Assembly: GCF_008757455.1 (NCBI RefSeq) | Contig: NZ_VCMV01000024.1 | Coordinates: forward strand, 102,782 to 166,781 | DNA from: Microvirga brassicacearum | GTDB lineage: Bacteria; Pseudomonadota; Alphaproteobacteria; Rhizobiales; Beijerinckiaceae | Reading direction: 5' to 3' | DNA: 64,000 nt | In this document: in pieces, positions 1 to 64,000 of the stretch | Layout of the letters: each line of letters opens with the position of its first letter | Position numbering within the stretch: position 1 is the first letter of the stretch | Program-made: the position numbers and the translations under genes | Notes under the pieces: generated by a model | The model's database searches: none | The model's input: only the letters and a program-made list of their open reading frames with translations | Told to the model about the DNA's origin: nothing

Positions 1-552
1 TTCACGAGCCGCCTCAAGAAGAACCCGATCTCCGATGCGCTGGCGCTCAAGGCCCTCGCCCTGCTCTACCGCAATATCCGAATTGCAGTCGCGGACGGTG
101 CGGACGAGGCGGCGCGCACGGCGATGCTACAGGGATCGTTGCTCGCCGGCATGGCGTTTGCGAATTCACCCGTGGGGGCCGTTCACGCGCTCGCCTACCC
201 TCTGGGCGGGCACTTTCATGTTCCGCACGGATTGAGCAACTCGCTGGTGTTGCGTGCGGTGATCGATTTCAATCGCCCTGTTGCGGATCGACTCTATGCG
301 GAATTGGCCGAGGCCATTTTGCCCGGACGGCACTTCGCCGATCCGGCTGAAGGCGCGGATGCCTTCGCGCGCGAACTCAAGGCGCTCGTGGCCGAGATGC
401 CCTATCCGCAACGGCTGAGAGAGGTCGGCGTCGCGGTGGCCGATCTGCCAATGCTGGCACGCGATGCCATGAACGTGCAGCGGCTTCTCGTCAACAATCC
501 GCGCGCGGTCACCTACGAGGACGCGCTGTCGATCTACGAGGCCGCATTCTAA
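1..552 (+). CDS. Iron-containing alcohol dehydrogenase, C-terminal part (5' end outside window)
   Basis: The reading frame is open from base 1 to a TAA stop at 550-552 (183 residues visible), so the N-terminal NAD-binding domain lies outside the window. The visible part is the all-helical iron/metal domain of group III alcohol dehydrogenases: AGMAFANSPVGAVHALAYP followed by GGHFHVPHGLSN. Its two histidine-containing segments are the usual metal ligands of this family. Such enzymes oxidise or reduce alcohols/aldehydes, or maleylacetate, with NAD(P). The substrate cannot be inferred from this fragment. It converges on the DNA ligase gene, with 7 bases between the stops, and no terminator is visible. 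Confidence 0.88.
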   Translation, partial: FTSRLKKNPISDALALKALALLYRNIRIAVADGADEAARTAMLQGSLLAGMAFANSPVGAVHALAYPLGGHFHVPHGLSNSLVLRAVIDFNRPVADRLYAELAEAILPGRHFADPAEGADAFARELKALVAEMPYPQRLREVGVAVADLPMLARDAMNVQRLLVNNPRAVTYEDALSIYEAAF

Positions 553-559
553 CGCACTC

Positions 560-1645
560 CTACACCCGCACATCCGCGATCGGCGCCTCGATCTGCGCGA
601 AGGTGCATTGACGCGGTTCCTTGTCGGGACGCCAGCGCATCAGCTTGGTTCCGTGGCGGAAACGGTCGCCGGTGACGTGATCGTACCTCACTTCGACGAC
701 GAGCTCCGGTCGCAACGGCTCCCATTCGCCAGTGCGCTCGGTGCTCCAGCGGCTCGGTCCGCCGGGTGCCTTGCCGGTGAAACCCGGCGGCTCGCGCAAC
801 GCGTCCAGGCGTCGCGTCAGCGCGGGACGTTCCTCATCCGTGATGGTCGCGGTGAAGCCCACATGATTGAGATTGCCGCCCTTATCGTAGAGCCCGAGCA
901 ACAGCGATCCGACCTCCCTGCTGCGGCTCTCGTAGCGAAAGCCGCCGACGACGCAATCGGCCGTTCTCAGTCGCTTGACCTTGATCATCGTCCGCGCCCC
1001 GGGCGTGTAGGGAGCCATCAGGCGCTTGGCAACGACGCCGTCCGTTTCACCATGTCCCGCCGTGCCGAGCCACGTCTCGGCCTTGCTCCGGTCGCGCGTA
1101 CAGGGCGAGAGGAGAAGCTTTTTCGGCACCGCCGCATCTTTCATGAAGGTCTCGAGGACCTGGCGACGCTTCTCCAGCGGCTGCTCGATCAGGCTCCGGC
1201 CATCCGGCGCGACGAGCATGTCGAACAGGATCAATCTCGCGGGCGTCTCCGCAGCGAGTTTCCGGATGCGGCTCTCCGCCGGGTGAAGCCGCATCTGCAA
1301 TGCGTCGAATGCCAGCCGCCCATCGAGCTCGATTGCCAGTTCGCCATCGATGACGAAACGCGCAACGCCGATGTCGCGCAGCAGCGCCACCACCTCGGGG
1401 AAGTAGCGCCCTAAAGGCTTGCCTGATTTCGCCCTGAGCTCGACGACGTCGCCCGCCTTGAAGGCGAGGCAGCGGAAGCCGTCCCATTTGGGCTCGTATT
1501 GCCAGGAACCATCGGCCTCGGGCAGGACCTCGGCGATCTTTGCCTCCATCGGCACGGTATCGAGGGGAAGTGCAAATTTCTCGTTGGCGAGGGCCGGCCT
1601 TGTCCGATCATCCGTCTTCACGCTCTTTCGCCCACGAACCACCAT
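560..1645 (-). CDS. ligC: ATP-dependent DNA ligase, LigC type
   Basis: A 361-residue stand-alone ATP-dependent DNA ligase that seals nicks through an enzyme-AMP intermediate. Motif I is EPKWDGFR with the adenylated lysine at residue 53. LILFDML is a motif III-like segment near residue 140, DGVVAKRL fits motif IV, and MIKVKRLRTADCVVGGF fits motif V. An OB-fold-like C-terminus with an FRHGTKLMRWRPDK segment ends the protein. Length fits LigC enzymes, which back up LigD in bacterial end joining and base-excision repair. It is the last gene of a minus-strand run LigD, 63-residue protein, LigC, 6 bases after the small gene. The upstream LigD already carries a ligase domain, so a separate role or redundancy is possible. 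Confidence 0.93.
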   Translation of the reverse strand: MVVRGRKSVKTDDRTRPALANEKFALPLDTVPMEAKIAEVLPEADGSWQYEPKWDGFRCLAFKAGDVVELRAKSGKPLGRYFPEVVALLRDIGVARFVIDGELAIELDGRLAFDALQMRLHPAESRIRKLAAETPARLILFDMLVAPDGRSLIEQPLEKRRQVLETFMKDAAVPKKLLLSPCTRDRSKAETWLGTAGHGETDGVVAKRLMAPYTPGARTMIKVKRLRTADCVVGGFRYESRSREVGSLLLGLYDKGGNLNHVGFTATITDEERPALTRRLDALREPPGFTGKAPGGPSRWSTERTGEWEPLRPELVVEVRYDHVTGDRFRHGTKLMRWRPDKEPRQCTFAQIEAPIADVRV

Positions 1646-1651
1646 GCGGCG

Positions 1652-1843
1652 CTATCCGAACCGCCGATGGTCATTGCTCACCCGTTTGACCAGTTCCCTC
1701 GCCTCCTCGGCGGTGATCCAGTGCTTGCGGGCGAAATATCCGCCGTCCTCGGTGGCACCGTTCGGACCAGCAGGATTTTTGTTCGCTCCCTTGTCGATCA
1801 TCTCCCTCCTCCGATCCTGCCAGCGCGAACGGTCTTGCGTCAT
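1652..1843 (-). CDS. Small hypothetical protein coupled to LigD
   Basis: A 63-residue basic, charged protein. Its ATG overlaps the LigD stop in an ATGA (1840-1843) and its stop lies 6 bases before ligC, so it is probably translationally coupled. There is no signal peptide or membrane segment. The C-terminal half, [19 protein letters not shown], looks like a small helical domain, slightly reminiscent of DUF3606-type proteins, but I cannot assign a family. The N-terminal half is rich in R, K, D, N and G and is probably disordered. Its position inside a repair operon suggests an accessory role in end joining. That is inference only. Confidence 0.6.
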
Positions 1844-4554
1844 GCGGCCAGCCTCGTTTTCCCGAGCCGCTTGATGGCATCCTCAAGCGAGCGTTCACTA
1901 TCGCAGTAATCCGCCCAGGCTTTGCTCCTGCCCAAAAGCCCCGGCACGGTGCGGATCGTGTATCGCGTCGGATCGAGATCGGTCTTCACCTGCGCCCAGG
2001 TAAGCGGCATTGACACGGTCGCGCCGGGACGCGCGCGGGCCGACAGGGGCGCGACTGCGGTCGCCATGCGGTCGTTGCGCAGGTAGTCCAGGAAGATCCG
2101 GCCTGCGCGAAGTTTCTTGGACATGTTGACGAGGTAACGGTCCGGGTCATCGCGCGCCATCCGCACGCAAACCTCGCGGGCGAAGCTTTTTGCTTCCGGC
2201 CAGCTCAACTTTCGTTTCTTTGCAGCGGCGAGCGGCGTCACCACATGCAGACCCTTGCCGCCGGTGGTCTTGCAGAAGCTGACCAGACCGAGGGCATCCA
2301 GTCGGTCGCGCATCTCTTTTGCGGCCTCGACAACCATCGGAAACGCCACATCCGGTCCGGGATCGAGATCGAACACTAGCCGGCCCGGCACTTCAGGCTG
2401 CTTCGGCTGGCAATTCCATGGATGCAATTCGAGCGCGGCCACCTGCGCGACGGCTGCGAGGCCTTCCACACGGTCGATTTGGAGATAGGGTTTGCGGTCG
2501 CCGAAAACCGTGACGAGTTCGAGCAGATTAGACGTGCCCGGCATGGCATGGCGCTGGAAGAATTGCTCGCCGCCAAGCCCATCCGGGGCGCGGATGATCG
2601 AACACGGACGGCCTTCGATGTGCGGAATAAGCCACGGCCCGACCGCCTCGTAGTAACGGGCGAGATCGAGTTTGGTGATCGGGGTGCCGTCGCCACCGTC
2701 GGGCCAGAGCGGTTTGTCCGGGTTCGACAACACCACGCCCATGACGACCGGCTTTGCGTTCTTGCCACCCGACCGGGCGGTTGTCTTCGCCGGGGCTGTC
2801 TCGGATTTCGTCGGGGGTGCCTTCTTTGCCCGGCCTGCAGGCTTTGGAACCGGGATCGCGGTGTCTTCCGGCGGCGCCGGCCTCTCGGCCTCGACCTCCG
2901 CGGCGGGCTTGTCCTCGCGCAGGCCCTTGAACGCGGCCTGACGAACCATTCCGGCCCCAGTCCAGCCTCCGAACTCGATCTCGGCGACGAGTTCGGGCCG
3001 CGTCCAATGCACATTGGCTTCCTTGCGCGGCGCGCCTAATCCGGTGAACGGGGATTTGTCGACCTCGGCTGCCTTCAGACGCGGCACCAACTGCCGCACC
3101 TTCCCTTCGCTATAGCCGGTACCGACGCGGCCGAGATAGACGAAGTGATCGCCCCGGTGCACGCCTGCCAGCAGCGAGCGGAACTTGCCGCTGGTGGTCG
3201 TCCAGCCGCCGATTACCACCTCGTGTCCCACCCTGCATTTGGCCTTGGTCCAGCTCTTCGTTCTGCCCGACCGGTAGGGTGCGTCGAGACGCTTGGAGAC
3301 GATGCCTTCGAGCGAGAGCCGGCAAGCCGATCTCAGAACCGCATCGCCGCCGGTCTCGAAATGTTCGACGAAGCGGATCAGTGTGTCGTCGCCGATCCCA
3401 CGTTCCTCCAACAAGGAGTGGAGCCGCGCCTTGCGCTTCGTCAGCGGCTGCGAGCGCAGGTCGTTGGCGCCGTCGAAGAGCAGATCGAACGCGTAGAAGA
3501 CGAGATCGTCGGTTTCCTGCTCCGACAGGGCCGCTTGCAATGCCGCGAAATCAGGAGCGCCGTTGTGGTCCAAAGCCACGATCTCGCCGTCGATGATCCC
3601 ATCGGGCAAGGATTCCGCTTCGCTGGCGATCGCCTTGAACTTCGCCGTCCAATCGAGCCCCTTGCGGGTTTTTAGCGAGACCTCCCCATCGTGGACGCGC
3701 AGCTGGACGCGATAGCCGTCAAACTTGATCTCGTGTCCCCAGCCAGTGCCGGGCGGTGGTCGCTCGACCGGCTCGCAGAGCTGCGGCGGGATGAAATCAG
3801 GAAGGGAGGTGGAGGACGGCCGTTTCTTCGAAGACTTCTTCGCCGCCGCGCCAGCCTTTTCCTGCTGGCGCTCGTCCGCCGCACTGCCCTTACGGCTGTC
3901 CCACACCGCGTCGGGTTCGGCCACGCCGTTGCGCGCCAGCATGAATGGTTTTGGACCTCGTCCCTTCCCCTCAGTGATCGCCGCCATCGTGCGGCCGGAC
4001 GCGACCGACTTGTCCTGCTTCAGGATCGCATCGCCATCGCCCTCCCGGCTGAAGGCGTCGCGGTGCTTGATGAGAAGCCAGTTGGTGCGCTTTCCGCCCG
4101 TGCGGTCATGCTTCATCCGCACCAGCACCCAACTGCCATGCAGGCGTTCCCCATCAAGGCTGAATTTCAAATCACCCTTCGCGAGCGCCTCCTCAGGGGC
4201 GAGATCGCCTTCCGGCTCCCAATAGCCGCGATCCCAAAGCAGGACCGTGCCGCCGCCATACTGGCCCTTCGGGATCGTTCCTTCGAAGTCGCCATAATCC
4301 AGCGGATGATCCTCGACCTCGACCGCAAGCCGCTTGTCCTGCGGATCGAGCGATGGGCCGCGGGTGACCGCCCACGATTTGAAAACGCCGTCGAGTTCAA
4401 GGCGAAGATCGTAATGGAGACGCGTGGCCGCGTGCTTTTGAATGACGAACCGGCGGCGCCCGGAAGCACCGAATTTCGCCTCGCCGCTAGGCTCGCCGGT
4501 CTTGGTAAAATCTCGCTTGGCGCGGTACTTCGAGAGTTTGTTGTCTTGCGCCAC
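1840..4554 (-). CDS. ligD: Multifunctional DNA ligase D (phosphoesterase-ligase-polymerase)
   Basis: A 904-residue enzyme with the three catalytic modules of bacterial NHEJ ligase D. Residues about 10-180 are the 3'-phosphoesterase ([32 protein letters not shown]). A basic linker of K, S and A follows. Residues about 255-550 are the ATP-dependent ligase, with nucleotidyl lysine K277 in EIKFDGYR and [15 protein letters not shown] as motif IV. After a second Pro/Ala/Lys linker, residues about 610-900 are the primase-like polymerase (DKPLWP, then [13 protein letters not shown] with the metal-binding Asp pair near residue 730). Domain order PE-Lig-Pol is the order common in proteobacteria other than Pseudomonas variants. 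It heads the LigD/63-residue protein/LigC operon and is divergent from a Ku gene 173 bases away. Confidence 0.97.
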
Positions 4555-4727
4555 GATGCATCACCCAGCTCGTTTTTCGTCACGCCCCGCAGGAGTGACG
4601 AGCGGTAACGCTCAAGGTCGACCTTTGGTTCTGCGGCGGTATTGGCAACGCCTGATGCGGCATCACCGGAACGATGCCTCGCGCCCGCGGTTATATGGCT
4701 GTCGCGCAGCCAAGCTCAGGTTACACC

Positions 4728-5546
4728 ATGGCGCCGAAATCGTTCTGGAAAGGCTATCTGAAGCTGTCCTTCGTGACCTGTGCGGTTGCGATGACCCCGG
4801 CCGTCTCGGACAGCGAGAAGGTTCGCTTTCACACCCTCAACCGGGCGACGGGAAACCGGATTGAAAGCCGGTATGTCGACGCCGAAACCGGCGACGTCGT
4901 CGAGAGAGACGAGGAAGTCAAAGGCTATCAAACCGGCGATGACGAATACGTCATCCTTGAGGACGACGAACTCGATGCGGTCAAGCTGGAGAGCACGCGG
5001 ACGATCGAGATCGACATGTTCGTGCCCCGGGATTCCATCGAGTGGATCTGGTACGACAGGCCCCACTACCTGACGCCGGCGGACGCGGTGGCCGAGGAGG
5101 CCTATTCGGTCGTCCGTGAGGCGATGAAAGCGACCAACATGGTGGGCATTTCCCGCGTGGTGCTCTATCGCCGCGAGCGCGCCGTGATGCTCGAGCCGCG
5201 CGACAAGGGAATCGTCCTCTGGACATTGCGCTATGGCGACGAGGTGCGGGACGAGGATCAATATTTCGGCGACATCAAGGGCGATAAGGTGGAACCGAAG
5301 CTAAAAGCGCTGGTGACCAAGTTGATCGAGGAACGCTCGCAACCATGGGACCCGACCATGCTGCGCGATCCGGTGCAGGACACGCTCAAGGACATCATCG
5401 CATCCAAGAAAAAGCGCGGCGGCAAGCCCCTTCAGCGCAAGAAGGCGGAGCCGGAGCGCCCGAGCAACGTCGTCAACATCATGGACGCGCTCAAGAAGAG
5501 CATTGCGGCAGAGAGCGGAAAAAAGACGCCTCGCAAAGGGAAATGA
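4728..5546 (+). CDS. ku: Ku protein, first copy (NHEJ DNA end binding)
   Basis: A 272-residue homodimer-type bacterial Ku that rings DNA double-strand ends and recruits LigD. Diagnostic stretches are the start KSFWKGYLKLSFVTCAVA, the FHTLNRATGN segment, ETGDVVERDEEVKGYQ, YDRPHYLTP in the core, and VLYRRERAVML in the beta-barrel. The C-terminus is rich in K and R (SKKKRGGKPLQRKKAEPE), the usual DNA- and LigD-interaction tail. I chose ATG 4728 because MAPKSFWKG is the family N-terminus and CAGG lies just upstream. An upstream in-frame ATG at 4674 would add 18 unlikely residues. Divergent from ligD and convergent with a second ku. Confidence 0.95.
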   Translation: MAPKSFWKGYLKLSFVTCAVAMTPAVSDSEKVRFHTLNRATGNRIESRYVDAETGDVVERDEEVKGYQTGDDEYVILEDDELDAVKLESTRTIEIDMFVPRDSIEWIWYDRPHYLTPADAVAEEAYSVVREAMKATNMVGISRVVLYRRERAVMLEPRDKGIVLWTLRYGDEVRDEDQYFGDIKGDKVEPKLKALVTKLIEERSQPWDPTMLRDPVQDTLKDIIASKKKRGGKPLQRKKAEPERPSNVVNIMDALKKSIAAESGKKTPRKGK

Positions 5547-5577
5547 CAGGCGGCGCTCGCAGGGCTTAGAACGCGGG

Positions 5578-6501
5578 TCAGCTCGCCTTTCGACGCTGGG
5601 TGGCGGATGCGGCCCCGCGCTTGGCCGCTGCCTTCTTGGCCGCCGTGGCAGATTTGCCTTTCGCCGATGCCGGTTTCCGGCCGCCACGCGCCGTGGTCTT
5701 GCTCCCCGCCTTTTGGCCGGATTTCGCCTCGACGCCCGCGCTCTTTCTCAATGCATCGAGAAGGTTGACGACATTCCCGGCGGCCGGAGCTTTCCGTGGC
5801 GCGAACGGCTTTCCTTCCATCTTCGCCTTCACCAGATCCGAGAGGGCACTTTCATACCGGTCCTCGAACTTGCTCGGGTCGAAGGTGCCGCGTTTGGTGG
5901 TGATGATGTGATTTGCCAGATCGAGCATTTCGCCTTCGATCTTCCGATCCGGAATTTCCTCGAACGCGTCTTGGGACGACCTGATTTCGTAATCGAAATT
6001 CAATGTCGTGGCGATCAACCCATCGCCGTGGACGCGGACGAGGAGCGTCCGCACGCGGCGAAAGAGGACCGCGCGCGCCAGCGCCGCGACCTGCTTGGCC
6101 CGCATACCCTCGCGGATGAGCGCGAATGCCTCCTGTGCGGCCGGGCTGCTGGGCGTGAGATAATAGGGACGGTCGAAGTAGATGTCGTCGATCTCGCGGC
6201 AATCGACAAACGCCTCGACGTCGAGCGTCTTGTCGCTTTCGGGGATGGCGGCGGCGACTTCTTCGGGCTCCAGCACCACATACTCGCCCTTGGCGATCTC
6301 ATAGCCCTTCACCTGCTGGTCGGCAGGCACCGCGTCCCCGGTTTCAGGATCGACGAATTGCCGCTTCACCCGGTGGCCGGACTCGCGATTCAGGGTGTGG
6401 AACGCAATGCGATCGGAGCTGGAGGCGGCCGTGTAGAGCGCGACCGGGCATGACAATTCCCCGACCTTCAGAAATCCCTTCCAATTCGCCCTGGGCGCCA
6501 T
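5578..6501 (-). CDS. ku: Ku protein, second copy with basic C-terminal tail
   Basis: A 307-residue Ku paralogue, clearly homologous to the first copy: MAPRANWKGFLKVGELSCPVA, FHTLNRESGHRVKRQFVD, KGYEIAKGEYVVLE, YFDRPYYLTPS, AVLFRRVRTLL. Core spacing is conserved but the sequence differs widely. It extends by about 35 residues into a lysine/alanine/arginine tail (about residues 265-307, e.g. KSATAAKKAAAKRGAA) resembling the H1-like tails of eukaryotic chromatin proteins. It faces the first ku gene tail to tail, with 31 bases between the stops and no visible terminator. Multiple Ku genes are known in rhizobia. Heterodimerisation or use under different conditions is possible but not shown here. 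Confidence 0.94.
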   Translation of the reverse strand: MAPRANWKGFLKVGELSCPVALYTAASSSDRIAFHTLNRESGHRVKRQFVDPETGDAVPADQQVKGYEIAKGEYVVLEPEEVAAAIPESDKTLDVEAFVDCREIDDIYFDRPYYLTPSSPAAQEAFALIREGMRAKQVAALARAVLFRRVRTLLVRVHGDGLIATTLNFDYEIRSSQDAFEEIPDRKIEGEMLDLANHIITTKRGTFDPSKFEDRYESALSDLVKAKMEGKPFAPRKAPAAGNVVNLLDALRKSAGVEAKSGQKAGSKTTARGGRKPASAKGKSATAAKKAAAKRGAASATQRRKAS

Positions 6502-6678
6502 GCCGCGGTTTCCGGTTGCGGGGACTCAACTCGGCGGTCGACCGCGCGTTCCGTCCAGTCCCCGCTATCGTGAGTGAAAGCTCAGGCGGACCCGGTTTCC
6601 TTCTAGAGAGTTCCATCTATCGGGGATCGGCTATCCTGTGGCGGTCTTTCCCCTGAACGACGTTTGGAGCGATGATCG

Positions 6679-7746
6679 ATGTCTCGTCTACTGCCCCCGA
6701 TCCGCTACAACATCTCATCGGCGATTTTGTTGGTCGGCATCGTTTTCGGCCTTTATCTCTGCTATCGGCTCACCATCCCCTTCCTTTCACCCCTCGTCTG
6801 GTCCTTCACCCTCGCGATCCTGTTTCGGCCACTTTGCGTGAGGCTGCGCGGCGCCTGGGGGTCTCAGGCGGCATCCGCGTCGGCGACGGTGGTGACGGTT
6901 GCCATCGTCGTCGTCCTCCCGGTCATCTTCGTCTTCGGCGCGATGCTCGCCGAAGCCGTGCGAGGAGCGGGACTCCTCAGCTCGGCGGTTGAATCCGGGA
7001 GGTGGCGCAACGTGATCGAAACCCATCCCTGGCTCGCGCCGGCCATCACGTGGCTCGATCAGCGGATCAACCTTCCCGATCTCGTGGGCACGACGACCAC
7101 CTGGCTCACGACCTGGAGCGCGTCGCTCCTTCGCGGGTCGTTCGCGGGTTTCGTCAATCTCCTGCTGACGTTCTATTTCCTGTTCTACTTTCTGCGGGAC
7201 GGACAATCCGCGAGGACGATCCTGCAGCACCTGCTGCCATTCACCCCGCCCGAGTTTGCAAAGCTCAGCGAGCGAGTCGAGAACACGGTTTGGGCAACCG
7301 TCTACGGCACGCTGATCGTCGCAGCGCTCCAGGGCACCCTCGGCGGGCTGGTGTTCTGGTGGCTGGGAATTCCCGCGCCGCTCACCTGGGGCGTCGTCAT
7401 GGGGCTTCTGGCCGTCGTGCCTTTCCTCGGAGCCTTCGTCGTCTGGGCGCCGGTTGCCGTCTATCTCGCGCTAGCAGGCCAATGGGGAAGCGCCATCCTG
7501 CTGACGCTCTGGGGGACGGCTGTCATCGGGCTCATCGATAACGTGCTTTATCCGGTTCTCGTCGGCAGCCGGCTGATGATGCATACAGTCCCCGCCTTCA
7601 TCGCGGTTGTTGGCGGCGTAATCCTGTTCGGGCCCCATGGCTTGGTCCTCGGGCCGCTGGTGATTACCGTATCGATCGTCATGCTTCACATCTGGCGCGA
7701 GCGGGCCGACGTGGTGCGCCGTGAGAGGCGGCCGGCCGACACGTGA
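6679..7746 (+). CDS. AI-2E family transporter (PerM/YdiK type)
   Basis: A 355-residue integral inner-membrane protein of the AI-2E transporter/PerM superfamily. About eight hydrophobic helices are visible, including FGLYLCYRLTIPFLSPLVW near the start, a cluster near residues 70-95 and a C-terminal set from about residue 205. The region around LTFYFLFYFLRDG (about residue 160) and the GTLGGLVFWWLGIPAPLTWG stretch (about 215-235) are typical of the family. Members export varied small molecules or ions, so the AI-2 label should not be read as a substrate assignment. The 177 bases upstream, between it and the second ku gene, contain no gene I can support. The YbaK-like gene follows closely. Confidence 0.88.
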   Translation: MSRLLPPIRYNISSAILLVGIVFGLYLCYRLTIPFLSPLVWSFTLAILFRPLCVRLRGAWGSQAASASATVVTVAIVVVLPVIFVFGAMLAEAVRGAGLLSSAVESGRWRNVIETHPWLAPAITWLDQRINLPDLVGTTTTWLTTWSASLLRGSFAGFVNLLLTFYFLFYFLRDGQSARTILQHLLPFTPPEFAKLSERVENTVWATVYGTLIVAALQGTLGGLVFWWLGIPAPLTWGVVMGLLAVVPFLGAFVVWAPVAVYLALAGQWGSAILLTLWGTAVIGLIDNVLYPVLVGSRLMMHTVPAFIAVVGGVILFGPHGLVLGPLVITVSIVMLHIWRERADVVRRERRPADT

Positions 7747-7808
7747 CACGTGGAGCGCCGGGGCGCTACAAAGGCGACAGATGCTCCCATGCTGATGGAA
7801 TCCGGAAC

Positions 7809-8276
7809 ATGAGTCTTGAATCCGTGCGCGCGTTCTTTGCCGATCACGCACCAGACGTGAAGGTGATCGAGCTTCCGACAAGTACGGCCACGGTCGGCCT
7901 CGCCGCAGCAGCGCATGGCGTCACGCCGGGGCAAATCGCCAAGACGCTGTCGATGCGCATCGGCGAAAAGATCATCCTGGTGGTGACGCGCGGCGATGCG
8001 CGGTTGGAAAACCGCAAGATCAAGGCGGCATTCGGCGGCAAGGCCAGAATGCTGGCATCCGATGAGGTCGAGGTCCTGACCGGTCATCCCGTCGGCGGCG
8101 TCTGCCCGTTCGGGCTGGCAACGCCCCTGCCCGTTTACTGCGATGTAAGCCTGAAGGCTTTCGAGGAGGTCATTCCGGCAGCCGGTGCGACCCATAGCGC
8201 AGTGCGCATCCCTCCGGCGCGCCTGGTGGAACTGGCCGATGCGGCATGGGTGGATGTCTGTCAGGATGTGGGATAG
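7809..8276 (+). CDS. YbaK/EbsC-family aminoacyl-tRNA deacylase-like protein
   Basis: A 155-residue single-domain protein of the YbaK/ProX editing-domain superfamily, which hydrolyses mischarged aminoacyl-tRNA in trans. Diagnostic pieces are AAAAHGVTPGQIAKTLS, the ILVVTRGDARLENRKIKAAFGGKARML region with its conserved lysine, and the GHPVGGVCPFGLATPLPVYCD motif (GxxxGGVxPxG) near residues 95-112. I use ATG 7809, 22 codons into the longest open frame, because MSLESVRAFF is the natural family start and the longer version is low-complexity and overlaps the preceding stop. Substrate specificity (Cys-tRNAPro, Ala-tRNAPro or other) is not decidable by eye. Confidence 0.88.
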   Translation: MSLESVRAFFADHAPDVKVIELPTSTATVGLAAAAHGVTPGQIAKTLSMRIGEKIILVVTRGDARLENRKIKAAFGGKARMLASDEVEVLTGHPVGGVCPFGLATPLPVYCDVSLKAFEEVIPAAGATHSAVRIPPARLVELADAAWVDVCQDVG

Positions 8277-8360
8277 GAGGCAGCCGACGCTCACCCGCTT
8301 TGCATCCGTGCGGGAAATAGCTATCTCTGGGCCCCGTCCACCTTCTGGAACACCGATCTG

Positions 8361-8603
8361 ATGACCGACACCCCTCCCGACCGCCTCTCCGGCAACCCGA
8401 ACAGCCCCTTTTACGACGAGAAGCTGCTCGAGCGCGGCGTGGGCGTGCGCTTCAAGGGCGTCGAAAAGACCAACGTTGACGAATATTGCGTCAGCGAGGG
8501 CTGGGTCCGCCTCACCGCCGGGACGGCCAAGGATCGAGCCGGAAACCTGATGACCATCAAGCTGAAGGGCCCGGTCGAGCCGTATTTCAAGGACGCCAAG
8601 TAG
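8361..8603 (+). CDS. DUF3297 family small protein
   Basis: An 80-residue cytosolic protein matching my memory of the DUF3297 family, which is widespread in proteobacteria and of unknown function: a DRLSGNPNSPFYDE start, then a core around GVRFKGVEKTNVDEYCVSE and GWVRL, and GNLMTIKLKGPVEPYF near the end. It is sometimes mislabelled glutathione peroxidase in databases. There is no signal peptide and no membrane segment. It stands alone, 84 bases after the YbaK-like gene and 147 bases before the RTX protein. Confidence 0.85.
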   Translation: MTDTPPDRLSGNPNSPFYDEKLLERGVGVRFKGVEKTNVDEYCVSEGWVRLTAGTAKDRAGNLMTIKLKGPVEPYFKDAK

Positions 8604-8664
8604 CGGTCGGATTGCCGTAGCCATCCCGGCGCCGCTGCTCCTCTATTCAATGCGAGAGAAACGC

Positions 8665-8670
8665 TATAAT
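8665..8670 (+). promoter_or_regulatory. Candidate -10 element upstream of the RTX gene
   Basis: A perfect TATAAT lies 81 bases before the RTX start, in a locally AT-richer patch (GAAACGCTATAATATGG). No clear TTGACA-like -35 box lies 16-18 bases upstream, so this is only a candidate sigma-70-type -10 box. Confidence 0.3.
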
Positions 8671-8750
8671 ATGGCGCTGCACGCTCCTGATTTCGGGCCC
8701 AACCGGCACGGGACGGGACGATTGCCCTCTCCTGCCGGTAGAGCGTCCCG

Positions 8751-11108
8751 ATGCCCGAGATTCAAAGTTCCGACGAATCTTCCTTCTCCCCGTTGGCCGC
8801 AAGCAGCCGGCCTTCATTGATCAATCTGAACGGAGATCGACTCACTGTCTCGCCCGGCGCCCCGGCCGGCCTCCTCGACGTCGGGTCCAATGCGACCATC
8901 GTCGGGACCGGACCCTGGGACTCGCTCCAGCTCACGCTCTCGGTCTTCGATGCTTTCGATCTCCTCGGGATCCGCGAAATCGCCGGCAGCGTGCGATTGT
9001 CCAATGGAATCGCCATCGGCAGTAAGGTGTTGATCAACGAGGTGGAGATCGCGGAGATCGACATCCCCGATGCGGGCGTTCTTTTCTTCACCTTCAATGG
9101 GAACGCCTCGACCTCCGCGGTGGAAACCCTTATCCGCGCGCTGACCTACCAGAACATATCCCCGCAAGCCGATCTTGTGCTCGAACGGAGCATTGGGCTC
9201 GACCTCGCGGATCTCGGCGGCGGCCGTGTGACCGCTGCATTTCTGACGGCTGCCGTCGCGCCGCAAGTGACGATGGCCGGCCCGTTCGTCCTCACGGCGG
9301 GCGACGACATTTTCACGGGCGATGCCAGCGCGGAGATCTTCCAGGCGACCCAAACCAGCCTCAATCCCGGCGACCAACTCGACGGCGCCGGCGGGAACGA
9401 CACCCTCGAACTGTACGGCGGCGGCAACTTCGATCTCTCGATGCTCGCAAAGTTCGAGAGCATCGAGACCATCCTCGGCTCCCCGTTCTACGACAATATC
9501 ACCATCGACAGCGCGCAACTTGCCAGCGTGACGGTCATAGATTCCAACGGCGGCGCTTTTGGTGACCAAGTCAGTTTGGTCGGCGGCGATCTCGATCTCA
9601 GTACCATCGCGATCGCCAACTTTACCAGTATCGTCCTCGCCACCCCGGACGCGACGATCACTCTCAGTGATCTTGATACCGCAAAACTTATCAAGGGACG
9701 CGATGCCGGAAACAACACCCTGACACTCAACCTGGCTCAGGGCACCCTGTCGGATTCGGACAGGGACGTGATCCACGGCAATGGGATCGAGACCATCGTC
9801 AGTAACGGCGTCACGACCACGCATTGGGGGCCGAAACTCGCCGCCATCGAGGCCGACATCGTAACAGCCGTCGAGGGTACGGCCGTCTTTATCGACGCGC
9901 TGGGAGATGCGACGCTGACGGGCGAAAACGGAGAGTTTTTGCTTCTCAGGCTTCTGATCAGCGGCGCAACGCTCGACCCGAATGATGTGCTTGGCATCGA
10001 CGAGTCAGGCCCGGTTTCACTCGATGCAGGTCTCACGGTCAACAGCGTCGTGAGCGTTGACGTCTATCGAACGTCGATACCCATCGGGACCATTGCGTTT
10101 CTCGATAATCACGGTTTTACCATCAGTCTCAATGCGCAAGCGGATGACACCACACTCCCGAGTCTGATCCACGCCCTGACCTATACCCGCAAACTCGGCT
10201 CCACGAGCGGCGCGCTGACCGTCAGCCTTTCCATCAAGGATCAACTGGGTCTCGACAGCGTGGCGCACGTCAATGTCGATCCGCCCGGCACCACGCCCCC
10301 TCCTGCCGGAAATGCGGCTCCGACGGGCCTGTCCCTCTCCGGCTCGATCATCGACGAACTGGCGCTGAACGGCGCTGTGGTCGGCTCCTTCTCACAGCAG
10401 GATCCGAACGCAGGCGATACCTTCACCTACACGCTGCTCGACAGCTCCGGCGGACGGTTCGCGATCGTCAATGGCAAGCTCGCGGTGGCGGACGGAATCC
10501 GGCTCGATTTCGAGCAGGCGGCGAGCCATCAAGTGGCGGTGCGCGTGACGGATCAGGGTGGTAAATCGCTCGACCGTAGCTTCACCATCAACCTCGGCGA
10601 CGTTGCGAGCGAAATCAGCCTCGGCACGGCGCGCGATGACGTCCTCGTCGGAGGCGGCGGGAATGATCGGTTCTCGGGTGGTGCGGGCGTCGACGTGCTG
10701 ACCGGTGGCGCGGGAGCCGACAGGCTCTCGGGCGGCCTTGGGCGCGATGTTCTCACGGGCGGGGGCGGCGGGGACATCTTCGTGTTCGATTCCGCGGTCG
10801 CCCGAAAGAAGAACAGCAATATCGACAAGATCGCGGAATTCTCGGTGCGGGACGACAGCATCTGTCTGGAGAACGCGATCTTTAAGGCCTTGGGCAAGAA
10901 GGGCAGCGCTGCAAAGCCAGCAAAACTCGGCAACGATGCGTTCTGGAAGGGCACAAAGGCCCACGACGCCTCCGACCGGATCATCTACAACGACAGGAAG
11001 GGCGTGCTCTATTACGATGAGGACGGCAACGGCACGAAGGTGGCGATCCAGATCGCGACGCTGTCGAAGAAGCTCAAGATGACGGCGAAAGACTTCTTCA
11101 TCGTCTGA
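8751..11108 (+). CDS. Secreted RTX-type calcium-binding protein with cadherin-like domain
   Basis: A 785-residue acidic protein without an N-terminal signal peptide, built like a type I secretion (ABC-exported) RTX adhesin. Two diverged copies of an immunoglobulin-like module are visible (about residues 20-160 and 365-510), recognisable by VETLIRALTYQN and LPSLIHALTYTR. A cadherin-like domain follows at about 521-620 (NAAPTGLSLSGS to LDRSFTINLGD). Glycine/aspartate nonapeptide repeats, GGxGxDxLxGG, run at about 632-678 and bind calcium. A C-terminal region of about 100 residues ends in DFFIV, the usual uncleaved secretion signal. No ABC exporter gene lies nearby. A rho-independent terminator follows. 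The ligand or surface partner is unknown. Confidence 0.85.
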   Translation: MPEIQSSDESSFSPLAASSRPSLINLNGDRLTVSPGAPAGLLDVGSNATIVGTGPWDSLQLTLSVFDAFDLLGIREIAGSVRLSNGIAIGSKVLINEVEIAEIDIPDAGVLFFTFNGNASTSAVETLIRALTYQNISPQADLVLERSIGLDLADLGGGRVTAAFLTAAVAPQVTMAGPFVLTAGDDIFTGDASAEIFQATQTSLNPGDQLDGAGGNDTLELYGGGNFDLSMLAKFESIETILGSPFYDNITIDSAQLASVTVIDSNGGAFGDQVSLVGGDLDLSTIAIANFTSIVLATPDATITLSDLDTAKLIKGRDAGNNTLTLNLAQGTLSDSDRDVIHGNGIETIVSNGVTTTHWGPKLAAIEADIVTAVEGTAVFIDALGDATLTGENGEFLLLRLLISGATLDPNDVLGIDESGPVSLDAGLTVNSVVSVDVYRTSIPIGTIAFLDNHGFTISLNAQADDTTLPSLIHALTYTRKLGSTSGALTVSLSIKDQLGLDSVAHVNVDPPGTTPPPAGNAAPTGLSLSGSIIDELALNGAVVGSFSQQDPNAGDTFTYTLLDSSGGRFAIVNGKLAVADGIRLDFEQAASHQVAVRVTDQGGKSLDRSFTINLGDVASEISLGTARDDVLVGGGGNDRFSGGAGVDVLTGGAGADRLSGGLGRDVLTGGGGGDIFVFDSAVARKKNSNIDKIAEFSVRDDSICLENAIFKALGKKGSAAKPAKLGNDAFWKGTKAHDASDRIIYNDRKGVLYYDEDGNGTKVAIQIATLSKKLKMTAKDFFIV

Positions 11109-11140
11109 GCCGGATCCGACGTCAGGCAAGAAAACGCACA

Positions 11141-11178
11141 ACAAAAAAGGCAGCCATTTCACCGGCTGCCTTTTTGTT
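11141..11178. terminator. Bidirectional rho-independent terminator
   Basis: Perfect 7-bp arms GGCAGCC (11149-11155) and GGCTGCC (11164-11170) with an 8-base loop. They are flanked by six A on the left and five T on the right, and A/T pairing extends the stem. It serves the RTX gene on the plus strand and the BMP binding-protein gene on the minus strand. Confidence 0.9.
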
Positions 11179-11196
11179 GCGCGATCGGACGAAGCC

Positions 11197-12276
11197 CTAT
11201 TGCGGCAGCTTGTCGTCGATGCCCTTGACGTAGAAGTTCATCCCGAGGACCTGCTCGTCCGACAACGCGCCGGTGCCCTTGCATTCCACCTCGCTGCCAT
11301 CCTGCTTGATGACGGGGCACTTGAAGGGGTTGAGCTTGCCGGATTTGATCGCAGCCTCGGTTTCCTCGGCCATCTTCTTCACATCGTCGGGCATGTTTTT
11401 GAACGGCGACATCACCACCATGCCGCTATCGAAGCCGCCCCAGAGATCCTGCGACTTCCAGGTCCCGTCGAGCACGGCCTTGGTGCGCTCGACATAGTAA
11501 TCCGCCCAGTTGTCGACGATGGCGGTGAGCTGGGCCTTCGGCGCGAACCGTTCCATGTCGGAGGCCTGGCCAAAGCCGTATTTGCCGCGCGCCTCGGCGG
11601 CTTGCAGCGGTGCCGGGCTGTCGGTGTGCTGGGCGACGACATCGACACCCTGATCGAGCAACGCCTTGGCGGCGTCGGCTTCCTTTGCCGGATCGTACCA
11701 GGAATTGGCCCACACCACCTTCAGCTTGATGTTGGGGTTCACCGATTGCGCGCCGAGGAAATAGGAGTTGATGCCGGATACGACTTCCGGAATCGGGAAG
11801 GCGCCCACATATCCGATGGTGCCGGACTTGGTCATCTTGCCGGCGATCTGGCCGATCACGTAGCGGCCTTCGTGGAACTTCGCCGCGTAAGTGGCAAGGT
11901 TCGGTGCGCGCTTGAAGCCGGTCGCATGCTCGAACTTGATGTTCGGGTACTTCTTGGCGACTTTCAGGGTCGGCTCCATGAAGCCGAACGAGGTGGTGAA
12001 GATCAGGCCGTGGCCGGTGCGGGCGAGTTGCTCGATGGAACGCTCCGAATCGGCCTCGGGCACGCTCTCCACATAGGTCGTTTCGACCTTGTCGCCGAAG
12101 GCCTTCTCAATCGCCTTGCGGCCGACGTCATGCTGGTAGCTCCAGCCATGGTCGCCCACCGGGCCCACATAGATGAAGCCGACTTTCAGCTTCTGCTGCT
12201 GGGCGGCCGCGCCCCCTGCCGAGAGCGCCAGAGCCGCAGCGCCGATCAGAGCGCCAATGATGGTCCGTGAAGACAT
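11197..12276 (-). CDS. BMP-family ABC transporter substrate-binding protein
   Basis: A 359-residue periplasmic binding protein of the BMP/PnrA/Med family, which usually binds purine nucleosides or related compounds. It has a signal peptide, SSRTIIGALIGAAALALSAG, with cleavage after GGAAA, then KVGFIYVGPVGDHGWSYQHD, the family's N-terminal ligand loop. A GTIGYVGAFPIPEV segment and DVVAQHTDSPAPLQAAE in the second lobe also fit. I chose ATG 12276 rather than the 8-codon-longer frame because AGGGAAG stands 4-10 bases upstream of it. It is the last gene of the importer operon, 93 bases after the permease, so it may have its own ribosome loading or promoter. Confidence 0.92.
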   Translation of the reverse strand: MSSRTIIGALIGAAALALSAGGAAAQQQKLKVGFIYVGPVGDHGWSYQHDVGRKAIEKAFGDKVETTYVESVPEADSERSIEQLARTGHGLIFTTSFGFMEPTLKVAKKYPNIKFEHATGFKRAPNLATYAAKFHEGRYVIGQIAGKMTKSGTIGYVGAFPIPEVVSGINSYFLGAQSVNPNIKLKVVWANSWYDPAKEADAAKALLDQGVDVVAQHTDSPAPLQAAEARGKYGFGQASDMERFAPKAQLTAIVDNWADYYVERTKAVLDGTWKSQDLWGGFDSGMVVMSPFKNMPDDVKKMAEETEAAIKSGKLNPFKCPVIKQDGSEVECKGTGALSDEQVLGMNFYVKGIDDKLPQ

Positions 12277-12369
12277 GCTAGCTTCCCTAGGATTTGACAA
12301 TGCGGATATTCCTCGCAGGTCGCGGCTCTTGTCGCAACATTCGCGATGATGACATTAACACCGCTTTGC

Positions 12370-13287
12370 CTATCGGTCAGGCACGAAAGGAACCCCCAGC
12401 GACCCGGGCGTGCCGATGGCCCGGCCATGGCGCAGGGACAGGAGCAGAAGCGCCAGGATCGTCGCCAGATAAGGGACGGCCGAGAGCAACTGCGAAGGCA
12501 CCCCGAACTGCGCCGCCTGCGCATGCAGTTGCAGCACTGTCGCCGCCCCGAAAATGTAGGCGCCGATCAGCACCCATCTCGGCCGCCAAGCGGCAAAAAC
12601 CACCAGCGCGAGGGCAATCCAGCCCCGTCCCGCCGTCATTCCCGGTGACCAGAAGCGCGTGTAGACGAGGGACAGATAGGCGCCCGCAAGACCCGCGCAC
12701 GCCCCGCCGAACAGGATGGCAAGAAAGCGTGTTCTCAAAACCGGCAGGCCCAACGCGTGAGCCGATGCGTGGTTCTCGCCGATCGACCGGAGGACAAGGC
12801 CGGCGCGCGCCCGGCCGAGATAGAGACCGACCGCGACCGTGAGCGCAATGGAGCCGTAAACGAAAAGATCCTGCCCAAAGAACAGTCGGCCGATGAAGGG
12901 GATATCCACAAGGCCGGGAATGTTCAATGGTGCCACCGGATCGCGGCGCGCGCCGACGAAAGGCGCGCCGATAAGCCCCGACAGGCCGAGCCCGAAGATG
13001 GTCACGGCGAGGCCGGAGCCGACCTGGTTGGCGGCAAAACCCAGCACCACCACGGCAAAGAGCGCCGCCATGAATCCGCCCGCGAGGATACCGGCGCCGA
13101 CCCCCATCAGGGTCGAGTCGAAGGTCACGGCGGCGGCAAAGCTGCAGGAAGCCCCCATCGCCATCATGCCCTCGAGCCCGAGATTGAGCACGCCGGACCG
13201 CTCCGCCACCAATTCGCCGAGCGAGGCGATGAGCAGGGGCGTCGATGCCGTGACGATGGTGAGCAGGATCGCCTCGAACGTGGTCAT
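12370..13287 (-). CDS. BMP-type ABC transporter permease, second subunit
   Basis: A 305-residue polytopic permease of the BPD_transp_2 (RbsC/LivM) superfamily. It has the family N-terminal TPLLIASLGELVAERSGVLN and GLEGMMAMGA stretches and about eight to ten helices. The GENHASAHALGLPVLRTR cytoplasmic loop near residue 195 contacts the ATPase. ATG 13287 overlaps the stop of the upstream permease by 4 bases (ATGA), so the two are translationally coupled. It matches the smaller permease of nucleoside importers (YufQ/NupC-like arrangement). The longer open frame upstream lies inside the other permease and is not used. Confidence 0.92.
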   Translation of the reverse strand: MTTFEAILLTIVTASTPLLIASLGELVAERSGVLNLGLEGMMAMGASCSFAAAVTFDSTLMGVGAGILAGGFMAALFAVVVLGFAANQVGSGLAVTIFGLGLSGLIGAPFVGARRDPVAPLNIPGLVDIPFIGRLFFGQDLFVYGSIALTVAVGLYLGRARAGLVLRSIGENHASAHALGLPVLRTRFLAILFGGACAGLAGAYLSLVYTRFWSPGMTAGRGWIALALVVFAAWRPRWVLIGAYIFGAATVLQLHAQAAQFGVPSQLLSAVPYLATILALLLLSLRHGRAIGTPGSLGVPFVPDR

Positions 13288-14360
13288 TTGGCCCCTCCCC
13301 GGACGACGAACCGGATTCGGTTGCTCACCAGCGCGTCCGCCGAGAGCACGCACAGAAGAAGAATACCCTGGAAGGCCTGGGTCAGATCGAGCGGCAGCTT
13401 CAGCATGATCTGCGCGCTCTCGCCGCCGATGAAAGTAAGCGAGACGACGAGTGCGGCGACCAGAATCCCGATCGGATTGAGCCTTCCAAGGAACGCCACG
13501 GTGATGGCCGTAAACCCGTATCCCGGCGAGATCGAGGGCTGGAGCTGGCCGATCTGTCCGGTGACTTCCGACATGCCCGCAAGGCCCGCAAGGCCGCCCG
13601 AAATGCCAAAGACCGCAAGCGTGGTGGTCTTGGAGTTGAAGCCGGCAAACCGCGCGGCGCGCGGCGCGTCGCCGCTGAGGCGCAGCCGGTAGCCGAACAG
13701 GGTGCGCCCGAGGATCACCGCGGTCACGAGCACCGCGATCAGCGCGAACACGAAACCGTAATGCACCCGCCCAGCCTCAAAGATCGGCGGCAGGGTCGCG
13801 GCGGGATCGAAGGTGACCGATTGCGGAAAGTTGAAGCCCTTGGGATCGCGCCATGGGCCGCGCACCAGATAATCGAGGATCAACTGGGCGATATAGACCA
13901 GCATCAGGCTCGTGAGGATTTCGTTGACGCCAAACCGCGTTTTCAGGAACGCGGGGATCAGCCCGTAGAGCGCGCCGCCAATGATGCCGGCGAGCAAGAT
14001 TGCTGGAAGCACCCAGAGCCCCGCATCGGTGCCGTGGGTCCTGAGCGCGATCCAGCTCCCGAGAACGGCGCCGACGACGTATTGACCCTCAGCGCCGATA
14101 TTCCAGAGATTGGCTCGAAAGCAATAGGACAGGCCGATGGCGATCAGCGCGAGCGGCGTGGCCTTGACGAGAATTTCCTGGAGCGCCCAAGGGTCGCTCA
14201 AGGGCTGCGTGACATAGACCTGGAATGCAGCCAGCGGCGAGCGTCCCATCAGCCAGATGACGAGCCCGGCGATCAGAAAGGCGGTGATGAAGGCAAGAAC
14301 CGGCGCCAGTGCACGCCAGAGAGCCGAAATCGAGGCGCGAGGCGTCAGCTCAAAGCGCAT
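13284..14360 (-). CDS. BMP-type ABC transporter permease, first subunit
   Basis: A 358-residue polytopic permease of the same superfamily, larger than its partner. About nine membrane helices are visible. The family segments GLSYCFRANLWNIGAEGQYV (about residue 77-96) and RLSGDAPRAARFAGFNSKTT (the ATPase-coupling loop) are clear. Its start overlaps the end of the ATPase gene by 11 bases and its stop overlaps the next permease by 4, so ATPase and both permeases form one tightly coupled operon. Confidence 0.92.
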   Translation of the reverse strand: MRFELTPRASISALWRALAPVLAFITAFLIAGLVIWLMGRSPLAAFQVYVTQPLSDPWALQEILVKATPLALIAIGLSYCFRANLWNIGAEGQYVVGAVLGSWIALRTHGTDAGLWVLPAILLAGIIGGALYGLIPAFLKTRFGVNEILTSLMLVYIAQLILDYLVRGPWRDPKGFNFPQSVTFDPAATLPPIFEAGRVHYGFVFALIAVLVTAVILGRTLFGYRLRLSGDAPRAARFAGFNSKTTTLAVFGISGGLAGLAGMSEVTGQIGQLQPSISPGYGFTAITVAFLGRLNPIGILVAALVVSLTFIGGESAQIMLKLPLDLTQAFQGILLLCVLSADALVSNRIRFVVRGGAK

Positions 14361-15900
14361 GGACGGCCTCGCCGGAGTTTTCCGCGACTCCGAGCATTTC
14401 CAGCCCGACCGATTCCTTTGTCCATTCCGAGACGGGCTTCATCGGGCTTAAACGTCCCTGGTGGATCACGGCCATGCGATCGGCGATTTCAAAAAGCTCA
14501 TCGAGATCCTGGCTGATGACGATGACGGCGCTGCCGGCGGTGGCGAGATCGACGAGCGCCTGGCGGATGAGCCGCGCCGCACCCGCATCCACGCCCCAGG
14601 TGGGCTGGTCGACAACGAGCACCGCCGGGTTCCGGATCATCTCCCGGCCGATGACGAATTTCTGCAGATTGCCGCCCGATAATTTGCGCGCCTGCGGGTC
14701 CGCTTCGGGCATCCGCACGTCGAAGCTCTGCACGATGGCGCGGGCGAGCCGCCGCGCGGCGCGCAGGAGAATGAAGCCCGATCGGCTGACCTCGGCGGCG
14801 GCATGAGAAATCAGCGTATTCTCGCTCAGGCGATGGGTGGGAGCAGCGGCATGACCCAGCCGTTCCTCGGGCACGAATGCAGCACCCAGGCGACGGCGCG
14901 CATCGATCCCGGCAGCACCGCAAGGATGGCCGGCAATGATGATGGCGTCGTTTCGATCAGTCGGCCGCTCGCCGGAAAGCGCCGCGAAAAGCTCGCTTTG
15001 TCCATTGCCCGCAATGCCCGCAATGCCCACCACTTCACCCGCATGCGCCGCGAGATCGATGCTCGACAGCGCCACGCCATGCAGCGAGCCGGTCGGGAGC
15101 GAGAGGCTGTCGACTGTCAGCATCTCGCCCTTTGGAACGTGCGGAGCGGTGCTGCGCACCCCGCCAACCTCATTGCCCACCATCAGGGCGGCGATTTCTC
15201 GCGCACTATGTGCGCGCGGGTCGATGGAGGCGACGTTCTTGCCGGCCCGGAGGATCGTGGCGGTCTGGCAGAGCCGGCGCACCTCCTCGAGTTTGTGCGA
15301 AATGTAGAGGATCGATACGCCTTCGGCCGAGAGCTTGTCGAGGGTGAGGAAGAGATGTTCCGCCTCCTGCGGGGTCAGCACGGAAGTCGGTTCGTCGAGG
15401 ATCAGCAGGCGCGGACCCTGCAGAAGACAGCGGACGATTTCGATGCGCTGGCGTTCCCCAGCGGAAAGAGTCCAGACCGCGCGATCGGCCTCGAGGGCGA
15501 GGCCGTAGCTGTGCGAGATGTCCCCCAGCCTCGCGCGAACGGCGTCGAGCGTCCAATCATCCGACAGGGCGACCGCGATATTCTCCGCGACCGTCAACTC
15601 GTCGAAGAGCGAGAAGTGCTGAAACACCATCCCGATCCCGAGGGCCCGCGCTTCGACCGGCGACGCGATCGTCACAGGTCGGCCTTCCCATTGAATTTCC
15701 CCGGCGCTCGGCTCGACGACGCCGTATAGGATTTTCACGAGGGTCGATTTGCCTGCCCCGTTTTCCCCAAGGAGGGCGTGAATTTCCCCCGGTCGGATGG
15801 CAAGATCGACGGCGTCATTTGCCAAAAGTTCGCCGTAACGCTTGCTGATTCCCCGCAATTCGACGAGGGGCCGTGCCGATGATGAAAGCTCTTCCTTCAC
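14350..15900 (-). CDS. BMP-type ABC transporter ATP-binding protein (two fused ATPase domains)
   Basis: About 516 residues with two ABC domains, as in simple-sugar and nucleoside importers. The first has Walker A GENGAGKST, signature LSAGERQR and Walker B RLLILDEPTSVL. The second has the usual degenerate Walker A (GIAGNGQSE), signature LSGGNLQKFV and Walker B VLVVDQPTWGVD. The open frame extends upstream to 16143, but that part is not protein-like and runs into the divergent ubiH-like gene. GTG 15900 (VKEELSSSARPLVELRG) gives the normal family length, and ATG 15978 is an alternative. The associated binding protein suggests purine or nucleoside uptake, possibly linked to purine degradation. 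The substrate is not proven. Confidence 0.9.
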   Translation of the reverse strand: MKEELSSSARPLVELRGISKRYGELLANDAVDLAIRPGEIHALLGENGAGKSTLVKILYGVVEPSAGEIQWEGRPVTIASPVEARALGIGMVFQHFSLFDELTVAENIAVALSDDWTLDAVRARLGDISHSYGLALEADRAVWTLSAGERQRIEIVRCLLQGPRLLILDEPTSVLTPQEAEHLFLTLDKLSAEGVSILYISHKLEEVRRLCQTATILRAGKNVASIDPRAHSAREIAALMVGNEVGGVRSTAPHVPKGEMLTVDSLSLPTGSLHGVALSSIDLAAHAGEVVGIAGIAGNGQSELFAALSGERPTDRNDAIIIAGHPCGAAGIDARRRLGAAFVPEERLGHAAAPTHRLSENTLISHAAAEVSRSGFILLRAARRLARAIVQSFDVRMPEADPQARKLSGGNLQKFVIGREMIRNPAVLVVDQPTWGVDAGAARLIRQALVDLATAGSAVIVISQDLDELFEIADRMAVIHQGRLSPMKPVSEWTKESVGLEMLGVAENSGEAVHAL

Positions 15901-16087
15901 GCACTGAAGCTCTGACTGAAATAGGTTGAAGACGGTTGTGGCAAGAAGACGTTGAAGGCCTGAGTGAAGGTGATGCATCAACCCCTTGGGGCATCGACAT
16001 CGTTTGGTGGAGCGATCATAGGGAGGTGAGTATCGTATCGGCAATGCCGAATGCATCGAATATGGTGAGTAAGCAAGCAATCGATGG

Positions 16088-16112
16088 CTGATTGTCGGGC
16101 TTGCACAATCAG
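16088..16112. promoter_or_regulatory. Perfect 8-bp inverted repeat before the UbiH-like gene
   Basis: CTGATTGT (16088-16095) and ACAATCAG (16105-16112) form a perfect dyad with a 9-base spacer. It ends 8 bases before the ATG at 16121 and overlaps the GGGGACAG ribosome-binding region. It lies in the 220-base divergent region shared with the BMP importer operon. It could be an operator for either gene or an mRNA hairpin. Confidence 0.35.
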
Positions 16113-16120
16113 GGGACAGC

Positions 16121-17323
16121 ATGGCGGATCGGGACTTTGACATCGTGATCGTCGGCGCGGGTGCAGCCGGCCTCAGTGCCGCGTTGGCGTTTTCCCGCGA
16201 CGGCTACCGCACGGCACTTGTCGGAAGCCTCGATTCCCGCCGCGACGGACGCACGGTTGCGCTGCTCAATGGCTCGGTGCGCCTTTTCGAGGCGCTCGGA
16301 ATCTGGCCCGCGATCGCAGAACGCGCCGCTCCCCTCGAAACCATGCGGATCGTGGACGATACCGGCAGCCTGTTCCGGCCGCCCCCGGCGACGTTCCACG
16401 CAAGCGAGATCGGCCTCGACGCCTTCGGCTGGAATATCGAGAACGCCGATCTGGTCGACCTCCTGGCCGATGCCGCGCGCCGCCAGGAAGGCCTCACGCT
16501 CGACGAGGGCCAAGCCGGTGGCATCGAGGTCACGGGCGGGCACGCGGTTATAAGGCTCGAAGGGCGCGAGGCGATTCGGGCGAAGCTCTGCGTCGCGGCC
16601 GATGGGCGGAATTCGCAGCTTCGGAAAAGTGTCGGGATCAAAGCGCGGAGCTGGTCCTATCCGCAATCCGCCGTGACGGCGATTCTCGCCCATGACCGAC
16701 CGCACCGCGAAACCTCGACGGAATTTCACACCCGGCACGGCCCTTTCACACTGGTGCCCCTGCCCGGCAGGCGGTCGAGCCTCGTGTGGGTGACGAACCC
16801 TGAAGAAGCGAAGACGCTCGCCGGGCTGGCCGATGCAGCCCTGGCAGCGAAGATCGAGCGACAGGCGCAATCCATTTTAGGCACGATGACGATCGACGGC
16901 GCGCGCGGCACTTTCCCGATGACCGGCATGTCGGTCGGGCGGTTCACCGCACCCCGCCTGGCGCTCGTCGGGGAGGCCGCCCACGTCTTTCCACCCATCG
17001 GCGCACAAGGATTGAACCTCGGATTGCGGGATGTGGCAGCACTACGGGATGCGGTGATCGATGCCGGGGATGCTGGCGAGGATCCTGGTTCGCCGGACGC
17101 CCTCGCCCGCTATCAGCGTGGCCGCGATATCGATGTCCGCCTGCGCACAGTGGCGGTCGACAGTCTCAACCGGACTCTGCTCACCGGTCTGCTGCCGGCG
17201 GATTTTCTGCGCGGGGCCGGGCTCCTGGGCCTCAGCCATATCGGCCCGCTGCGGCGGGCGGTCATGCGCGAAGGCGTTCTTCCCCGCATCGGCACCCCGC
17301 GGCTGATGCAAGGCGCGGCTTGA
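16121..17323 (+). CDS. UbiH/UbiF-family FAD-dependent hydroxylase
   Basis: A 400-residue flavoprotein monooxygenase of the UbiH/UbiF/Coq6 family, which hydroxylates the aromatic ring during ubiquinone synthesis. It has the Rossmann dinucleotide motif GAGAAGLSAALAF at residues about 12-24. The second FAD motif is LALVGEAAHVFPPIGAQGLN near residue 285, close to the family's GDAAHxxxPxxGQG consensus but with E for D and IGAQG spacing, as in several alphaproteobacterial members. The region around CVAADGRNSQLRKSVGI (about residue 150) fits the DG motif. Alphaproteobacteria often have fewer, broader-specificity ring hydroxylases (UbiL, UbiM). Which carbon this one hydroxylates cannot be read here. 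It is a single gene with a GGGGACAG ribosome-binding site. Confidence 0.87.
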   Translation: MADRDFDIVIVGAGAAGLSAALAFSRDGYRTALVGSLDSRRDGRTVALLNGSVRLFEALGIWPAIAERAAPLETMRIVDDTGSLFRPPPATFHASEIGLDAFGWNIENADLVDLLADAARRQEGLTLDEGQAGGIEVTGGHAVIRLEGREAIRAKLCVAADGRNSQLRKSVGIKARSWSYPQSAVTAILAHDRPHRETSTEFHTRHGPFTLVPLPGRRSSLVWVTNPEEAKTLAGLADAALAAKIERQAQSILGTMTIDGARGTFPMTGMSVGRFTAPRLALVGEAAHVFPPIGAQGLNLGLRDVAALRDAVIDAGDAGEDPGSPDALARYQRGRDIDVRLRTVAVDSLNRTLLTGLLPADFLRGAGLLGLSHIGPLRRAVMREGVLPRIGTPRLMQGAA

Positions 17324-17329
17324 AGAGCA

Positions 17330-18298
17330 TCAGGGGAACAGATCGTACGGCAGGACGCCGATCTGGATGACGAAAAGCAGCCCGGCCAGCGTCACCATCG
17401 ACGCCAACGTCCCGATCAGCACGCAGGCGGAAGCGCGCTCGACCCCGACATTGTATTGCGTCGCGACCACGAAGATGTTCAAGGCCGGCGGCAATGCCGC
17501 CATGGTGATGGCCGCATAGGTCCAGACCGGTCCAAAATCACCGATCGCCGAGAGCACCAGCCAGATCAGCACCGGGTGGACGATCAGCTTGATGACCACC
17601 AGAGCCGGCACTCCCTCCGGGATGCGCCACAGCGGGCGCATCGCCACCGTCACGCCGAGGATGAACAAGGCGCAGGGAGCGGCGGCGCCGGAGAGCCACG
17701 TCACCATCTGGTCGGCGGCCTGCGGCAGGCTCAGATGGAAGTAGCTCGCCGAGATGCCGAGCATGGTGGCGACGTTGAACGGATGGGTCAGGATGCGCCA
17801 GAGGATTTTCCGCGCGGTCGCAGCCAGGCTCAGCTTCTCGACGCCCGCCACGGACATCAGGAGCGGCACGAGCGAGAACAAGAGCAGGTTGTCGAACACG
17901 AAAATGAGCACGACCGGCGCGCTGGCGCCGGCACCGAGGGCGCCCAGAACGAGCGGCGGACCCATATAGCCGACATTGGAATAGGAGCCCGCCACGCCCT
18001 GCATCACGGATTGAGGAAGGTCGGGCGTGTGCCGAAAGCCCGTGCCGAAAGCGAGGAGAAACGCCAGGAATGTTGAGACGGTCGTCGCGGCGATGAAGGG
18101 CCAGTTTGCCAATTGGTCGAGGGGTTTGTCCGCAATCAGGCGGAAGAACAGGCACGGCAGCGCGATATAGATCAGGAAAAACTGCATCCAGGCGAGACCG
18201 GCCTCGGGCTGGCGCACGACCCTGCCGCAAAAGAAACCGAGCCCGATCAGTCCGAAAAAGGGCGCAAGAAGGTTGAAAAGCCCGATCAGTTCGGACAT
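17330..18298 (-). CDS. AEC-family (auxin efflux carrier-like) transporter
   Basis: A 322-residue integral membrane protein with about ten helices arranged as two five-helix halves. The family feature GSYSNVGYMGPPLVLG (about residues 100-115) carries the conserved asparagine/proline crossing point, and the second-half counterpart is around MAALPPALNIFVVATQY (about residue 270). AEC members move small organic anions such as malonate, malate or auxin-like acids. I used ATG 18298 (MSELIGLFNLL), preceded by GGAG at the right distance. The 113-codon-longer open frame upstream is not protein-like. It converges on the UbiH-like gene, with 6 bases between the stops. Confidence 0.88.
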   Translation of the reverse strand: MSELIGLFNLLAPFFGLIGLGFFCGRVVRQPEAGLAWMQFFLIYIALPCLFFRLIADKPLDQLANWPFIAATTVSTFLAFLLAFGTGFRHTPDLPQSVMQGVAGSYSNVGYMGPPLVLGALGAGASAPVVLIFVFDNLLLFSLVPLLMSVAGVEKLSLAATARKILWRILTHPFNVATMLGISASYFHLSLPQAADQMVTWLSGAAAPCALFILGVTVAMRPLWRIPEGVPALVVIKLIVHPVLIWLVLSAIGDFGPVWTYAAITMAALPPALNIFVVATQYNVGVERASACVLIGTLASMVTLAGLLFVIQIGVLPYDLFP

Positions 18299-18500
18299 CG
18301 GGCGGCTCCGCGCGTCAGAATCACTGCGCTCCTTCTGGCCAAATTCCAGCCGGGTCACAATGCCGCCTCGCGCGTAGGCGCCAGACCGAATTCGCAGGCC
18401 TTCCGATTTCGTTAAGGGACCGGCGATAAAAATAGAAACCGTACGCCGGTTTGTGTTCGCCAGGCTGATACCCATATGCCGGCCGAGGAGTTCAGGACCA

Positions 18501-18830
18501 ATGAAGGCTAGTTCAGCGAGATTCGCGATCGGCCAAGTGGTGAAGCATCGGCTGTTTGCATTCCGGGGACTGATTTTCGATGTCGACCCGGAATTCGACA
18601 ATACTGAGGAATGGTGGCTCTCCATCCCGGAGAACATCAGGCCCGCGAAGGAACAGCCGTTCTATCACCTCTTCGCCGAAAACGCCGACACCGAATATGT
18701 TGCTTACGTGTCGGAGCAAAACCTGCTGCCCGACACCTCGGGCGAGCCGCTCCGCAACGGCCTGATCGGCGAGATGTTCGACCGGGACGAGAACGGCGCC
18801 TACAGGACGAAGCCCAGCTTCGCCAACTGA
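18501..18830 (+). CDS. hspQ: Heat shock protein HspQ
   Basis: A 109-residue cytosolic protein of the HspQ/YccV family, a hemimethylated-DNA-binding fold known in E. coli as a stress-induced factor that modulates Lon protease specificity. The family core is clear: FAIGQVVKHRLFAFRGLIFD, then a DVDPEF segment, WWLSIP, QPFYHLFAE and YVAYVSEQNLL. ATG 18501 is preceded by CAGGACCA, and the longer frame from 18453 adds an unlikely extension. It is monocistronic and followed by a strong terminator. Confidence 0.93.
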   Translation: MKASSARFAIGQVVKHRLFAFRGLIFDVDPEFDNTEEWWLSIPENIRPAKEQPFYHLFAENADTEYVAYVSEQNLLPDTSGEPLRNGLIGEMFDRDENGAYRTKPSFAN

Positions 18831-18851
18831 CGCGACCATAAGCATCGAAAC

Positions 18852-18884
18852 AAAAACGCCGGGCGATGAAGCCCGGCGTTTTTT
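18852..18884. terminator. Bidirectional rho-independent terminator
   Basis: Stem AACGCCGGGC / GCCCGGCGTT (10 bp, perfect) with a GATGAA-type loop, flanked by A-rich and T-rich runs. It ends hspQ on the plus strand and the ialB-like gene on the minus strand. Confidence 0.92.
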
Positions 18885-18907
18885 CGTTTGTTGGCTGTAG
18901 CTCGGGT

Positions 18908-19768
18908 TTACGGCTTCGGAGCCGGTGTGGCCGGGGCGGCCGGCGCAGCGGGGGCGGCCGGTGCGGCTGCACCCGGTGTCGCGGAGCCCGATCCGAGCTG
19001 CTTGCGGAGCTCTTCGCTGCGCTTCTCCAACTCTTCCTGCAACTTCTTCTGCTGCTCTTCGAGGACCTTGGGGTCGATCGCCGGGCCGTCGAAGGCCTTG
19101 GCGAAGCCTGCGACCGGAACCGCGAAGGTCACTTCGCGACCCGCCTGGTTCTGCACGCTGACATTCAGGCTGGCACCCTTCTTGAGGGCCGCGATGAAGT
19201 CATCCTTCACCTGCGACTCGGCGAAGCAGCCATTCGGGAAGCAGACGGCGTAACGGCCGGGGGTCGGCTGGCCCTGATCGACGGTGAACCGGATGCCGGG
19301 CTGCAGAAGCAGGCCGAGCGGCATCAGGAAGCGTACGATTTTTTGAGCCTGCTGGCCGCCCTTTACGTCGTAGAGGGCGACGGCGAGAACCGGCTGGCCC
19401 TGATCCGACACGAAATCGCGGGTCGTGTAGCAGATCTCGGCGTTGGTGCCCTGGTCCTTGCCGCAGACCTTGGTCCATTCCGGCTGCGAGGGCTCAGGCT
19501 TGACCTGCACGACCATGGGGCCGGTGCTCTGGGCCTGTTGGCCGGCAGGAGCCTGCGCGGGGGCAGCAGGAGCAGCAGGAGCAGCAGGAGCCGCGGGAGC
19601 AGGAGCGGCGGGTCTGGCCGGTGCGGGAGCTGCCGGGCGCTGCGCAGGGGCGGTCTGCGCCAGAACCGGCGAGGCCGCCAGCGTGAAGGCCAGAGCCGTG
19701 GCCAGGCCTCGGGTGCCCCCCAGGCTCGCGAGACGGGTCGCGAATGACATGTCGTAGATCCTCTTCAT
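18908..19768 (-). CDS. Invasion-associated locus B family protein
   Basis: A 286-residue secreted/periplasmic protein of the IalB family, named after a Bartonella factor but common in non-pathogenic Hyphomicrobiales. A signal peptide ends near ASPVLAQ. An alanine/proline-rich linker with repeated PAAPAAP follows, then the IalB domain (about residues 95-220: WTKVCGKDQGTNAEICYTT, LPLGLLLQPGIRF-like segment, CFPNGCFAE). Four cysteines are placed for two disulfides. A charged coiled-coil stretch (EEQQKKLQEELEKRSEELRK) and a second PAAPAAP tail close the protein. It may start at residue 7 (MSFATRL). The molecular function of IalB proteins is unsettled. Confidence 0.88.
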   Translation of the reverse strand: MKRIYDMSFATRLASLGGTRGLATALAFTLAASPVLAQTAPAQRPAAPAPARPAAPAPAAPAAPAAPAAPAQAPAGQQAQSTGPMVVQVKPEPSQPEWTKVCGKDQGTNAEICYTTRDFVSDQGQPVLAVALYDVKGGQQAQKIVRFLMPLGLLLQPGIRFTVDQGQPTPGRYAVCFPNGCFAESQVKDDFIAALKKGASLNVSVQNQAGREVTFAVPVAGFAKAFDGPAIDPKVLEEQQKKLQEELEKRSEELRKQLGSGSATPGAAAPAAPAAPAAPATPAPKP

Positions 19769-19897
19769 TAGGCTTTTGCTTTGGGCCGTATGACTCGGCG
19801 CGGTTTGTAACCTTCGAGAACGGTGAATCTTTGCGGATTAAGGCGAAGACATGACGTGTTGCGCTCCTTTAACCTTTCGCCAGTTAGGTTTCCAGTC

Positions 19898-21772
19898 ATG
19901 ACGGGCACTTTTCTTTACAGTATCCATGGGGGATTCCAGCGATCCGGCCAAGCCGTAGCCGCGGCTTGCAATCTGCCGGTTTTGCTGAAGAATCTGGTTG
20001 TGGCGAGCATTGCGATCGCCGCCATCGGTACGGCCCTGGCTGCCGAGCCGGCGCGTCATGGCATCGCCATGCATGGGGAACCCGCCCTCACCTCCGGCTC
20101 CGAGTCCCTTCCCTATGTGAACCCCGACGCACCCCGGGGCGGCCGAATCGTTCTCGCCCTCCACGGCACGTTCGACAGCCTCAATCCGCTTATCGTACTC
20201 GGCGTGGCCCCCGACGTGGTGCCGCGCTACGTTCTGCAAAGCCTGATGATCCGCTCGCTCGACGAGCCTTTCTCCGTCTACGGTCTCATCGCGCGCACCG
20301 TGGACATGCCGGAGGACCGCAGCGAGATCATCTTCAATCTCGACCCCCGCGCCCGGTTTTCGGACGGCCATCCCCTGACCGCCGCCGATGTCCGCTTTAC
20401 GTTCGAGGCGCTGAAACAAGACGGCAAGCCGTTCCACCGGTCCACCTTTGCGCAGGTGAAGGCGGTCGAGATCCTCGGTCCCCATCGGATTCGCTTCGAC
20501 CTCTCCGGCAGCGGCGATCGGGAATTGCCGCTGATCATCGCCACCATGCCGATCTTCGCCGCCCATGCGACCGATCCCGCCACGTTCGGCAATACCAGCC
20601 TGACCGCGCCCATCGGCTCCGGCCCTTACGTGCTCAGCGAGGTCAGGCCCGGGGAGCGCGTGGTGCTGACCCGCCGAGCGGATTACTGGGGCGAGGACCT
20701 CCCGATCACGCGGGGTCTCTATAATTTCCAAGAGATCCGATACGATTTCTATCGCGATGCCAACAGCTTGTTCGAAGCTTTTAAGGCCGGTCTTTATGAC
20801 TTCCGGCTTGAAGGCGATGCCAGCCGCTGGGCGACCGGCTACGATTTTCCGGCGGTGCGCGAGGGTCGTGTCGTGCGGGAGACACTGCCGATCCGCTCGC
20901 CGAAAGGCATGAGCGGTTTCGTGTTCAACACGCGCCGCGCGCCGTTCGAGGACGTTCGGGTCCGCGAGGCGCTGGGCTATCTGTTCGATTTTGGCTGGGT
21001 CAACCGCAACCTCTATTCCGGGCTTTTGACCCGCTCCGACAGCTATTTCGCGGGCTCGGATCTCTCATCCGCCGGTCGCCCTCCGACGCCGCAGGAGCGC
21101 GCATTGCTGGCGCCTTTTGCTGCGTCGCTGAATGCCGCCATTCTGGAGGGGAAATGGTCGCCCCCCGCCTCCGACGGCTCTGGCCGGGATCGCGGCTCGG
21201 CGCGGAAGGCGCTTGCCCTCTTGGCTGAGGCCGGCTGGGCGCTCGACGGAAACGTTCTCCGCAATCGGCAAACCGGGCAGCCCTTTGCTTTCGAGATGCT
21301 GGTCAATTCCCGCCAGCAGGAGCGGCTTGCTCTCAACTTTGCTGAATCGCTCAGACGAATCGGCATCCGGGCCAGGGTTCGCCTCGTGGATGACGTTCAG
21401 TACTGGCGCCGGTTGTCGCAGTTCGACTTCGACATGGTCCAATCGTCCTGGTCGGCCTCCCCGTCGCCGGGTAACGAGCAGCGCAATCGGTGGTCGGCAG
21501 CGGCCGCCGGCCGCCCGGGCTCGCTCAATTATGCGGGCGCCGCCTCCCCTGCGATCGACGGCATGATCGAAGCGCTCCTCAACGCTAAAGAGCGCGAGGA
21601 TTTCGTCGCCGCGGTTCGGGCCCTCGACCGCGCCCTGCTGTCGGGTTTCTACGTGGTGCCACTTTTTTACGTGGGGGATCAATGGCTTGCCCATGACAGC
21701 AAGCTCCTGCGGCCGGACAATATACCACTTCTCGGTACCACCATTGACCCGTGGTGGCGCGCCCGGAGCTAG
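19898..21772 (+). CDS. Family-5 ABC transporter substrate-binding protein (peptide/YejA-like), orphan
   Basis: About 624 residues. A hydrophobic signal segment (LVVASIAIAAIGTALAAE) precedes the mature start, EPARHGIAMHGEP. The family-5 binding fold shows PDAPRGGRIVLALHGTFDSLNPL, the FTFEALKQDGKPFHRSTFA region and GSGPYVLSEVRPGERVVLTR. Members deliver oligopeptides, murein peptides or microcin C-like compounds, and the length and PRGG start resemble YejA. No permease or ATPase gene is adjacent, so it must work with a transporter elsewhere. The start is uncertain: ATG 19898 with TTAGG upstream is chosen, and the frame is open to 19823. Confidence 0.85.
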   Translation: MTGTFLYSIHGGFQRSGQAVAAACNLPVLLKNLVVASIAIAAIGTALAAEPARHGIAMHGEPALTSGSESLPYVNPDAPRGGRIVLALHGTFDSLNPLIVLGVAPDVVPRYVLQSLMIRSLDEPFSVYGLIARTVDMPEDRSEIIFNLDPRARFSDGHPLTAADVRFTFEALKQDGKPFHRSTFAQVKAVEILGPHRIRFDLSGSGDRELPLIIATMPIFAAHATDPATFGNTSLTAPIGSGPYVLSEVRPGERVVLTRRADYWGEDLPITRGLYNFQEIRYDFYRDANSLFEAFKAGLYDFRLEGDASRWATGYDFPAVREGRVVRETLPIRSPKGMSGFVFNTRRAPFEDVRVREALGYLFDFGWVNRNLYSGLLTRSDSYFAGSDLSSAGRPPTPQERALLAPFAASLNAAILEGKWSPPASDGSGRDRGSARKALALLAEAGWALDGNVLRNRQTGQPFAFEMLVNSRQQERLALNFAESLRRIGIRARVRLVDDVQYWRRLSQFDFDMVQSSWSASPSPGNEQRNRWSAAAAGRPGSLNYAGAASPAIDGMIEALLNAKEREDFVAAVRALDRALLSGFYVVPLFYVGDQWLAHDSKLLRPDNIPLLGTTIDPWWRARS

Positions 21773-21887
21773 CTCCGTCGCCATTCATGTTGGGGTACCA
21801 TTCATTTCCGGGGTGAAACAAAGAGCGTGGCTGTGCGTTGGTGGAATTCAATCACCCCATCCGTATGTTGCACCGCAGGAAGAAGTC

Positions 21888-22235
21888 ATGACCGAATTGC
21901 CGAAAGTGCTGGTGATCGATAGCGGCCGGAGAGCTTCGGACAGCGCGCTCTCCACCGAGCTTGCCGAGATGGGTTTTGCGAGCGTGACCACCCCGTTCGA
22001 GGCGATCGACGACGTTCTGGCCATGATGCCGAGCCCGGTGGCGATCGTCCTGCAAATGTCCCGCCCCGGCGATGCCGGAGAACGCAGCCGCTTTCTGGCG
22101 CTCGCCGCGCGTCTTCGCAGCATCATGGGAGCAAACGGCATTCCGGTGATCCTCACCGGCGGCGTCAGCGGCGCCGCGACGATGCTGCAAAACCACCTCG
22201 GCGCCCGCGCGGTCCTGCATGAACCGTCGCTTTAG
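21888..22235 (+). CDS. Small receiver-like hypothetical protein
   Basis: A 115-residue protein preceded by a strong ribosome-binding site (AGGAAGAAG). The pattern KVLVIDSGRR, then a helix, VAIVLQMSRPGD, and IPVILTGGVSG resembles the strand order of response-regulator receiver domains. However, the expected acidic pair and phospho-aspartate are not convincingly in place (DSG and LQMSRPGD instead of DD and D), so it may be a non-phosphorylated pseudo-receiver. There is no output domain. Its stop codon overlaps the stop of mfd on the other strand (22232-22235). No family is recognised with certainty. Confidence 0.7.
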   Translation: MTELPKVLVIDSGRRASDSALSTELAEMGFASVTTPFEAIDDVLAMMPSPVAIVLQMSRPGDAGERSRFLALAARLRSIMGANGIPVILTGGVSGAATMLQNHLGARAVLHEPSL

Positions 22236-25200
22236 GCTGCCTTTTTCTCCGCGATCTGCACCAGTTCACGCAGGATGAATTTTGCTGTCCTGAGCCGCTC
22301 GTCCGGCGTTTCGACTTCGCGGATGAAGACGATCTTCATATCGGGCCGCACCTTCGCAAACGACGCCTGCTCCGTCACGTAGGAGACGAGGCCGGTTGGG
22401 TTGGCGAACGAATTGTCGCGGAACGACACGATGATGCCCTTCGGACCCCCATCCACCTTTTCGATATTGGCCCGACGGCACAGAACCTTGATGGCCATGA
22501 TCTTCAACAATTGATCGACTTCGGACGGCAACGGCCCGAACCGGTCGATCAATTCCGCGCCGAAGCTGTCGATCTCGCCGTCGGTCTCCAGCGTCGATAG
22601 GCGACGGTAAAGGCCGAGGCGGGTCTGGAGATCCGGCACGTAATGTTCGGGGATCATCACCGGAGCGCCAACCGAGATCGTCGGCGACCACTGGTCTTCC
22701 GTCGGCTCATCGACCCCGGCCTTGAGCTGGGCGACGGCCTCCTCCAGCATCTGCTGGTAGAGCTCGTATCCGACCTCCTTGATGTGGCCGGATTGCTCGT
22801 CGCCGAGCAGGTTGCCGGCGCCGCGAATGTCGAGATCGTGCGAGGCGAGCTGAAAGCCGGCGCCGAGCGTATCCAGGGTCTGCAGCACCTTCAAGCGGCG
22901 TTCCGCCTGCACGGTCAGCGGCTTCGTTGCCGAGACCGAGAACACCGCATAGGCGCGCGTTTTCGAGCGGCCGACACGACCGCGCAACTGGTAGAGCTGC
23001 GACAGGCCGAACATGTCGGCCCGGTGGACGATCAGCGTGTTGGCGGTCGGAATATCGAGGCCGGATTCGACGATCGTGGTCGAGAGCAGGATGTCGTATT
23101 TGCCCTCATAGAAGGCCGTCATCACATCCTCGAGCTGGCCTGCCGCCATCTGCCCGTGCGCAACCGCCACCTTGGCCTCCGGCACTTCCCTGTCGAGGAA
23201 GGACTTCACCTCCCCGAGATCGTCGAGGCGCGGCACCACGTAGAACGCCTGCCCGCCCCTGTAGCGCTCGCGCAGAAGCGCTTCGCGGACGAGCAGAGGA
23301 TCGAAGGGGGTGATAAAGGTGCGCACCGCCAGCCGGTCCACCGGCGGCGTGGTAATGAGGGACAATTCGCGCACGCCGGTCAGCGCCAGTTGCAGCGTGC
23401 GCGGTATCGGCGTCGCCGACAGCGTCAGCACGTGAACCTCAGCGCGCAATTCTTTCAGCCGCTCCTTGTGGCTGACGCCGAAATGCTGCTCCTCGTCGAC
23501 GACGATCAGGCCCAGGTCCTTGAAGGCGATCGCCTTGGCAAGCAGCGCGTGGGTGCCGACCACGATATCGATCCTGCCCTCCCTCAGCCCTTCCTTCACC
23601 TTCTTCATCTCGGCGGCGGGCACGAAGCGGGAAGCCTGCGCGATATTGAGCGGCAATCCGCGAAAGCGCTCGGTGAACGTCTTGAAATGTTGGCGCGACA
23701 GCAGCGTCGTCGGCACGACCACTGCCACCTGCTTGCCGTTCATCGCCGAGACGAAAGCAGCCCGGAGCGCGACCTCCGTCTTGCCAAAACCCACATCGCC
23801 GCAGACCAGACGGTCCATCGGGCGGCCGGAGCCCATATCGTCCAGCACCGCATCGATGGCGTTGAGCTGATCTTCCGTCTCGTCATAGGGAAAACGCGCG
23901 GCGAATTCGTCGTAGAGGCCGTCCGGCGGCGTGAGGCGCGGCGCCTCCTTCAGGATGCGCGCGGCTGCGATCTTCATGAGGGCGCCTGCCATCTCGCGGA
24001 TGCGCTGCTTCATGCGCGCTTTGCGCGACTGCCACGCGCCGCCCCCGAGCTTGTCGAGGTGAACCTCGGTTTCCTCGGAGCCGTAGCGGGTCAGGAGTTC
24101 GATGTTTTCGACGGGCAGGAACAGGCGGTCGCCGCCGGCGTAGTGAAGCTCGAGGCAGTCATGCGGGGCGCCCGCCGCCTCGATAGTCTGCAGGCCCTCG
24201 AAGCGACCGATGCCATGGTCCACGTGGACGACGAGGTCGCCCGGGGTGAGTGCCGCGACCTCGGTGAGGAAATCCTGCGGGCGCTTGGCCTTGCGCTTCT
24301 GCCGCACAAGGCGGTCGCCCAGGATGTCCTGTTCGCTGATAACCGCGAGATCGCCGACCTCGAAGCCGGATTCGAGGCTCCAGACGCCGACCGGCACCTC
24401 GTTGCGCGGATAAGCCATCGCCTGGTCGAATTTCGAGATCGGCTTGGTCTGGCGCAGATCATGGTCCTGCAGCACGTGGGTCAGGCGCTCGCGCGAGCCT
24501 TCCGACCATGCGCCGAGAACCACGCGCATCTTTTTCGCCTGCAGGTCGCGGATATGACGGATCGCGGCCTCGAAGACATTCGCGCTCTCATCGGCCCGTT
24601 CGGCGATGAAGTTGCGGCCGCGCCGGGCTTCGCAATCGATGATGATCCGGCCGCTCTGCTCCGGCACCGCGAACGGCGTCAGCCGTGCGAGCGTCAGGTC
24701 GCTCGTGCGCTTCGCCCATTCGTCGGGCGACAGGTAGAGCGCGTCGGCGGGGAGCGGACGGTACGGCGCAACGCCGGGTTGGTTCTGACCCATGGCCTCG
24801 CGCCGCGCGTCGTAATAATCCTTGACCTGCGCCAGTCGCTCACCCGCCGCATCGTCGACCATGCTGTCGAAGACCACCGGAATGTCCGGCACGTAGTCGA
24901 GCAGCGTATCCAGGCGGTCGTGGAACAGCGGCAGCCAATGCTCGTGGCCGGGATAGCGTCGTCCTTCGCTGATCGCCTCATAGAGCCGGTCGTCCCGCGT
25001 CGGCGCGCCGAACGCCGCCACATAGGTTTGGCGAAAGCGCTTGATGCTGTCCGTAGTGAGCTGCACCTCGCTCATGGGGACGAGATCGAGGGAGCGCAGG
25101 GTGCCGACGGTCCGCTGCGTCTCGGGATCGAACGAGCGGATCGATTCGAGCGCGTCGCCAAAAAAGTCGAGGCGGACGGGATTCGGCAAGCCGGCCGGAT

Positions 25201-25753
25201 AGAGATCGATGATGCCGCCGCGCGCCGCATATTCGCCGGTATCGCGCACAGTTCCGGTACGAACAAAGCCGTTCGTCTCGAGCCATTTCACCAAAAGCGT
25301 GGTGTCGACCACATTGCCGGGCGCCGCAGAGAACGTCTCGGCGGCAATCCGCGAGCGGGGCGGCACCCGCTGGACGAGCGCATTCACGGTGGTCGACAGG
25401 ATTCGGGGCTTGTCCTCAGAGGTCTTCGAGCGGGCAAGACGGGAAAGCGTCGTCATGCGCTGGGCCGTCACGGCGGTGTTCGGCGACACGCGGTCGTAGG
25501 GCTGGCAATCCCAGGCGGGGAATTGCAGCACCTCGACTTCCGGCGCGACGAAGCCAAGGCCGTTGATGAAATTCTGCTGCCGCTGGCCGTCGCGCGACAC
25601 GTGAACCAGAACGGCCGGCCCCTCGATCTTGCCCGACAGACCTCGCGCGAGATCCGCCACCGCGAGCACATCGAACCCGTCCGGTACGCTCGACAGCGTC
25701 AGGCTCTGGCCCTTCTTGAGGGCATCCAAGGCACGGATCAGGGGAGACTTCAT
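22232..25753 (-). CDS. mfd: Transcription-repair coupling factor Mfd
   Basis: A 1173-residue ATP-dependent DNA translocase that removes RNA polymerase stalled at lesions and recruits UvrA. The N-terminal UvrB-like module includes PAWDCQPYDRVSPN. The RNA-polymerase-interaction domain shows PGDLVVHVDHGIGRFEGL near residue 500. Walker A GDVGFGKTEVALRAAF lies near residue 655, DEEQHFGVSHKE near 750, and a TRG-containing RecG-like helicase region follows. The C-terminal autoinhibitory domain ends at EKKAA. Length is normal. It follows sdhE by 49 bases on the same strand, and together with divergent recG this is a conserved alphaproteobacterial arrangement. Confidence 0.98.
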   Translation of the reverse strand: MKSPLIRALDALKKGQSLTLSSVPDGFDVLAVADLARGLSGKIEGPAVLVHVSRDGQRQQNFINGLGFVAPEVEVLQFPAWDCQPYDRVSPNTAVTAQRMTTLSRLARSKTSEDKPRILSTTVNALVQRVPPRSRIAAETFSAAPGNVVDTTLLVKWLETNGFVRTGTVRDTGEYAARGGIIDLYPAGLPNPVRLDFFGDALESIRSFDPETQRTVGTLRSLDLVPMSEVQLTTDSIKRFRQTYVAAFGAPTRDDRLYEAISEGRRYPGHEHWLPLFHDRLDTLLDYVPDIPVVFDSMVDDAAGERLAQVKDYYDARREAMGQNQPGVAPYRPLPADALYLSPDEWAKRTSDLTLARLTPFAVPEQSGRIIIDCEARRGRNFIAERADESANVFEAAIRHIRDLQAKKMRVVLGAWSEGSRERLTHVLQDHDLRQTKPISKFDQAMAYPRNEVPVGVWSLESGFEVGDLAVISEQDILGDRLVRQKRKAKRPQDFLTEVAALTPGDLVVHVDHGIGRFEGLQTIEAAGAPHDCLELHYAGGDRLFLPVENIELLTRYGSEETEVHLDKLGGGAWQSRKARMKQRIREMAGALMKIAAARILKEAPRLTPPDGLYDEFAARFPYDETEDQLNAIDAVLDDMGSGRPMDRLVCGDVGFGKTEVALRAAFVSAMNGKQVAVVVPTTLLSRQHFKTFTERFRGLPLNIAQASRFVPAAEMKKVKEGLREGRIDIVVGTHALLAKAIAFKDLGLIVVDEEQHFGVSHKERLKELRAEVHVLTLSATPIPRTLQLALTGVRELSLITTPPVDRLAVRTFITPFDPLLVREALLRERYRGGQAFYVVPRLDDLGEVKSFLDREVPEAKVAVAHGQMAAGQLEDVMTAFYEGKYDILLSTTIVESGLDIPTANTLIVHRADMFGLSQLYQLRGRVGRSKTRAYAVFSVSATKPLTVQAERRLKVLQTLDTLGAGFQLASHDLDIRGAGNLLGDEQSGHIKEVGYELYQQMLEEAVAQLKAGVDEPTEDQWSPTISVGAPVMIPEHYVPDLQTRLGLYRRLSTLETDGEIDSFGAELIDRFGPLPSEVDQLLKIMAIKVLCRRANIEKVDGGPKGIIVSFRDNSFANPTGLVSYVTEQASFAKVRPDMKIVFIREVETPDERLRTAKFILRELVQIAEKKAA

Positions 25754-25802
25754 GACAATCGGTCGGATCTATTCTGTTCTAGGGAGGGGGCGCGCGTCGC
25801 CG

Positions 25803-26099
25803 TCAGGCGTGAATGGGCGACGTATGCGTGTGAAAGGCTTTCATGCGGCGAAAGAGCGGCGTGTCGTAATCGTTCGGCGTCTCCGCCTCGCCGGTGATCC
25901 AGGCGAAAAGGTCCCGGTCGACGGCATCGATCAGGCGCTCGAATTCCGCAAGATCGGCCTCCGTCAGGGAGCCGATCTCCGCATCGGCGAACCGCCCCAT
26001 GATCAGGTCCATCTCGCGCATGCCACGGTGCCAGGCGCGATAGAGGATCTGCTTGCGGCGGACGTCGAGGTCGGCGCTGGTGCGGGTCGTTCCGCTCAT
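25803..26099 (-). CDS. sdhE: FAD assembly factor SdhE
   Basis: A 98-residue protein that promotes covalent flavinylation of succinate dehydrogenase SdhA (SDHAF2/Sdh5 family, DUF339). The motif RRKQILYRAWHRGMREMD contains the family RGMxExD signature near residues 25-30, and EFERLIDAVDRDLFAWITG follows. ATG 26099 gives the expected small size. The longer open frame to 26474 crosses into recG sequence on the other strand and is not used. It lies between divergent recG and downstream mfd. Confidence 0.93.
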   Translation of the reverse strand: MSGTTRTSADLDVRRKQILYRAWHRGMREMDLIMGRFADAEIGSLTEADLAEFERLIDAVDRDLFAWITGEAETPNDYDTPLFRRMKAFHTHTSPIHA

Positions 26100-26221
26100 G
26101 ACAGGGCTCCGGGGAAGAGGGCGTCGCCTTGAGGCGGCATTGCGGCTATATAACCGCCCACGCTCATCTTGCCACCCGTTTGCGAACCGATCGCTCAAGT
26201 GCAGACCGATTACCCTCTCAA

Positions 26222-28339
26222 ATGTCCTTGCGCCCATCCATTCTCGATCCGCTCTTCGCGCCCGCCAACACCTTGCCGGGGGTCGGGCCCAAGATCGCTC
26301 CCCTGCTGGACCGCCTGCTGGGCGAGCCGGGAAGGCCTGCGCGCGTGGCGGACCTGCTCTTCCACCTGCCCACGAGCGGGATTGCCCGCGAACTGAAGGG
26401 CTCCATTGCCGATGCGCCCGTGGGCGAACCGGTGACCCTCGCGGTGACGGTGACCGCCCATCGCCCGCCCCCACCGGGCCGTCGCGGGCCCTACAAGGTG
26501 CTGGTCGAAGACGAGACCGGGGACGTGACGCTCGCCTTTTTCAATGGCCACAAGGCTCGGCTGGAAAAATTGCTGCCGCTGGGCGAACGCCGCTACGTCT
26601 CGGGCAAGATCGAGATGTGGGATGGAATGCGCCAGATGGTGCATCCGGACCGGGTGCTCGACGAGCGCGGGCTTGCCACTCTTCCGGCCGTCGAGGCGAT
26701 CTATGGCCTGACCGAGGGCCTGTCGTCGCGCATGGTCGGTCGCTACATGGGCGCTGCCCTCGAAAAGGTGCCGTCCCTTCCCGAATGGCAGGATTCAGCC
26801 TGGTTGCGGCGCAATGCCTCTCCGGCCTTCAACGAGGCCCTGGCGGCGTTGCATCGGCCAGACGACGCGAAGGCGCTGACCGACGAGATGCTGGCCCGCT
26901 CCGCGCCTCGACGCCGCCTCGCCTATGACGAGTTGCTGGCGTCGCAGCTCGCCCTCGCGCTGGTGCGAAGCCGGATGCGACGCCTTCCTGGCCGGGTAAA
27001 TGCGGGCGACGGGAAGTTGGTGGAAAAGCTGCGAGAGCTTTTGCCGTTCGGCCTCACCGGCGCGCAGGAACAGGCCATCGAGGATATCCGGCGCGACCTC
27101 GTGTCCGACAAGAAGATGCTGCGCCTGCTCCAGGGCGATGTGGGCTCCGGCAAGACCGTCGTCGGCCTGCTCGCGATGGCGAGTGCGATTGAGGCGGGGC
27201 GGCAGGCGGCGCTGATGGCGCCGACGGAAATTCTGGCACGGCAGCATTTCGAGCGCATCGCACCGATGGCGCGCGACGCCGGGTTGTCGATTGCGCTCCT
27301 GACCGGCCGCGACAAGGGCGCCGAGCGACGGGCCGTGCTGGCGGGATTGAGCGATGGCTCGATCCAGATCGCGGTTGGAACGCACGCACTGTTTCAGGAA
27401 GGCGTCGCGTTTCACGATCTCGGCGTCGCGGTCGTCGACGAGCAGCATCGCTTCGGCGTCCATCAGCGTCTGGCGCTCGGCGCGAAGGGCGAGGCGGTCG
27501 ACATCCTGGTGATGACCGCAACGCCGATTCCGCGCACATTGGCGCTGACCTATTTCGGCGACATGGACGTGTCCGTGCTCGACGAGAAGCCCGCCGGCCG
27601 CAAACCCATCGCCACGAAACTGATTTCCATCGAGCGGCTCGATGAAGTCGTCGGCAGCATCGGACGCGCGATCCAGAATGGCGATCAGGTCTATTGGGTG
27701 TGCCCGCTCGTCGGCGAATCCGAATCCCTCGACCTCGCGGCCGCCGAGGAGCGCCACGAGCAATTGCAATCGATCTTCGGCGATTGCGTCGGCCTCGTTC
27801 ACGGCAAGCTCGCTGGCCGGGACAAGGATGCGGCGATGGAGCGTTTCTCGGCGGGCGACACGAAAATCCTTGTATCGACAACCGTGATCGAAGTCGGCGT
27901 CGATGTGCCCAACGCGACCATCATGGTGATCGAGCACGCCGAGCGCTTCGGGTTGGCGCAGCTTCATCAGCTACGCGGCCGGATCGGGCGCGGCTCGCGC
28001 GCTTCGACCTGCTTGCTGCTCTACAAGGGGCCGCTGGGACAGACCGCTCAGGCGCGGCTCGAAATGATGCGCGAGACAGAGGACGGTTTCAGGATCGCCG
28101 AAGAGGATTTGCGTCTCCGGGGCGAAGGCGAAATGCTCGGCACGCGCCAATCCGGCCTGCCCGGCTTCAAGCTAGCGCGGCTCGAATCAGACGGCGACCT
28201 GCTTGCGGCAGCAAGGGACGATGCGCGCCTTGTCGTGGAACGCGACCCCGACCTCACGAGCGAGCGCGGCGAGGCATTGCGCGTGCTGCTCTACCTTTTC
28301 GAGCGCGATGCCGCGATCAGGCTTTTGCGGGCGGGGTGA
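26222..28339 (+). CDS. recG: ATP-dependent DNA helicase RecG
   Basis: A 705-residue superfamily-2 helicase that regresses stalled replication forks and processes Holliday junctions. The N-terminal wedge domain (NTLPGVGPKIAPLLDRLLG, OB fold about residues 60-160) is followed by Walker A GDVGSGKTVVGLLAM near residue 305 and the DEQH box DEQHRFGVHQR near 405. The TATPIPRTLALTYFGDMD segment, the LVHGKLAGRDKDAAMERF region, and the C-terminal VVIEHAERFGLAQLHQLRG-type segment also fit. ATG 26222 matches the family start MSLRPSILDPLFAPA; no strong Shine-Dalgarno precedes it. Confidence 0.97.
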   Translation: MSLRPSILDPLFAPANTLPGVGPKIAPLLDRLLGEPGRPARVADLLFHLPTSGIARELKGSIADAPVGEPVTLAVTVTAHRPPPPGRRGPYKVLVEDETGDVTLAFFNGHKARLEKLLPLGERRYVSGKIEMWDGMRQMVHPDRVLDERGLATLPAVEAIYGLTEGLSSRMVGRYMGAALEKVPSLPEWQDSAWLRRNASPAFNEALAALHRPDDAKALTDEMLARSAPRRRLAYDELLASQLALALVRSRMRRLPGRVNAGDGKLVEKLRELLPFGLTGAQEQAIEDIRRDLVSDKKMLRLLQGDVGSGKTVVGLLAMASAIEAGRQAALMAPTEILARQHFERIAPMARDAGLSIALLTGRDKGAERRAVLAGLSDGSIQIAVGTHALFQEGVAFHDLGVAVVDEQHRFGVHQRLALGAKGEAVDILVMTATPIPRTLALTYFGDMDVSVLDEKPAGRKPIATKLISIERLDEVVGSIGRAIQNGDQVYWVCPLVGESESLDLAAAEERHEQLQSIFGDCVGLVHGKLAGRDKDAAMERFSAGDTKILVSTTVIEVGVDVPNATIMVIEHAERFGLAQLHQLRGRIGRGSRASTCLLLYKGPLGQTAQARLEMMRETEDGFRIAEEDLRLRGEGEMLGTRQSGLPGFKLARLESDGDLLAAARDDARLVVERDPDLTSERGEALRVLLYLFERDAAIRLLRAG

Positions 28340-28363
28340 GCCTCAAGTTTGAACGCCACTGGT

Positions 28364-28502
28364 GTCATTCCGGGGCGCGAAGCGAGCCCGGAACCCATAC
28401 CCGGAGAGATGCCGGATAGAGTGCCGCCTGGATCGTCGCGTTTCACCCGCAGAGTCAGCGGTTATGGGTTCCGGGCTCTCGCTCCGCTCCCCCCGGAATG
28501 AC
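28364..28502. repeat. Intergenic palindromic repeat (TCATTCCGG type)
   Basis: An imperfect inverted repeat fills most of the recG-glmS intergenic gap. The left arm at 28364-28399 runs from GTCATTCCGGGGCGCGAAGC to GGAACCCATA. The right arm at 28463-28502 runs from TATGGGTTCCGGGCTC to CCCCGGAATGAC. The spacer is 63 bases. The element lies just past recG and 22 bases from the glmS stop, so a transcript from either side would fold into a long hairpin. I recall this type of unit as dispersed in Bradyrhizobium-like genomes. Confidence 0.8.
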
Positions 28503-28523
28503 GGGAAACCCGTCAGGCGTTGC

Positions 28524-30350
28524 CTATTCCACCGTGACCGACTTTGCCAGGTTGCGCGGCTGGTCCACGTCCTTGCCCATGAAAACGGCGGTGTGATAGG
28601 CGAGCAACTGGACCGGCACCGCGTGGACGATCGGCGCCACGATCGGGTGTGCGGATGGCATCACGATCGTCGCCATGGTGTCGAGATCGGTCTCCAGCGC
28701 GCCTTTCTCGTCGGTGATCAGAATGATGCGGCCGCCGCGCGCAGCGACTTCCTGCATGTTCGAAACCGTCTTCTCGAAAAGCGCGTCGTGCGGCGCAATC
28801 ACGATCACCGGCATGGTCTCGTCGATCAGCGCGATCGGGCCGTGCTTGAGTTCGCCGGCCGCATACCCTTCGGCGTGGATGTATGAGATTTCCTTGAGCT
28901 TCAACGCGCCTTCGAGCGCCAGCGGATAGGAGGTGCCGCGGCCGAGATAGAGAACATCCTTTGCCTTCGACAGCTCGCGCGCCAGCATCTCCACCTGGTG
29001 CTCGCGCTTGATGGCCTCGCTCATGAGCCCCGGCACGCCGATCAGCGCATCCACAAGCTCCTTCTCGTCCGCGGCGCTGAGCGTCCCGCGTGCGCGTCCC
29101 GCCGCGATGGCGAGACACAGGAGCACCGTGAGCTGGCACGTGAAGGCCTTGGTGGAGGCAACGCCGATTTCCACGCCCGCCAGCGTCGCGGCAACCACGT
29201 CGCTCTCGCGCGCCATCGTGGAGGTCGCCACGTTGACCACCGACAGAATGTGCTGCTTTTCAGCACTCGCATAACGGAGGGAAGCCAACGTGTCGGCGGT
29301 CTCTCCCGATTGCGAGACGAACAACGCAAGACTACCCGGCTCGAGCGGCGCTTCCCGGTAGCGAAATTCCGACGCCACATCGATCTCGACGGGGATGCGG
29401 GCCAGCCGCTCAAACCAGTATTTCGACACCAGCCCGGCAAGATAGGCGGTGCCGCAGGCAGAAATCGACACGCGCTTCAAATTCTTGAAGTCGAACGGCA
29501 AATCGAAAGGAATTTCAACGCGTCCGGCGGTGAAGTTGACATAATGCGCGAGCGTCCGGCCGACCACTTCCGGCTGCTCGTGGATCTCTTTCGCCATGAA
29601 ATGGCGGTGGTTGCCCTTGTCGGCGAGGAAGGACCCGGTTGCGATCTTGTGGCGGGTCCGCTGCACCATCTGGCCGTCTTCATCGCGGATATCGACACCC
29701 CGGCGCGTCAGGATCGCCCAGTCGCCGTCATCGAGATACGCCACTTCATCCGTAAAGGGCGCGAGTGCCAGCGCATCGGAGCCGAGGTAGTTCTCGCCAT
29801 GCCCGTAGCCGATCGCCAAGGGCGCACCGTGGCGCGCGCCGATCATGAGATCGTCCTCGCCGGTGAAAATAAAGCCCAACGCGAACGCACCCCTGAGCCG
29901 CGGCAAGGTGATGGCCACGGCCTCGATCGGTCCCCGGCCCTGATGCATCTCCCAGGTGACGAGTTGAGCCACCACTTCCGTGTCGGTTTCCGTCTGGAAC
30001 CGCACGCCCTTCGACTCGAGCCCGGTCTTCAGCTCGCGAAAATTCTCGATGATGCCGTTATGAACGACGGCGAGTTTGTCGGTGGCATGGGGATGCGCGT
30101 TGGTTTCGTTGGGCTTGCCGTGCGTCGCCCAGCGCGTGTGGCCGATCCCGATCAGGCCCGGAAGCGGCGCGCTCTCCAGTTTCGCCTCGAGGTTGCGCAA
30201 TTTGCCCTCGGCCCTGCGGCGATCGAGCTTGCCGTCCTGCAGCGTCGCGACCCCGGCCGAATCGTAGCCCCGGTACTCGAGCCGTTTCAGCGCCTCGACA
30301 ATCTGTGGAGCCACGGGCTCGGTGCCGACGATTCCAACGATTCCACACAT
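28524..30350 (-). CDS. glmS: Glucosamine-6-phosphate synthase (isomerizing glutaminase) GlmS
   Basis: A 608-residue enzyme making glucosamine-6-phosphate from fructose-6-phosphate and glutamine, the first step to UDP-GlcNAc for peptidoglycan and LPS. The N-terminal glutaminase starts MCGIVGIVG with catalytic Cys2 and LKRLEYRGYDSAG. GHTRWATHGKP and the family HPHAT/VHNGIIENF region follow. Two SIS isomerase domains (SACGTAYLAGLVSKYWFE; LGRGTSYPLALEGALKLKE) complete it, ending NLAKSVTVE. It lies 120 bases downstream of glmU on the same strand. No GlmS ribozyme is expected outside Firmicutes and none was seen. Confidence 0.98.
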   Translation of the reverse strand: MCGIVGIVGTEPVAPQIVEALKRLEYRGYDSAGVATLQDGKLDRRRAEGKLRNLEAKLESAPLPGLIGIGHTRWATHGKPNETNAHPHATDKLAVVHNGIIENFRELKTGLESKGVRFQTETDTEVVAQLVTWEMHQGRGPIEAVAITLPRLRGAFALGFIFTGEDDLMIGARHGAPLAIGYGHGENYLGSDALALAPFTDEVAYLDDGDWAILTRRGVDIRDEDGQMVQRTRHKIATGSFLADKGNHRHFMAKEIHEQPEVVGRTLAHYVNFTAGRVEIPFDLPFDFKNLKRVSISACGTAYLAGLVSKYWFERLARIPVEIDVASEFRYREAPLEPGSLALFVSQSGETADTLASLRYASAEKQHILSVVNVATSTMARESDVVAATLAGVEIGVASTKAFTCQLTVLLCLAIAAGRARGTLSAADEKELVDALIGVPGLMSEAIKREHQVEMLARELSKAKDVLYLGRGTSYPLALEGALKLKEISYIHAEGYAAGELKHGPIALIDETMPVIVIAPHDALFEKTVSNMQEVAARGGRIILITDEKGALETDLDTMATIVMPSAHPIVAPIVHAVPVQLLAYHTAVFMGKDVDQPRNLAKSVTVE

Positions 30351-30470
30351 GATCGAGGCGTCTTTCTGGCGCGAAGCTGCCGTTTGAAGGTTATCTCGCT
30401 GCTAAAGAGCGAGCCACGTCATCTCAAATCAACTTGCGCTACCGATTGTGACACGGCGCCTGCGCGAAGG

Positions 30471-31844
30471 TCATTTCTTTTTGGCCGCGAGTCCCGCCTT
30501 GCGAAAGGCCGTCGCCCAGCCTTCCTTGACCACCTGGCGGCCCCGGCCGAGGGCGAGCGCCCCACCCGGCACGTCGTCGGTGATCACCGAGCCGGACCCG
30601 ATGAACGCCCCCTCCCCGATGTTGAGAGGTGCGACGAGCGACGAGTTCGAGCCGATGAAAGCGCCCTGGCCGATTTCCGTGCGATATTTGCCGAAGCCGT
30701 CGTAATTGCACGTGATGGTGCCGGCGCCGATATTCACGTCCGCGCCGATGCTCGCATCGCCCAGATAGGTCAAGTGGCCGACCTTGGCGCCGGTCCCGAG
30801 GACCGCGTTCTTGGTTTCGACGAAGTTCCCGACCTTTGCCCTCTCGCCGACCGACGTGCCGGGCCGCAATCGTGCAAACGGGCCGATCGTGGCGCGGGTT
30901 GCGATATGCGCGCCTTCGAGATGGCTGAAGCTGTGAATCACCGCGCCGGGTTCGACCACGACGCCCGGCCCGAAGACCACATGGGGCTCGACGATCACAT
31001 CGCGGCCCAATTGAGTGTCATGGCTCAAGAAGACCGTCTCGGGCGCGACCAGCGTCACGCCCGAAAGCATCGCAGCCTTGCGCAGCCGCTCCTGGAGCAT
31101 CCGCTCGGCGTCGGCGAGTTGCGCCCGATCATTCACCCCGTGCACCTCCGCTTCCGGCACGACCACCACCGCAGCATGGTGGCCGGTTTGCCGGGCGAGC
31201 GCGACGGCATCGGTCAGGTAATACTCGCCCTTGGCATTGGTGTTGCCGATCTTCTCGAGGATCGAGAGCGCCACATCGCCCCGCAGCGCCATCAAGCCGC
31301 CATTGCACAACGTGATGGTCCGTTCGGCCTCGCTCGCATCCCTGTGCTCGCGAATGTCGAGCAATTCATCGCCCGACATGATGAGCCGACCGTATCCGGC
31401 GGGATCGCGCGCCTCGAATCCGAGCGAGACGACCGCCGCCCCGCGGCCGAGGGGCCCGCGCAGTTTGGCCAGGGTTTCGGCGCTCACCAGCGGCGTGTCC
31501 GCGTAGACCACGATCACATCGTCGTCCTTGTGCGCCAGCGCCTCGCGGGCGCTGAGGACGGCGTGACCCGTCCCGAGCCGGTTCTCCTGAATGAAGATTT
31601 CAGCCGCCGCGTGCTTTGCTGCCTCTTTCGCCACGCTCTCGCTGTTCGGACCGACGACGACGGCGATGCGTGTCGCTCCCGCCGACCTCACCGTGTCGAG
31701 CACGTGACCGAGCATCGAGCGATTGGCGATCTCATGAAGAACCTTCGGCCTGTCCGACCGCATCCGCGTACCCTCGCCGGCCGCGAGGACAATGGCCAAG
31801 CAGGTGCGGGAAGAGGTTTGGGCTGAAGCGTCAGATGTCGTCAT
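30471..31844 (-). CDS. glmU: Bifunctional UDP-GlcNAc pyrophosphorylase / GlcN-1-P acetyltransferase GlmU
   Basis: A 457-residue two-domain enzyme producing UDP-N-acetylglucosamine. The N-terminal uridyltransferase shows [20 protein letters not shown] and [12 protein letters not shown]. The C-terminal left-handed beta-helix acetyltransferase shows the hexapeptide rhythm ([20 protein letters not shown], then [42 protein letters not shown]). Length and domain order are normal. It is transcribed with glmS downstream and is divergent from opgG across about 180 bases. A small TATGGG/CCCATA dyad lies at 31869-31886, just upstream of its start. Confidence 0.97.
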
Positions 31845-32023
31845 AAGGTATCGTTCTCACCAAAATTCTATGGGAGCTAGCCCATAAACGGCGCCATGGG
31901 CAACGTCTCGCCCCCAAATTGCCAGGATCCCTCACCAACTCGTTTACATCACACCCGTCTTTGCTGATATGTACGGGCCTTCCATCTGGGCTGTATGGCC
32001 TCCGTTCGGACAAGAGTATCACC

Positions 32024-33595
32024 GTGCCGGTATTGCCTGGGGGTCCGTCCCCTTTCCATCTTCGCCGGCGTGACGTGCTGGCTTATCTCGGCGCGAGCGT
32101 CGCAGGGGTCGCTTACGCGTCGAGCGCCGGAGCGCAAACGCCGCCAGCGATTATCCAGACCACATTGGGCGAGGGTCAGCGTTTCGACCCCGCGACCGTC
32201 ATGAATCTTGCGCGGCAACTATCCCGCAAGGCTTACGTTCCACCGCCGAACGACCTTCCCGATGTGTTCTCGAACCTGAACTACGATCAGTACGTCGCGA
32301 TCAAGTCGCAGCGTCAACCGATCTGGAACGCCGATGGGCGCGGGATTGCCGTCGAGCCGCTCCATCGCGGGTTCGTCTTCAGCAACGCCATCGATCTTTT
32401 CCTGGTCGAGGACGGCGTCGTGCGTCGGGTGACCTACGATCCCGCGCAATTTGATTACGGACGCCTCGCTCTCCCGGCGAATCTCGGCGATGTGGGGTTT
32501 TCAGGCTTTCGGCTCGTGGCGAATTCCGGCGACGGAAAGCCCTTCGATTTCGCCATCATCCAGGGCGCAACCTTCTTCCGAGCCATCGCTCGTGGGCAGA
32601 ATTTCGGCGCTATCGCCCGAGCGCTGACGCTGAAGCCCGCCGATCCGAAGGGCGAGGAATTCCCGGTTTTCCGCGCGTTCTGGCTCGAGCGTCCGGCAAT
32701 CGGCAGCAACAGCATTACGGTCCATGGCGTGCTTGATTCCGAATCGACCAGCGGCGCGATTCGGATGACCTTCCGTCCCGGCGACATGACGATCGTCGAT
32801 GTCGAGACGACCCTCTTTCCGCGCGTCACCATCGATCATGTAGGCCTCGGCGGCATCGCCTCGACCTACTTCTACGGTCCGAACGACCGCTCGAACGTCG
32901 ATGACATCCGCCCGTCCGTCTACGAATCGTCCGGGCTGCAGATGCTGAACGGAAAAGGCGAATGGCTATGGCGGCCGCTGCAGAACCCCAACACGCTGCA
33001 GATCTCGGCCTTCGTCGATCAGGCGCCCAAGGGCTTCGGCCTGTTGCAGCGCGATCGCTCGTTCGAAGTCTTTCAGGATGACGACCAGCGATTCGACCGC
33101 CGCCCGAGCCTTTGGATCGAACCGCTCGGAGAGTGGGATCAGGGCAGCGTGCAGCTTCTCGAAATTCCCACCGATGCCGAGATCAACGACAACATTCTCA
33201 CCTATTGGAGACCCAAGGCGCCGATGACAGCCGGCTCCGAGGTGCCGTTCGCCTATCGCCAATACTGGTGTTGGACGCCACCCGAGCGCCCGCCGCTCGC
33301 CACCGTCGTGACGACGCGGGTCGGTCGCGGCTCCGTTGGCCGCCGTCGCCGCTTCGCCGTTGAGTTTTCGACGGAGGCGCTGGGTGAAAATCCGCCGCAG
33401 GACGTTAAGTCAGTGCTGACGGTGGGACCCGGCAGTTTTCATAATCTCAGGCTGTGGTCCTATCCCGAGCGGAAAGCGGTACGCGTCGGATTCGAACTTG
33501 ACCCCGGCAACGAAAACGCGTGTGAGATGAGGCTCATCCTCGAAGCAGGCGGAAAACCGATTAGCGAGACATGGCTTTATCGTTGGACACCGTGA
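32024..33595 (+). CDS. opgG: Periplasmic glucan biosynthesis protein OpgG/MdoG
   Basis: About 523 residues of the MdoG/OpgD family, periplasmic factors needed for branching or release of osmoregulated periplasmic glucans. A twin-arginine signal peptide is visible (HLRRRDVLAYLGASVAG, cleavage near SSAGAQ). The mature protein shows NLNYDQYVAIKSQRQPIW, VEPLHRGFVFSNAIDLFLVE, STYFYGPNDRSNVDDIRPSVYES and the LQMLNGKGEWLWRPLQNP region. No in-frame ATG precedes the signal, so GTG 32024 (AAGAG upstream) is chosen; a TTG at 31919 would add 35 residues. It overlaps opgH by 25 bases, a two-gene operon. Confidence 0.93.
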   Translation: MPVLPGGPSPFHLRRRDVLAYLGASVAGVAYASSAGAQTPPAIIQTTLGEGQRFDPATVMNLARQLSRKAYVPPPNDLPDVFSNLNYDQYVAIKSQRQPIWNADGRGIAVEPLHRGFVFSNAIDLFLVEDGVVRRVTYDPAQFDYGRLALPANLGDVGFSGFRLVANSGDGKPFDFAIIQGATFFRAIARGQNFGAIARALTLKPADPKGEEFPVFRAFWLERPAIGSNSITVHGVLDSESTSGAIRMTFRPGDMTIVDVETTLFPRVTIDHVGLGGIASTYFYGPNDRSNVDDIRPSVYESSGLQMLNGKGEWLWRPLQNPNTLQISAFVDQAPKGFGLLQRDRSFEVFQDDDQRFDRRPSLWIEPLGEWDQGSVQLLEIPTDAEINDNILTYWRPKAPMTAGSEVPFAYRQYWCWTPPERPPLATVVTTRVGRGSVGRRRRFAVEFSTEALGENPPQDVKSVLTVGPGSFHNLRLWSYPERKAVRVGFELDPGNENACEMRLILEAGGKPISETWLYRWTP

Positions 33596-35760
33596 GTCCC
33601 GAAACCAATCCGGCCCTTCAGCGGCCTGCTGCCGCCATGCCCCCGGAAAGCCGGCTCGAGATGCCCACGCAATCTCTTCGGCGCTGGTCGGCATCGCAGG
33701 AACGCAAGCCCGTTGTCGATCGCTCGAGGTTGCACACTCGGCTTGCGCGCCTGTTCGTCTTCGGCGGCGGTTTGCTGCTGACGGCTTTCGGCACGTACGA
33801 GATGTACCAGGTCGTGTCGGTCAGCCGCACCACGGTCCTGCAGTGGGTGTTGGTCGGGCTTTTCACCGTCAATTTCTCCTGGATCGCAGTCGCGTTCACC
33901 AGTGCGCTTCTCGGTTTTTTCGCGCTTCTGTTTGGCCGCAAGGCGCCCGAAGGGCTTCCCGCCAGCCTGTCGCACCGCACCGCCGTGGTGATGCCCGTCT
34001 ATAACGAGCAGACCTCACGAACTTACGCAGCGCTCGAGGCGATCTACGAATCCGTCGAGGCGACGGGCCTCGGTTCGCATTTCGACTACTTCATCCTGTC
34101 GGACACGACCGATCCCGATGCCTGGATTGCCGAGGAGCGCGCCTTTCTCGCATTGCGCGATCGGCTTGGGCCCGACGCGCGATTTTATTACAGGCATCGC
34201 GAAAAGAATCATCACCGCAAGGCGGGCAATATTGCCGATTTCGTGAAGCGGTGGGGCGGACATTACGAGCATATGCTCGTCCTCGACGCCGACAGCCTCA
34301 TGACCGGCGAATGCATCGTGCGTCTTGCGGCCGCCATGGAGGCGGACCCGGATGCGGGCATCATCCAGTCGCTTCCGCTGATCATCAACCGCAACACGCT
34401 TTTCGCCCGGTTGCAGCAATTCGCCGCCCGCGTGACCGGTCCCGTGATCGCAACCGGACTTTCGGTCTGGATGGGTCGCGACGGCAATTACTGGGGCCAT
34501 AACGCGATCATCCGCACCGCGGCGTTCGCTGCCCAGGGCGGGCTGCCGGATCTCAAGGGCAAGCCGCCGCTCGGCGGCCACATCCTCAGTCACGATTTCG
34601 TCGAGGCGGCCCTGCTGCGCCGCGCCGGCTGGGACGTCTACATGCTGCCCGATCTCGGCGGCTCCTATGAGGAAAGCCCGCCCTCGTTGATCGATCTTTC
34701 GGCGCGCGACCGGCGCTGGTGCCAGGGCAACCTGCAGCACACCCGGGTGATCGGCGCCAAGGGACTGAAACTGCCGACCCGGCAGCATTTCGCCACCGGC
34801 ATCATGTCGTATCTCGCCTCCCCGTTCTGGCTCTTCCAGCTGATCGTCGGTATCGCGCTGGTCTTGCAGACGACCTATATCCGGCCGGAATATTTCGCCC
34901 GGGACTTCCGGCTCTATCCCGTCTGGCCGCGCTTCGATCCTGAGCGAGCCCTGACGCTGTTTGCCATCACCATGGGGATCCTGATCGCGCCGAAGGTCTT
35001 CGGCCTGATGCTGATGCTGGTGCGCGGGCGCGACCGGCGGGCCTCGGGCGGATCGATCCGGCTCATCGTTTCCGCCGTCATCGAGATTGTGCTTTCGGCG
35101 CTGCTTGCACCCATTCTGATGCTGATCCAATCCGGTTCGGTGTTCCAGATCATGCTGGGCCGCGATACCGGCTGGCAGCCGCAACGGCGCGACGACGGCT
35201 CGATCCCGTTCCGGGACATCGTGCGCCGGCACCGCTCGCACACGGTGCTCGGCTTGCTCGCGGGCATCTCCGCGTTCCTGATCGCCACTTCGTTGTTCCT
35301 CTGGATGTCGCCGACCATTCTCGGCCTTCTGCTGGCGATTCCGCTCTCCTGGCTCAGCGGCCAATTGGGTGCCGGGCTGGCGCTGAAGCGGCTGGGCCTC
35401 CTGAGGACGCCGGAGGAATTCGAACCGCCGCCTATCGCCACGCGGGCGAACGCCCTGCAGGCGCGAAACGCGAGCTTCGATTTTGACGACAGGGACGGCC
35501 TCGCAGCGCTCTATGCCGACCCGGTTCTTCGCACCCGCCACGCCGATATGCTGCCACCCGCCACGGCCCGCAGGCGCGGCGAGATCGACACCGAACGCGC
35601 ACTGGCGGAGGCCAAGCTCAGCGATGCCGAGACCGTCGATGACGCGCTGGTCTGGTTGAAGCCGAAGGAGCGCATGGTGGTGATGCGCGACGCGGCGATG
35701 CTCGAACGGCTGGTCCAGTTGAAGCAGGCCGGTGCCGAGGTGGCGAAGGCGGCGGAATAG
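33571..35760 (+). CDS. opgH: Glucan biosynthesis glucosyltransferase OpgH/MdoH
   Basis: A 729-residue polytopic inner-membrane GT2 glucosyltransferase that polymerises UDP-glucose into the beta-glucan backbone. Two N-terminal helices (about residues 55-120) precede the catalytic loop: VVMPVYNEQTSRTYAALEA, YFILSDTTDPDAW, VLDADSLMTGECIVRLA with its metal-binding aspartates near residue 238, and RRWCQGNLQH near 380 for the acceptor site. Further helices follow around residues 405-600. The RDTGWQPQRRDDGSIPFRD segment is characteristic of OpgH. It overlaps opgG by 25 bases. A palindromic repeat follows at 35.84 kb. Confidence 0.95.
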   Translation: MALSLDTVSPETNPALQRPAAAMPPESRLEMPTQSLRRWSASQERKPVVDRSRLHTRLARLFVFGGGLLLTAFGTYEMYQVVSVSRTTVLQWVLVGLFTVNFSWIAVAFTSALLGFFALLFGRKAPEGLPASLSHRTAVVMPVYNEQTSRTYAALEAIYESVEATGLGSHFDYFILSDTTDPDAWIAEERAFLALRDRLGPDARFYYRHREKNHHRKAGNIADFVKRWGGHYEHMLVLDADSLMTGECIVRLAAAMEADPDAGIIQSLPLIINRNTLFARLQQFAARVTGPVIATGLSVWMGRDGNYWGHNAIIRTAAFAAQGGLPDLKGKPPLGGHILSHDFVEAALLRRAGWDVYMLPDLGGSYEESPPSLIDLSARDRRWCQGNLQHTRVIGAKGLKLPTRQHFATGIMSYLASPFWLFQLIVGIALVLQTTYIRPEYFARDFRLYPVWPRFDPERALTLFAITMGILIAPKVFGLMLMLVRGRDRRASGGSIRLIVSAVIEIVLSALLAPILMLIQSGSVFQIMLGRDTGWQPQRRDDGSIPFRDIVRRHRSHTVLGLLAGISAFLIATSLFLWMSPTILGLLLAIPLSWLSGQLGAGLALKRLGLLRTPEEFEPPPIATRANALQARNASFDFDDRDGLAALYADPVLRTRHADMLPPATARRRGEIDTERALAEAKLSDAETVDDALVWLKPKERMVVMRDAAMLERLVQLKQAGAEVAKAAE

Positions 35761-35841
35761 CTGCGGCGGATGCATCTGAGACTCTGGCCGCAATTGTCTG
35801 TCCGACCGTTGCGACGCGGGAGATCAGGCGGAACCCCATAG

Positions 35842-35945
35842 CCTCATGCTGAGGAAGGCCGAAGGCCTGTCTCGAAGCACGAGGCGCTTCCAGAGACCAC
35901 TGGAGGATCCTTCGAGACGCCGCTTTGCGGCTCCTCAGGATGAGG
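35842..35945. repeat. Intergenic palindromic repeat (CCTCATGCTGAGG type)
   Basis: The element begins CCTCATGCTGAGGAAG and ends CTCCTCAGGATGAGG. Internal complementary parts GTCTCGAAGCACGAGGC and CCTTCGAGACGCC allow a long compound hairpin. It lies in the 227-base gap between opgH and the convergent LysR gene. I recall this unit as a common dispersed repeat in Hyphomicrobiales. It is unrelated in sequence to the repeats at 28.4 and 51.1 kb. Confidence 0.78.
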
Positions 35946-35987
35946 CGGAGACACACCGAGTCGACACGATCAATCTCCGACAGTCTC

Positions 35988-36884
35988 TCAGGCCGAGCGT
36001 TGCGCATCATCCTGCGTTTCACGCTCGAGCCACTCCCGAAAGGCCGCGATCTTGGCGATGCGTTTGCGCGCCTTCGGATAGACCAGCCAATAGGAATGGG
36101 CCGAACGCACCGTCAGGCTGAAAGGCTGGATCAGCCGGCCAGCGGCGAGGTCGTCCTTGAAAAACAAGGGATGCACCATGGCGGCGCCCTGCCCGGCGAT
36201 CGCGGCCATTCCCTCCAGATGCTGGTTGCCGGGAGAATGGTCGGTGCGGCCCGACAGGTCGACCTCACCCACCCCCGCGGCCGCGAACCATTGTTTCCAC
36301 CAGATGTCGCTCGGGGCGATGAGGGGAAACTGGAGCAGGTCCGCGGGTTCCCGCAATTCATGTCGTTCCGCGAGGGCCGGACTCAACACCGGGGTGAAAT
36401 CCACTGAGAGAAGCGGATGCTCCGTGAGGCCGGGCCAACCACCGCGACCGCTCCGGATTGCCGCGTCGAAATCCTCCTTGGTGAAATCGATGATATTCGG
36501 CGAAACGTCGATCTTGAGGGCGATATCGGGGTGGAGAGCCTGGAAGCGGCCCAGCCGTGGAATGAGCCAGTTCGACGCGAAGGTGCTGAGCGTCGAGAGC
36601 GAGATGACCGTCTGCGCACTCTCCTCCACCGCCGCAAAGGCCACCCGCAACCCCTCGAAGGCTTCGGTGATCGCCGGCGCGAGCTCGCGTCCCTTCTCGG
36701 TCAGTTCCACATGGCGCGGAAGGCGCCGGAAGAGCGGCGTGCCGATCCGGTCTTCGAGCAGCTTGATTTGATAGCTCACCGCCGCCTGCGTCATGCCGAG
36801 TTCGGCGGCCGCGCGGGTGAAACTCTGGTGGCGCGCCGCCGCCTCGAAGACCCGGACGGCGCTCATGGGTGGAAGCTTGAACAT
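35988..36884 (-). CDS. LysR-family transcriptional regulator, GcvA-like
   Basis: A 298-residue LysR regulator of the GcvA subgroup. The N-terminal winged helix-turn-helix is MFKLPPMSAVRVFEAAARHQ, SFTRAAAELGMTQAAVSYQI, then LLEDRIGTPLFRRLPRHVELT. The C-terminal effector domain shows ISTLSTFASNWLIPRLGRFQ-like and DIALKIDVSPNIIDF segments. GcvA-type regulators control glycine cleavage in enterobacteria, but this subgroup is large in rhizobia and targets vary. A perfect T-N11-A dyad sits just upstream of its start, suggesting autoregulation. The divergent neighbour is the DUF1127-like gene. The effector is unknown. Confidence 0.93.
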   Translation of the reverse strand: MFKLPPMSAVRVFEAAARHQSFTRAAAELGMTQAAVSYQIKLLEDRIGTPLFRRLPRHVELTEKGRELAPAITEAFEGLRVAFAAVEESAQTVISLSTLSTFASNWLIPRLGRFQALHPDIALKIDVSPNIIDFTKEDFDAAIRSGRGGWPGLTEHPLLSVDFTPVLSPALAERHELREPADLLQFPLIAPSDIWWKQWFAAAGVGEVDLSGRTDHSPGNQHLEGMAAIAGQGAAMVHPLFFKDDLAAGRLIQPFSLTVRSAHSYWLVYPKARKRIAKIAAFREWLERETQDDAQRSA

Positions 36885-36894
36885 CGGTGTGACT

Positions 36895-36911
36895 CATAAG
36901 GCTGCCTTATG
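36895..36911. promoter_or_regulatory. Putative LysR-type operator (T-N11-A dyad)
   Basis: CATAAGG (36895-36901), spacer CTG, then CCTTATG (36905-36911): a perfect 7-bp dyad whose T36897 and A36909 are separated by 11 bases. This is the classic LysR box. It lies 10-27 bases upstream of the GcvA-like start, in the divergent gap to the DUF1127-like gene. Confidence 0.6.
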
Positions 36912-37010
36912 CCAGCCCCTTCGCTTCCGCTTTGTCAAGACCGGCCGCCGGGCTCACCATCCGGGGCGATCGCCGGACATCTCCGGCTCTATTAAAGCGG
37001 AAGACAGGCC

Positions 37011-37232
37011 ATGAGACACGAAGACATTGGTCGCGCGCGGAACGTGGAGAGCGTCTGGCTGCGCATCAGGCTTTGGCTCTATCCCTCGCTGAAGGCGAGG
37101 ACACCGGTGGTCAATGATTTCAGCCACCTCACGGAGCACCAGCGGCGCGATATCGGGCTCCCTGAACCGACCCGCTATTTCGACTGGAATGCACTTCAGG
37201 CAGAAGAGCGGTTCCCGGATTTCACGAGGTAA
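37011..37232 (+). CDS. DUF1127-like small basic protein
   Basis: A 73-residue protein with a basic N-terminal half (RIRLWLYPSLKARTPVV) and a C-terminal segment, FSHLTEHQRRDIGLPEPTRY, resembling the YjiS/DUF1127 motif (L-x4-R-DIGL). DUF1127 proteins of rhizobia are small, often arginine-rich regulators linked to RNA or phosphate/carbon physiology, but their roles are only partly known. GGAAGACAGGCC precedes ATG 37011. It is divergent from the LysR gene, and its 3' end overlaps the end of the Na/Pi cotransporter gene by 11 bases. Confidence 0.72.
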   Translation: MRHEDIGRARNVESVWLRIRLWLYPSLKARTPVVNDFSHLTEHQRRDIGLPEPTRYFDWNALQAEERFPDFTR

Positions 37233-38865
37233 GGCGGCTCGGTTTGAGATCGCCGCTCTGCTCGAGCAGCGAATGCGCGGTCGAGGCGATATGGGCCTCG
37301 ATTCGCTTGAGATCGCGCACGATGTCGAGTTGCAGAGCGCTGGTGTCGCCGGCGGATTTGCCTGAGCGCAATTGCTCGAAATGCCGTTGGGTCATGGTCC
37401 GCTCGAAATCGCGGAACCGTTCTTTCTCGGCCACCAGACGGCGCGCCGATCCGATATCCTGGAACATCAGCACGGATGCGGCGAGATGCAGGTGCTCGAG
37501 AAGCTTGCCGTGCATCTGGTCGATCTCGGCGAGGCTGTCCTTCGGCAGGCGGAGGTGATTTTTGATCCGCTTCGCCGCGAGTTCCATCAGGTTCTTGTCG
37601 ATGATATCGCCCGCATGTTCGAGGTTGATGGCGAATGCCAGAATATCCGACAACCGCTTCGCCTCCTCGTCGTTCAGCGCCTCGTGGTTGATCGAGCTGA
37701 GATAGCGCCGCACGGCGCTATAGAGGCGGTCCACCACGTCATCGGTCCGGCTCACGGCCTCGACCTCGCTCATGCCGCCGTCGTGAAACAGGTCCTGCGA
37801 TCCGCGCAGCATCGTCTCGACGATATCGCCCATGCGCAGTACCTCGCGCGCCGCGTTGGAGAGCGCGACCGAGGGCGTGTCGAGCGCATCATTATCGAGA
37901 TATTGCGGAACGCCGGGGTCGGAGGAGCGGACCCGGTCGGGGAATGCCTTCAGCAGAAGCCGCGCGATCCACGGCAGCGGCAGGATGAAGAGGGCCGCCA
38001 GCACGACGTTGAACATCGTGTGGAAATTTGCCGCCAGTCGCGCCGGAGTCGGATCGAACATCATGAGGTACGACAGGATGGGATTGATGAGCGGCAGAGC
38101 GATGACGCAGCCGATGATCCGAATCGCGAGATTGCCGATGGGAACGCGCAGCTTCACCGGATCGCCGCCGGTCGCGTCCACCAACGGATTGAGCGCCGTG
38201 CCCAGGTTGGCGCCGAGAACCATCGCAAGGGCCGAATGGCCATCGATCACGCCGGCGGTGGACAGGGACATGATGAACAACAGGGCCGCCACGCTCGAAT
38301 GCGCGGCCCACGCCAGAATGGTCGCCAGCAGCACCAGGATCAGAGGATCGGGCGCAATCGCGGCGAGCAGGCTCTTGAGCACGACCGAGGATTCGATGGG
38401 ATGGATCGTCTCGGACAACAGATGGAGCGACAACAGCATGAGTCCGAGGCCGATGGTCACGCGGCCGAGATCGCGCACGCGGCTCGACGAGCCGCGCCGA
38501 TAGGCGAAATAGCCTACGAAAATCAGCACCGGGAAAATCAGCGTGATGTCGAAGGACAGGACCTGCACGATAAGCGTGGTGCCGACATTCGCCCCCAGCA
38601 TCACCGCCAGCGCCGGCACCAGATCGACCGCGCCGCCCGCGGTGAAGGAGGAGACCATCAGGGCCGTGGCGGTGCTGCTCTGCAGGACCGTCGTCACGCC
38701 CAACCCGGCCAGGAAGGCCCGTATCCGGGTGCGCAGGCCGACACCGAGAATCCACCTGAGGTCGCTGCCGAACGCGCGCTGGACCCCGCTATTGACCATA
38801 TTGATGCCCCAGAGGAGCAGGGCGATCTCACCGAACAGGTGTATCAGGACGGCAGTCGCGGACAT
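37222..38865 (-). CDS. Na/Pi cotransporter family protein with PhoU-like domain
   Basis: A 547-residue inner-membrane protein of the NptA/PNaS family. The two inverted transport repeats are recognisable by VLQSSTATALMVSSFTAGGA (about residue 60-80) and its counterpart WAAHSSVAALLFIMSLSTAG. Glycine-rich GANVGTTLIVQVLSFD and GANLGTALNPLVDATGG follow. The C-terminal 200 residues form a PhoU-like helical domain (LSDILAFAINLEHAGDIIDK). Members import or export phosphate using sodium. Whether this one responds to phosphate starvation is unclear, and no convincing Pho box was found upstream. Confidence 0.9.
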   Translation of the reverse strand: MSATAVLIHLFGEIALLLWGINMVNSGVQRAFGSDLRWILGVGLRTRIRAFLAGLGVTTVLQSSTATALMVSSFTAGGAVDLVPALAVMLGANVGTTLIVQVLSFDITLIFPVLIFVGYFAYRRGSSSRVRDLGRVTIGLGLMLLSLHLLSETIHPIESSVVLKSLLAAIAPDPLILVLLATILAWAAHSSVAALLFIMSLSTAGVIDGHSALAMVLGANLGTALNPLVDATGGDPVKLRVPIGNLAIRIIGCVIALPLINPILSYLMMFDPTPARLAANFHTMFNVVLAALFILPLPWIARLLLKAFPDRVRSSDPGVPQYLDNDALDTPSVALSNAAREVLRMGDIVETMLRGSQDLFHDGGMSEVEAVSRTDDVVDRLYSAVRRYLSSINHEALNDEEAKRLSDILAFAINLEHAGDIIDKNLMELAAKRIKNHLRLPKDSLAEIDQMHGKLLEHLHLAASVLMFQDIGSARRLVAEKERFRDFERTMTQRHFEQLRSGKSAGDTSALQLDIVRDLKRIEAHIASTAHSLLEQSGDLKPSRLTS

Positions 38866-38923
38866 TCATTCCTCAGGGCTTGGGGGCGGACCTCATCTTC
38901 CTGCTTAATCCCGTCAGGGCGAT

Positions 38924-38942
38924 CCGGCAATCAGGTTGCCGG
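38924..38942. promoter_or_regulatory. Perfect 7-bp dyad in the marC-nptA gap
   Basis: CCGGCAA (38924-38930), spacer TCAGG, then TTGCCGG (38936-38942). It lies 54 bases past the marC stop and 59 bases upstream of the Na/Pi cotransporter start on the minus strand. There is no T run on either side, so it is a weak terminator candidate or an operator. Confidence 0.3.
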
Positions 38943-38995
38943 CTAATCATGATGACACGGTGACCAATCCCCTGAAAGTGCAGGAAATTGGGGGG

Positions 38996-39631
38996 TCAGA
39001 TCGGAGGAAGCCGCAGCCATCCAGTCAAGGCGGTGAGGATGAGGTTGACGGAGAGAGCCGCCAGAATGACGCCCATGACCCGCCGCATGACGTTGGTGCC
39101 GCCCGGTCCGATCGCCCGCACGATGACGTCGCCCAGCAGGAAGATCACCAGCAGCAGGCCAAGCACCGCCGCTAGCACCCCGAACGTGTCGAGTTGCTCG
39201 GCAAACGTGAAGCGGTTGTTGTCGGTGAGGATGATGATCGCCAGCATGCTGCCGGGGCCGGCGATGATCGGCGTTGCAAGCGGGTAAATTGCGACGCCGA
39301 GAGCGCCTTCCCCGGCATCGTCTGCGGGGCTTTTGGGCGAAAGCGGCTGCCCCAGCACCATCGCGATGGAGAAGAGCAGCAGGATAATGCCTCCCGCGAT
39401 CTGGAATGACACCAGCGAGATTCCCATCGCGTGCAGCAGATGCTGCCCGGCAATGCCGAAGAACAACAGGATGGCGTACGAGAAGATGACGGCAAGCACC
39501 GCCGCGCGCCGCCTCTCCTGCCGGGTCAGATCCGCCGTCGCGCCGAGAAACAGCGGCAGGTGGCTGATCGGGTCGAGCATCGCCCACAGCGTGAAGAATT
39601 GGTTCAGCAGCAATGTCTGGTCTTCCAGCAT
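38996..39631 (-). CDS. MarC-family integral membrane protein
   Basis: A 211-residue protein with six hydrophobic helices of the MarC/UPF0056 family. The motif NQFFTLWAMLDPISHLPLFL near the N-terminus matches the family NP(I)xxxPxF region, and ATPIIAGPGSMLAIIIL near residue 115 matches the P-x-IAGPG motif. E. coli MarC was once linked to antibiotic resistance, but this is not supported, and the function is unknown. ATG 39631 gives the family length. The open frame to 40147 overlaps the upstream DUF1622 gene and is not used. It is 17 bases downstream of that gene. Confidence 0.88.
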   Translation of the reverse strand: MLEDQTLLLNQFFTLWAMLDPISHLPLFLGATADLTRQERRRAAVLAVIFSYAILLFFGIAGQHLLHAMGISLVSFQIAGGIILLLFSIAMVLGQPLSPKSPADDAGEGALGVAIYPLATPIIAGPGSMLAIIILTDNNRFTFAEQLDTFGVLAAVLGLLLVIFLLGDVIVRAIGPGGTNVMRRVMGVILAALSVNLILTALTGWLRLPPI

Positions 39632-39648
39632 GATCGCTCGCGGGAGGT

Positions 39649-40023
39649 TTACGAAAGAGTTTCGTTGCGCGGCTCGCCCTGGCGCTGCCACGGCCACCGT
39701 CCCTCGATCTCGACCTCGAGCGAGAAGCTGAGGAACGTCCGAATAAGGACGATGCCGGCGAGAATCGCAAGGCTTTGCAGGGTCGGCTCGATCGCCACCG
39801 TGTTGATGATGTCGGCGGCGACGAGGAATTCGAGACCAAGCAGAATCGCCCGTCCGACGCTCGACCGATATCCCGAATAGGCCTCCGTCCCCTGGCTGCT
39901 CGCGCGGATCTGGCGCAGATAGGCGATCGTTCCCGTCAGCAGACCGATGACGATGATGGCGATGCCGCCGACTTCGATCAGCCTGGTCGTCACACGCAAG
40001 GCCGAAATAAACCACTCGTCCAT
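39649..40023 (-). CDS. DUF1622 family membrane protein
   Basis: A 124-residue protein with about three hydrophobic helices (GGIAIIVIGLLTGTIAYL; AILLGLEFLVAADIINTV; LQSLAILAGIVLIRTFLSFS) and the DUF1622 features LGLEFLVAADII and IRTFLSFSLEVEIEGRWPW. ATG 40023 fits the family start MDEWFISALRVTTRLIE. Function is unknown. It is probably co-transcribed with marC and divergent from the ATC-hydrolase-like gene. Confidence 0.85.
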   Translation of the reverse strand: MDEWFISALRVTTRLIEVGGIAIIVIGLLTGTIAYLRQIRASSQGTEAYSGYRSSVGRAILLGLEFLVAADIINTVAIEPTLQSLAILAGIVLIRTFLSFSLEVEIEGRWPWQRQGEPRNETLS

Positions 40024-40184
40024 CGTTATCCGATCTGCAGGTCGCAGCGGCATCAAAGCACACCGGGGCTGAATGGAACAAGCGGTCGCAAGAGATGGTT
40101 TGAGCGCTGACGCCCGTTGTCCTACGGTAAATGGCGACCTCTGCCAAACCACCACTGACAAGCGACCCAAGGAGGATGACGGCA

Positions 40185-40688
40185 ATGGGCGATGCGATCG
40201 AATCCCTGCGACGCGAACTCGAAGACGCTTTCCAGAACAGGGCGCATCTCTACCGGTTGATGCTGGATGAACTCGAGAGCGAGGTCGGCCACGACCGGGC
40301 AGTCGTGCTCATGTCGCGCGCGCTTGAGCGTCGCGGACGAGAGGTTGCGGCCGTGCTCTTCTCCGATACGCCGCCGGAACCTGAGGCGGTCGGCCGGCGC
40401 TTCCTTTCGGTCAGTCCCGATGGCGGGCGGATGTATCCGCACGAGGCTGAGGTCACGCCGTGCGCGATGGAGATCCGGGTCCATCGCTGCCCGCTGAAGG
40501 ATGCGTGGCGCGCCTCCAACCTGCCGGCCGATCGCGTTGCCACCCTGTGCCGTCTCGCCGGAGCCTTCGACAAGGGATTGTTCGAAGCCGCGGGCGTAGG
40601 TTTCTCCAACGCCACCTGGAGCGAGCAGCGCGGCGGTGGCTGCTGCTGGATCAAGCTGGAGCAACCGGATCAGGTCGCCGGCGGCTAA
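40185..40688 (+). CDS. ATC-hydrolase-family-like protein (divergent copy)
   Basis: A 167-residue cytosolic protein that looks like a diverged member of the L-2-amino-thiazoline-4-carboxylic acid hydrolase (ATC hydrolase) family. It has an N-terminal helix with ELEDAFQNRAHLYRLMLDEL, MSRALERRGREVA, then IRVHRCPLKDAW, TLCRLAGAFDKGLF and GGGCCWIKLE. The order VxRC, LC, then a cysteine before a final strand parallels the gene at 43075. Start ATG 40185 has GGAGG at optimal spacing (40171-40175), better than 40131 or 40176. It is followed by the glyoxalase-fold gene. The catalytic residues of the family are not clear to me, so activity is unproven. Confidence 0.65.
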   Translation: MGDAIESLRRELEDAFQNRAHLYRLMLDELESEVGHDRAVVLMSRALERRGREVAAVLFSDTPPEPEAVGRRFLSVSPDGGRMYPHEAEVTPCAMEIRVHRCPLKDAWRASNLPADRVATLCRLAGAFDKGLFEAAGVGFSNATWSEQRGGGCCWIKLEQPDQVAGG

Positions 40689-40754
40689 CGTGCCGACACG
40701 ATCGTCTTACTCCACCCCGCAAGAAATCGCATTTCACCCGTATGGATTTTTAAA

Positions 40755-41597
40755 ATGTCCCAGCCCGTTCCCGTTCTCGATCACGCCGTCGTCAATGTTC
40801 TGGGAGAACTAGATCGCGCGGCCGAACAATATCGCCGGCTCGGTTTTCAACTCAGCGAACGCGGGCATCATACGCTCGGCTCAAGCAACCATCTGGCAAT
40901 TTTCGGCGAGAATTATCTCGAACTTCTCGGCTTCGAACCGGGGCGGCAGACCGAACGGGCCGACTTGTGGAAGCATCCCGCCGGCCTCACCGGCCTCGTC
41001 TTCAAGACCACCGACTCGCTTGGCCTGCACGCCGATTTGTCCCAAAAGGGCATCCCGGTCGAGAACCCTGCCGAGTTCTCGCGTCCGGTCGCCCTCCCCG
41101 ATGGATCCCGCGACGCATCGTTTCGGGTCGTGCGGCTCGGGACGCAACTGGTTCCAAACGGGCGCGTCTTCTTCTGCCATCACTTCACGCCCGAACTGGT
41201 CTGGCGCGACGAGTGGCGGCAACATCCGAACGGCGTCACCGATATCGTCGAGTTCATCATCGCGGCCACGGATCCGCAAAAGACCTCCGACCTCTATCGC
41301 TCGATATTCGGCGCCCAAGCCATCACCAACCTGCCGGATGGCGCCGCCTTGCGGGCGGGCCGTGCCACCGTGCTTTTTCTAACACCGCAGGAGGTCGAAA
41401 ATCGGTTCGGCGAGGACGCAGCTCCCATCAGCGCGGACGGCACCGATCGGATGGTTGCGCTCACCCTGAAGACGCGCTCGCTCGCAAAGGTCGACGCGCT
41501 TCTTGTCACGAACGGCGTTGCGTTCGAGCGGGAGGAAGAGCGGATCGTCGTGCCGCACACGGATGCGGAAGGCGTCGCCCTCGCGTTCGTGGAATAA
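40755..41597 (+). CDS. VOC/glyoxalase-like domain protein
   Basis: A 280-residue protein of the vicinal-oxygen-chelate superfamily, resembling the Glyoxalase_3-type group with two beta-alpha-beta-beta-beta modules. The N-terminal module opens PVLDHAVVNVLGELDRAAEQ with the metal-ligand-like histidine in LDH. Y-x-ELLGFEPGR, the HHFTPELVWRDEW segment in mid-protein and the second module (DIVEFIIAATDPQKTSDLYR, IFGAQAITNLPDGAAL) follow. Such proteins isomerise, hydrolyse or cleave small substrates using a metal. It is 66 bases after the ATC-hydrolase-like gene and converges on the flavoprotein gene of the facing operon (2-base gap). Confidence 0.85.
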   Translation: MSQPVPVLDHAVVNVLGELDRAAEQYRRLGFQLSERGHHTLGSSNHLAIFGENYLELLGFEPGRQTERADLWKHPAGLTGLVFKTTDSLGLHADLSQKGIPVENPAEFSRPVALPDGSRDASFRVVRLGTQLVPNGRVFFCHHFTPELVWRDEWRQHPNGVTDIVEFIIAATDPQKTSDLYRSIFGAQAITNLPDGAALRAGRATVLFLTPQEVENRFGEDAAPISADGTDRMVALTLKTRSLAKVDALLVTNGVAFEREEERIVVPHTDAEGVALAFVE

Positions 41598-41599
41598 TT

Positions 41600-43063
41600 T
41601 TACCGTCGGACGAAGAACGGGGTGCCCTGCAGTTCCGGCTCGTCGAACGCCTCTAGCGTGCGGCGGATCGGGCCGATATCCTCGCGGAACAGGCTCTTGA
41701 CGATGGCGCTCGACACCCTTTCGGCCGCCACGTTGACGCCCGGAATATCGCTTGCAATCGCGCCGTGGCTGAGCGCCGCTCCGTGATTGACGAGGTGAAT
41801 GCGCGAGATATCCGGGCAGCATCCGGGTTCCCGCTCGAGCAATTCGAATCCCTCGCCGAGATAGGGAAAGTCGCCGAGCTCGGGCCGCCGCAGATCGCTC
41901 GGCGGTTCGTAGCGGTCCCGCCAGCGCGCGGTGAACGACGACAATGCGGCGATCTCCGGGATTGACTCAGCGTCCACCTGAAAGCCGGTTCCGACGATGA
42001 GGAAATCGTGCACCGTCGGCTGATCCGTCCCGCGGATGCGAACCAAGGCCTTGTCGTCCAGCCGCTGCGCTCTTTCGACAGGTTGGCCAAGATGAATATG
42101 AAACGCCGCCTGCCGCAAGGCCCGCCGTACCGTCTCATGCGGCGGCGGCGCCTGAACGTCGTTGAGGTAAGCGAACAAGGCCCAGCGCTCCGCATCGTCG
42201 AGCGCGCTCCAACCGTGAAAATAGCCCGGCGAGGCAGAGCCGCGGCCCTTGTTGATCTGCGGCAGGCTGTGGCGTCGCACATACATGTCCACACGCGCGG
42301 CCCCTTTCTCAAGGGCCGTCGCCGCATTGTCCCAGGCCGACGCACCGCCGCCGACAACGCCGATGCTGCGGCCGCGCAGCTGCGCGAAATCGATGGTCTC
42401 ATTGGTGTGGGCGGCGAGATCCGGCCAAAGGTCCGCGTCGATGAAGTCCGGAATCTTGTCGCCGCCGGCGCCGCCGCGTCCGGTCGCCAGCACGACGCGG
42501 CGCGCGAAAAACGTGCTCGCGCCGCGCGGCGCCTCGGTGTCGATTTTCAGCAATCCGTCAGCGGGCGTGATGCGCGTCACCGCGATCTCATGCTCGACCG
42601 GCAGGCTCAGGACACGCTGCAGAAAGGCGAGATAATCGACCCAGGTCGCGTTCTCGATCTTGTAGAGCGTGTCCCACGCTTCCGGACCGAACGCGGCCTC
42701 ATACCACGCGCGGAAGCTCAATGAGGGAATTCCCAGAGCAGGACCCGGCAATGTCTTGGGCGACCGCAACGTGTCCATGCGCGCGAATGTCAGCCACGGG
42801 CCTTCATTGCCCGCAGATGCACGCTCCAGGATCCGGATGTTGCGCACACCCTTGAAGATCAGGGCTGCGGCTGCGGCGATGCCGTTCATCCCGGCGCCCA
42901 CCACGACCACATCGGTGACGGCATTTCCATCCGCCGTGCGGACGCTGGCCGGCCAGTTGGCGGCCGGAAGGTTGAGAATTTCCAGATCGCGGGCGATCCG
43001 GCGTTCAAGGTCACCGATGCCGCTCTCCGACGACAGGACGATGCTGTGCAACAGGCTATCCAC
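41600..43063 (-). CDS. FMO-like NAD(P)/FAD-dependent oxidoreductase
   Basis: A 487-residue flavoprotein with two dinucleotide folds. The FAD motif is VVVGAGMNGIAAAAALIFKG near residue 53 and the NADPH motif is IGVVGGGASAWDNAATALEK near residue 225. Between them is a flavin-monooxygenase-like substrate segment (LTFARMDTLRSPKTLPGPAL). It resembles bacterial FMO/Baeyer-Villiger-type proteins annotated as NAD(P)-binding proteins, but the classic FMO fingerprint is not exact. It is the last gene of the six-gene operon, 11 bases after the ATC-hydrolase-family gene, so it probably oxidises the same compound or its product. The substrate is unknown. Confidence 0.85.
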   Translation of the reverse strand: MDSLLHSIVLSSESGIGDLERRIARDLEILNLPAANWPASVRTADGNAVTDVVVVGAGMNGIAAAAALIFKGVRNIRILERASAGNEGPWLTFARMDTLRSPKTLPGPALGIPSLSFRAWYEAAFGPEAWDTLYKIENATWVDYLAFLQRVLSLPVEHEIAVTRITPADGLLKIDTEAPRGASTFFARRVVLATGRGGAGGDKIPDFIDADLWPDLAAHTNETIDFAQLRGRSIGVVGGGASAWDNAATALEKGAARVDMYVRRHSLPQINKGRGSASPGYFHGWSALDDAERWALFAYLNDVQAPPPHETVRRALRQAAFHIHLGQPVERAQRLDDKALVRIRGTDQPTVHDFLIVGTGFQVDAESIPEIAALSSFTARWRDRYEPPSDLRRPELGDFPYLGEGFELLEREPGCCPDISRIHLVNHGAALSHGAIASDIPGVNVAAERVSSAIVKSLFREDIGPIRRTLEAFDEPELQGTPFFVRR

Positions 43064-43074
43064 GTCGTCCCCGC

Positions 43075-43554
43075 TCAGGCTTGTGCATCCGATTCATAGC
43101 GGTAGCGGAAATCGCAATGGCTCGCGCCTTCCATGATCGTCTGCGTGCGCGTCATCTTGAGCCTGGGGTCATAGCCCTCGCAGAACGAGCCATCGCGGTT
43201 GCACGACAACAGGCCGCCGATCTCGCCAAGCCCCATCGCCTTGTACATCTCGGCATAGCGGCAGCGCGTGACGTTGAAGTCGAAATGCGTGTCGTCGCGA
43301 TGCAGCGGCTCGATTTCGAGGGCGCTTTCGGCGGTCCAGTTCGACTGGATGTCGATGAAGCTCTGAAGGCTGGTGCTGCCCTCCGCTTGCTTGGCGAATT
43401 GCGCCGCCTGCGCGATCGACGATCGACGCACGGATTCGGAGATGACGCGCTTGGCCTCCACCTTCCCATGCCGTTCGACGAGCGTCGTGTAGACCTCCTT
43501 CAGAAGCTCGGCCTCGATGCGGCGACGCTCGATGATCGGGAGAGTTTGGGCCAT
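43075..43554 (-). CDS. L-2-amino-thiazoline-4-carboxylic acid hydrolase family protein
   Basis: A 159-residue cytosolic protein with the full pattern of the ATC-hydrolase family. An N-terminal helix pair (ELLKEVYTTLVERHGKVEAK, SESVRRSSIAQAA) precedes NVTRCRYAEMYKAMGLGEIG, LLSCNRDGSFCEGYDP, TRTQTIMEGASHCDFRYRYE. The named Pseudomonas enzyme opens the thiazoline ring of a cysteine precursor to carbamoyl-cysteine. The family is broad and includes amidine- or carbamoyl-type substrates in my understanding, so the exact substrate is open. ATG 43554 is chosen; 96 bases of upstream frame are not protein-like. It lies between the importer ATPase (20 bases) and the flavoprotein (11 bases). Confidence 0.88.
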   Translation of the reverse strand: MAQTLPIIERRRIEAELLKEVYTTLVERHGKVEAKRVISESVRRSSIAQAAQFAKQAEGSTSLQSFIDIQSNWTAESALEIEPLHRDDTHFDFNVTRCRYAEMYKAMGLGEIGGLLSCNRDGSFCEGYDPRLKMTRTQTIMEGASHCDFRYRYESDAQA

Positions 43555-43574
43555 TTTGGGTGCTCCGTTCTGAC

Positions 43575-45239
43575 TTAAAGGAGTTGCGGCGCGAATTCGC
43601 GCGTGTCGGCAAGGGCAAGCACCGCATCCGGCGAGACGGGCGGTGTCCAATCCCGGCCGGGAACCGAGGCCAGCAGCGCTTTCGTGTAAGGATGGCGCGG
43701 CGCTGTGAAGACCTCCGCCGTCAGACCTTCCTCCACCACTTCGCCGTCTTTCATCACCGCGATGCGATCGCAGATCTGGGCGGCGACACGCAGGTCGTGG
43801 GTGATGAAGACCATGGAGAGACCGAGGCGCTTGCGCAGATCCGCCAGCAGCCGCAAGACCTGCGCCTGAACCGACACATCGAGAGCGGAGACCGGCTCGT
43901 CCGCCACCAGAACCTCAGGCCCCAGCGCCAGCGCCCGCGCCAATCCGATGCGCTGTCGCTGGCCGCCGGAGAATTCATGCGGATAGCGCTCCGTCGAGTC
44001 GGGATCGAGGCCGACAAGCGCGAACAGTTCTTTTGCCCGCGCGAGTGCGCGCTCGCGGGTTTCGCCGTGGATGATCGGCCCCTGCGCCACCAGTTCGCCG
44101 GCCTTGCGACGAGGATTCAAGGATGCGAACGGGTCCTGATAGACCATCTGGATACGCCGCGTCGCCGCGCGCATTTCTTTTCGCGAAAGGCTCGCCAGAT
44201 CCGTATCGCCGAGCCTGATCGAGCCCTGGTCCGGGTCGAGCAATCTCACCATGCAGCGGGCCAGCGTCGATTTGCCGGAGCCGCTTTCGCCGACGATGCC
44301 CAGCGTTCCACCCCGCGGCAGGACGAGGTTTGCATCCTTGACCGCATGCGTGACGCGGCGGTGGCGGGCCAGCAGGCCGCCCTTGCGGTAGGTTTTCGAG
44401 ACGTGCTCGATGCGCAGGATGATCTCGCTGCCGGTCATCTGCGGTGGCGGCGGCACGAGCGGCGGCACGGCTGCGATCAGCGCGCGCGTGTAGGGATGCT
44501 GCGGGTCGTTGAGGACATCGATGGCCGGTCCCTCCTCGACCAGCAATCCCTTCTGCATCACCGCCACACGGTCGGCGATTTCGGCGACGACACCGAAATC
44601 GTGCGTGATGAAAAGCACCGCGGTGCCCTTACGCTGCTGCAGCTCGCGGATGAGCTTCAGAATCTGCGCCTGCGTCGTCACGTCGAGCGCCGTGGTCGGC
44701 TCATCGGCGATGAGCACGCGCGGCTCCAGCGCCAGCGCCATCGCGATCATCGCACGCTGGCGCTGGCCGCCGGAGAGTTCGTGCGGGTAGGCGCGACGCG
44801 CGGCTTCCGGATCGGGAATGTGAACGTCGCGGAGAAGATCGAGGACGCGCGCTCTGATTTCCGACGAGCGAAGCGTCGTATGTGTCTCGAACATCTCGCC
44901 GATCTGGTCGCCGATGGTGCGCAGCGGATTGAGCGCCGTCATCGGCTCCTGAAAGATCATGCCGATCCGCGCGCCTCGGATCTGCTGCATCTGCGCATCG
45001 TCGAGAGTGAGCAGGTCCTGGCCTTCGAGTAGAATCTTGCCGGCGATCGCCTGAACCCCGTCGGGCAGAAGGCCCAGGATGGCGCCCGCCGTCATAGACT
45101 TGCCGGAGCCGCTCTCGCCGACAACGCACAGGATCTCGTTCGGATGAAGCTCCAGCGAGACGTTCTCGAGCGCACGCGGCCGGTCCGCGCCGGGCGGCAG
45201 GGCGACGGTGAGTGAATCGATGGTGAGAATGGCACTCAT
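43575..45239 (-). CDS. Dipeptide-type ABC transporter, fused double ATP-binding protein
   Basis: 554 residues with two complete ABC domains fused, equivalent to DppD plus DppF. The first has [34 protein letters not shown] and [12 protein letters not shown]. The second has [39 protein letters not shown] and [11 protein letters not shown]. Each is followed by the oligopeptide-transporter C-terminal element ([18 protein letters not shown] and [16 protein letters not shown]), which often carries Fe-S or regulatory cysteines in other members but not clearly here. Start ATG 45239 overlaps the permease stop by 4 bases. The open frame to 45926 runs through that permease and is not used. Confidence 0.94.
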
Positions 45240-46066
45240 CGGCGCTTCAATCTCGGGTTCAGCGCGTCGTTGAGCCCTTGCCCCACCAGCGACACGGCGA
45301 GCACCGTCAGCAGAATGACGATTCCGGGAATCGCCGACACGTACCATTGCGTGCGCAGCACGGACCGGCCGGTGCCGATGAGGTTGCCCCAGGACGGCAC
45401 GTTGGGATCGGAAAGGTTGAGGAAGGCCAGCGCGCTCTCCAGCAGGATCGCCGTTGCCATGATGACGCTCGCATAGACGATGACGGGAGGAAGCGCGTTG
45501 GGCAGGATTTCGCGAAAGATGATCTGAACATCGCGCATCCCGAGCGTCCGTGAGGCCTGCACGAATTCCCGGCTCCGAAGCGTCAGGAATTCGGCGCGGG
45601 TCAGCCGGGCGGAGGCCGGCCACGAGACGAGGCCGATGGCGATGGTGACCGTCTTGATGTCGGAGCCGAAGACCGCGACCAGCACCAGAAGCAGCAGGAA
45701 ATTCGGCAGGGTCTGAAACGCTTCCGTAATGCGCATCAGCACGTCGTCGACGAGACCGCCATAATAGCCCGCCAGCGCGCCGAGCACGATGCCGATGGTG
45801 ATCGCCAGCAGCGTGGCGACGATGCCGATGAGCAGCGAGATGCGCGCGCCGTGGAAGATCTGCGCGGCGATATCGCGGCCGGTGGTGTCGGTTCCGAGCC
45901 AGAAGCGCGAATTGACGAACGGCCATTGCAAGGGGCGCCCGGCAAGACCCAGAGGATCCCGCGGGAAAACCAGCGGCGCGGTCAGCGCCATCGCGACCAC
46001 CAGGAAGAGAAGCAGAAGACCGACGATTGCGGCGGGACTTTTGGCAAGGCGTGCAACGGTTTCCAT
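45236..46066 (-). CDS. Dipeptide-type ABC transporter permease (DppC-like)
   Basis: A 276-residue permease with six hydrophobic helices and the N-terminal LPLQWPFV-like segment followed by FWLGTDTTGRDIAAQIFHGA, typical of DppC proteins. The ATPase-coupling EAA loop is around EFLTLRSREFVQASRTLGMR, with VQIIFREILPNALPPVIVYA. It is 8 bases after the DppB-like gene and overlaps the ATPase start by 4 bases. Confidence 0.93.
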   Translation of the reverse strand: METVARLAKSPAAIVGLLLLFLVVAMALTAPLVFPRDPLGLAGRPLQWPFVNSRFWLGTDTTGRDIAAQIFHGARISLLIGIVATLLAITIGIVLGALAGYYGGLVDDVLMRITEAFQTLPNFLLLLVLVAVFGSDIKTVTIAIGLVSWPASARLTRAEFLTLRSREFVQASRTLGMRDVQIIFREILPNALPPVIVYASVIMATAILLESALAFLNLSDPNVPSWGNLIGTGRSVLRTQWYVSAIPGIVILLTVLAVSLVGQGLNDALNPRLKRR

Positions 46067-46074
46067 CGCCGGCC

Positions 46075-47046
46075 TCAGGTCACGATGCGCGGATCGAGGC
46101 GCGCATAAAGAAGATCGACGATGAAGTTGACGGCAATCACCAGAAGCGCGGACACGAAGACGATGCCGAGCAATGTGTTGAGATCGCGCTGCACGACGGA
46201 TTCGTAAGCCAGCCGGCCGAGCCCCGGCAGGGCGAAGACGCTTTCCACCACGATGGAGCCGCCCAGCATGGTGCCGGCCTGCAACCCGATGAGCGTCACC
46301 ATGGGAAGAAGCGCATTGCGCAGCACGTGACGACGAACCACCCGCCCCGGGCTGAGCCCCTTGGCGCGCGCCGTGCGGACGAATTCAAGATTCAGGACTT
46401 CGAGCATGGAGGCGCGCATGATCCGCAAATATGTGGCGAGGAAAATCAGCGCGAGCGTCAAGGTCGGCAGAAAGAGATGCCAGGCGATGTCGAGGGCGCG
46501 GCGGAAGCCGGTATAGCCGGCCCCGATTTCCTCGAAGCTGCCAGCCGGCAGCCAGCCGAGATTGACGGCGAAGATGACGATTCCCATCAGGCCGAACCAG
46601 AACGAGGGCGTTGCGTAGAAGATGAGGCCCAGCGTCGAGATCAGCGTGTCGGGCCAGCGGTTGACCTTGCGCGCCGCCAGCACCCCGAGCGCCATCCCGC
46701 CCGCGAAGGCGAAGCTCAAGGCCGACATCATCAGCAGCAGCGTGGCAGGGAGGCGTTCGAGGATCACCGCCGAGACGGGTTTGCCGTAGATGGCCGAAAA
46801 GCCGAGATCGAGTTGCAGCAGGCGCCAGATATAGCGACCGAGCTGAACGGCGACAGAGACGTCGAGCCCGTAATACCGGCGCAATTCCTCCATCATTACG
46901 GGGTCGCCGCCGCCCATCTGGGCGACGAGCGCGTCTACGGTATCGCCGGGGGCGAGTTGCAGCAGCAGGAACAGACCTGCCAACACCACGAAGAGCGTTG
47001 GCAGGCTGGCCGCGAGGCGGCGCAGGGCAAGGAGAAGAACGCGCAT
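46075..47046 (-). CDS. Dipeptide-type ABC transporter permease (DppB-like)
   Basis: A 323-residue permease with a first helix around RLAASLPTLFVVLAGLFLLL, the APGDTVDALVAQMGG periplasmic segment and GLDVSVAVQLGRYIWRL. The EAA loop is near EFVRTARAKGLSPGRVVRRH, followed by LRNALLPMVTLIGLQAGTML, all typical of DppB/OppB. ATG 47046 is used. It lies 4 bases from the binding-protein stop, so coupling is likely. Confidence 0.93.
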   Translation of the reverse strand: MRVLLLALRRLAASLPTLFVVLAGLFLLLQLAPGDTVDALVAQMGGGDPVMMEELRRYYGLDVSVAVQLGRYIWRLLQLDLGFSAIYGKPVSAVILERLPATLLLMMSALSFAFAGGMALGVLAARKVNRWPDTLISTLGLIFYATPSFWFGLMGIVIFAVNLGWLPAGSFEEIGAGYTGFRRALDIAWHLFLPTLTLALIFLATYLRIMRASMLEVLNLEFVRTARAKGLSPGRVVRRHVLRNALLPMVTLIGLQAGTMLGGSIVVESVFALPGLGRLAYESVVQRDLNTLLGIVFVSALLVIAVNFIVDLLYARLDPRIVT

Positions 47047-47050
47047 GTCT

Positions 47051-48652
47051 TTAAGATGACGCGATCCAGGTGTCGTGCCAATCGCTTGAATCCCAACGCG
47101 GCACATTGTGATGATTCTGGATCTGCCGGCTCGTCGCGGCGAAGAACTTGCGCTCCGTGATCATCCAGACCGGAATCTCCTCGTTCACCGCCGTCACCCA
47201 ATCCGCATAGAGCGCCTTGCGCTTCACCGGATCGATCTCGCTCGCCGCCTGATCGATCAACTGGTCGACCTTGTCGGATTGCCAGCCCCATTGATTGGTC
47301 CAGGGCGAGCCCTTGGGCGAACCGGAGCGGTACCAGACCGTGGTCGAAACCGCCGGGTCGCCGCGATATTGATGCCAGCCGGTAGCAAGATCGAAATTCC
47401 AGTCGCGATAGACCGTGGTGAGTGCGCCCGCGATATCGAGCTGCACGATCTCGACCTTGATCCCAACATCGCCCAGCGATTGCTGGATGAAGGTGGCAAG
47501 CAGCGGCACATCCTCGCCGTTCATGATCGGAACGATCTTCAAGGTGAAACGGGTTCCCCCGGCGCCGCGCTTGTAGCCGGCCTCGTCGAGCAGCGCCTCG
47601 GCCTTCTTCTTGTCGAAGGGGTAAGGCGGCTTGCCGGCGGGATAGAAGGCAGGCGACGAGGACGGGATCGGGCCGGTGGCGGGTTTCGCCTGGCCGTAGA
47701 GGAAGTTCTCGATGAAGAACTCCACGTCGATCGCATGGGCGATGGCGCGCCGCACGCGCACATCCGCCAGTTCCTTGCGGCGGGTGTTGAATTCGAGCGT
47801 GTTGTTGAAGGCGTTCGCCTCGATGCCGCGGGTCGAGACCTCGAAACGTTCGTCGCCTTTCAGCCGGTCGAGATCAGACAGGGACAATCCGTTATAGGAG
47901 CTGAGCTGGATCTGGCCGGTCTCGAGAGCAGCCGCGACCGCCGATTTGTCGGTGATCACGCGCCACACGATACGATCGAGATACGGAAACTCCTTGCGCC
48001 AGTAATTCGGGTTGCGCTCGGCGATGATGAATTGGCCGCGCTCGTACTGCACGAACTTGAACGGACCGGTGCCGATCGGTGCGGTATTGGCCGGGTTCTC
48101 CAGGATATTGGTGCCCTCGAAGATATGGCGGGGCGCGATGTAGCCGAGATCGCAAAGGGCGCGCAGAAGCAGGTCCAGCGGCATCGGGCGCGAGTAGCGG
48201 AACACGGCGGTGTGTGCATCCGGCGTATCGACGGCTTCGAGATATTGCTGCAGCTGGGTGCCGTAGTTGAGATGCTTCTTCCACATCTCGAGCGCGGTGT
48301 ACTGGACGTCCGCGGACGTGAAAGGCTTGCCGTCATGCCACGTCACACCTTGGCGGAGCTTGAACGTGATGGTCTTCCCATCCGGCGCGGCATCCCAGCT
48401 TGTGGCGAGCACCGGCGCTGGGTTGCCCTTGGCGTCGAGATCGACGAGCGCCTCCATGATCTTGCTGGTGATCAGGTAGACGCCGGTCGACGCGCGCAGG
48501 GCCGGGTTGAGAATCCGCTGCTCGGAGCCGAGATGGACCGTGAACACCCCGCCGCGCTTCGGGGTCTCCTGCGCGAACGTGGCACGAGGGAGAAAGCCGC
48601 TGGCGGCGAAGGCGGTCGCGGACAACAACGCGTGGCGACGGGTCAGGCGCAT
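47051..48652 (-). CDS. Family-5 ABC transporter substrate-binding protein (dipeptide-type importer)
   Basis: A 533-residue periplasmic binding protein with a twin-arginine signal (MRLTRRHALLSATAFAA, cleavage near TFAQE) and the family-5 features GGVFTVHLGSEQRILNPALR, TITFKLRQGVTWHDGKPFTS, AVAAALETGQIQLSSYNG and RRAIAHAIDVEFFIENFL. ATG 48652 has GAGGGA at good spacing. It heads the six-gene operon ending in the ATC-hydrolase and flavoprotein genes, so its ligand is probably the substrate of those enzymes or its precursor. The frame starting at 48715 is longer but lacks support. Confidence 0.93.
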   Translation of the reverse strand: MRLTRRHALLSATAFAASGFLPRATFAQETPKRGGVFTVHLGSEQRILNPALRASTGVYLITSKIMEALVDLDAKGNPAPVLATSWDAAPDGKTITFKLRQGVTWHDGKPFTSADVQYTALEMWKKHLNYGTQLQQYLEAVDTPDAHTAVFRYSRPMPLDLLLRALCDLGYIAPRHIFEGTNILENPANTAPIGTGPFKFVQYERGQFIIAERNPNYWRKEFPYLDRIVWRVITDKSAVAAALETGQIQLSSYNGLSLSDLDRLKGDERFEVSTRGIEANAFNNTLEFNTRRKELADVRVRRAIAHAIDVEFFIENFLYGQAKPATGPIPSSSPAFYPAGKPPYPFDKKKAEALLDEAGYKRGAGGTRFTLKIVPIMNGEDVPLLATFIQQSLGDVGIKVEIVQLDIAGALTTVYRDWNFDLATGWHQYRGDPAVSTTVWYRSGSPKGSPWTNQWGWQSDKVDQLIDQAASEIDPVKRKALYADWVTAVNEEIPVWMITERKFFAATSRQIQNHHNVPRWDSSDWHDTWIASS

Positions 48653-48939
48653 CGGATCGGTTCCCTCAGTTCGAACAAGGCCCAATGAGCTTACGAACTG
48701 ACGGGGGAGAGTCAACGAGAATGTTCTTTTTACCGAACCACGCGGGCCACATCATTATTCTCCTCCGAAGCCCCGAAAGAGCATTGGATTCTCTAACATC
48801 GTCCCAAAGGGTTAGAAGAGGGAAAATCAGTTTCCTACGAGCGTGCCGTCAGGGCCCGGAATCCTGCGACGCAGAGGCTGGGAAGGGTTCGTTATATCGG
48901 ACGAAAGGCCGGGGAGGACGTCGCCTCCCCGGCCCTGCA
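48653..48939. other. 287-base intergenic region before the dipeptide-type operon
   Basis: Likely holds the promoter of the minus-strand binding-protein operon at 48652. I see no clear sigma-70 boxes or operators. Only the glpV terminator hairpin at its right end (48907-48934) is structured. No coding frame of credible composition was found. Confidence 0.5.
48907..48934 (-). terminator. Terminator hairpin downstream of glpV
   Basis: GGCCGGGGAGG (48907-48917) pairs with CCTCCCCGGCC (48924-48934), a perfect 11-bp GC stem with a 6-base loop, 5 bases past the glpV stop. The minus-strand flank reads TTTCGT, so termination may need Rho help. Confidence 0.7.
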
Positions 48940-50697
48940 TCAGCTGCGCTTGGGCGGCGTTGCCGGCCAGCTCTTGATCAGGGTGTCGTAATCGACCGTC
49001 TCGCCCTTCGGCTTTTCATTCGCGAGCTTGCGCTGGGGCGCGACGTTGCCCGAGGCCTCGGCTTTTTTGAACCAATCCTCGGCAGAGGTCTTCGGGTTGA
49101 GCTTGGGGCCGCACTCGCCCTGTACACCCGCCCGCTCCAACCGACCGAGCACCTCGTCCTGGCCTTCCGCCAACGCGTCCATCGCCGCCTGCGGTGTTTT
49201 TGCGCCGGACGATGCGTCACCGATATTCTGCCACCAGAGCTGCGCCATCTTCGGATAGTCCGGGATGTTGTTTCCGGTCGGCGTCCATTGCACGCGAGCG
49301 GGCGAACGGTAGAACTCCACCAAGCCGCCAAGCTGCGGTGCGCGATCGGTGAAGCTCTTGTCCCAGATGTCGCTGTCGCGGATGAAGGTGAGGCCGACAT
49401 GACTCTTCTTCAGCGACACGCTCTTCGACGTGACGAACTGCGCATAGAGCCAGGCCGCCTTGCGACGCTCGACAGGGGTCGATTTGAGCAGCGTCCACGA
49501 TCCCGCATCCTGGTAGCCGAGCTTCATACCTTCTTTCCAATAGGAGCCGTGGGGCGACGGGGCCATGCGCCATTTCGGCTTCCCGTCCGTGTTCATCACC
49601 GGCAGGCCCGGCTTCACCATGTCGGCCGTGAATGCGGTGTACCAGAACATCTGCTGCGCGATGTTGCCTTGGGCCGGAACCGGCCCGGATTCCGAGAACG
49701 TCATGCCGGCTGCCTGCGGAGGCGCGTATTTCTTCAGCCAATCGAGATATTTGGCGATCGAATAGACGGCCGCCGGGCCGTTGGTATCGCCACCGCGATC
49801 GACCGAGGAGCCGACGGGACGGCAGCCTTCCATGCGAACGCCCCATTCATCGACAGGTTTGCCGTTCGGGATGCCCTTGTCGCCATTGCCCGCCATCGAG
49901 AGCCAGGCATCGGTGAACCGCCATCCGAGCGACGGGTCCTTCTTGCCGTAGTCCATGTGGCCGTAGACCTTTACCCCGTCGATCTCCTTGATGTCGTTGG
50001 TGAAGAACTCCGCGATGTCCTCATAGGCCGACCAGTTGACCGGCACGCCGAGATCGTAGCCGTACTTCGCCTTGAACTTCTCCTTGATGTCGGGCCGTTG
50101 GAACCAGTCGTAACGGAACCAGTAGAGGTTCGCGAATTGCTGATCCGGCAACTGGTACATCTTGCCGTCCGGCGCGGTGGTGAAGGAGCGTCCAATGAAG
50201 TCGGCAACGTCTAGGGTCGGCAAGGTCACGTCCTTGCCTTCGCCGGCCATCCAGTCATCGAGGGGAATGGCCTGCTTGTAGCGAAAATGCGTGCCGATGA
50301 GGTCGGAATCGTTGACCCACGCATCGTAGATGTTCCGGCCGGATTGCATCTGGGTCTGGATCTTCTCCACCACGTCGCCCTCTTGGATGAGGTCGTGGGT
50401 GAGCTTGATGCCGGTGATCTCGGTGAACGCCTTGGCGAGCGTCTTCGCCTCATATTCGTGCGTCGTGATGGTCTCCGAGACGACGTTGATCTCCATGCCG
50501 GCGAAGGGTTTCGCCGCATTCACGAACCATTCCATTTCCTTCATCTGCTCGTCCTTGGAGAGCGTCGAGGGCTGGAATTCGGCGTCGATCCATTTCTTGG
50601 CCTCGTCCATTCCGGCAAACGCCGTGCCGCTGCCGAGCACCATGGCCAGGACGCTGGTCGAGAAGAGGAGTCTCAGGTGTTGTGAGGTTGGTTTCAT
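48940..50697 (-). CDS. glpV: Glycerol ABC transporter substrate-binding protein GlpV
   Basis: A 585-residue family-1 binding protein with a Sec signal (LLFSTSVLAMVLGSGTAFAG). The mature part shows AKPFAGMEINVVSETITTHE, IYDAWVNDSDLIGTHFRYKQ, FTTAPDGKMYQLPDQQFANL and PQLGGLVEFYRSPARVQWTP. Length and gene order match GlpV of the rhizobial GlpSTPQUV glycerol importer, which feeds glycerol kinase and GlpD, neither seen in this window. It is last in the operon with a hairpin just after it. Assignment rests on operon context and recall of the family; erythritol- or mannitol-type relatives are possible. Confidence 0.85.
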   Translation of the reverse strand: MKPTSQHLRLLFSTSVLAMVLGSGTAFAGMDEAKKWIDAEFQPSTLSKDEQMKEMEWFVNAAKPFAGMEINVVSETITTHEYEAKTLAKAFTEITGIKLTHDLIQEGDVVEKIQTQMQSGRNIYDAWVNDSDLIGTHFRYKQAIPLDDWMAGEGKDVTLPTLDVADFIGRSFTTAPDGKMYQLPDQQFANLYWFRYDWFQRPDIKEKFKAKYGYDLGVPVNWSAYEDIAEFFTNDIKEIDGVKVYGHMDYGKKDPSLGWRFTDAWLSMAGNGDKGIPNGKPVDEWGVRMEGCRPVGSSVDRGGDTNGPAAVYSIAKYLDWLKKYAPPQAAGMTFSESGPVPAQGNIAQQMFWYTAFTADMVKPGLPVMNTDGKPKWRMAPSPHGSYWKEGMKLGYQDAGSWTLLKSTPVERRKAAWLYAQFVTSKSVSLKKSHVGLTFIRDSDIWDKSFTDRAPQLGGLVEFYRSPARVQWTPTGNNIPDYPKMAQLWWQNIGDASSGAKTPQAAMDALAEGQDEVLGRLERAGVQGECGPKLNPKTSAEDWFKKAEASGNVAPQRKLANEKPKGETVDYDTLIKSWPATPPKRS

Positions 50698-50787
50698 TTT
50701 TTCCTCCGGTTGTGTTTTGAGGCCGACTTTCGCGTCGGTCTTTTCCCGTCGGCTCCTGTGAGCCGGAAGGACTTTGGCCGCAATGCT

Positions 50788-51069
50788 TCACACGTAGCGA
50801 AACACCGCAGCCGCGTAGGCAAGCGAGAGACCAAGCGCCCACACGGGATCGGGGCCCATCAGCCCGAGCCACGCGAGGTTGATGAATGCTGCACCGAGCA
50901 GCGAAATGAAAAGGCGGTCGCCGCGCGTCGTCGGGATGCGCAGGATGCCCACGCGCTCCGTCTCCGGGAACAACACCGCCAGCACCGTCATGACTAGGAG
51001 AAGCGCGCCGATGACGCTGAAGAAGAGCGCCGTCTGCCACGTCCAGGCCATCCACGAGAAATCAGGCAT
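50788..51069 (-). CDS. glpU: Small membrane protein GlpU (DUF2160)
   Basis: A 93-residue protein with three hydrophobic helices (MAWTWQTALFFSVIGALLLV; TVLAVLF; LFISLLGAAFINLAWLGLMG; ALGLSLAYAAAVFRYV) matching DUF2160. It is the small subunit encoded between glpQ and glpV in rhizobial glycerol operons, with function not established in my knowledge. It is separated from glpQ by a 210-base stretch containing a palindromic repeat, and from glpV by 90 bases. Confidence 0.82.
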   Translation of the reverse strand: MPDFSWMAWTWQTALFFSVIGALLLVMTVLAVLFPETERVGILRIPTTRGDRLFISLLGAAFINLAWLGLMGPDPVWALGLSLAYAAAVFRYV

Positions 51070-51088
51070 GCGAGCGACCTATTTTCTC

Positions 51089-51247
51089 CTCTCCCCCTTG
51101 CGGGGAGAGGCCGGGAGTGGGGGTCGAAACGTCAAAGTGTTCGTTCTCAGTTTGGGATGAGACCCGCGCTACCAGTGAGCTCTTTTCTTCACGCTCCCAT
51201 CCGGCGGCACCACCCCTACCCCTGGCCCGTCCCCGCAAGGGCGAGGG
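51089..51247. repeat. Palindromic repeat inside the glp operon (CTCTCCCCCTTGCGGGGAGAGG type)
   Basis: The left arm at 51089-51125 (CTCTCCCCCTTGCGGGGAG, then AGGCCGGGAGTGGGGGTC) is imperfectly complementary to the right arm at 51209-51247 (ACCACCCCTACCCCTGG to CAAGGGCGAGGG). The left arm also folds on itself (CTCTCCCC / GGGGAGAG). It lies between glpQ and glpU, so read-through RNA carries a long hairpin. I recall similar units in many Hyphomicrobiales genomes. Confidence 0.75.
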
Positions 51248-51279
51248 AAAATGCGTCGTCGTCGCGCATGCCATTTCCA

Positions 51280-52161
51280 TCACACCCTTCCCAACGCAAA
51301 ACCCTTGGCGATGTAGTTTCGGACAAACCAGATCACGAGCGCACCCGGCACGATGGTGAGGACGCCGGCGGCGGCCAACAGACCCCAATCCATCCCGGCA
51401 GCCGAGACCGTGCGCGTCATCGTGGCGGCAATCGGCTTGGCGTTGACGCTGGTGAGCGTGCGCGCCAGCAGCAATTCGACCCATGAGAACATGAAGCAGA
51501 AGAACGCCGCGACGCCGACGCCGCTGGCGATGAGCGGCATGAAGATCTTCACGAAGAAGCGCGGAAACGAATAGCCGTCGATGGCGGCCGTCTCGTCGAT
51601 CTCGCGCGGGACGCCGGACATGAAGCCTTCCAGAATCCAGACCGCCAGCGGCACGTTGAACAGGCAATGCGCCAAGGCCACCGCCCAGGGCGTATCGAAC
51701 AGGCCGATGGCCGAATAGAGATTGAAGAACGGCAGCGCGAAAACGGCGGCCGGCGCCATGCGGTTGGAGAGCAGCCAGAAGAACAGGTGCTTGTCGCCCA
51801 CAAACCGGTAGCGCGAGAACGCATAAGCCGCGGGAAGCGCCAGCGTGATCGACAAAACCGTGTTGATGGCGACATAGGTCAGGGAATTGATGTAGCCGCC
51901 ATACCAGCTCGGATCGGTGAAGATCTTGGCATAATGCTCGAAGGTGATCTCCTGCGGCCACAGGGTCATGGTCGTGGAGATCTCGGTGTTGGTCTTGAGG
52001 CTCATGTTGATGAGCCAGTAGATCGGCAGCATCAGAAACAGCAGGTAGAGCACCATCCCGATCGCGCTGCCGCTGACCCAGGAGCCCGTCAGCGCGCGGT
52101 TGACCTTCGCCTGCGAGGGTGCGGCGGTTTGCGAGCCCCTGAGGATGACGACGTCGCTCAT
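51280..52161 (-). CDS. glpQ: Glycerol ABC transporter permease GlpQ
   Basis: A 293-residue MalG-type permease. The first helix is around GMVLYLLFLMLPIYWLINMS. TNTEISTTMTLWPQEITFEH is the typical extracellular loop before the ABC core. The EAA loop, FMSGVPREIDETAAIDGYSF, precedes the last helices. ATG 52161 overlaps the glpP stop by 4 bases, and the longer frame to 53409 crosses glpP. The C-terminus reads AKGFALGRV. Confidence 0.9.
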   Translation of the reverse strand: MSDVVILRGSQTAAPSQAKVNRALTGSWVSGSAIGMVLYLLFLMLPIYWLINMSLKTNTEISTTMTLWPQEITFEHYAKIFTDPSWYGGYINSLTYVAINTVLSITLALPAAYAFSRYRFVGDKHLFFWLLSNRMAPAAVFALPFFNLYSAIGLFDTPWAVALAHCLFNVPLAVWILEGFMSGVPREIDETAAIDGYSFPRFFVKIFMPLIASGVGVAAFFCFMFSWVELLLARTLTSVNAKPIAATMTRTVSAAGMDWGLLAAAGVLTIVPGALVIWFVRNYIAKGFALGRV

Positions 52162-53051
52162 GCCTCCACCCTCTCGCGATCGGCATCGGCGTTGGTCATG
52201 ACCGTGTAGAAGATCCAGCACACCACCAGGATGATGAGGTTGTAGACGATCGACATGGCGGCGGCCTTGCCGAGATCGAACTGTCCGAGCGCCAGCTTCA
52301 CCAGGTCGATGGACACGAAAGTCGTAGCGTTGCCGGGCCCTCCCCCGGTCAGCACGAACGGTTCGGTATAGATCATGAACGAATCCATGAACCGCAGGAG
52401 AACGGCGATCAGCAGGACCCGCCGCATCTTCGGCAACTGGATGGTGCGGAAAACCGCCCAGCGCGAGGCGCCGTCGATGCGGGCCGCCTGATAGTAAGCG
52501 TCGGGGATGGACTTCAGGCCCGCATAGCAGAGCAAAGCCACAAGACTTGTCCAGTGCCAGACATCCATGACGATGATGGTGATCCAGGCATCCAGCGTGT
52601 GGCCGGTATAGTTGAAGTCGATGCCCAGACGATTGACCGTCCAGCCGAGCAACCCGATATCGCCGCGGGCGAAAATCTGCCAGATGGTGCCGACGACGTT
52701 CCAGGGGATCAGCAGCGGCAGCGCCATCAGGACGAGGCACGCGGCCACCTTCCAGCCTTCGCGCGGCATGGCGAGGGCAACGGCGATGCCGAGCGGCACT
52801 TCGATGGCGAGGATGATCGCCGAAAACAGCAGGTTGCGCCACAGCGCGTCGAAAAACCGGCCGCCGAGTTCCTTTGAGGGATCGAGCAGATCCTGAAACC
52901 AGCCGACTCCGTTCCAGAAGAACTGGTTGTTGCCGAACGTGTCCTGCACCGAATAATTCACCACCGTCATGATCGGCAGGATCGCCGAGAACGCCACGAT
53001 GGCGAAGACCGGCAGGACGAGAAACCACGCCCGGTTGTTGACGACCTTCAT
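52158..53051 (-). CDS. glpP: Glycerol ABC transporter permease GlpP
   Basis: A 297-residue MalF-type permease. The first helix is around FLVLPVFAIVAFSAILPIMT, then VNYSVQDTFGNNQFFWNGVG. The EAA loop, SIPDAYYQAARIDGASRWAV, is followed by QLPKMRRVLLIAVLLRFMDS, and the late EPFVLTGGGPGNATTF motif is typical of sugar-type permeases. ATG 53051 overlaps the glpT stop by 4 bases and its own stop overlaps glpQ by 4, so the chain is translationally coupled. Confidence 0.9.
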   Translation of the reverse strand: MKVVNNRAWFLVLPVFAIVAFSAILPIMTVVNYSVQDTFGNNQFFWNGVGWFQDLLDPSKELGGRFFDALWRNLLFSAIILAIEVPLGIAVALAMPREGWKVAACLVLMALPLLIPWNVVGTIWQIFARGDIGLLGWTVNRLGIDFNYTGHTLDAWITIIVMDVWHWTSLVALLCYAGLKSIPDAYYQAARIDGASRWAVFRTIQLPKMRRVLLIAVLLRFMDSFMIYTEPFVLTGGGPGNATTFVSIDLVKLALGQFDLGKAAAMSIVYNLIILVVCWIFYTVMTNADADRERVEA

Positions 53052-54148
53052 GACGCGGGCCTCCGCACAGGCTCGCCGGCCATGAGATGTCCGTCCGCGT
53101 AAATATGGACATGCCGGGTGTCGAAGAAGAGCGCGGCTTCGTCCCCGGTGACCGACACGTTGTCGGGCACGCTCGCCGACATGGCGCGCCCGGCCATCTC
53201 GACCCGCGCGATGCGCGCCCGGCCGATATCGTCGATGCGCCGCACCCGCGCGGGAAAGCCGAAGCCCTTCGGCTGCAACTGCACGAATTCGGGCCGGATG
53301 CCGAGTTCGATCCGCTGCCCCTGCCGTAAAGCCGGATAGGCGCGCAGCAATTTGATCGCCTCGTTGTCGAGATAGGCCGTCGCGCCGTCGACGCGGCAGG
53401 GCAGGACATTCATGCCGGGCGAACCGATGAAATGGCCGACGAAGGTGTGGGCCGGGCGCTCGAACAATTCCTCGGGCGTCCCGGTCTGCACCACCGCGCC
53501 GTCGTGCATGACCACCACCTTGTCGGCGAATGTCAGCGCCTCGGTCTGGTCGTGCGTCACATAGATCATGGTGATGTCGAGAAGCCGATGGATCTCCTTG
53601 AGGGTCGAGCGGAGCTGCCACTTGAGGTGCGGGTCGATGACGGTGAGGGGTTCGTCGAACAGGATTGCGGCGACGTCGGACCGGACGAGGCCGCGCCCGA
53701 GCGAGATCTTCTGCTTCATGTCCGCCGTGAGGTTGCGCGCCTTGCGGTCGAGAACGCGCGTGAGGTCGAGCAGGCGCGCGATTTCCTCGGCGCGGGCAGC
53801 GGTCCTGTCGGCCGGCACGTGCCGGTTCTTCAGCGGGAAGGCTAGGTTTTCGCGCACCGTCATGGTGTCGTAGACGACCGGGAACTGGAACACCTGCGCG
53901 ATGTTGCGGGCCTCCGTCGGCAGGTCGGTCACGTCCCGATCATCGAACAGGATGCGCCCGCGGCTCGGCCGCACCAGACCCGAAATGATGTTGAGAAGCG
54001 TAGTCTTGCCGCAGCCCGACGGCCCGAGCAGCGCATAGGCGCCGCCCTGCTCCCACACGTGATCGATCTCCTTCAGCGCATAATCCTGCGGTCCCTTCGG
54101 AGCCGGTCCGTAGGCATGAGCGAGGTGATCGAGGGTGATGCGCGCCAT
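53048..54148 (-). CDS. glpT: Glycerol ABC transporter ATPase GlpT (degenerate signature)
   Basis: A 366-residue ATPase with Walker A GPSGCGKTTLLNI, Walker B AAILFDEPLTVIDP and switch histidine in YVTHDQTEALTFADKV. The expected LSGGQ signature is replaced by LTADMKQK near residue 130. A TOBE/MalK-type C-terminal domain with LRQGQRIELGIRPEFVQLQ follows. ATG 54148 is used. It pairs with GlpS, whose signature is intact but whose switch histidine is missing, so one composite ATP site is canonical and the other is not. It is 7 bases after glpS. Confidence 0.9.
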   Translation of the reverse strand: MARITLDHLAHAYGPAPKGPQDYALKEIDHVWEQGGAYALLGPSGCGKTTLLNIISGLVRPSRGRILFDDRDVTDLPTEARNIAQVFQFPVVYDTMTVRENLAFPLKNRHVPADRTAARAEEIARLLDLTRVLDRKARNLTADMKQKISLGRGLVRSDVAAILFDEPLTVIDPHLKWQLRSTLKEIHRLLDITMIYVTHDQTEALTFADKVVVMHDGAVVQTGTPEELFERPAHTFVGHFIGSPGMNVLPCRVDGATAYLDNEAIKLLRAYPALRQGQRIELGIRPEFVQLQPKGFGFPARVRRIDDIGRARIARVEMAGRAMSASVPDNVSVTGDEAALFFDTRHVHIYADGHLMAGEPVRRPAS

Positions 54149-54155
54149 GGAGCCC

Positions 54156-55241
54156 TCAAGCAGCTTCCGCAAAATCGGCCGCCACGAGGCGGCCGTTCTG
54201 GTCAAACAGAAAAACGTCGCGCGCATCGAGATAGAGCGTCACGGAGGCGCCCGGCTCGAGCCGCTTCACCCCCGGCACCAGCGCGACAAAGCGGCGCTCG
54301 GCGGAATCCACATGGAGGTAGGTCTCCGAGCCGGTGATCTCGGAGACCGAGACGATGCCGGAAATGGCGAGAATGTCGCTGCCGTCAGCCTCGAGACCGA
54401 GATGGTGGGCGCGAAAGCCCACCCGGTATTCCCCATCCGGCACCATGGCAAACGCGCCGCCGGCAGGAGCCTCGCCGCCGGTGCTCAGGCTTACGGTCTC
54501 GCCGGATTTCCGGGCCGCGAGCACGTTCAATGGCGGATCGGAAAAAACCTGTGCGGTGACGAGATCATGCGGCTGCCGATAGACCCGCGGCGTCGGGCCG
54601 AACTGCGTCAGACACCCTTGCGAGAGCGTCGCGGTATTGCCGCCCAGAAGAAGCGCCTCCGTCGGCTCGGTCGTCGCATAGACGAAGATGCCTCCGGAGG
54701 CCGCGAAGACGCGCGGCAGTTCCTCGCGAAGCTCCTCCCGCAATTTGTAATCGAGATTTGCCAGCGGCTCATCGAGCAGCACCAGATCGGCGCGCTTGAC
54801 CAGGGCCCGCGCGATTGCCGTTCGCTGCTGCTGACCGCCGGAGAGGTTGAGCGGCTTGCGGTCGAGATAAGGCTCAAGCTGCAGGAGGCGCGCCGCTTCC
54901 CGCACCCGCATCTCGATTTCCGATGCCGCAAGCTTCGCGACGCGGAGGGGCGACGCGATGTTCTCGTAGACGCTGAGCGACGGGTAGTTGATGAATTGCT
55001 GGTAGACCATCGCGACGCTGCGGCGTTGAACCGGCCATCCCGTCACGTCTTTTCCGTCAACGATCACGCGGCCGGAACTTGGCGCGTCGAGTCCCGCCAT
55101 CAGGCGCATGAGCGAGGTTTTTCCGGCCAGGGTCGGGCCCAGCAGCACGTTGAGGGAGCCGCGTTCGAGGGACAGGGAAACGTCGCTGATCCAGGTTTCG
55201 GCGCCGACTTTCTTGCTGACATTGTCGAGAACCAGCGTCAC
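54156..55241 (-). CDS. glpS: Glycerol ABC transporter ATPase GlpS (no switch histidine)
   Basis: A 361-residue ATPase with Walker A GPTLAGKTSLMRL, an intact signature NLSGGQQQRTAIARALV near residue 135 and Walker B LVLLDEPLANLD. The switch region reads FVYATTEPTEALLLGG where VTHDQTEA is usual, so the catalytic histidine is absent. The C-terminal regulatory domain shows PDGEYRVGFRAHHLGLEADG. It starts with GTG 55241, with GGGAGGG at good spacing. First gene of the glpSTPQUV operon; no glpR, glpD or glpK is nearby. Confidence 0.9.
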   Translation of the reverse strand: MTLVLDNVSKKVGAETWISDVSLSLERGSLNVLLGPTLAGKTSLMRLMAGLDAPSSGRVIVDGKDVTGWPVQRRSVAMVYQQFINYPSLSVYENIASPLRVAKLAASEIEMRVREAARLLQLEPYLDRKPLNLSGGQQQRTAIARALVKRADLVLLDEPLANLDYKLREELREELPRVFAASGGIFVYATTEPTEALLLGGNTATLSQGCLTQFGPTPRVYRQPHDLVTAQVFSDPPLNVLAARKSGETVSLSTGGEAPAGGAFAMVPDGEYRVGFRAHHLGLEADGSDILAISGIVSVSEITGSETYLHVDSAERRFVALVPGVKRLEPGASVTLYLDARDVFLFDQNGRLVAADFAEAA

Positions 55242-55562
55242 GGCATCCGCCCTCCCGATGGCAATGGGCGCAACCCGTCAGAACGCTCAGAAATGATTGT
55301 GAGCGGGCGGTTATCGGCCGGTCCTGGTCGTGCTCTGCGGATCGCGGTTTCCACCGGTTCCCTCCCTGCAGGCCTTCGACTTCTTGTTCAGCGCGTCAAA
55401 ACTACCACGTGAGCAAGGCTAAGCTGACACGATAAAGAGCACAAGATGGGGTGGGGGCCGCCACCTGTTCGGCGTGCCGGCGATCGCACCAACCGACGCC
55501 CCCCTGTTCTCTTGCTGATTTTCCTCTATGCGTTGGGAAAGACGATGAAACGGAGACATGGG
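55242..55562. other. 321-base divergent region between glpS and anmK
   Basis: This gap must hold the glp operon promoter on the minus strand and possibly the anmK promoter. A minus-strand TTGACG at 55394-55399 could be a -35 box, but no -10 box stands at the right distance. A lac-operator-like half site, ATTGTGAGCGG (55296-55306), has no dyad partner. No coding frame of credible composition is seen. Confidence 0.4.
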
Positions 55563-56690
55563 ATGAATCCAATCTGGGCGCTCGGCCTCATGACCGGCAC
55601 GGTTCTCGACGGCAACATCGATATCGCGCTGATCCGGACCGACGGTGAAGACATTCAAGAGTTCGGCGCCTGGACGCTGGCACCCTACCCGCCTGAACTC
55701 GGGCCTGTTCTGCGAAACGCCATGGAAAGCGCCGGCAAATGGGCGTTCGAGGGCCCGGAGCCGGCGATTTTCGCCGAGGCTGAGGACGCGCTGACACGTG
55801 CGCAATCCGCCGCGGTCAAGGATTTTCTGGCCGAGCATGGCCTGACCCCTGGCGATATCGGGGTGATCGGATTTCATGGCCAGACGATGCTCCACCGGGC
55901 GCCGACGACTGAACGGATCGGACAGACGCGGCAACTCGGAAACGGCAGCCTGATGGCGAGCCTCGTCGGCACCACGGTGGCGTATGATTTCCGCAGCGCC
56001 GACGTGAATGCCGGCGGTCAGGGAGCGCCCCTCGCCGCAAGCTATCACGTCGCCCTGCTGCGCCGTCTCGGTGCGAAAGCGAATTCGGCGGTTCTCAACC
56101 TCGGTGGAGTCAGCAACATCACCTGGTGGAACGGCGACACCATGGTGGCGTTCGATACCGGCCCGGCCAACGCACCGTTGAACGACTGGATGCGCCGGCA
56201 TGGCCTCGGCGATATGGATCGTGACGGCACCCTGGGCGCGAAGGGCAAGGTCGACGAGGCGCGGCTTCAGCGCCTGCTCGCCCATCCCTACCTGTCTGCG
56301 CCCTACCCCAAATCCCTCGACCGCAACGATTTCACCGCCGCCATGGCGGATGGGTTAAGTGTCGAGGATGGCGCCGCAACCCTGACCGCCTTCACGGCCG
56401 GCGCGGTCGGCAAGGCCCTCGACATCCTGCCCGAACGCCCGGCGGAACTCATCGTCTGCGGCGGCGGTCGACGGAATCCGACGCTGGTGGCGGCCATTCG
56501 CGAACGCGCCCGAGTCGAACCGGTGCTCGCCGAGGCGGTCGGATGGCGCGGCGACGCGGTGGAGGCGGAATGCTTCGCGTTTCTTGCCGTCCGCACCCTT
56601 CGTGGCCTCCCGATCAGCTTCCCGCTGACAACCGGCGTCAAACAGCCGATGACCGGCGGCCGCTTGGCGCGTTTCGCCGCTGCCGCCTGA
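55563..56690 (+). CDS. anmK: Anhydro-N-acetylmuramic acid kinase AnmK
   Basis: A 375-residue kinase of the ASKHA fold that phosphorylates and hydrolyses 1,6-anhydro-MurNAc recovered from cell-wall turnover, giving MurNAc-6-phosphate. Motifs are [20 protein letters not shown] at the N-terminus, [12 protein letters not shown] with its conserved histidine near residue 105, [12 protein letters not shown] and [14 protein letters not shown], then [11 protein letters not shown] near the C-terminus. ATG 55563 is preceded by GGAG, and ATG 55545 is an alternative that adds 6 residues. It is divergent from glpS. Confidence 0.95.
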
Positions 56691-56761
56691 GGAAAAGCCG
56701 TCATTCCGCGCCCGGAGTGTGACGGAAATCCAGCGAAACCAGTTTGAAGGAGCCCATGCGC

Positions 56762-57415
56762 ATGTCTCTTGAACTCTATCTCCATCCGCTTGCCTCGTTC
56801 TGCCAGAAGGTCCTGATCGCTTTTTATGAAAACGAGACGCCGTTCGAGCCGCATCTGGTCGACCTCGGAGACGAGGCCTCGCGCGCGGCATTCACGAAGG
56901 TCTGGCCGATCGCAAAATTCCCGGTGCTGCGCGACCACGCGCGGAACCGCACAATCCCGGAATCGAGCATCATCATCGAATATCTGGCGCGGCATTATCC
57001 GGGCCAGACAAGATTCCTGCCCGAGGATGCGGATCGCGCGATGGAAACCCGTCTGTGGGACCGCTTCTATGACCTCTACGTGAGCGAACCGATGCAGAAG
57101 GTGGTGACCGACAGGTTGCGGCCAGTGGGACATAACGATGCCCATGGCGTTCAATCCGCAAAGGCAATGCTGAAGACCGCCTACGGCATGATCGACGACG
57201 AAATGGCTGCGAAGACCTGGGCCATGGGCGACGCCTTCACCATGGCGGATTGCGCCGCAGCTCCGGCCTTGTTCTACGCCGACAAGGTGATGCCTGTCGG
57301 CGATGCGCATAAGAATGTCGCGCGCTATCTCGATCGCCTGCTGGCGCGCCCCTCCTTTGCAAGGGTCGTCGCGGAGGCGCAGCCTTACTTCGCGCTTTTC
57401 CCGGAAGAGAAATGA
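56762..57415 (+). CDS. Glutathione S-transferase family protein
   Basis: A 217-residue protein with an N-terminal thioredoxin-like domain (LELYLHPLASFCQKVLIAFY, serine or cysteine in the SFCQK position, cis-proline region KFPVLRDH, ESSIIIEYLARHYPG). An all-helical C-terminal domain follows with the AMGDAFTMADCAAAPALFYA motif. AAGGAG at 56747-56752 makes ATG 56762 the best start, over 56756 and 56744. Bacterial GSTs conjugate glutathione or act as reductases; this one's substrate is unknown. It follows anmK by 71 bases, with a small CCGTCA/TGACGG dyad (56698-56725) between them. Confidence 0.9.
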   Translation: MSLELYLHPLASFCQKVLIAFYENETPFEPHLVDLGDEASRAAFTKVWPIAKFPVLRDHARNRTIPESSIIIEYLARHYPGQTRFLPEDADRAMETRLWDRFYDLYVSEPMQKVVTDRLRPVGHNDAHGVQSAKAMLKTAYGMIDDEMAAKTWAMGDAFTMADCAAAPALFYADKVMPVGDAHKNVARYLDRLLARPSFARVVAEAQPYFALFPEEK

Positions 57416-57436
57416 GCCGGGGCGCGGCATCAGGGG

Positions 57437-57538
57437 CTAATGGGTGTAGTTCCAGATTCCGATGGCGAAGAAAACGACCTGGGTCAGGTAGATGATCTTG
57501 AGAAGTCGGCTCTCGGATTTATCGTCGGTCTCGGGCAT
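57437..57538 (-). CDS. Putative 33-residue membrane micro-protein
   Basis: A short frame with an AAGGA ribosome-binding site about 8 bases upstream of ATG 57538, encoding a charged head (PETDDKSESRLLK) and one hydrophobic helix (IIYLTQVVFFAIGIWNY), ending TH. The composition, with acidic then basic residues and a single transmembrane segment, is that of a real small membrane protein. It is too short for ordinary gene finders. It is antisense to the end of the GST region, with the GST stop 22 bases from its own. No family is recognised, and conservation is untested. Confidence 0.5.
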   Translation of the reverse strand: MPETDDKSESRLLKIIYLTQVVFFAIGIWNYTH

Positions 57539-57793
57539 CGCAATCGTCCTTGGAGGCAATGCGTTGGATCTAGACCCGCGAAGCTGAAGGACTCCTTACC
57601 CGAGGGTTCGACAGGAATATATGCTGTGGGTTCCTGTGCATGAACTGTGGCTGAATTGTGCGACGAAGGTCCGATCCGTCGCCCGATGCAGCCGGCCACG
57701 TTTTCACCTATGATGGCGTCTAGACGTTTCGTGAGCGCAGACGCTCCTCCTTGGCAGAAACCCTGCCCTTCTTCTCGGATCGGAATACGCTTG
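57539..57793. other. 255-base region without a supported gene
   Basis: The gap contains short open frames on both strands, but none with a good ribosome-binding site and credible protein composition. A small direct/inverted motif, GCGTCTAGACG near 57717, stands out. It may hold promoters for the flanking small genes. Confidence 0.35.
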
Positions 57794-58051
57794 ATGCTTG
57801 CGATATGGATGAAGCTCGCGACGGACCTGTCGCTGCTGGCGATGGAATCCCATGCCGTCGTCGTGACCCGCATGACAATGCTGGCAACCGGACGCGGCAG
57901 CGCTGCCGAAAATACCCGCATGATCTCCGAAAAGGTCCTCGCCGCCACCGAGGCGGCCATCACCATGGCGAGCGGCGGATCCCCCGCCAAGGTCGTCAGC
58001 GGCTATCGCAAGCATGTCAGGGCGAATGCCAGGCGCCTGAACCGCGGCTAG
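57794..58051 (+). CDS. Hypothetical 85-residue protein
   Basis: A helical protein, MLAIWMKLATDLSLLAMESH, then AVVVTRMTMLATGRGSAAEN, MISEKVLAATEAAITMASGG and a basic tail VSGYRKHVRANARRLNRG. I recall similar small helical proteins (EAQHVVALR-type, phasin-like look) of unknown function in Bradyrhizobium relatives, but cannot name a family. The frame is open from 57647; ATG 57794 or 57809 is the likely start because the first part is not protein-like. The opposite strand frame is a shadow. Confidence 0.6.
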   Translation: MLAIWMKLATDLSLLAMESHAVVVTRMTMLATGRGSAAENTRMISEKVLAATEAAITMASGGSPAKVVSGYRKHVRANARRLNRG

Positions 58052-58127
58052 CCACCACCGAGGGCCATCTCTTGCCGCTCCTTCCAGAGACCGAACCGCC
58101 CCGTTGTGGGCGTGTCCTGCCTGTTCA

Positions 58128-58379
58128 CTACCCCTGAAGCAGCTCCTCGAAATCGTCAGGCACCTCTCCGAACTTCGCGAGCACACGCGCGCTGCTCAGT
58201 TCCCCGGTCTCGTCGTCGGCAATGATCTCAAGTGCCGCCGCCCCGCTCTTGCTCTGGGAAATCGTCTCGGCGGACCGAACCGCCGTCAGCTCGGACTTCG
58301 CCACCGTTTTGATGGTCGGGACGAGCCGTTTCCGGTGAATCTCGAAAGTCTGAACCACGTAGTTTGTTCGCAATGTCAT
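58128..58379 (-). CDS. Hypothetical 83-residue protein
   Basis: A cytosolic protein with MTLRTNYVVQTFEIHRKRLV at the start, a lysine-rich middle (TIKTVAKSELTAVRSAETIS) and an acidic end (KFGEVPDDFEELLQG). AAGGATTCGGCC precedes ATG 58379, a good Shine-Dalgarno, and the 26-codon-longer frame is less likely. It looks like the short rhizobial proteins of unknown function around 80-90 residues. Convergent with the 85-residue gene, 76 bases between stops. Confidence 0.65.
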   Translation of the reverse strand: MTLRTNYVVQTFEIHRKRLVPTIKTVAKSELTAVRSAETISQSKSGAAALEIIADDETGELSSARVLAKFGEVPDDFEELLQG

Positions 58380-58632
58380 GGCCGAATCCTTGGGTTGGAG
58401 CCTGTATAGGCCAAGCGCCAGGATTAGCATCAGCGATTGCGATGGACCGACCGCCACGCGCCGTTACGCCTACTCTTCAACGAAATGTGGAGGCTTCTGA
58501 TTTTACTTGGAATCCGAGCGCTTGTGCCTGGCGAGATGGGCGGCGCCCGAGGGCAAGGATGGAACTACCTGCTGAACTGACACGTTGGGACGCCGCTTCA
58601 CCTGATCTTGGAACCTCGGCCATTTCAGGGAG

Positions 58633-60267
58633 TTGGGACCAAGCCTGCGAGGATGTTATTTCAGCGTGCGTGATCCGGAACAGAATTGCGAGCGGGCCGT
58701 GCCATCGACCGGGCTGCAGGAGAGAGCGACGCGGGAGCGGCGAATCCTGGATCCAGGCCGCAATTGCTGGCGCGTGGCGAACAGCAAGCGGGCATCCGTC
58801 CTGATCGATGGCGCATCCTACTTCGCCCGGCTTGAGGCGGCCCTCCGCCAGTCCCGAAGATCCGTCCTGATACTTGGCTGGGATTTCGACGGCAGCATCC
58901 GGCTGCGTCCCGATGTCGACGCCGACAGGTCACCCCCGCTCGGCTCTTTCCTGCGGTCGCTTGTCGAGGAGCGCCCCGAACTCGAAATCCGCATCCTGGT
59001 TTGGAGCATCGCGGTCGTTCATGCGCCGGGATCGCCGATCCCGCTCCTCTTTGGCGCCGACTGGCAGAACCACCCGCGCCTCAGGCTGCGTCTCGACACG
59101 CATCACCCGATCTATGCAGCTCATCATCAGAAGATGGTATGCATCGATGACGCGCTCGCTTTCGTGGGCGGCATCGACCTGACCGTTCGGCGCTGGGACA
59201 CGACCCGGCATGCGGTCGACGATCCCGCGCGCGTCGGCGCCGATTCCCAGTGTTACGGCCCGGTACACGACATTCAGATGGTCGTGGACGGCGAGGCTGC
59301 CCAATCCATTGCGAAACTGGCGCGCCGTCGCTGGCAGGCCGCAACCGGTGAACCCGCTCCGGTTTGCACGGATTTCGGAGCATCGTTGAGCAACGGAGAA
59401 AGCGCGCCTCCACGGGAGAATGATGCAAACCCTTCTCGTGACAGGAAGACCCGATTACAGCCGATCGAGGATCGTCTTCGGATCTGGCCGCCCGATCTGC
59501 CGCCCGACTTTACAAATACGCCTGTTGCGATCGCGCGCACTATGCCGGCTTGGGGCAACCAGCCCGCCATCTGCGAAGTCGGAGCGCTTACGGCCGATGC
59601 TCTCGCGTCCGCCCAACACGCCATCTACATCGAAGCGCAGTACATGACTGCACCGCTTTACGGCGAAATCCTAGCGGATCATCTGGCGAGGCCTGACGGA
59701 CCGGAAATCGTCGTCCTGATGACGCACGCATCCCATGGACTAGCCGAGCGGCTCGTCATGGGCAGCAATCGCGACCGTCTCATCCGCTACCTGAGAAAGG
59801 CGGATTGCCATGGTCGGCTGCGGGTCTATTACCCCTGCGTACCGGATCCGGGCGGCGAACGCCGTCAGGTTCTTATCCACTCCAAGCTGATCATCGTTGA
59901 CGATATATTTCTGCGGATCGGCTCGTCCAACCTCAACAATCGGTCGATCGGGCTCGACACGGAGTGTGACCTGGCAATCGAAGCGCGTGACGCCGAGGCC
60001 CGTCGCACCATCACAGGATTGCGCAACCGCCTCCTGGCCGAGCATCTCGACACAGAGCCGAAAACCGTCATGAGTGCCATTGAGCGCGAAGGATCCCTGA
60101 TCCGGGCGGTCGACGCGTTGAATTGCAAGCCTCGCGGTTTGACGCCATTCGAGGCCATGACCAATGAAGGACCCTCCTGTCCCGCACTGGGCACGCGCCT
60201 GCTCGATCCGATCAGGCCGTTCGAGCCGCTCTGGTTTCTGCGCCGCAAACGTCGTCGCGACACGTAG
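58633..60267 (+). CDS. Phospholipase D-like protein (cardiolipin synthase/YbhO-like)
   Basis: A 544-residue PLD-superfamily protein with two HKD motifs: HHQKMVCIDDALAFVGGIDL near residue 164 and IHSKLIIVDDIFLRIGSSNL near 415, the latter followed by NNRSIGLDTECDLAIEA. It has no membrane helix. It is probably a phospholipid-modifying or phosphatidyltransfer enzyme in the ClsB/YbhO group. The start is uncertain: TTG 58633 is the 5'-most codon but its ribosome site touches it, and GTG 58666 is an alternative. The following minus-strand genes are YbhN- and YbhP-like, the same trio as the E. coli ybhPON cluster. Confidence 0.85.
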   Translation: MGPSLRGCYFSVRDPEQNCERAVPSTGLQERATRERRILDPGRNCWRVANSKRASVLIDGASYFARLEAALRQSRRSVLILGWDFDGSIRLRPDVDADRSPPLGSFLRSLVEERPELEIRILVWSIAVVHAPGSPIPLLFGADWQNHPRLRLRLDTHHPIYAAHHQKMVCIDDALAFVGGIDLTVRRWDTTRHAVDDPARVGADSQCYGPVHDIQMVVDGEAAQSIAKLARRRWQAATGEPAPVCTDFGASLSNGESAPPRENDANPSRDRKTRLQPIEDRLRIWPPDLPPDFTNTPVAIARTMPAWGNQPAICEVGALTADALASAQHAIYIEAQYMTAPLYGEILADHLARPDGPEIVVLMTHASHGLAERLVMGSNRDRLIRYLRKADCHGRLRVYYPCVPDPGGERRQVLIHSKLIIVDDIFLRIGSSNLNNRSIGLDTECDLAIEARDAEARRTITGLRNRLLAEHLDTEPKTVMSAIEREGSLIRAVDALNCKPRGLTPFEAMTNEGPSCPALGTRLLDPIRPFEPLWFLRRKRRRDT

Positions 60268-60270
60268 AAA

Positions 60271-61308
60271 TCAGGTCGGGGGACCGCCCTCTCCTCCACC
60301 TGTGCCACTGTTGGCGCGCCTCTGCCGGAACACGACTTCGCTCGCGGCAAGGGAGATGCCCCCGAGCCCCAGGGGCACAAGAAAATAAACGAACCTGAAC
60401 ACCACGAGCGCGCCGATCAGGTCGGCTTGCGGCAACAGGTACGTGACGACGCTCTCGATGACGCCGAGGCCTCCCGGGACATGGCTGACGAGCGCAGTCA
60501 CGTTCGCGATGACATAGACCGACGCCACGCCGATATAGGCGACATCCGTCACGGCCGACAGCGCCTGATGGAGACATGCCGCAACAAACGCGAAATTGAG
60601 CGAACCGATTGCAATCTGTCCAACCGCGAGCCGGAAGGATGGCGCTTCGAAGAACACCCAGCGCCGGAACCTGAACGGCCGCCGGATCATGGCGGTGAAT
60701 GCCAGGTATCCTGCGACCGCGACGAGGCAGGACGCGCCCACCGCGATGACGATCGAGCGTGGCAATCCGGTGATTTCCTGCGCGAGACCCGATCGAAGCA
60801 GCAGAGCCGTACCGCCCAATGTCGCGAGACCCAGCCCGACGGTGATCCCGCAGAACACGATCACTTTGGCCACCTCCCCGGCACGCAGGCCCCATCGCGA
60901 ATAAAAGCGGTACCGCACGGCGCCGCTGCTCAGAAATGCCAGGCCGATGCTGTGCCCGAGCGAAAGGCTCGTGAACGAGGCAAGCGCCGCCTTGGGATAA
61001 GCAAGCGGCCGGCCCACATACTGCAAGGCGAGATAATCGAAGCCGGTGAGGCACAGATAGCTCGCGGCGGCGAATACGCCGGCCAGCATCAGCCGGGACG
61101 TCGAGATCATCGCGACGGACGCGATGATCTCGTCAAGGCTGTAGCGGCTGAGGGTGCGGTAGAGCAGGAAGCCGGCAAGCGACAGAACGGCCAGGACGAG
61201 GAGCGGCGCCCACCGGCGGGAGAGCCTTGTCTTCCCGCGTTCGGGCTTGTCGCCTGGACGTTGCTCCCTCGCTCCGACGTCAAGCGGTCCGCATCTCCGA
61301 TCTGCCAT
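60271..61308 (-). CDS. UPF0104/YbhN-like membrane protein (LPG synthase TM-type)
   Basis: A 345-residue protein with about eight hydrophobic helices of the YbhN/UPF0104 family, which shares the membrane part of lysylphosphatidylglycerol flippase/synthase MprF. Segments SFTSLSLGHSIGLAFLSSGA and RYRFYSRWGLRAGEVAKVIV, and the later DVAYIGVASVYVIANVTALV and SHVPGGLGVIESVVTYLLP, are characteristic. There is no C-terminal aminoacyl-transferase domain. It probably works on lipid transport or flipping with the neighbouring PLD protein. It converges on the PLD gene with 3 bases between stops and lies 66 bases after the EEP gene. Confidence 0.87.
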   Translation of the reverse strand: MADRRCGPLDVGAREQRPGDKPERGKTRLSRRWAPLLVLAVLSLAGFLLYRTLSRYSLDEIIASVAMISTSRLMLAGVFAAASYLCLTGFDYLALQYVGRPLAYPKAALASFTSLSLGHSIGLAFLSSGAVRYRFYSRWGLRAGEVAKVIVFCGITVGLGLATLGGTALLLRSGLAQEITGLPRSIVIAVGASCLVAVAGYLAFTAMIRRPFRFRRWVFFEAPSFRLAVGQIAIGSLNFAFVAACLHQALSAVTDVAYIGVASVYVIANVTALVSHVPGGLGVIESVVTYLLPQADLIGALVVFRFVYFLVPLGLGGISLAASEVVFRQRRANSGTGGGEGGPPT

Positions 61309-61374
61309 TGATCCCTCTCAAGGCGTTGCATGACGAAAGATGGGCAACGCCCGCCGGCCCCGACTGTGTCCCTG

Positions 61375-62169
61375 TCAACGCACCGTTTCCGTCTGCTCAG
61401 CCGATAGACCGGGCGCGAGACGTCGTGCATGGGTCGCATTGATCGCGCGAAACTCGACGAGAAGCGGAAGGTGGTCTGACGCTTTGCGCGCGAGCGGGGT
61501 GCGAACGGTCTCCGCCCTGACAACCTCAATCGAGCGGCTGACAAACACATGGTCGATGCGGAAGATCGGCATCCTTCCGGGAAAGGTCGGATAGGGACGG
61601 CGAATCCGGGGGAAGGACTGCGCGTCGGCCAAGCGGCTTGAAAGGCGACCATAGGCGCGCGAGCCTGGCATGGCATTGAAGTCGCCGGCGAGGATGACCG
61701 GCTCCCGGCAGGCCGGATGGCCGAGCCATTCAGGTCCAAGCAGAGCCTCGACCTGGGCCAGCCGCTCGTGCCGGCGCAGGCCGAGATGGGTGTTGATCAG
61801 CTGCACCTCGGCGCCGCCGAGATTGACCGCGGTCCAGAGCGCGCCCCGTGGTTCGAGAGCGGGTCGTCCGGACAGTCCCGGAAGCGAGGCAGCCTTGATG
61901 AGGCGTGCGGGCCGATGGGTCAAAATGGCGTCGCCATATTCCTCTTCCAGGACACGCAGCGCCGGATGAAAATGCATGTGCATCCCAAGCGCCTGTGCGA
62001 TCGCATGGGCCTGATCGACGCCGCCTGTCCGTACGCGATTAACGTCGAGTTCCTGGAGCGCCACCACATCCGGCTGGCAGGATGCGATCACCTCCGCAAT
62101 CCGCTCCGGTGACAGGCGGCCATCCGTTCCGAGGCAGCGGTGTACGTTGTAGGTCAGAATTCGCGGCAT
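61375..62169 (-). CDS. Endonuclease/exonuclease/phosphatase family protein (YbhP-like)
   Basis: A 264-residue EEP-fold metal enzyme with the catalytic set: RILTYNVHRCLG (Asn), VVALQELDVNRV (Glu), LINTHLGL (His), VILAGDFNAMPGS (Asp/Asn), RIDHVFVS and KASDHLPLLVEF (SDH). Family members cleave phosphodiesters in nucleic acids or phospholipids; the YbhP type is genetically tied to cardiolipin genes, so a lipid or phosphodiester substrate is likely. It has no signal peptide. It is divergent from the PRC-barrel gene across 253 bases in which I see no gene. Confidence 0.88.
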   Translation of the reverse strand: MPRILTYNVHRCLGTDGRLSPERIAEVIASCQPDVVALQELDVNRVRTGGVDQAHAIAQALGMHMHFHPALRVLEEEYGDAILTHRPARLIKAASLPGLSGRPALEPRGALWTAVNLGGAEVQLINTHLGLRRHERLAQVEALLGPEWLGHPACREPVILAGDFNAMPGSRAYGRLSSRLADAQSFPRIRRPYPTFPGRMPIFRIDHVFVSRSIEVVRAETVRTPLARKASDHLPLLVEFRAINATHARRLAPGLSAEQTETVR

Positions 62170-62422
62170 GCCTCCACCCTACCTGTTCGCGAGCAAACTG
62201 ATCCACCCGGCCTCAGGTGAGATCGGAACGAATCGGAGCGACGTTTCATGAGCGGCAGACCGGGTCCCCAGCGCCCAAGCTGCCAGCCTGAGCCAAGACC
62301 GGGCCGAACGCCATGGCAAGATAGGAGAAGGCCTGGACCCTGCGCTGAAGCCTCGGCGCTCGGAACCCTCACTTTTCCTGCGCATTCTACGTCCTTCTCA
62401 GGCTTCATCAGGAGAATGCCCC

Positions 62423-62833
62423 ATGCGTGGATTGCCGCTCGCCCTCATCGTCACGGCAGCGCTCACGGGCTTTGCTAACGCCCAGACAACGCCACCCGCC
62501 GCGCAACCGACGAGTCCGGCAGGGACTTCGGTTCAGATTCCGCAAGATGCGATCATGAGCGATCAGCTGGATGATTTGGACGTCCGCAACGCCGCCAACG
62601 AGAAAATTGGCGAGATCGAGGACGCCGTCATCAGCCAGGGCCGGATCGTCGGTTATGTGATCTCGGTCGGCGGTTTCCTGGGCGTGGGCGATCGCAACAT
62701 CGTCGTTGATCCCTCCGCCGTGACGTTGTCCTACAACACCAACGACAAGAGGTGGGCCGCCGTGATGGCTGCAACGAAGGAACAGCTCCAGGCGATTCCC
62801 GAATTCAAATACGAGGACAGGTGGAAAGACTGA
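62423..62833 (+). CDS. Secreted PRC-barrel domain protein
   Basis: A 136-residue protein with a clear signal peptide (LPLALIVTAALTGFANAQTT), a threonine/proline-rich linker and a PRC-barrel domain (VRNAANEKIGEIEDAVISQG, VGGFLGVGDRNIVVDPSAV). PRC-barrels bind RNA, proteins or metals in varied settings; periplasmic ones in rhizobia are stress- or envelope-linked and poorly understood. The frame reads to TGA 62831-62833. Confidence 0.85.
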   Translation: MRGLPLALIVTAALTGFANAQTTPPAAQPTSPAGTSVQIPQDAIMSDQLDDLDVRNAANEKIGEIEDAVISQGRIVGYVISVGGFLGVGDRNIVVDPSAVTLSYNTNDKRWAAVMAATKEQLQAIPEFKYEDRWKD

Positions 62834-62895
62834 GTTTCAGCCGAGTGAAGCAGGCTGGGTTCGTCAGGCCAATCCTCGCAACGAGGCAAAAATCA

Positions 62896-63084
62896 ATGAG
62901 CGATCCTCAGATCCCCAATCCCGAAGGTCCCCCGCCGCAGCCGCCTTCGCCGCCTGAAGCGCCGCCGCGCGAGCCCCCCGGTGTTCCCTCGCCTGTTCCC
63001 GAAGAGGTCCCGACTCCTACCGAACCGGCCGGGGTGCCTCCGGGGAGGCCGCCCGAAATTCCTGTCGTGCCGCGCCCGATGTAG
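62896..63084 (+). CDS. Short proline-rich protein
   Basis: A 62-residue peptide with 27 prolines, in PP-, EVP- and GVPPG-type repeats, starting MSDPQIPNPEG. GAGG stands 9 bases before ATG 62896. The composition suggests a disordered linker-like protein; I recall similar short Pro-rich proteins annotated in rhizobia but assign no function. A longer open frame from 62752 overlaps the PRC-barrel gene in another frame and is not used. It may be co-transcribed with that gene, 62 bases away. Confidence 0.55.
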   Translation: MSDPQIPNPEGPPPQPPSPPEAPPREPPGVPSPVPEEVPTPTEPAGVPPGRPPEIPVVPRPM

Positions 63085-63104
63085 CCCCGCACCACGCTTA
63101 TTCG

Positions 63105-64000
63105 TTAAGCTGCGACCGCCACAAACAGATATTGGCCGTCCCGGCGCACGCGCAGAAGGATGGGTTTCTTGTTCCTCTGCGCCTGCGTCCAGGCATCCGC
63201 CACCTCGGAAGGCGCACCCACCGGCTGCTGGTTGGCAGAGACGATCACGTCCCCGTCCCGCAAACCGCTCTCCGCTGCCGGACTGTTGGGCTCAACCCGT
63301 TGGACCAGAACGCCGGAAACGCCGGGCTCAAGGCCCAGCTGGCCGCGGGCAGCCTCCGGAATGGGACTCAGCGCCAGGCCAAGCCGCTTGCCTCCGTCCG
63401 GTCCGTCTCGGCGCGCGGGAGACATGCTCTGATCCTGCTCGCGTTGCGCGATAACGATGTTCATGTCCTGCGCCTTGCCGTCGCGGACCACAGCCATCGC
63501 CACCGGAGCCCCCGGCTTCGCGGCGGCGACGGCGCGCGACAGGCGACGTCCGCTTGTCACCGCTTGCCCGTTGAAGTGGGTGATGACATCGCCGGTCCTG
63601 ATGCCTGCCTTTTCGGCCGGGCTGCCGGGCTCGACTGCGGCGACAAGGACCCCCTCCTCATCGTCGGTCCGGCCGAGTGCCTGGGCAAGCGCCGACGTCA
63701 TGTCCTGTAGGCGCACACCCATATAGCCCCGTTCGACACGACCCGTCCGGATCAGTTGGTCGGCAACGGATCGCGCAGTCTGGGACGGAATCGCGAAGCC
63801 GATTCCGATGTTGACGCCGGATGGCGAAAAAATCGCCGTGTTGACGCCGATCACTTCCCCGGCGGCATTGAACAGCGGCCCGCCCGAATTGCCGCGATTG
63901 ATCGAGGCATCGGTTTGTATGTAGTCGTCATAAGGACCGGAGTGGATATCGCGGGAGCGTGCCGAGACGACCCCGACGGTGACCGTGCCGCCGAGGCCAA
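63105..64000 (-). CDS. HtrA/Deg-type periplasmic serine protease, C-terminal part (5' end outside window)
   Basis: The frame is open from the right edge to the stop at 63105 (about 298 residues visible). The S1 protease core shows [20 protein letters not shown], whose GNSGG carries the nucleophilic serine, and [20 protein letters not shown]. Two PDZ domains follow: [20 protein letters not shown] with the [20 protein letters not shown] loop, then a second with [20 protein letters not shown]. The C-terminus is VAVAA. Such proteases degrade or refold misfolded envelope proteins and are sigma-E- or two-component-induced in many species. The start and His/Asp catalytic residues lie outside. Confidence 0.92.

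Follow-up and report, generated by a model that had tools for sequence, protein, structure and literature searches.

A Microvirga locus that joins a Dpp-type importer to PF14196 proteins and a flavin monooxygenase: a candidate operon for uptake and breakdown of a non-peptide compound

Importers of the Dpp/Opp type are very common. The proteins of the PF14196 family share a cluster of three conserved cysteines, which the V4R phenol sensors have as well, according to the available portion of PMC5847659. The family is named for an enzyme of the DL-ATC route, which the accessible part of a review (PMC10821248) describes as a racemase, ATC hydrolase and a carbamoyl-cysteine amidohydrolase; no monooxygenase is included in that description. 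Searches of the open-access literature by enzyme name or by PF14196, together with the best matches of broader searches, returned no operon of the kind described below. One paper on flavin-dependent chemistry and alkyl-cysteine sulfoxide (PMC10863075) matched through its reference list only, as far as its available text goes.

Here we describe such a locus in the window, by which we mean the whole 64,000-nt stretch of DNA that was analysed. It contains eight genes:

40185..40688, plus strand: ATC2, a divergent PF14196 protein of 167 aa with three Cys in common with ATC1.
40755..41597, plus strand: VOC protein of 280 aa, Glyoxalase_3 (PF13468, 106 bits against a cut-off of 25.1), convergent with the FMO gene.
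41600..43063, minus strand: FMO, an NMO/FMO-like flavoprotein monooxygenase of 487 aa with a GTG start (PF13738, PF13434).
43075..43554, minus strand: ATC1, a PF14196 ATC_hydrolase protein of 159 aa (123 bits).
43575..45239, minus strand: DppDF, a fused two-domain ABC ATPase of 554 aa (PF00005, 206.5 bits, in two stretches).
45236..46066, minus strand: DppC-type permease of 276 aa (PF00528, 111.5 bits; OppC_N, 25.8 bits).
46075..47046, minus strand: DppB-type permease of 323 aa (PF00528, 141.3 bits, with a longer start used in the scan).
47051..48652, minus strand: family-5 solute-binding protein (SBP) of 533 aa (PF00496, 300 bits, with a longer start used in the scan).

The six minus-strand genes, from SBP through DppB, DppC, DppDF and ATC1 to FMO, are separated by 4, 8, -4, 20 and 11 bases, exactly as an earlier note on this DNA had given them; the DppB start was picked 4 bases past the SBP stop. 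The same note spoke of an importer fused in one operon with the enzymes; the word fused applies to DppDF and not to the rest. ATC2 and the VOC gene face this run, with 2 bases between the VOC and FMO stops, and the ATG of ATC2 is preceded by AAGGAGG. The SBP signal, judged by eye, is of the twin-arginine type. Scans for promoters and terminators gave no excess over shuffled sequence, and no tRNA lies within the window. When compared with M. antarctica, dN/dS is 0.05-0.15 for all eight genes (0.05 for ATC2, whose dS of 2.5 is near saturation), and from these sequence comparisons all eight look constrained.

Within Microvirga, the genomes with an ATC1 orthologue (at least 84% identity) and those with an FMO orthologue (at least 70%) are the same 8 of 48, neither gene being present alone, and the two matches are less than 100 bases apart in all eight, indicating that the association is more than chance. 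The importer, with SBP identity of at least 88%, is present in all seven relatives read. The unit is inherited whole within the genus, with the full set absent from 40 of the 48 sampled genomes. At the locus itself ATC2 is absent in 2 of 8 genomes, in M. lupini an in-frame stop interrupts it, and the VOC gene is likewise absent in 2 of 8. The MarC/Na-Pi flanking genes accompany the operon in only one of seven relatives in the flanking stretch examined.

Outside the genus the picture is different. The six-gene order, which the earlier note had proposed to look for in other genomes, proved to be confined to Microvirga: ATC1 is near FMO at none of 61 other FMO loci (flanking stretch examined), the two genes are adjacent only in the window among the 22 order-sample genomes that have both, and the class sample shows the adjacency in 0 of 7. 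The idea of a widespread six-gene pathway was therefore rejected, on the 61 loci and the order and class samples. So was the idea that ATC1 accompanies FMO genome-wide: an ATC1-type match (47-78% identity) exists in 23 of 48 searched genomes with a non-Microvirga FMO, none of them near FMO in the flanking stretch examined. A possible ATC1 and FMO locus outside the genus is the P0060/P0229 pair (ATC1-like 74%, FMO-like 60%), for which contigs of equal length, 468086, are listed. This importer is missing at 57 of the 61 other FMO loci in the flanking stretch examined. Importer and FMO, often with VOC, are nevertheless found together in Bradyrhizobium, in Acetobacteraceae MAGs and in one further genome; ATC1 is lacking at these loci (L124, L137, L166, L179 and L089), and a PF13468 gene adjoins at L089 and L124. 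As the full order is unseen outside the genus, it is made of two separable modules that were joined in this lineage.

The components of the importer are those of the Dpp/Opp set: SBP_bac_5, two BPD_transp_1 proteins and a two-domain ABC ATPase. In E. coli DppA, Asp408 is the residue that binds the alpha-amine of the peptide. The aligned column holds Tyr in 11 of 11 SBP orthologues, which argues against ordinary dipeptides as the ligand. The column of Arg355 is a gap in all of them, but the alignment is poor there. The SBP matches 10 NCBIfam models, each with a score under the cut-off; against the equivalog models of DppA, OppA, NikA and GsiB its best score is 198 bits, where 650 are needed.

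The FMO protein matches PF13738 (70.5 bits) and PF13434 (30.7 bits, cut-off 21.3). In 15 aligned rows the FAD motif G56-A-G-M-x-G61 is invariant, and the NADPH motif G238-G-G-A-S242 is invariant or nearly so. FMO thus carries both dinucleotide motifs as well as the family match of the Class B / N-hydroxylating flavoprotein monooxygenases. As a single query it finds no solved structure by sequence search at E 0.001, while its alignment finds two weak matches. The predicted model (pLDDT 79.8) has PvdA, putrescine N-hydroxylase and KtzI as top Foldseek matches and so resembles amine N-hydroxylases, although in structure comparison the Z of N-hydroxylases ties with that of YpdA and of ordinary FMOs (SmFMO). 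The earlier note called the protein an FMO-like flavoprotein; the modelled fold looks most like N-hydroxylating monooxygenases. Among 80 loci of FMO relatives, 25 have a CMD neighbour (TIGR04029 type), 27 a peroxidase-related one (TIGR01926 type) and 8 an octopine-dehydrogenase-family gene.

Apart from ATC1 and ATC2, the 5.2 Mb genome contains no PF14196 match. ATC2, with 30.7 bits against the family cut-off of 28.1, does belong to the family, as had been claimed for a second ATC-hydrolase-like protein, though as a divergent paralogue. C98, C118 and C147 of ATC1 are invariant in 97 of 97 ATC1-type rows and the same columns in 17 of 17 ATC2-type rows, counted after removal of identical and short matches. 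Structure prediction, which had been put forward earlier as a check, gives ATC1 a V4R/TRAPP/H-NOX-type fold (pLDDT 86.2) that contains these three cysteines. The best PDB matches of the model include the phenol-sensor domains of PoxR, MopR and DmpR as well as Bet3; among the matches listed most are sensors and trafficking subunits, not hydrolases. Sequence search for ATC1, with the single sequence or the alignment, found no solved structure at E 1.

PF14196 also has a life apart from this importer. The family is matched in 89 of 297 order-sample genomes, yet in the open-access literature a single paper contains the term PF14196 and three contain the enzyme's full name. Just one gene is present in 67 of the 89, and of the 22 genomes with two or more, two copies lie at most 10 kb apart in 14 and not in 8; ATC1 therefore often does without ATC2. 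In all 13 paired genomes other than that of the window, the two genes lie on either side of a branched-chain-type ABC importer, unrelated to the one here and accompanied by a DAO (FAD) oxidase (13 loci), M20 (10), Lrp (7), a class-V aminotransferase (5) and an Asp/Glu/hydantoin racemase (4). The ATC1 proteins of the two kinds of pair form separate clades. Some cases count against a simple rule of pair with importer: at loci L098 and L113 ATC1 accompanies the branched-chain importer with no ATC2, and in genomes G577 and G477 a distance of 5.8 kb separates two ATC1-type genes. In G577, by eye, no importer lies between the two, and next to one of them are TRAP-importer-like and D-amino-acid-dehydrogenase-like genes.

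Our preferred reading, held tentatively and at a little below an even chance, is that the operon serves the uptake and catabolism of a small non-peptide compound containing nitrogen, either a derivative of an amino acid or an amine of cyclic or amidine-like form, which is imported, oxygenated and hydrolysed. The analysis shows the order of the genes, their families, their constraint, their joint inheritance and the recurrence of the ATC1/ATC2 pair; how transport and catalysis could proceed is inferred. The exported SBP would capture the compound, and DppB, DppC and DppDF would bring it in. FMO, using NADPH and FAD, would then oxygenate it, most likely on nitrogen. ATC1 and ATC2, taken as two V4R-fold proteins with a three-Cys site that is probably metal-binding, would jointly or sequentially hydrolyse a ring or a C-N or C-S bond in the substrate or its oxygenated product, and the VOC protein may handle a product. 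The operon would have been built from an importer and FMO (and VOC) module and an ATC1/ATC2 module. The earlier proposal of a dedicated uptake and catabolism unit for a non-peptide small molecule is supported by the Tyr in the SBP, the whole inheritance in the genus and the PF14196 pair beside another amino-acid-type importer.

Several other explanations have to be weighed. ATC1 and ATC2 could be intracellular ligand-binding or regulatory proteins, like V4R in PoxR and MopR, that sense the compound or pass it on, leaving FMO as the main catabolic enzyme. The phenol-sensor and Bet3 matches, the cysteines shared with V4R sensors (PMC5847659, as far as available) and the PF14196 pairs flanking two importer types, as a binding module might, speak for this. 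We hold it to be unlikely; against it stand the enzyme behind the family name (PMC10821248, available part), the many ATC1 genes with no adjoining ABC importer (for example L095-L097 and L099-L102) and the absence, by Pfam, of a DNA-binding domain in either protein. Taken literally, the name suggests a true DL-ATC-to-cysteine sulfur route, where 2-aminothiazoline carboxylate or a near thiazoline is imported and opened by ATC1 and ATC2 while FMO acts on sulfur. The racemase-family and M20 genes of the 13-genome module would fit the known three steps; however, neither is found among the 12 genes scanned here (eight locus genes and four neighbours), and the route in the review's available account includes no monooxygenase. 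We consider this reading improbable.

Much the same low probability is given to uptake of the opine or metallophore type, with an N-substituted amino acid or metal complex imported and the amino acid or metal freed by FMO oxidation. Here the binding proteins that the SBP matches include NikA, CntA and those of the agrocinopine/AgaA type, the ATPase scores above the cut-offs for NikD, NikE, CntD and CntF (though above that of a dipeptide-ATPase subfamily model too), and some FMO relatives neighbour octopine-dehydrogenase-family genes. Against it, the SBP stays below the Nik and Cnt models (170 vs 393 and 104 vs 800), as do the permease scores, and the 12 genes scanned include no opine dehydrogenase. 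The least probable is that an ordinary peptide importer happens to lie beside unrelated enzyme genes. Restriction of the full order to one genus and the abundance of such importers would agree with meaningless adjacency, but complete co-occurrence of ATC1 and FMO in the genus despite a differing flank, the pairing of importer with FMO in two or more further lineages (Bradyrhizobium and Acetobacteraceae) and loss of the peptide Asp in every SBP orthologue do not.

A wider form of the preferred reading is more doubtful than that reading itself. ATC1 and ATC2 may be a two-component V4R-fold metallohydrolase that was joined on two occasions with importers and flavoenzymes of unrelated kinds. Two new catabolic routes would have arisen in this way, acting on heterocycles derived from amino acids or on N-oxidised amines: one with a Dpp-type importer and N-hydroxylating monooxygenase in Microvirga, the other with a branched-chain-type importer and FAD oxidase in three or more other families. 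If true, this would add a route of small-molecule uptake and ring opening, and show the V4R fold working as a two-part hydrolase. As the two-protein module recurs beside importers and flavoenzymes, its function is directly testable: the SBP of the importer would report the ligand, and the chemistry should come out alike in both types of operon.

Compared with known systems, the importer is like the Dpp/Opp/Nik family in its component set, while its SBP lacks the Asp408 equivalent and enzymes share the operon. The TIGR04028-04030 cassette (KPN_01854-type SBP, CMD and peroxidase-related proteins) resembles the neighbourhood of FMO relatives; in the window, however, the 12 genes scanned include neither a CMD nor a peroxidase gene, and the SBP of the locus reaches only 95.4 bits where the TIGR04028 cut-off is 468.5. 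The N-hydroxylating monooxygenases PvdA, KtzI, SidA and putrescine N-hydroxylase are about 11-18% identical to FMO and belong to siderophore synthesis, in contrast to the catabolic-looking operon here. ATC1 shares its predicted fold and three-Cys cluster with the V4R domains of PoxR and MopR, but is a stand-alone protein without a transcription-factor domain, in a family named for a hydrolase. Finally, the Pseudomonas DL-ATC route shares the PF14196 enzyme family with the window operon, and the related 13-genome module is alike in its racemase-family and M20 genes; the window operon is set apart by its pair of PF14196 paralogues and by the presence of an importer and a flavin monooxygenase.

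The operon layout given in the earlier note is borne out in full by the open reading frames with their starts and stops: six genes run together on the minus strand, the gaps between them being 4, 8, -4, 20 and 11 bases, and two further genes lie on the plus strand. All family matches are to Pfam models.

47051-48652, minus strand: SBP, a family-5 solute-binding protein (SBP_bac_5, 300 bits)
46075-47046, minus strand: permease DppB (BPD_transp_1, 141 bits)
45236-46066, minus strand: permease DppC (BPD_transp_1, 112 bits)
43575-45239, minus strand: DppDF, a fused two-domain ABC ATPase (ABC_tran, two stretches)
43075-43554, minus strand: ATC1 (PF14196, ATC_hydrolase, 123 bits; cut-off 28.1)
41600-43063, minus strand: FMO, an NMO/FMO-like flavoprotein monooxygenase (Pyr_redox_3, 70.5 bits; Lys_Orn_oxgnase, 30.7 bits)
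40185-40688, plus strand: ATC2, a divergent paralogue of ATC1 (ATC_hydrolase, 30.7 bits; cut-off 28.1)
40755-41597, plus strand: VOC protein (PF13468, Glyoxalase_3, 106 bits)

The FMO and VOC genes, on opposite strands, have their stops 2 bases apart, and ATC1 and ATC2 are the only PF14196 genes found in the whole 5.2 Mb genome. Compared with Microvirga antarctica, dN/dS is 0.05 to 0.15 in all eight genes, with dS near saturation (2.5) for ATC2; the comparison with M. lupini yielded no value for ATC2 or the VOC gene. Upstream of the SBP gene lies a second, unrelated ABC importer operon (48940-54226, minus strand); its binding protein has an SBP_bac_8 match below the cut-off, and its permeases and ATPase were read by eye.

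Among 48 Microvirga genomes, including that of the window, ATC1 has matches in 8 (E 1e-10 or better) and FMO in 13 (E 1e-20 or better). FMO at 70% identity or more and ATC1 at 84% or more occur in the identical set of eight genomes, always less than 100 bases apart, while the remaining five FMO-positive genomes hold homologues at 37-46% and have no ATC1 match. All four importer genes are kept in the seven relatives read (L115-L120, L158), at 81-92% identity. ATC2 and the VOC gene are each found at the locus in six of the eight genomes, the window counted; the M. lupini ATC2 has an in-frame stop, the two genomes without ATC2 at the locus carry a second PF14196 gene on another contig, and the M. 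rosea VOC gene lies across the importer, on its other side. In the stretch examined, the flanking genes MarC and Na-Pi of the window are beside the operon in only one of the seven relatives, M. antarctica, indicating that the unit stays whole while its surroundings vary.

A few other arrangements were seen in the genus. One genome (G018) has an additional ATC1-type gene (52%) away from the operon. In G017 (L013) and G009 (L010, L014) the final ~60 codons of an FMO-like gene adjoin a VOC gene and the rest of the operon is absent, which may be the remnant of a deleted operon. At L268 (G330) a related importer has an FMO homologue (36%) between its DppC-type (50%) and DppDF-type (63%) genes.

The earlier note had suggested looking for the same gene order in other genomes; beyond Microvirga, the full order was not found. 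Patterns built from an FMO alignment, scanned against 84,980 species genomes, gave 68 loci, 7 from Microvirga and 61 from elsewhere. At the 61, no ATC1 match was found in the flanks available, which reach at most 9 kb per side and are frequently truncated where a contig ends. Among 48 genomes with such a non-Microvirga FMO locus, an ATC1-type gene is present somewhere in 23. Of the 297 order-sample genomes, ATC1 has matches in 74, FMO in 53 and both in 22, with the two adjacent only in the window; of the 30 class-sample genomes with an ATC1 match, 7 also have one for FMO, adjacent in none of the 7. Two protein matches, one ATC1-like (P0060, 74%) and one FMO-like (P0229, 60%), are each listed with a contig of length 468086, so another locus linking the two may exist beyond Microvirga.

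Parts of the operon do recur. FMO adjoins the same importer (65-79% identity) at 4 of the 61 loci, one from Bradyrhizobium sp. U87765 (L124) and three from Acetobacteraceae MAGs (L137, L166, L179); at the other 57 the importer is absent from the stretch examined. Importer and FMO are also adjacent at L089 (G231), where FMO identity is only 44%. A VOC gene accompanies them at L124, L137 and L089, confirmed as PF13468 at L124 and L089. ATC1 was not found in the stretch examined at any of these five loci, so importer and FMO can associate independently of it. FMO relatives (L125-L157, L172 and L083-L094, among others) recurrently have genes for a CMD protein and for a peroxidase-related one beside them, frequently together with a gene for an aminotransferase or one of the octopine-dehydrogenase family; this flavin-monooxygenase cassette is apparently uncharacterised.

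PF14196 genes, too, form a recurring group. They are found in 89 of the 297 order-sample genomes, singly in 67 and as two or more copies in 22, and 14 of these 22 have two copies no more than 10 kb apart on the same contig, a pairing for which we estimate well under 1% under random placement. Each of the 13 pairs outside the window consists of one ATC1-like and one ATC2-like gene, with a five-gene branched-chain-type ABC importer between them and a DAO-family FAD oxidase at the locus. Some loci are incomplete, so counts of neighbours are minima: an M20 amidohydrolase at at least 10 loci, an Lrp regulator at at least 7, a class-V aminotransferase at at least 5 and an Asp/Glu/hydantoin racemase at at least 4. 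The ATC2 proteins of the six loci measured share 34-36% identity with that of the window. These loci (L103-L105, L107, L108, L110, L270-L276) are spread over three families, and the module looks like a separate catabolic operon of amino-acid or hydantoin/thiazoline type.

PF14196 genes also occur in other settings. At L251 (G577, 4722-17259) two ATC1-type genes lie 5.8 kb apart, one adjoining genes that by eye resemble a TRAP importer and a D-amino-acid dehydrogenase. Near the ATC1-like gene of L259 (9088-12096) are Asp/Glu/hydantoin racemase-family and LamB/YcsF genes. In family f20 (L096, L097, L099-L102) ATC1 homologues (61-68%) share one conserved chromosomal neighbourhood, with ATP synthase-like and gamma-glutamyl phosphate reductase-like genes (by eye) and no adjoining ABC importer.

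In a 97-row ATC1 tree the eight Microvirga rows form one clade (100/98), nested in a 30-row clade (97/82). For 14 of the other 22 rows of that clade the source genome carries just one PF14196 gene, and for 6 of the 22 no ATC2 match was found within about 19 kb. The 13 paired ATC1 rows, with one unpaired, make up a separate 14-row clade (100/99). As judged from these sequences the pair is present in two separated ATC1 lineages, and ATC1 is also common without ATC2; two origins, or a single origin followed by many losses, would both fit. Under either history, ATC1 and ATC2 are most likely jointly active in the paired operons.

SBP is 26% identical to E. coli DppA, and the column of DppA Asp408, which we take to be the residue holding the peptide alpha-amine, is Tyr in all 11 sequences aligned (window, seven Microvirga, L124, L179, L089). 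SBP also matched 10 NCBIfam models, scoring below the cut-off of each. This makes it unlikely that the ligand is an ordinary dipeptide. The ATPase passes several NCBIfam cut-offs, of dipeptide, nickel and staphylopine types, which leave the ligand undecided. Most likely the importer brings in a non-peptide nitrogen compound, which FMO would oxygenate, probably on nitrogen; ATC1 with ATC2 would hydrolyse the substrate or its oxidised form, and the VOC protein would handle a product. The sequence of these steps we infer.

The constituent parts are known families. Among the papers listed from an open-access library, in several cases the top of long lists, no account of the gene combination or of the recurring pair was seen. 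The known DL-ATC route, as given in a review (PMC10821248), consists of a racemase, ATC hydrolase and a carbamoyl-cysteine amidohydrolase. The window operon differs from it, as neither racemase nor M20 genes were found among the 12 window genes scanned, and its substrate is therefore probably a different one. In contrast, the branched-chain-type module is like this route, with its PF14196 pair and its amine-oxidase-type, M20 and sometimes racemase genes, a likeness that favours a ring-opening role for the pair.
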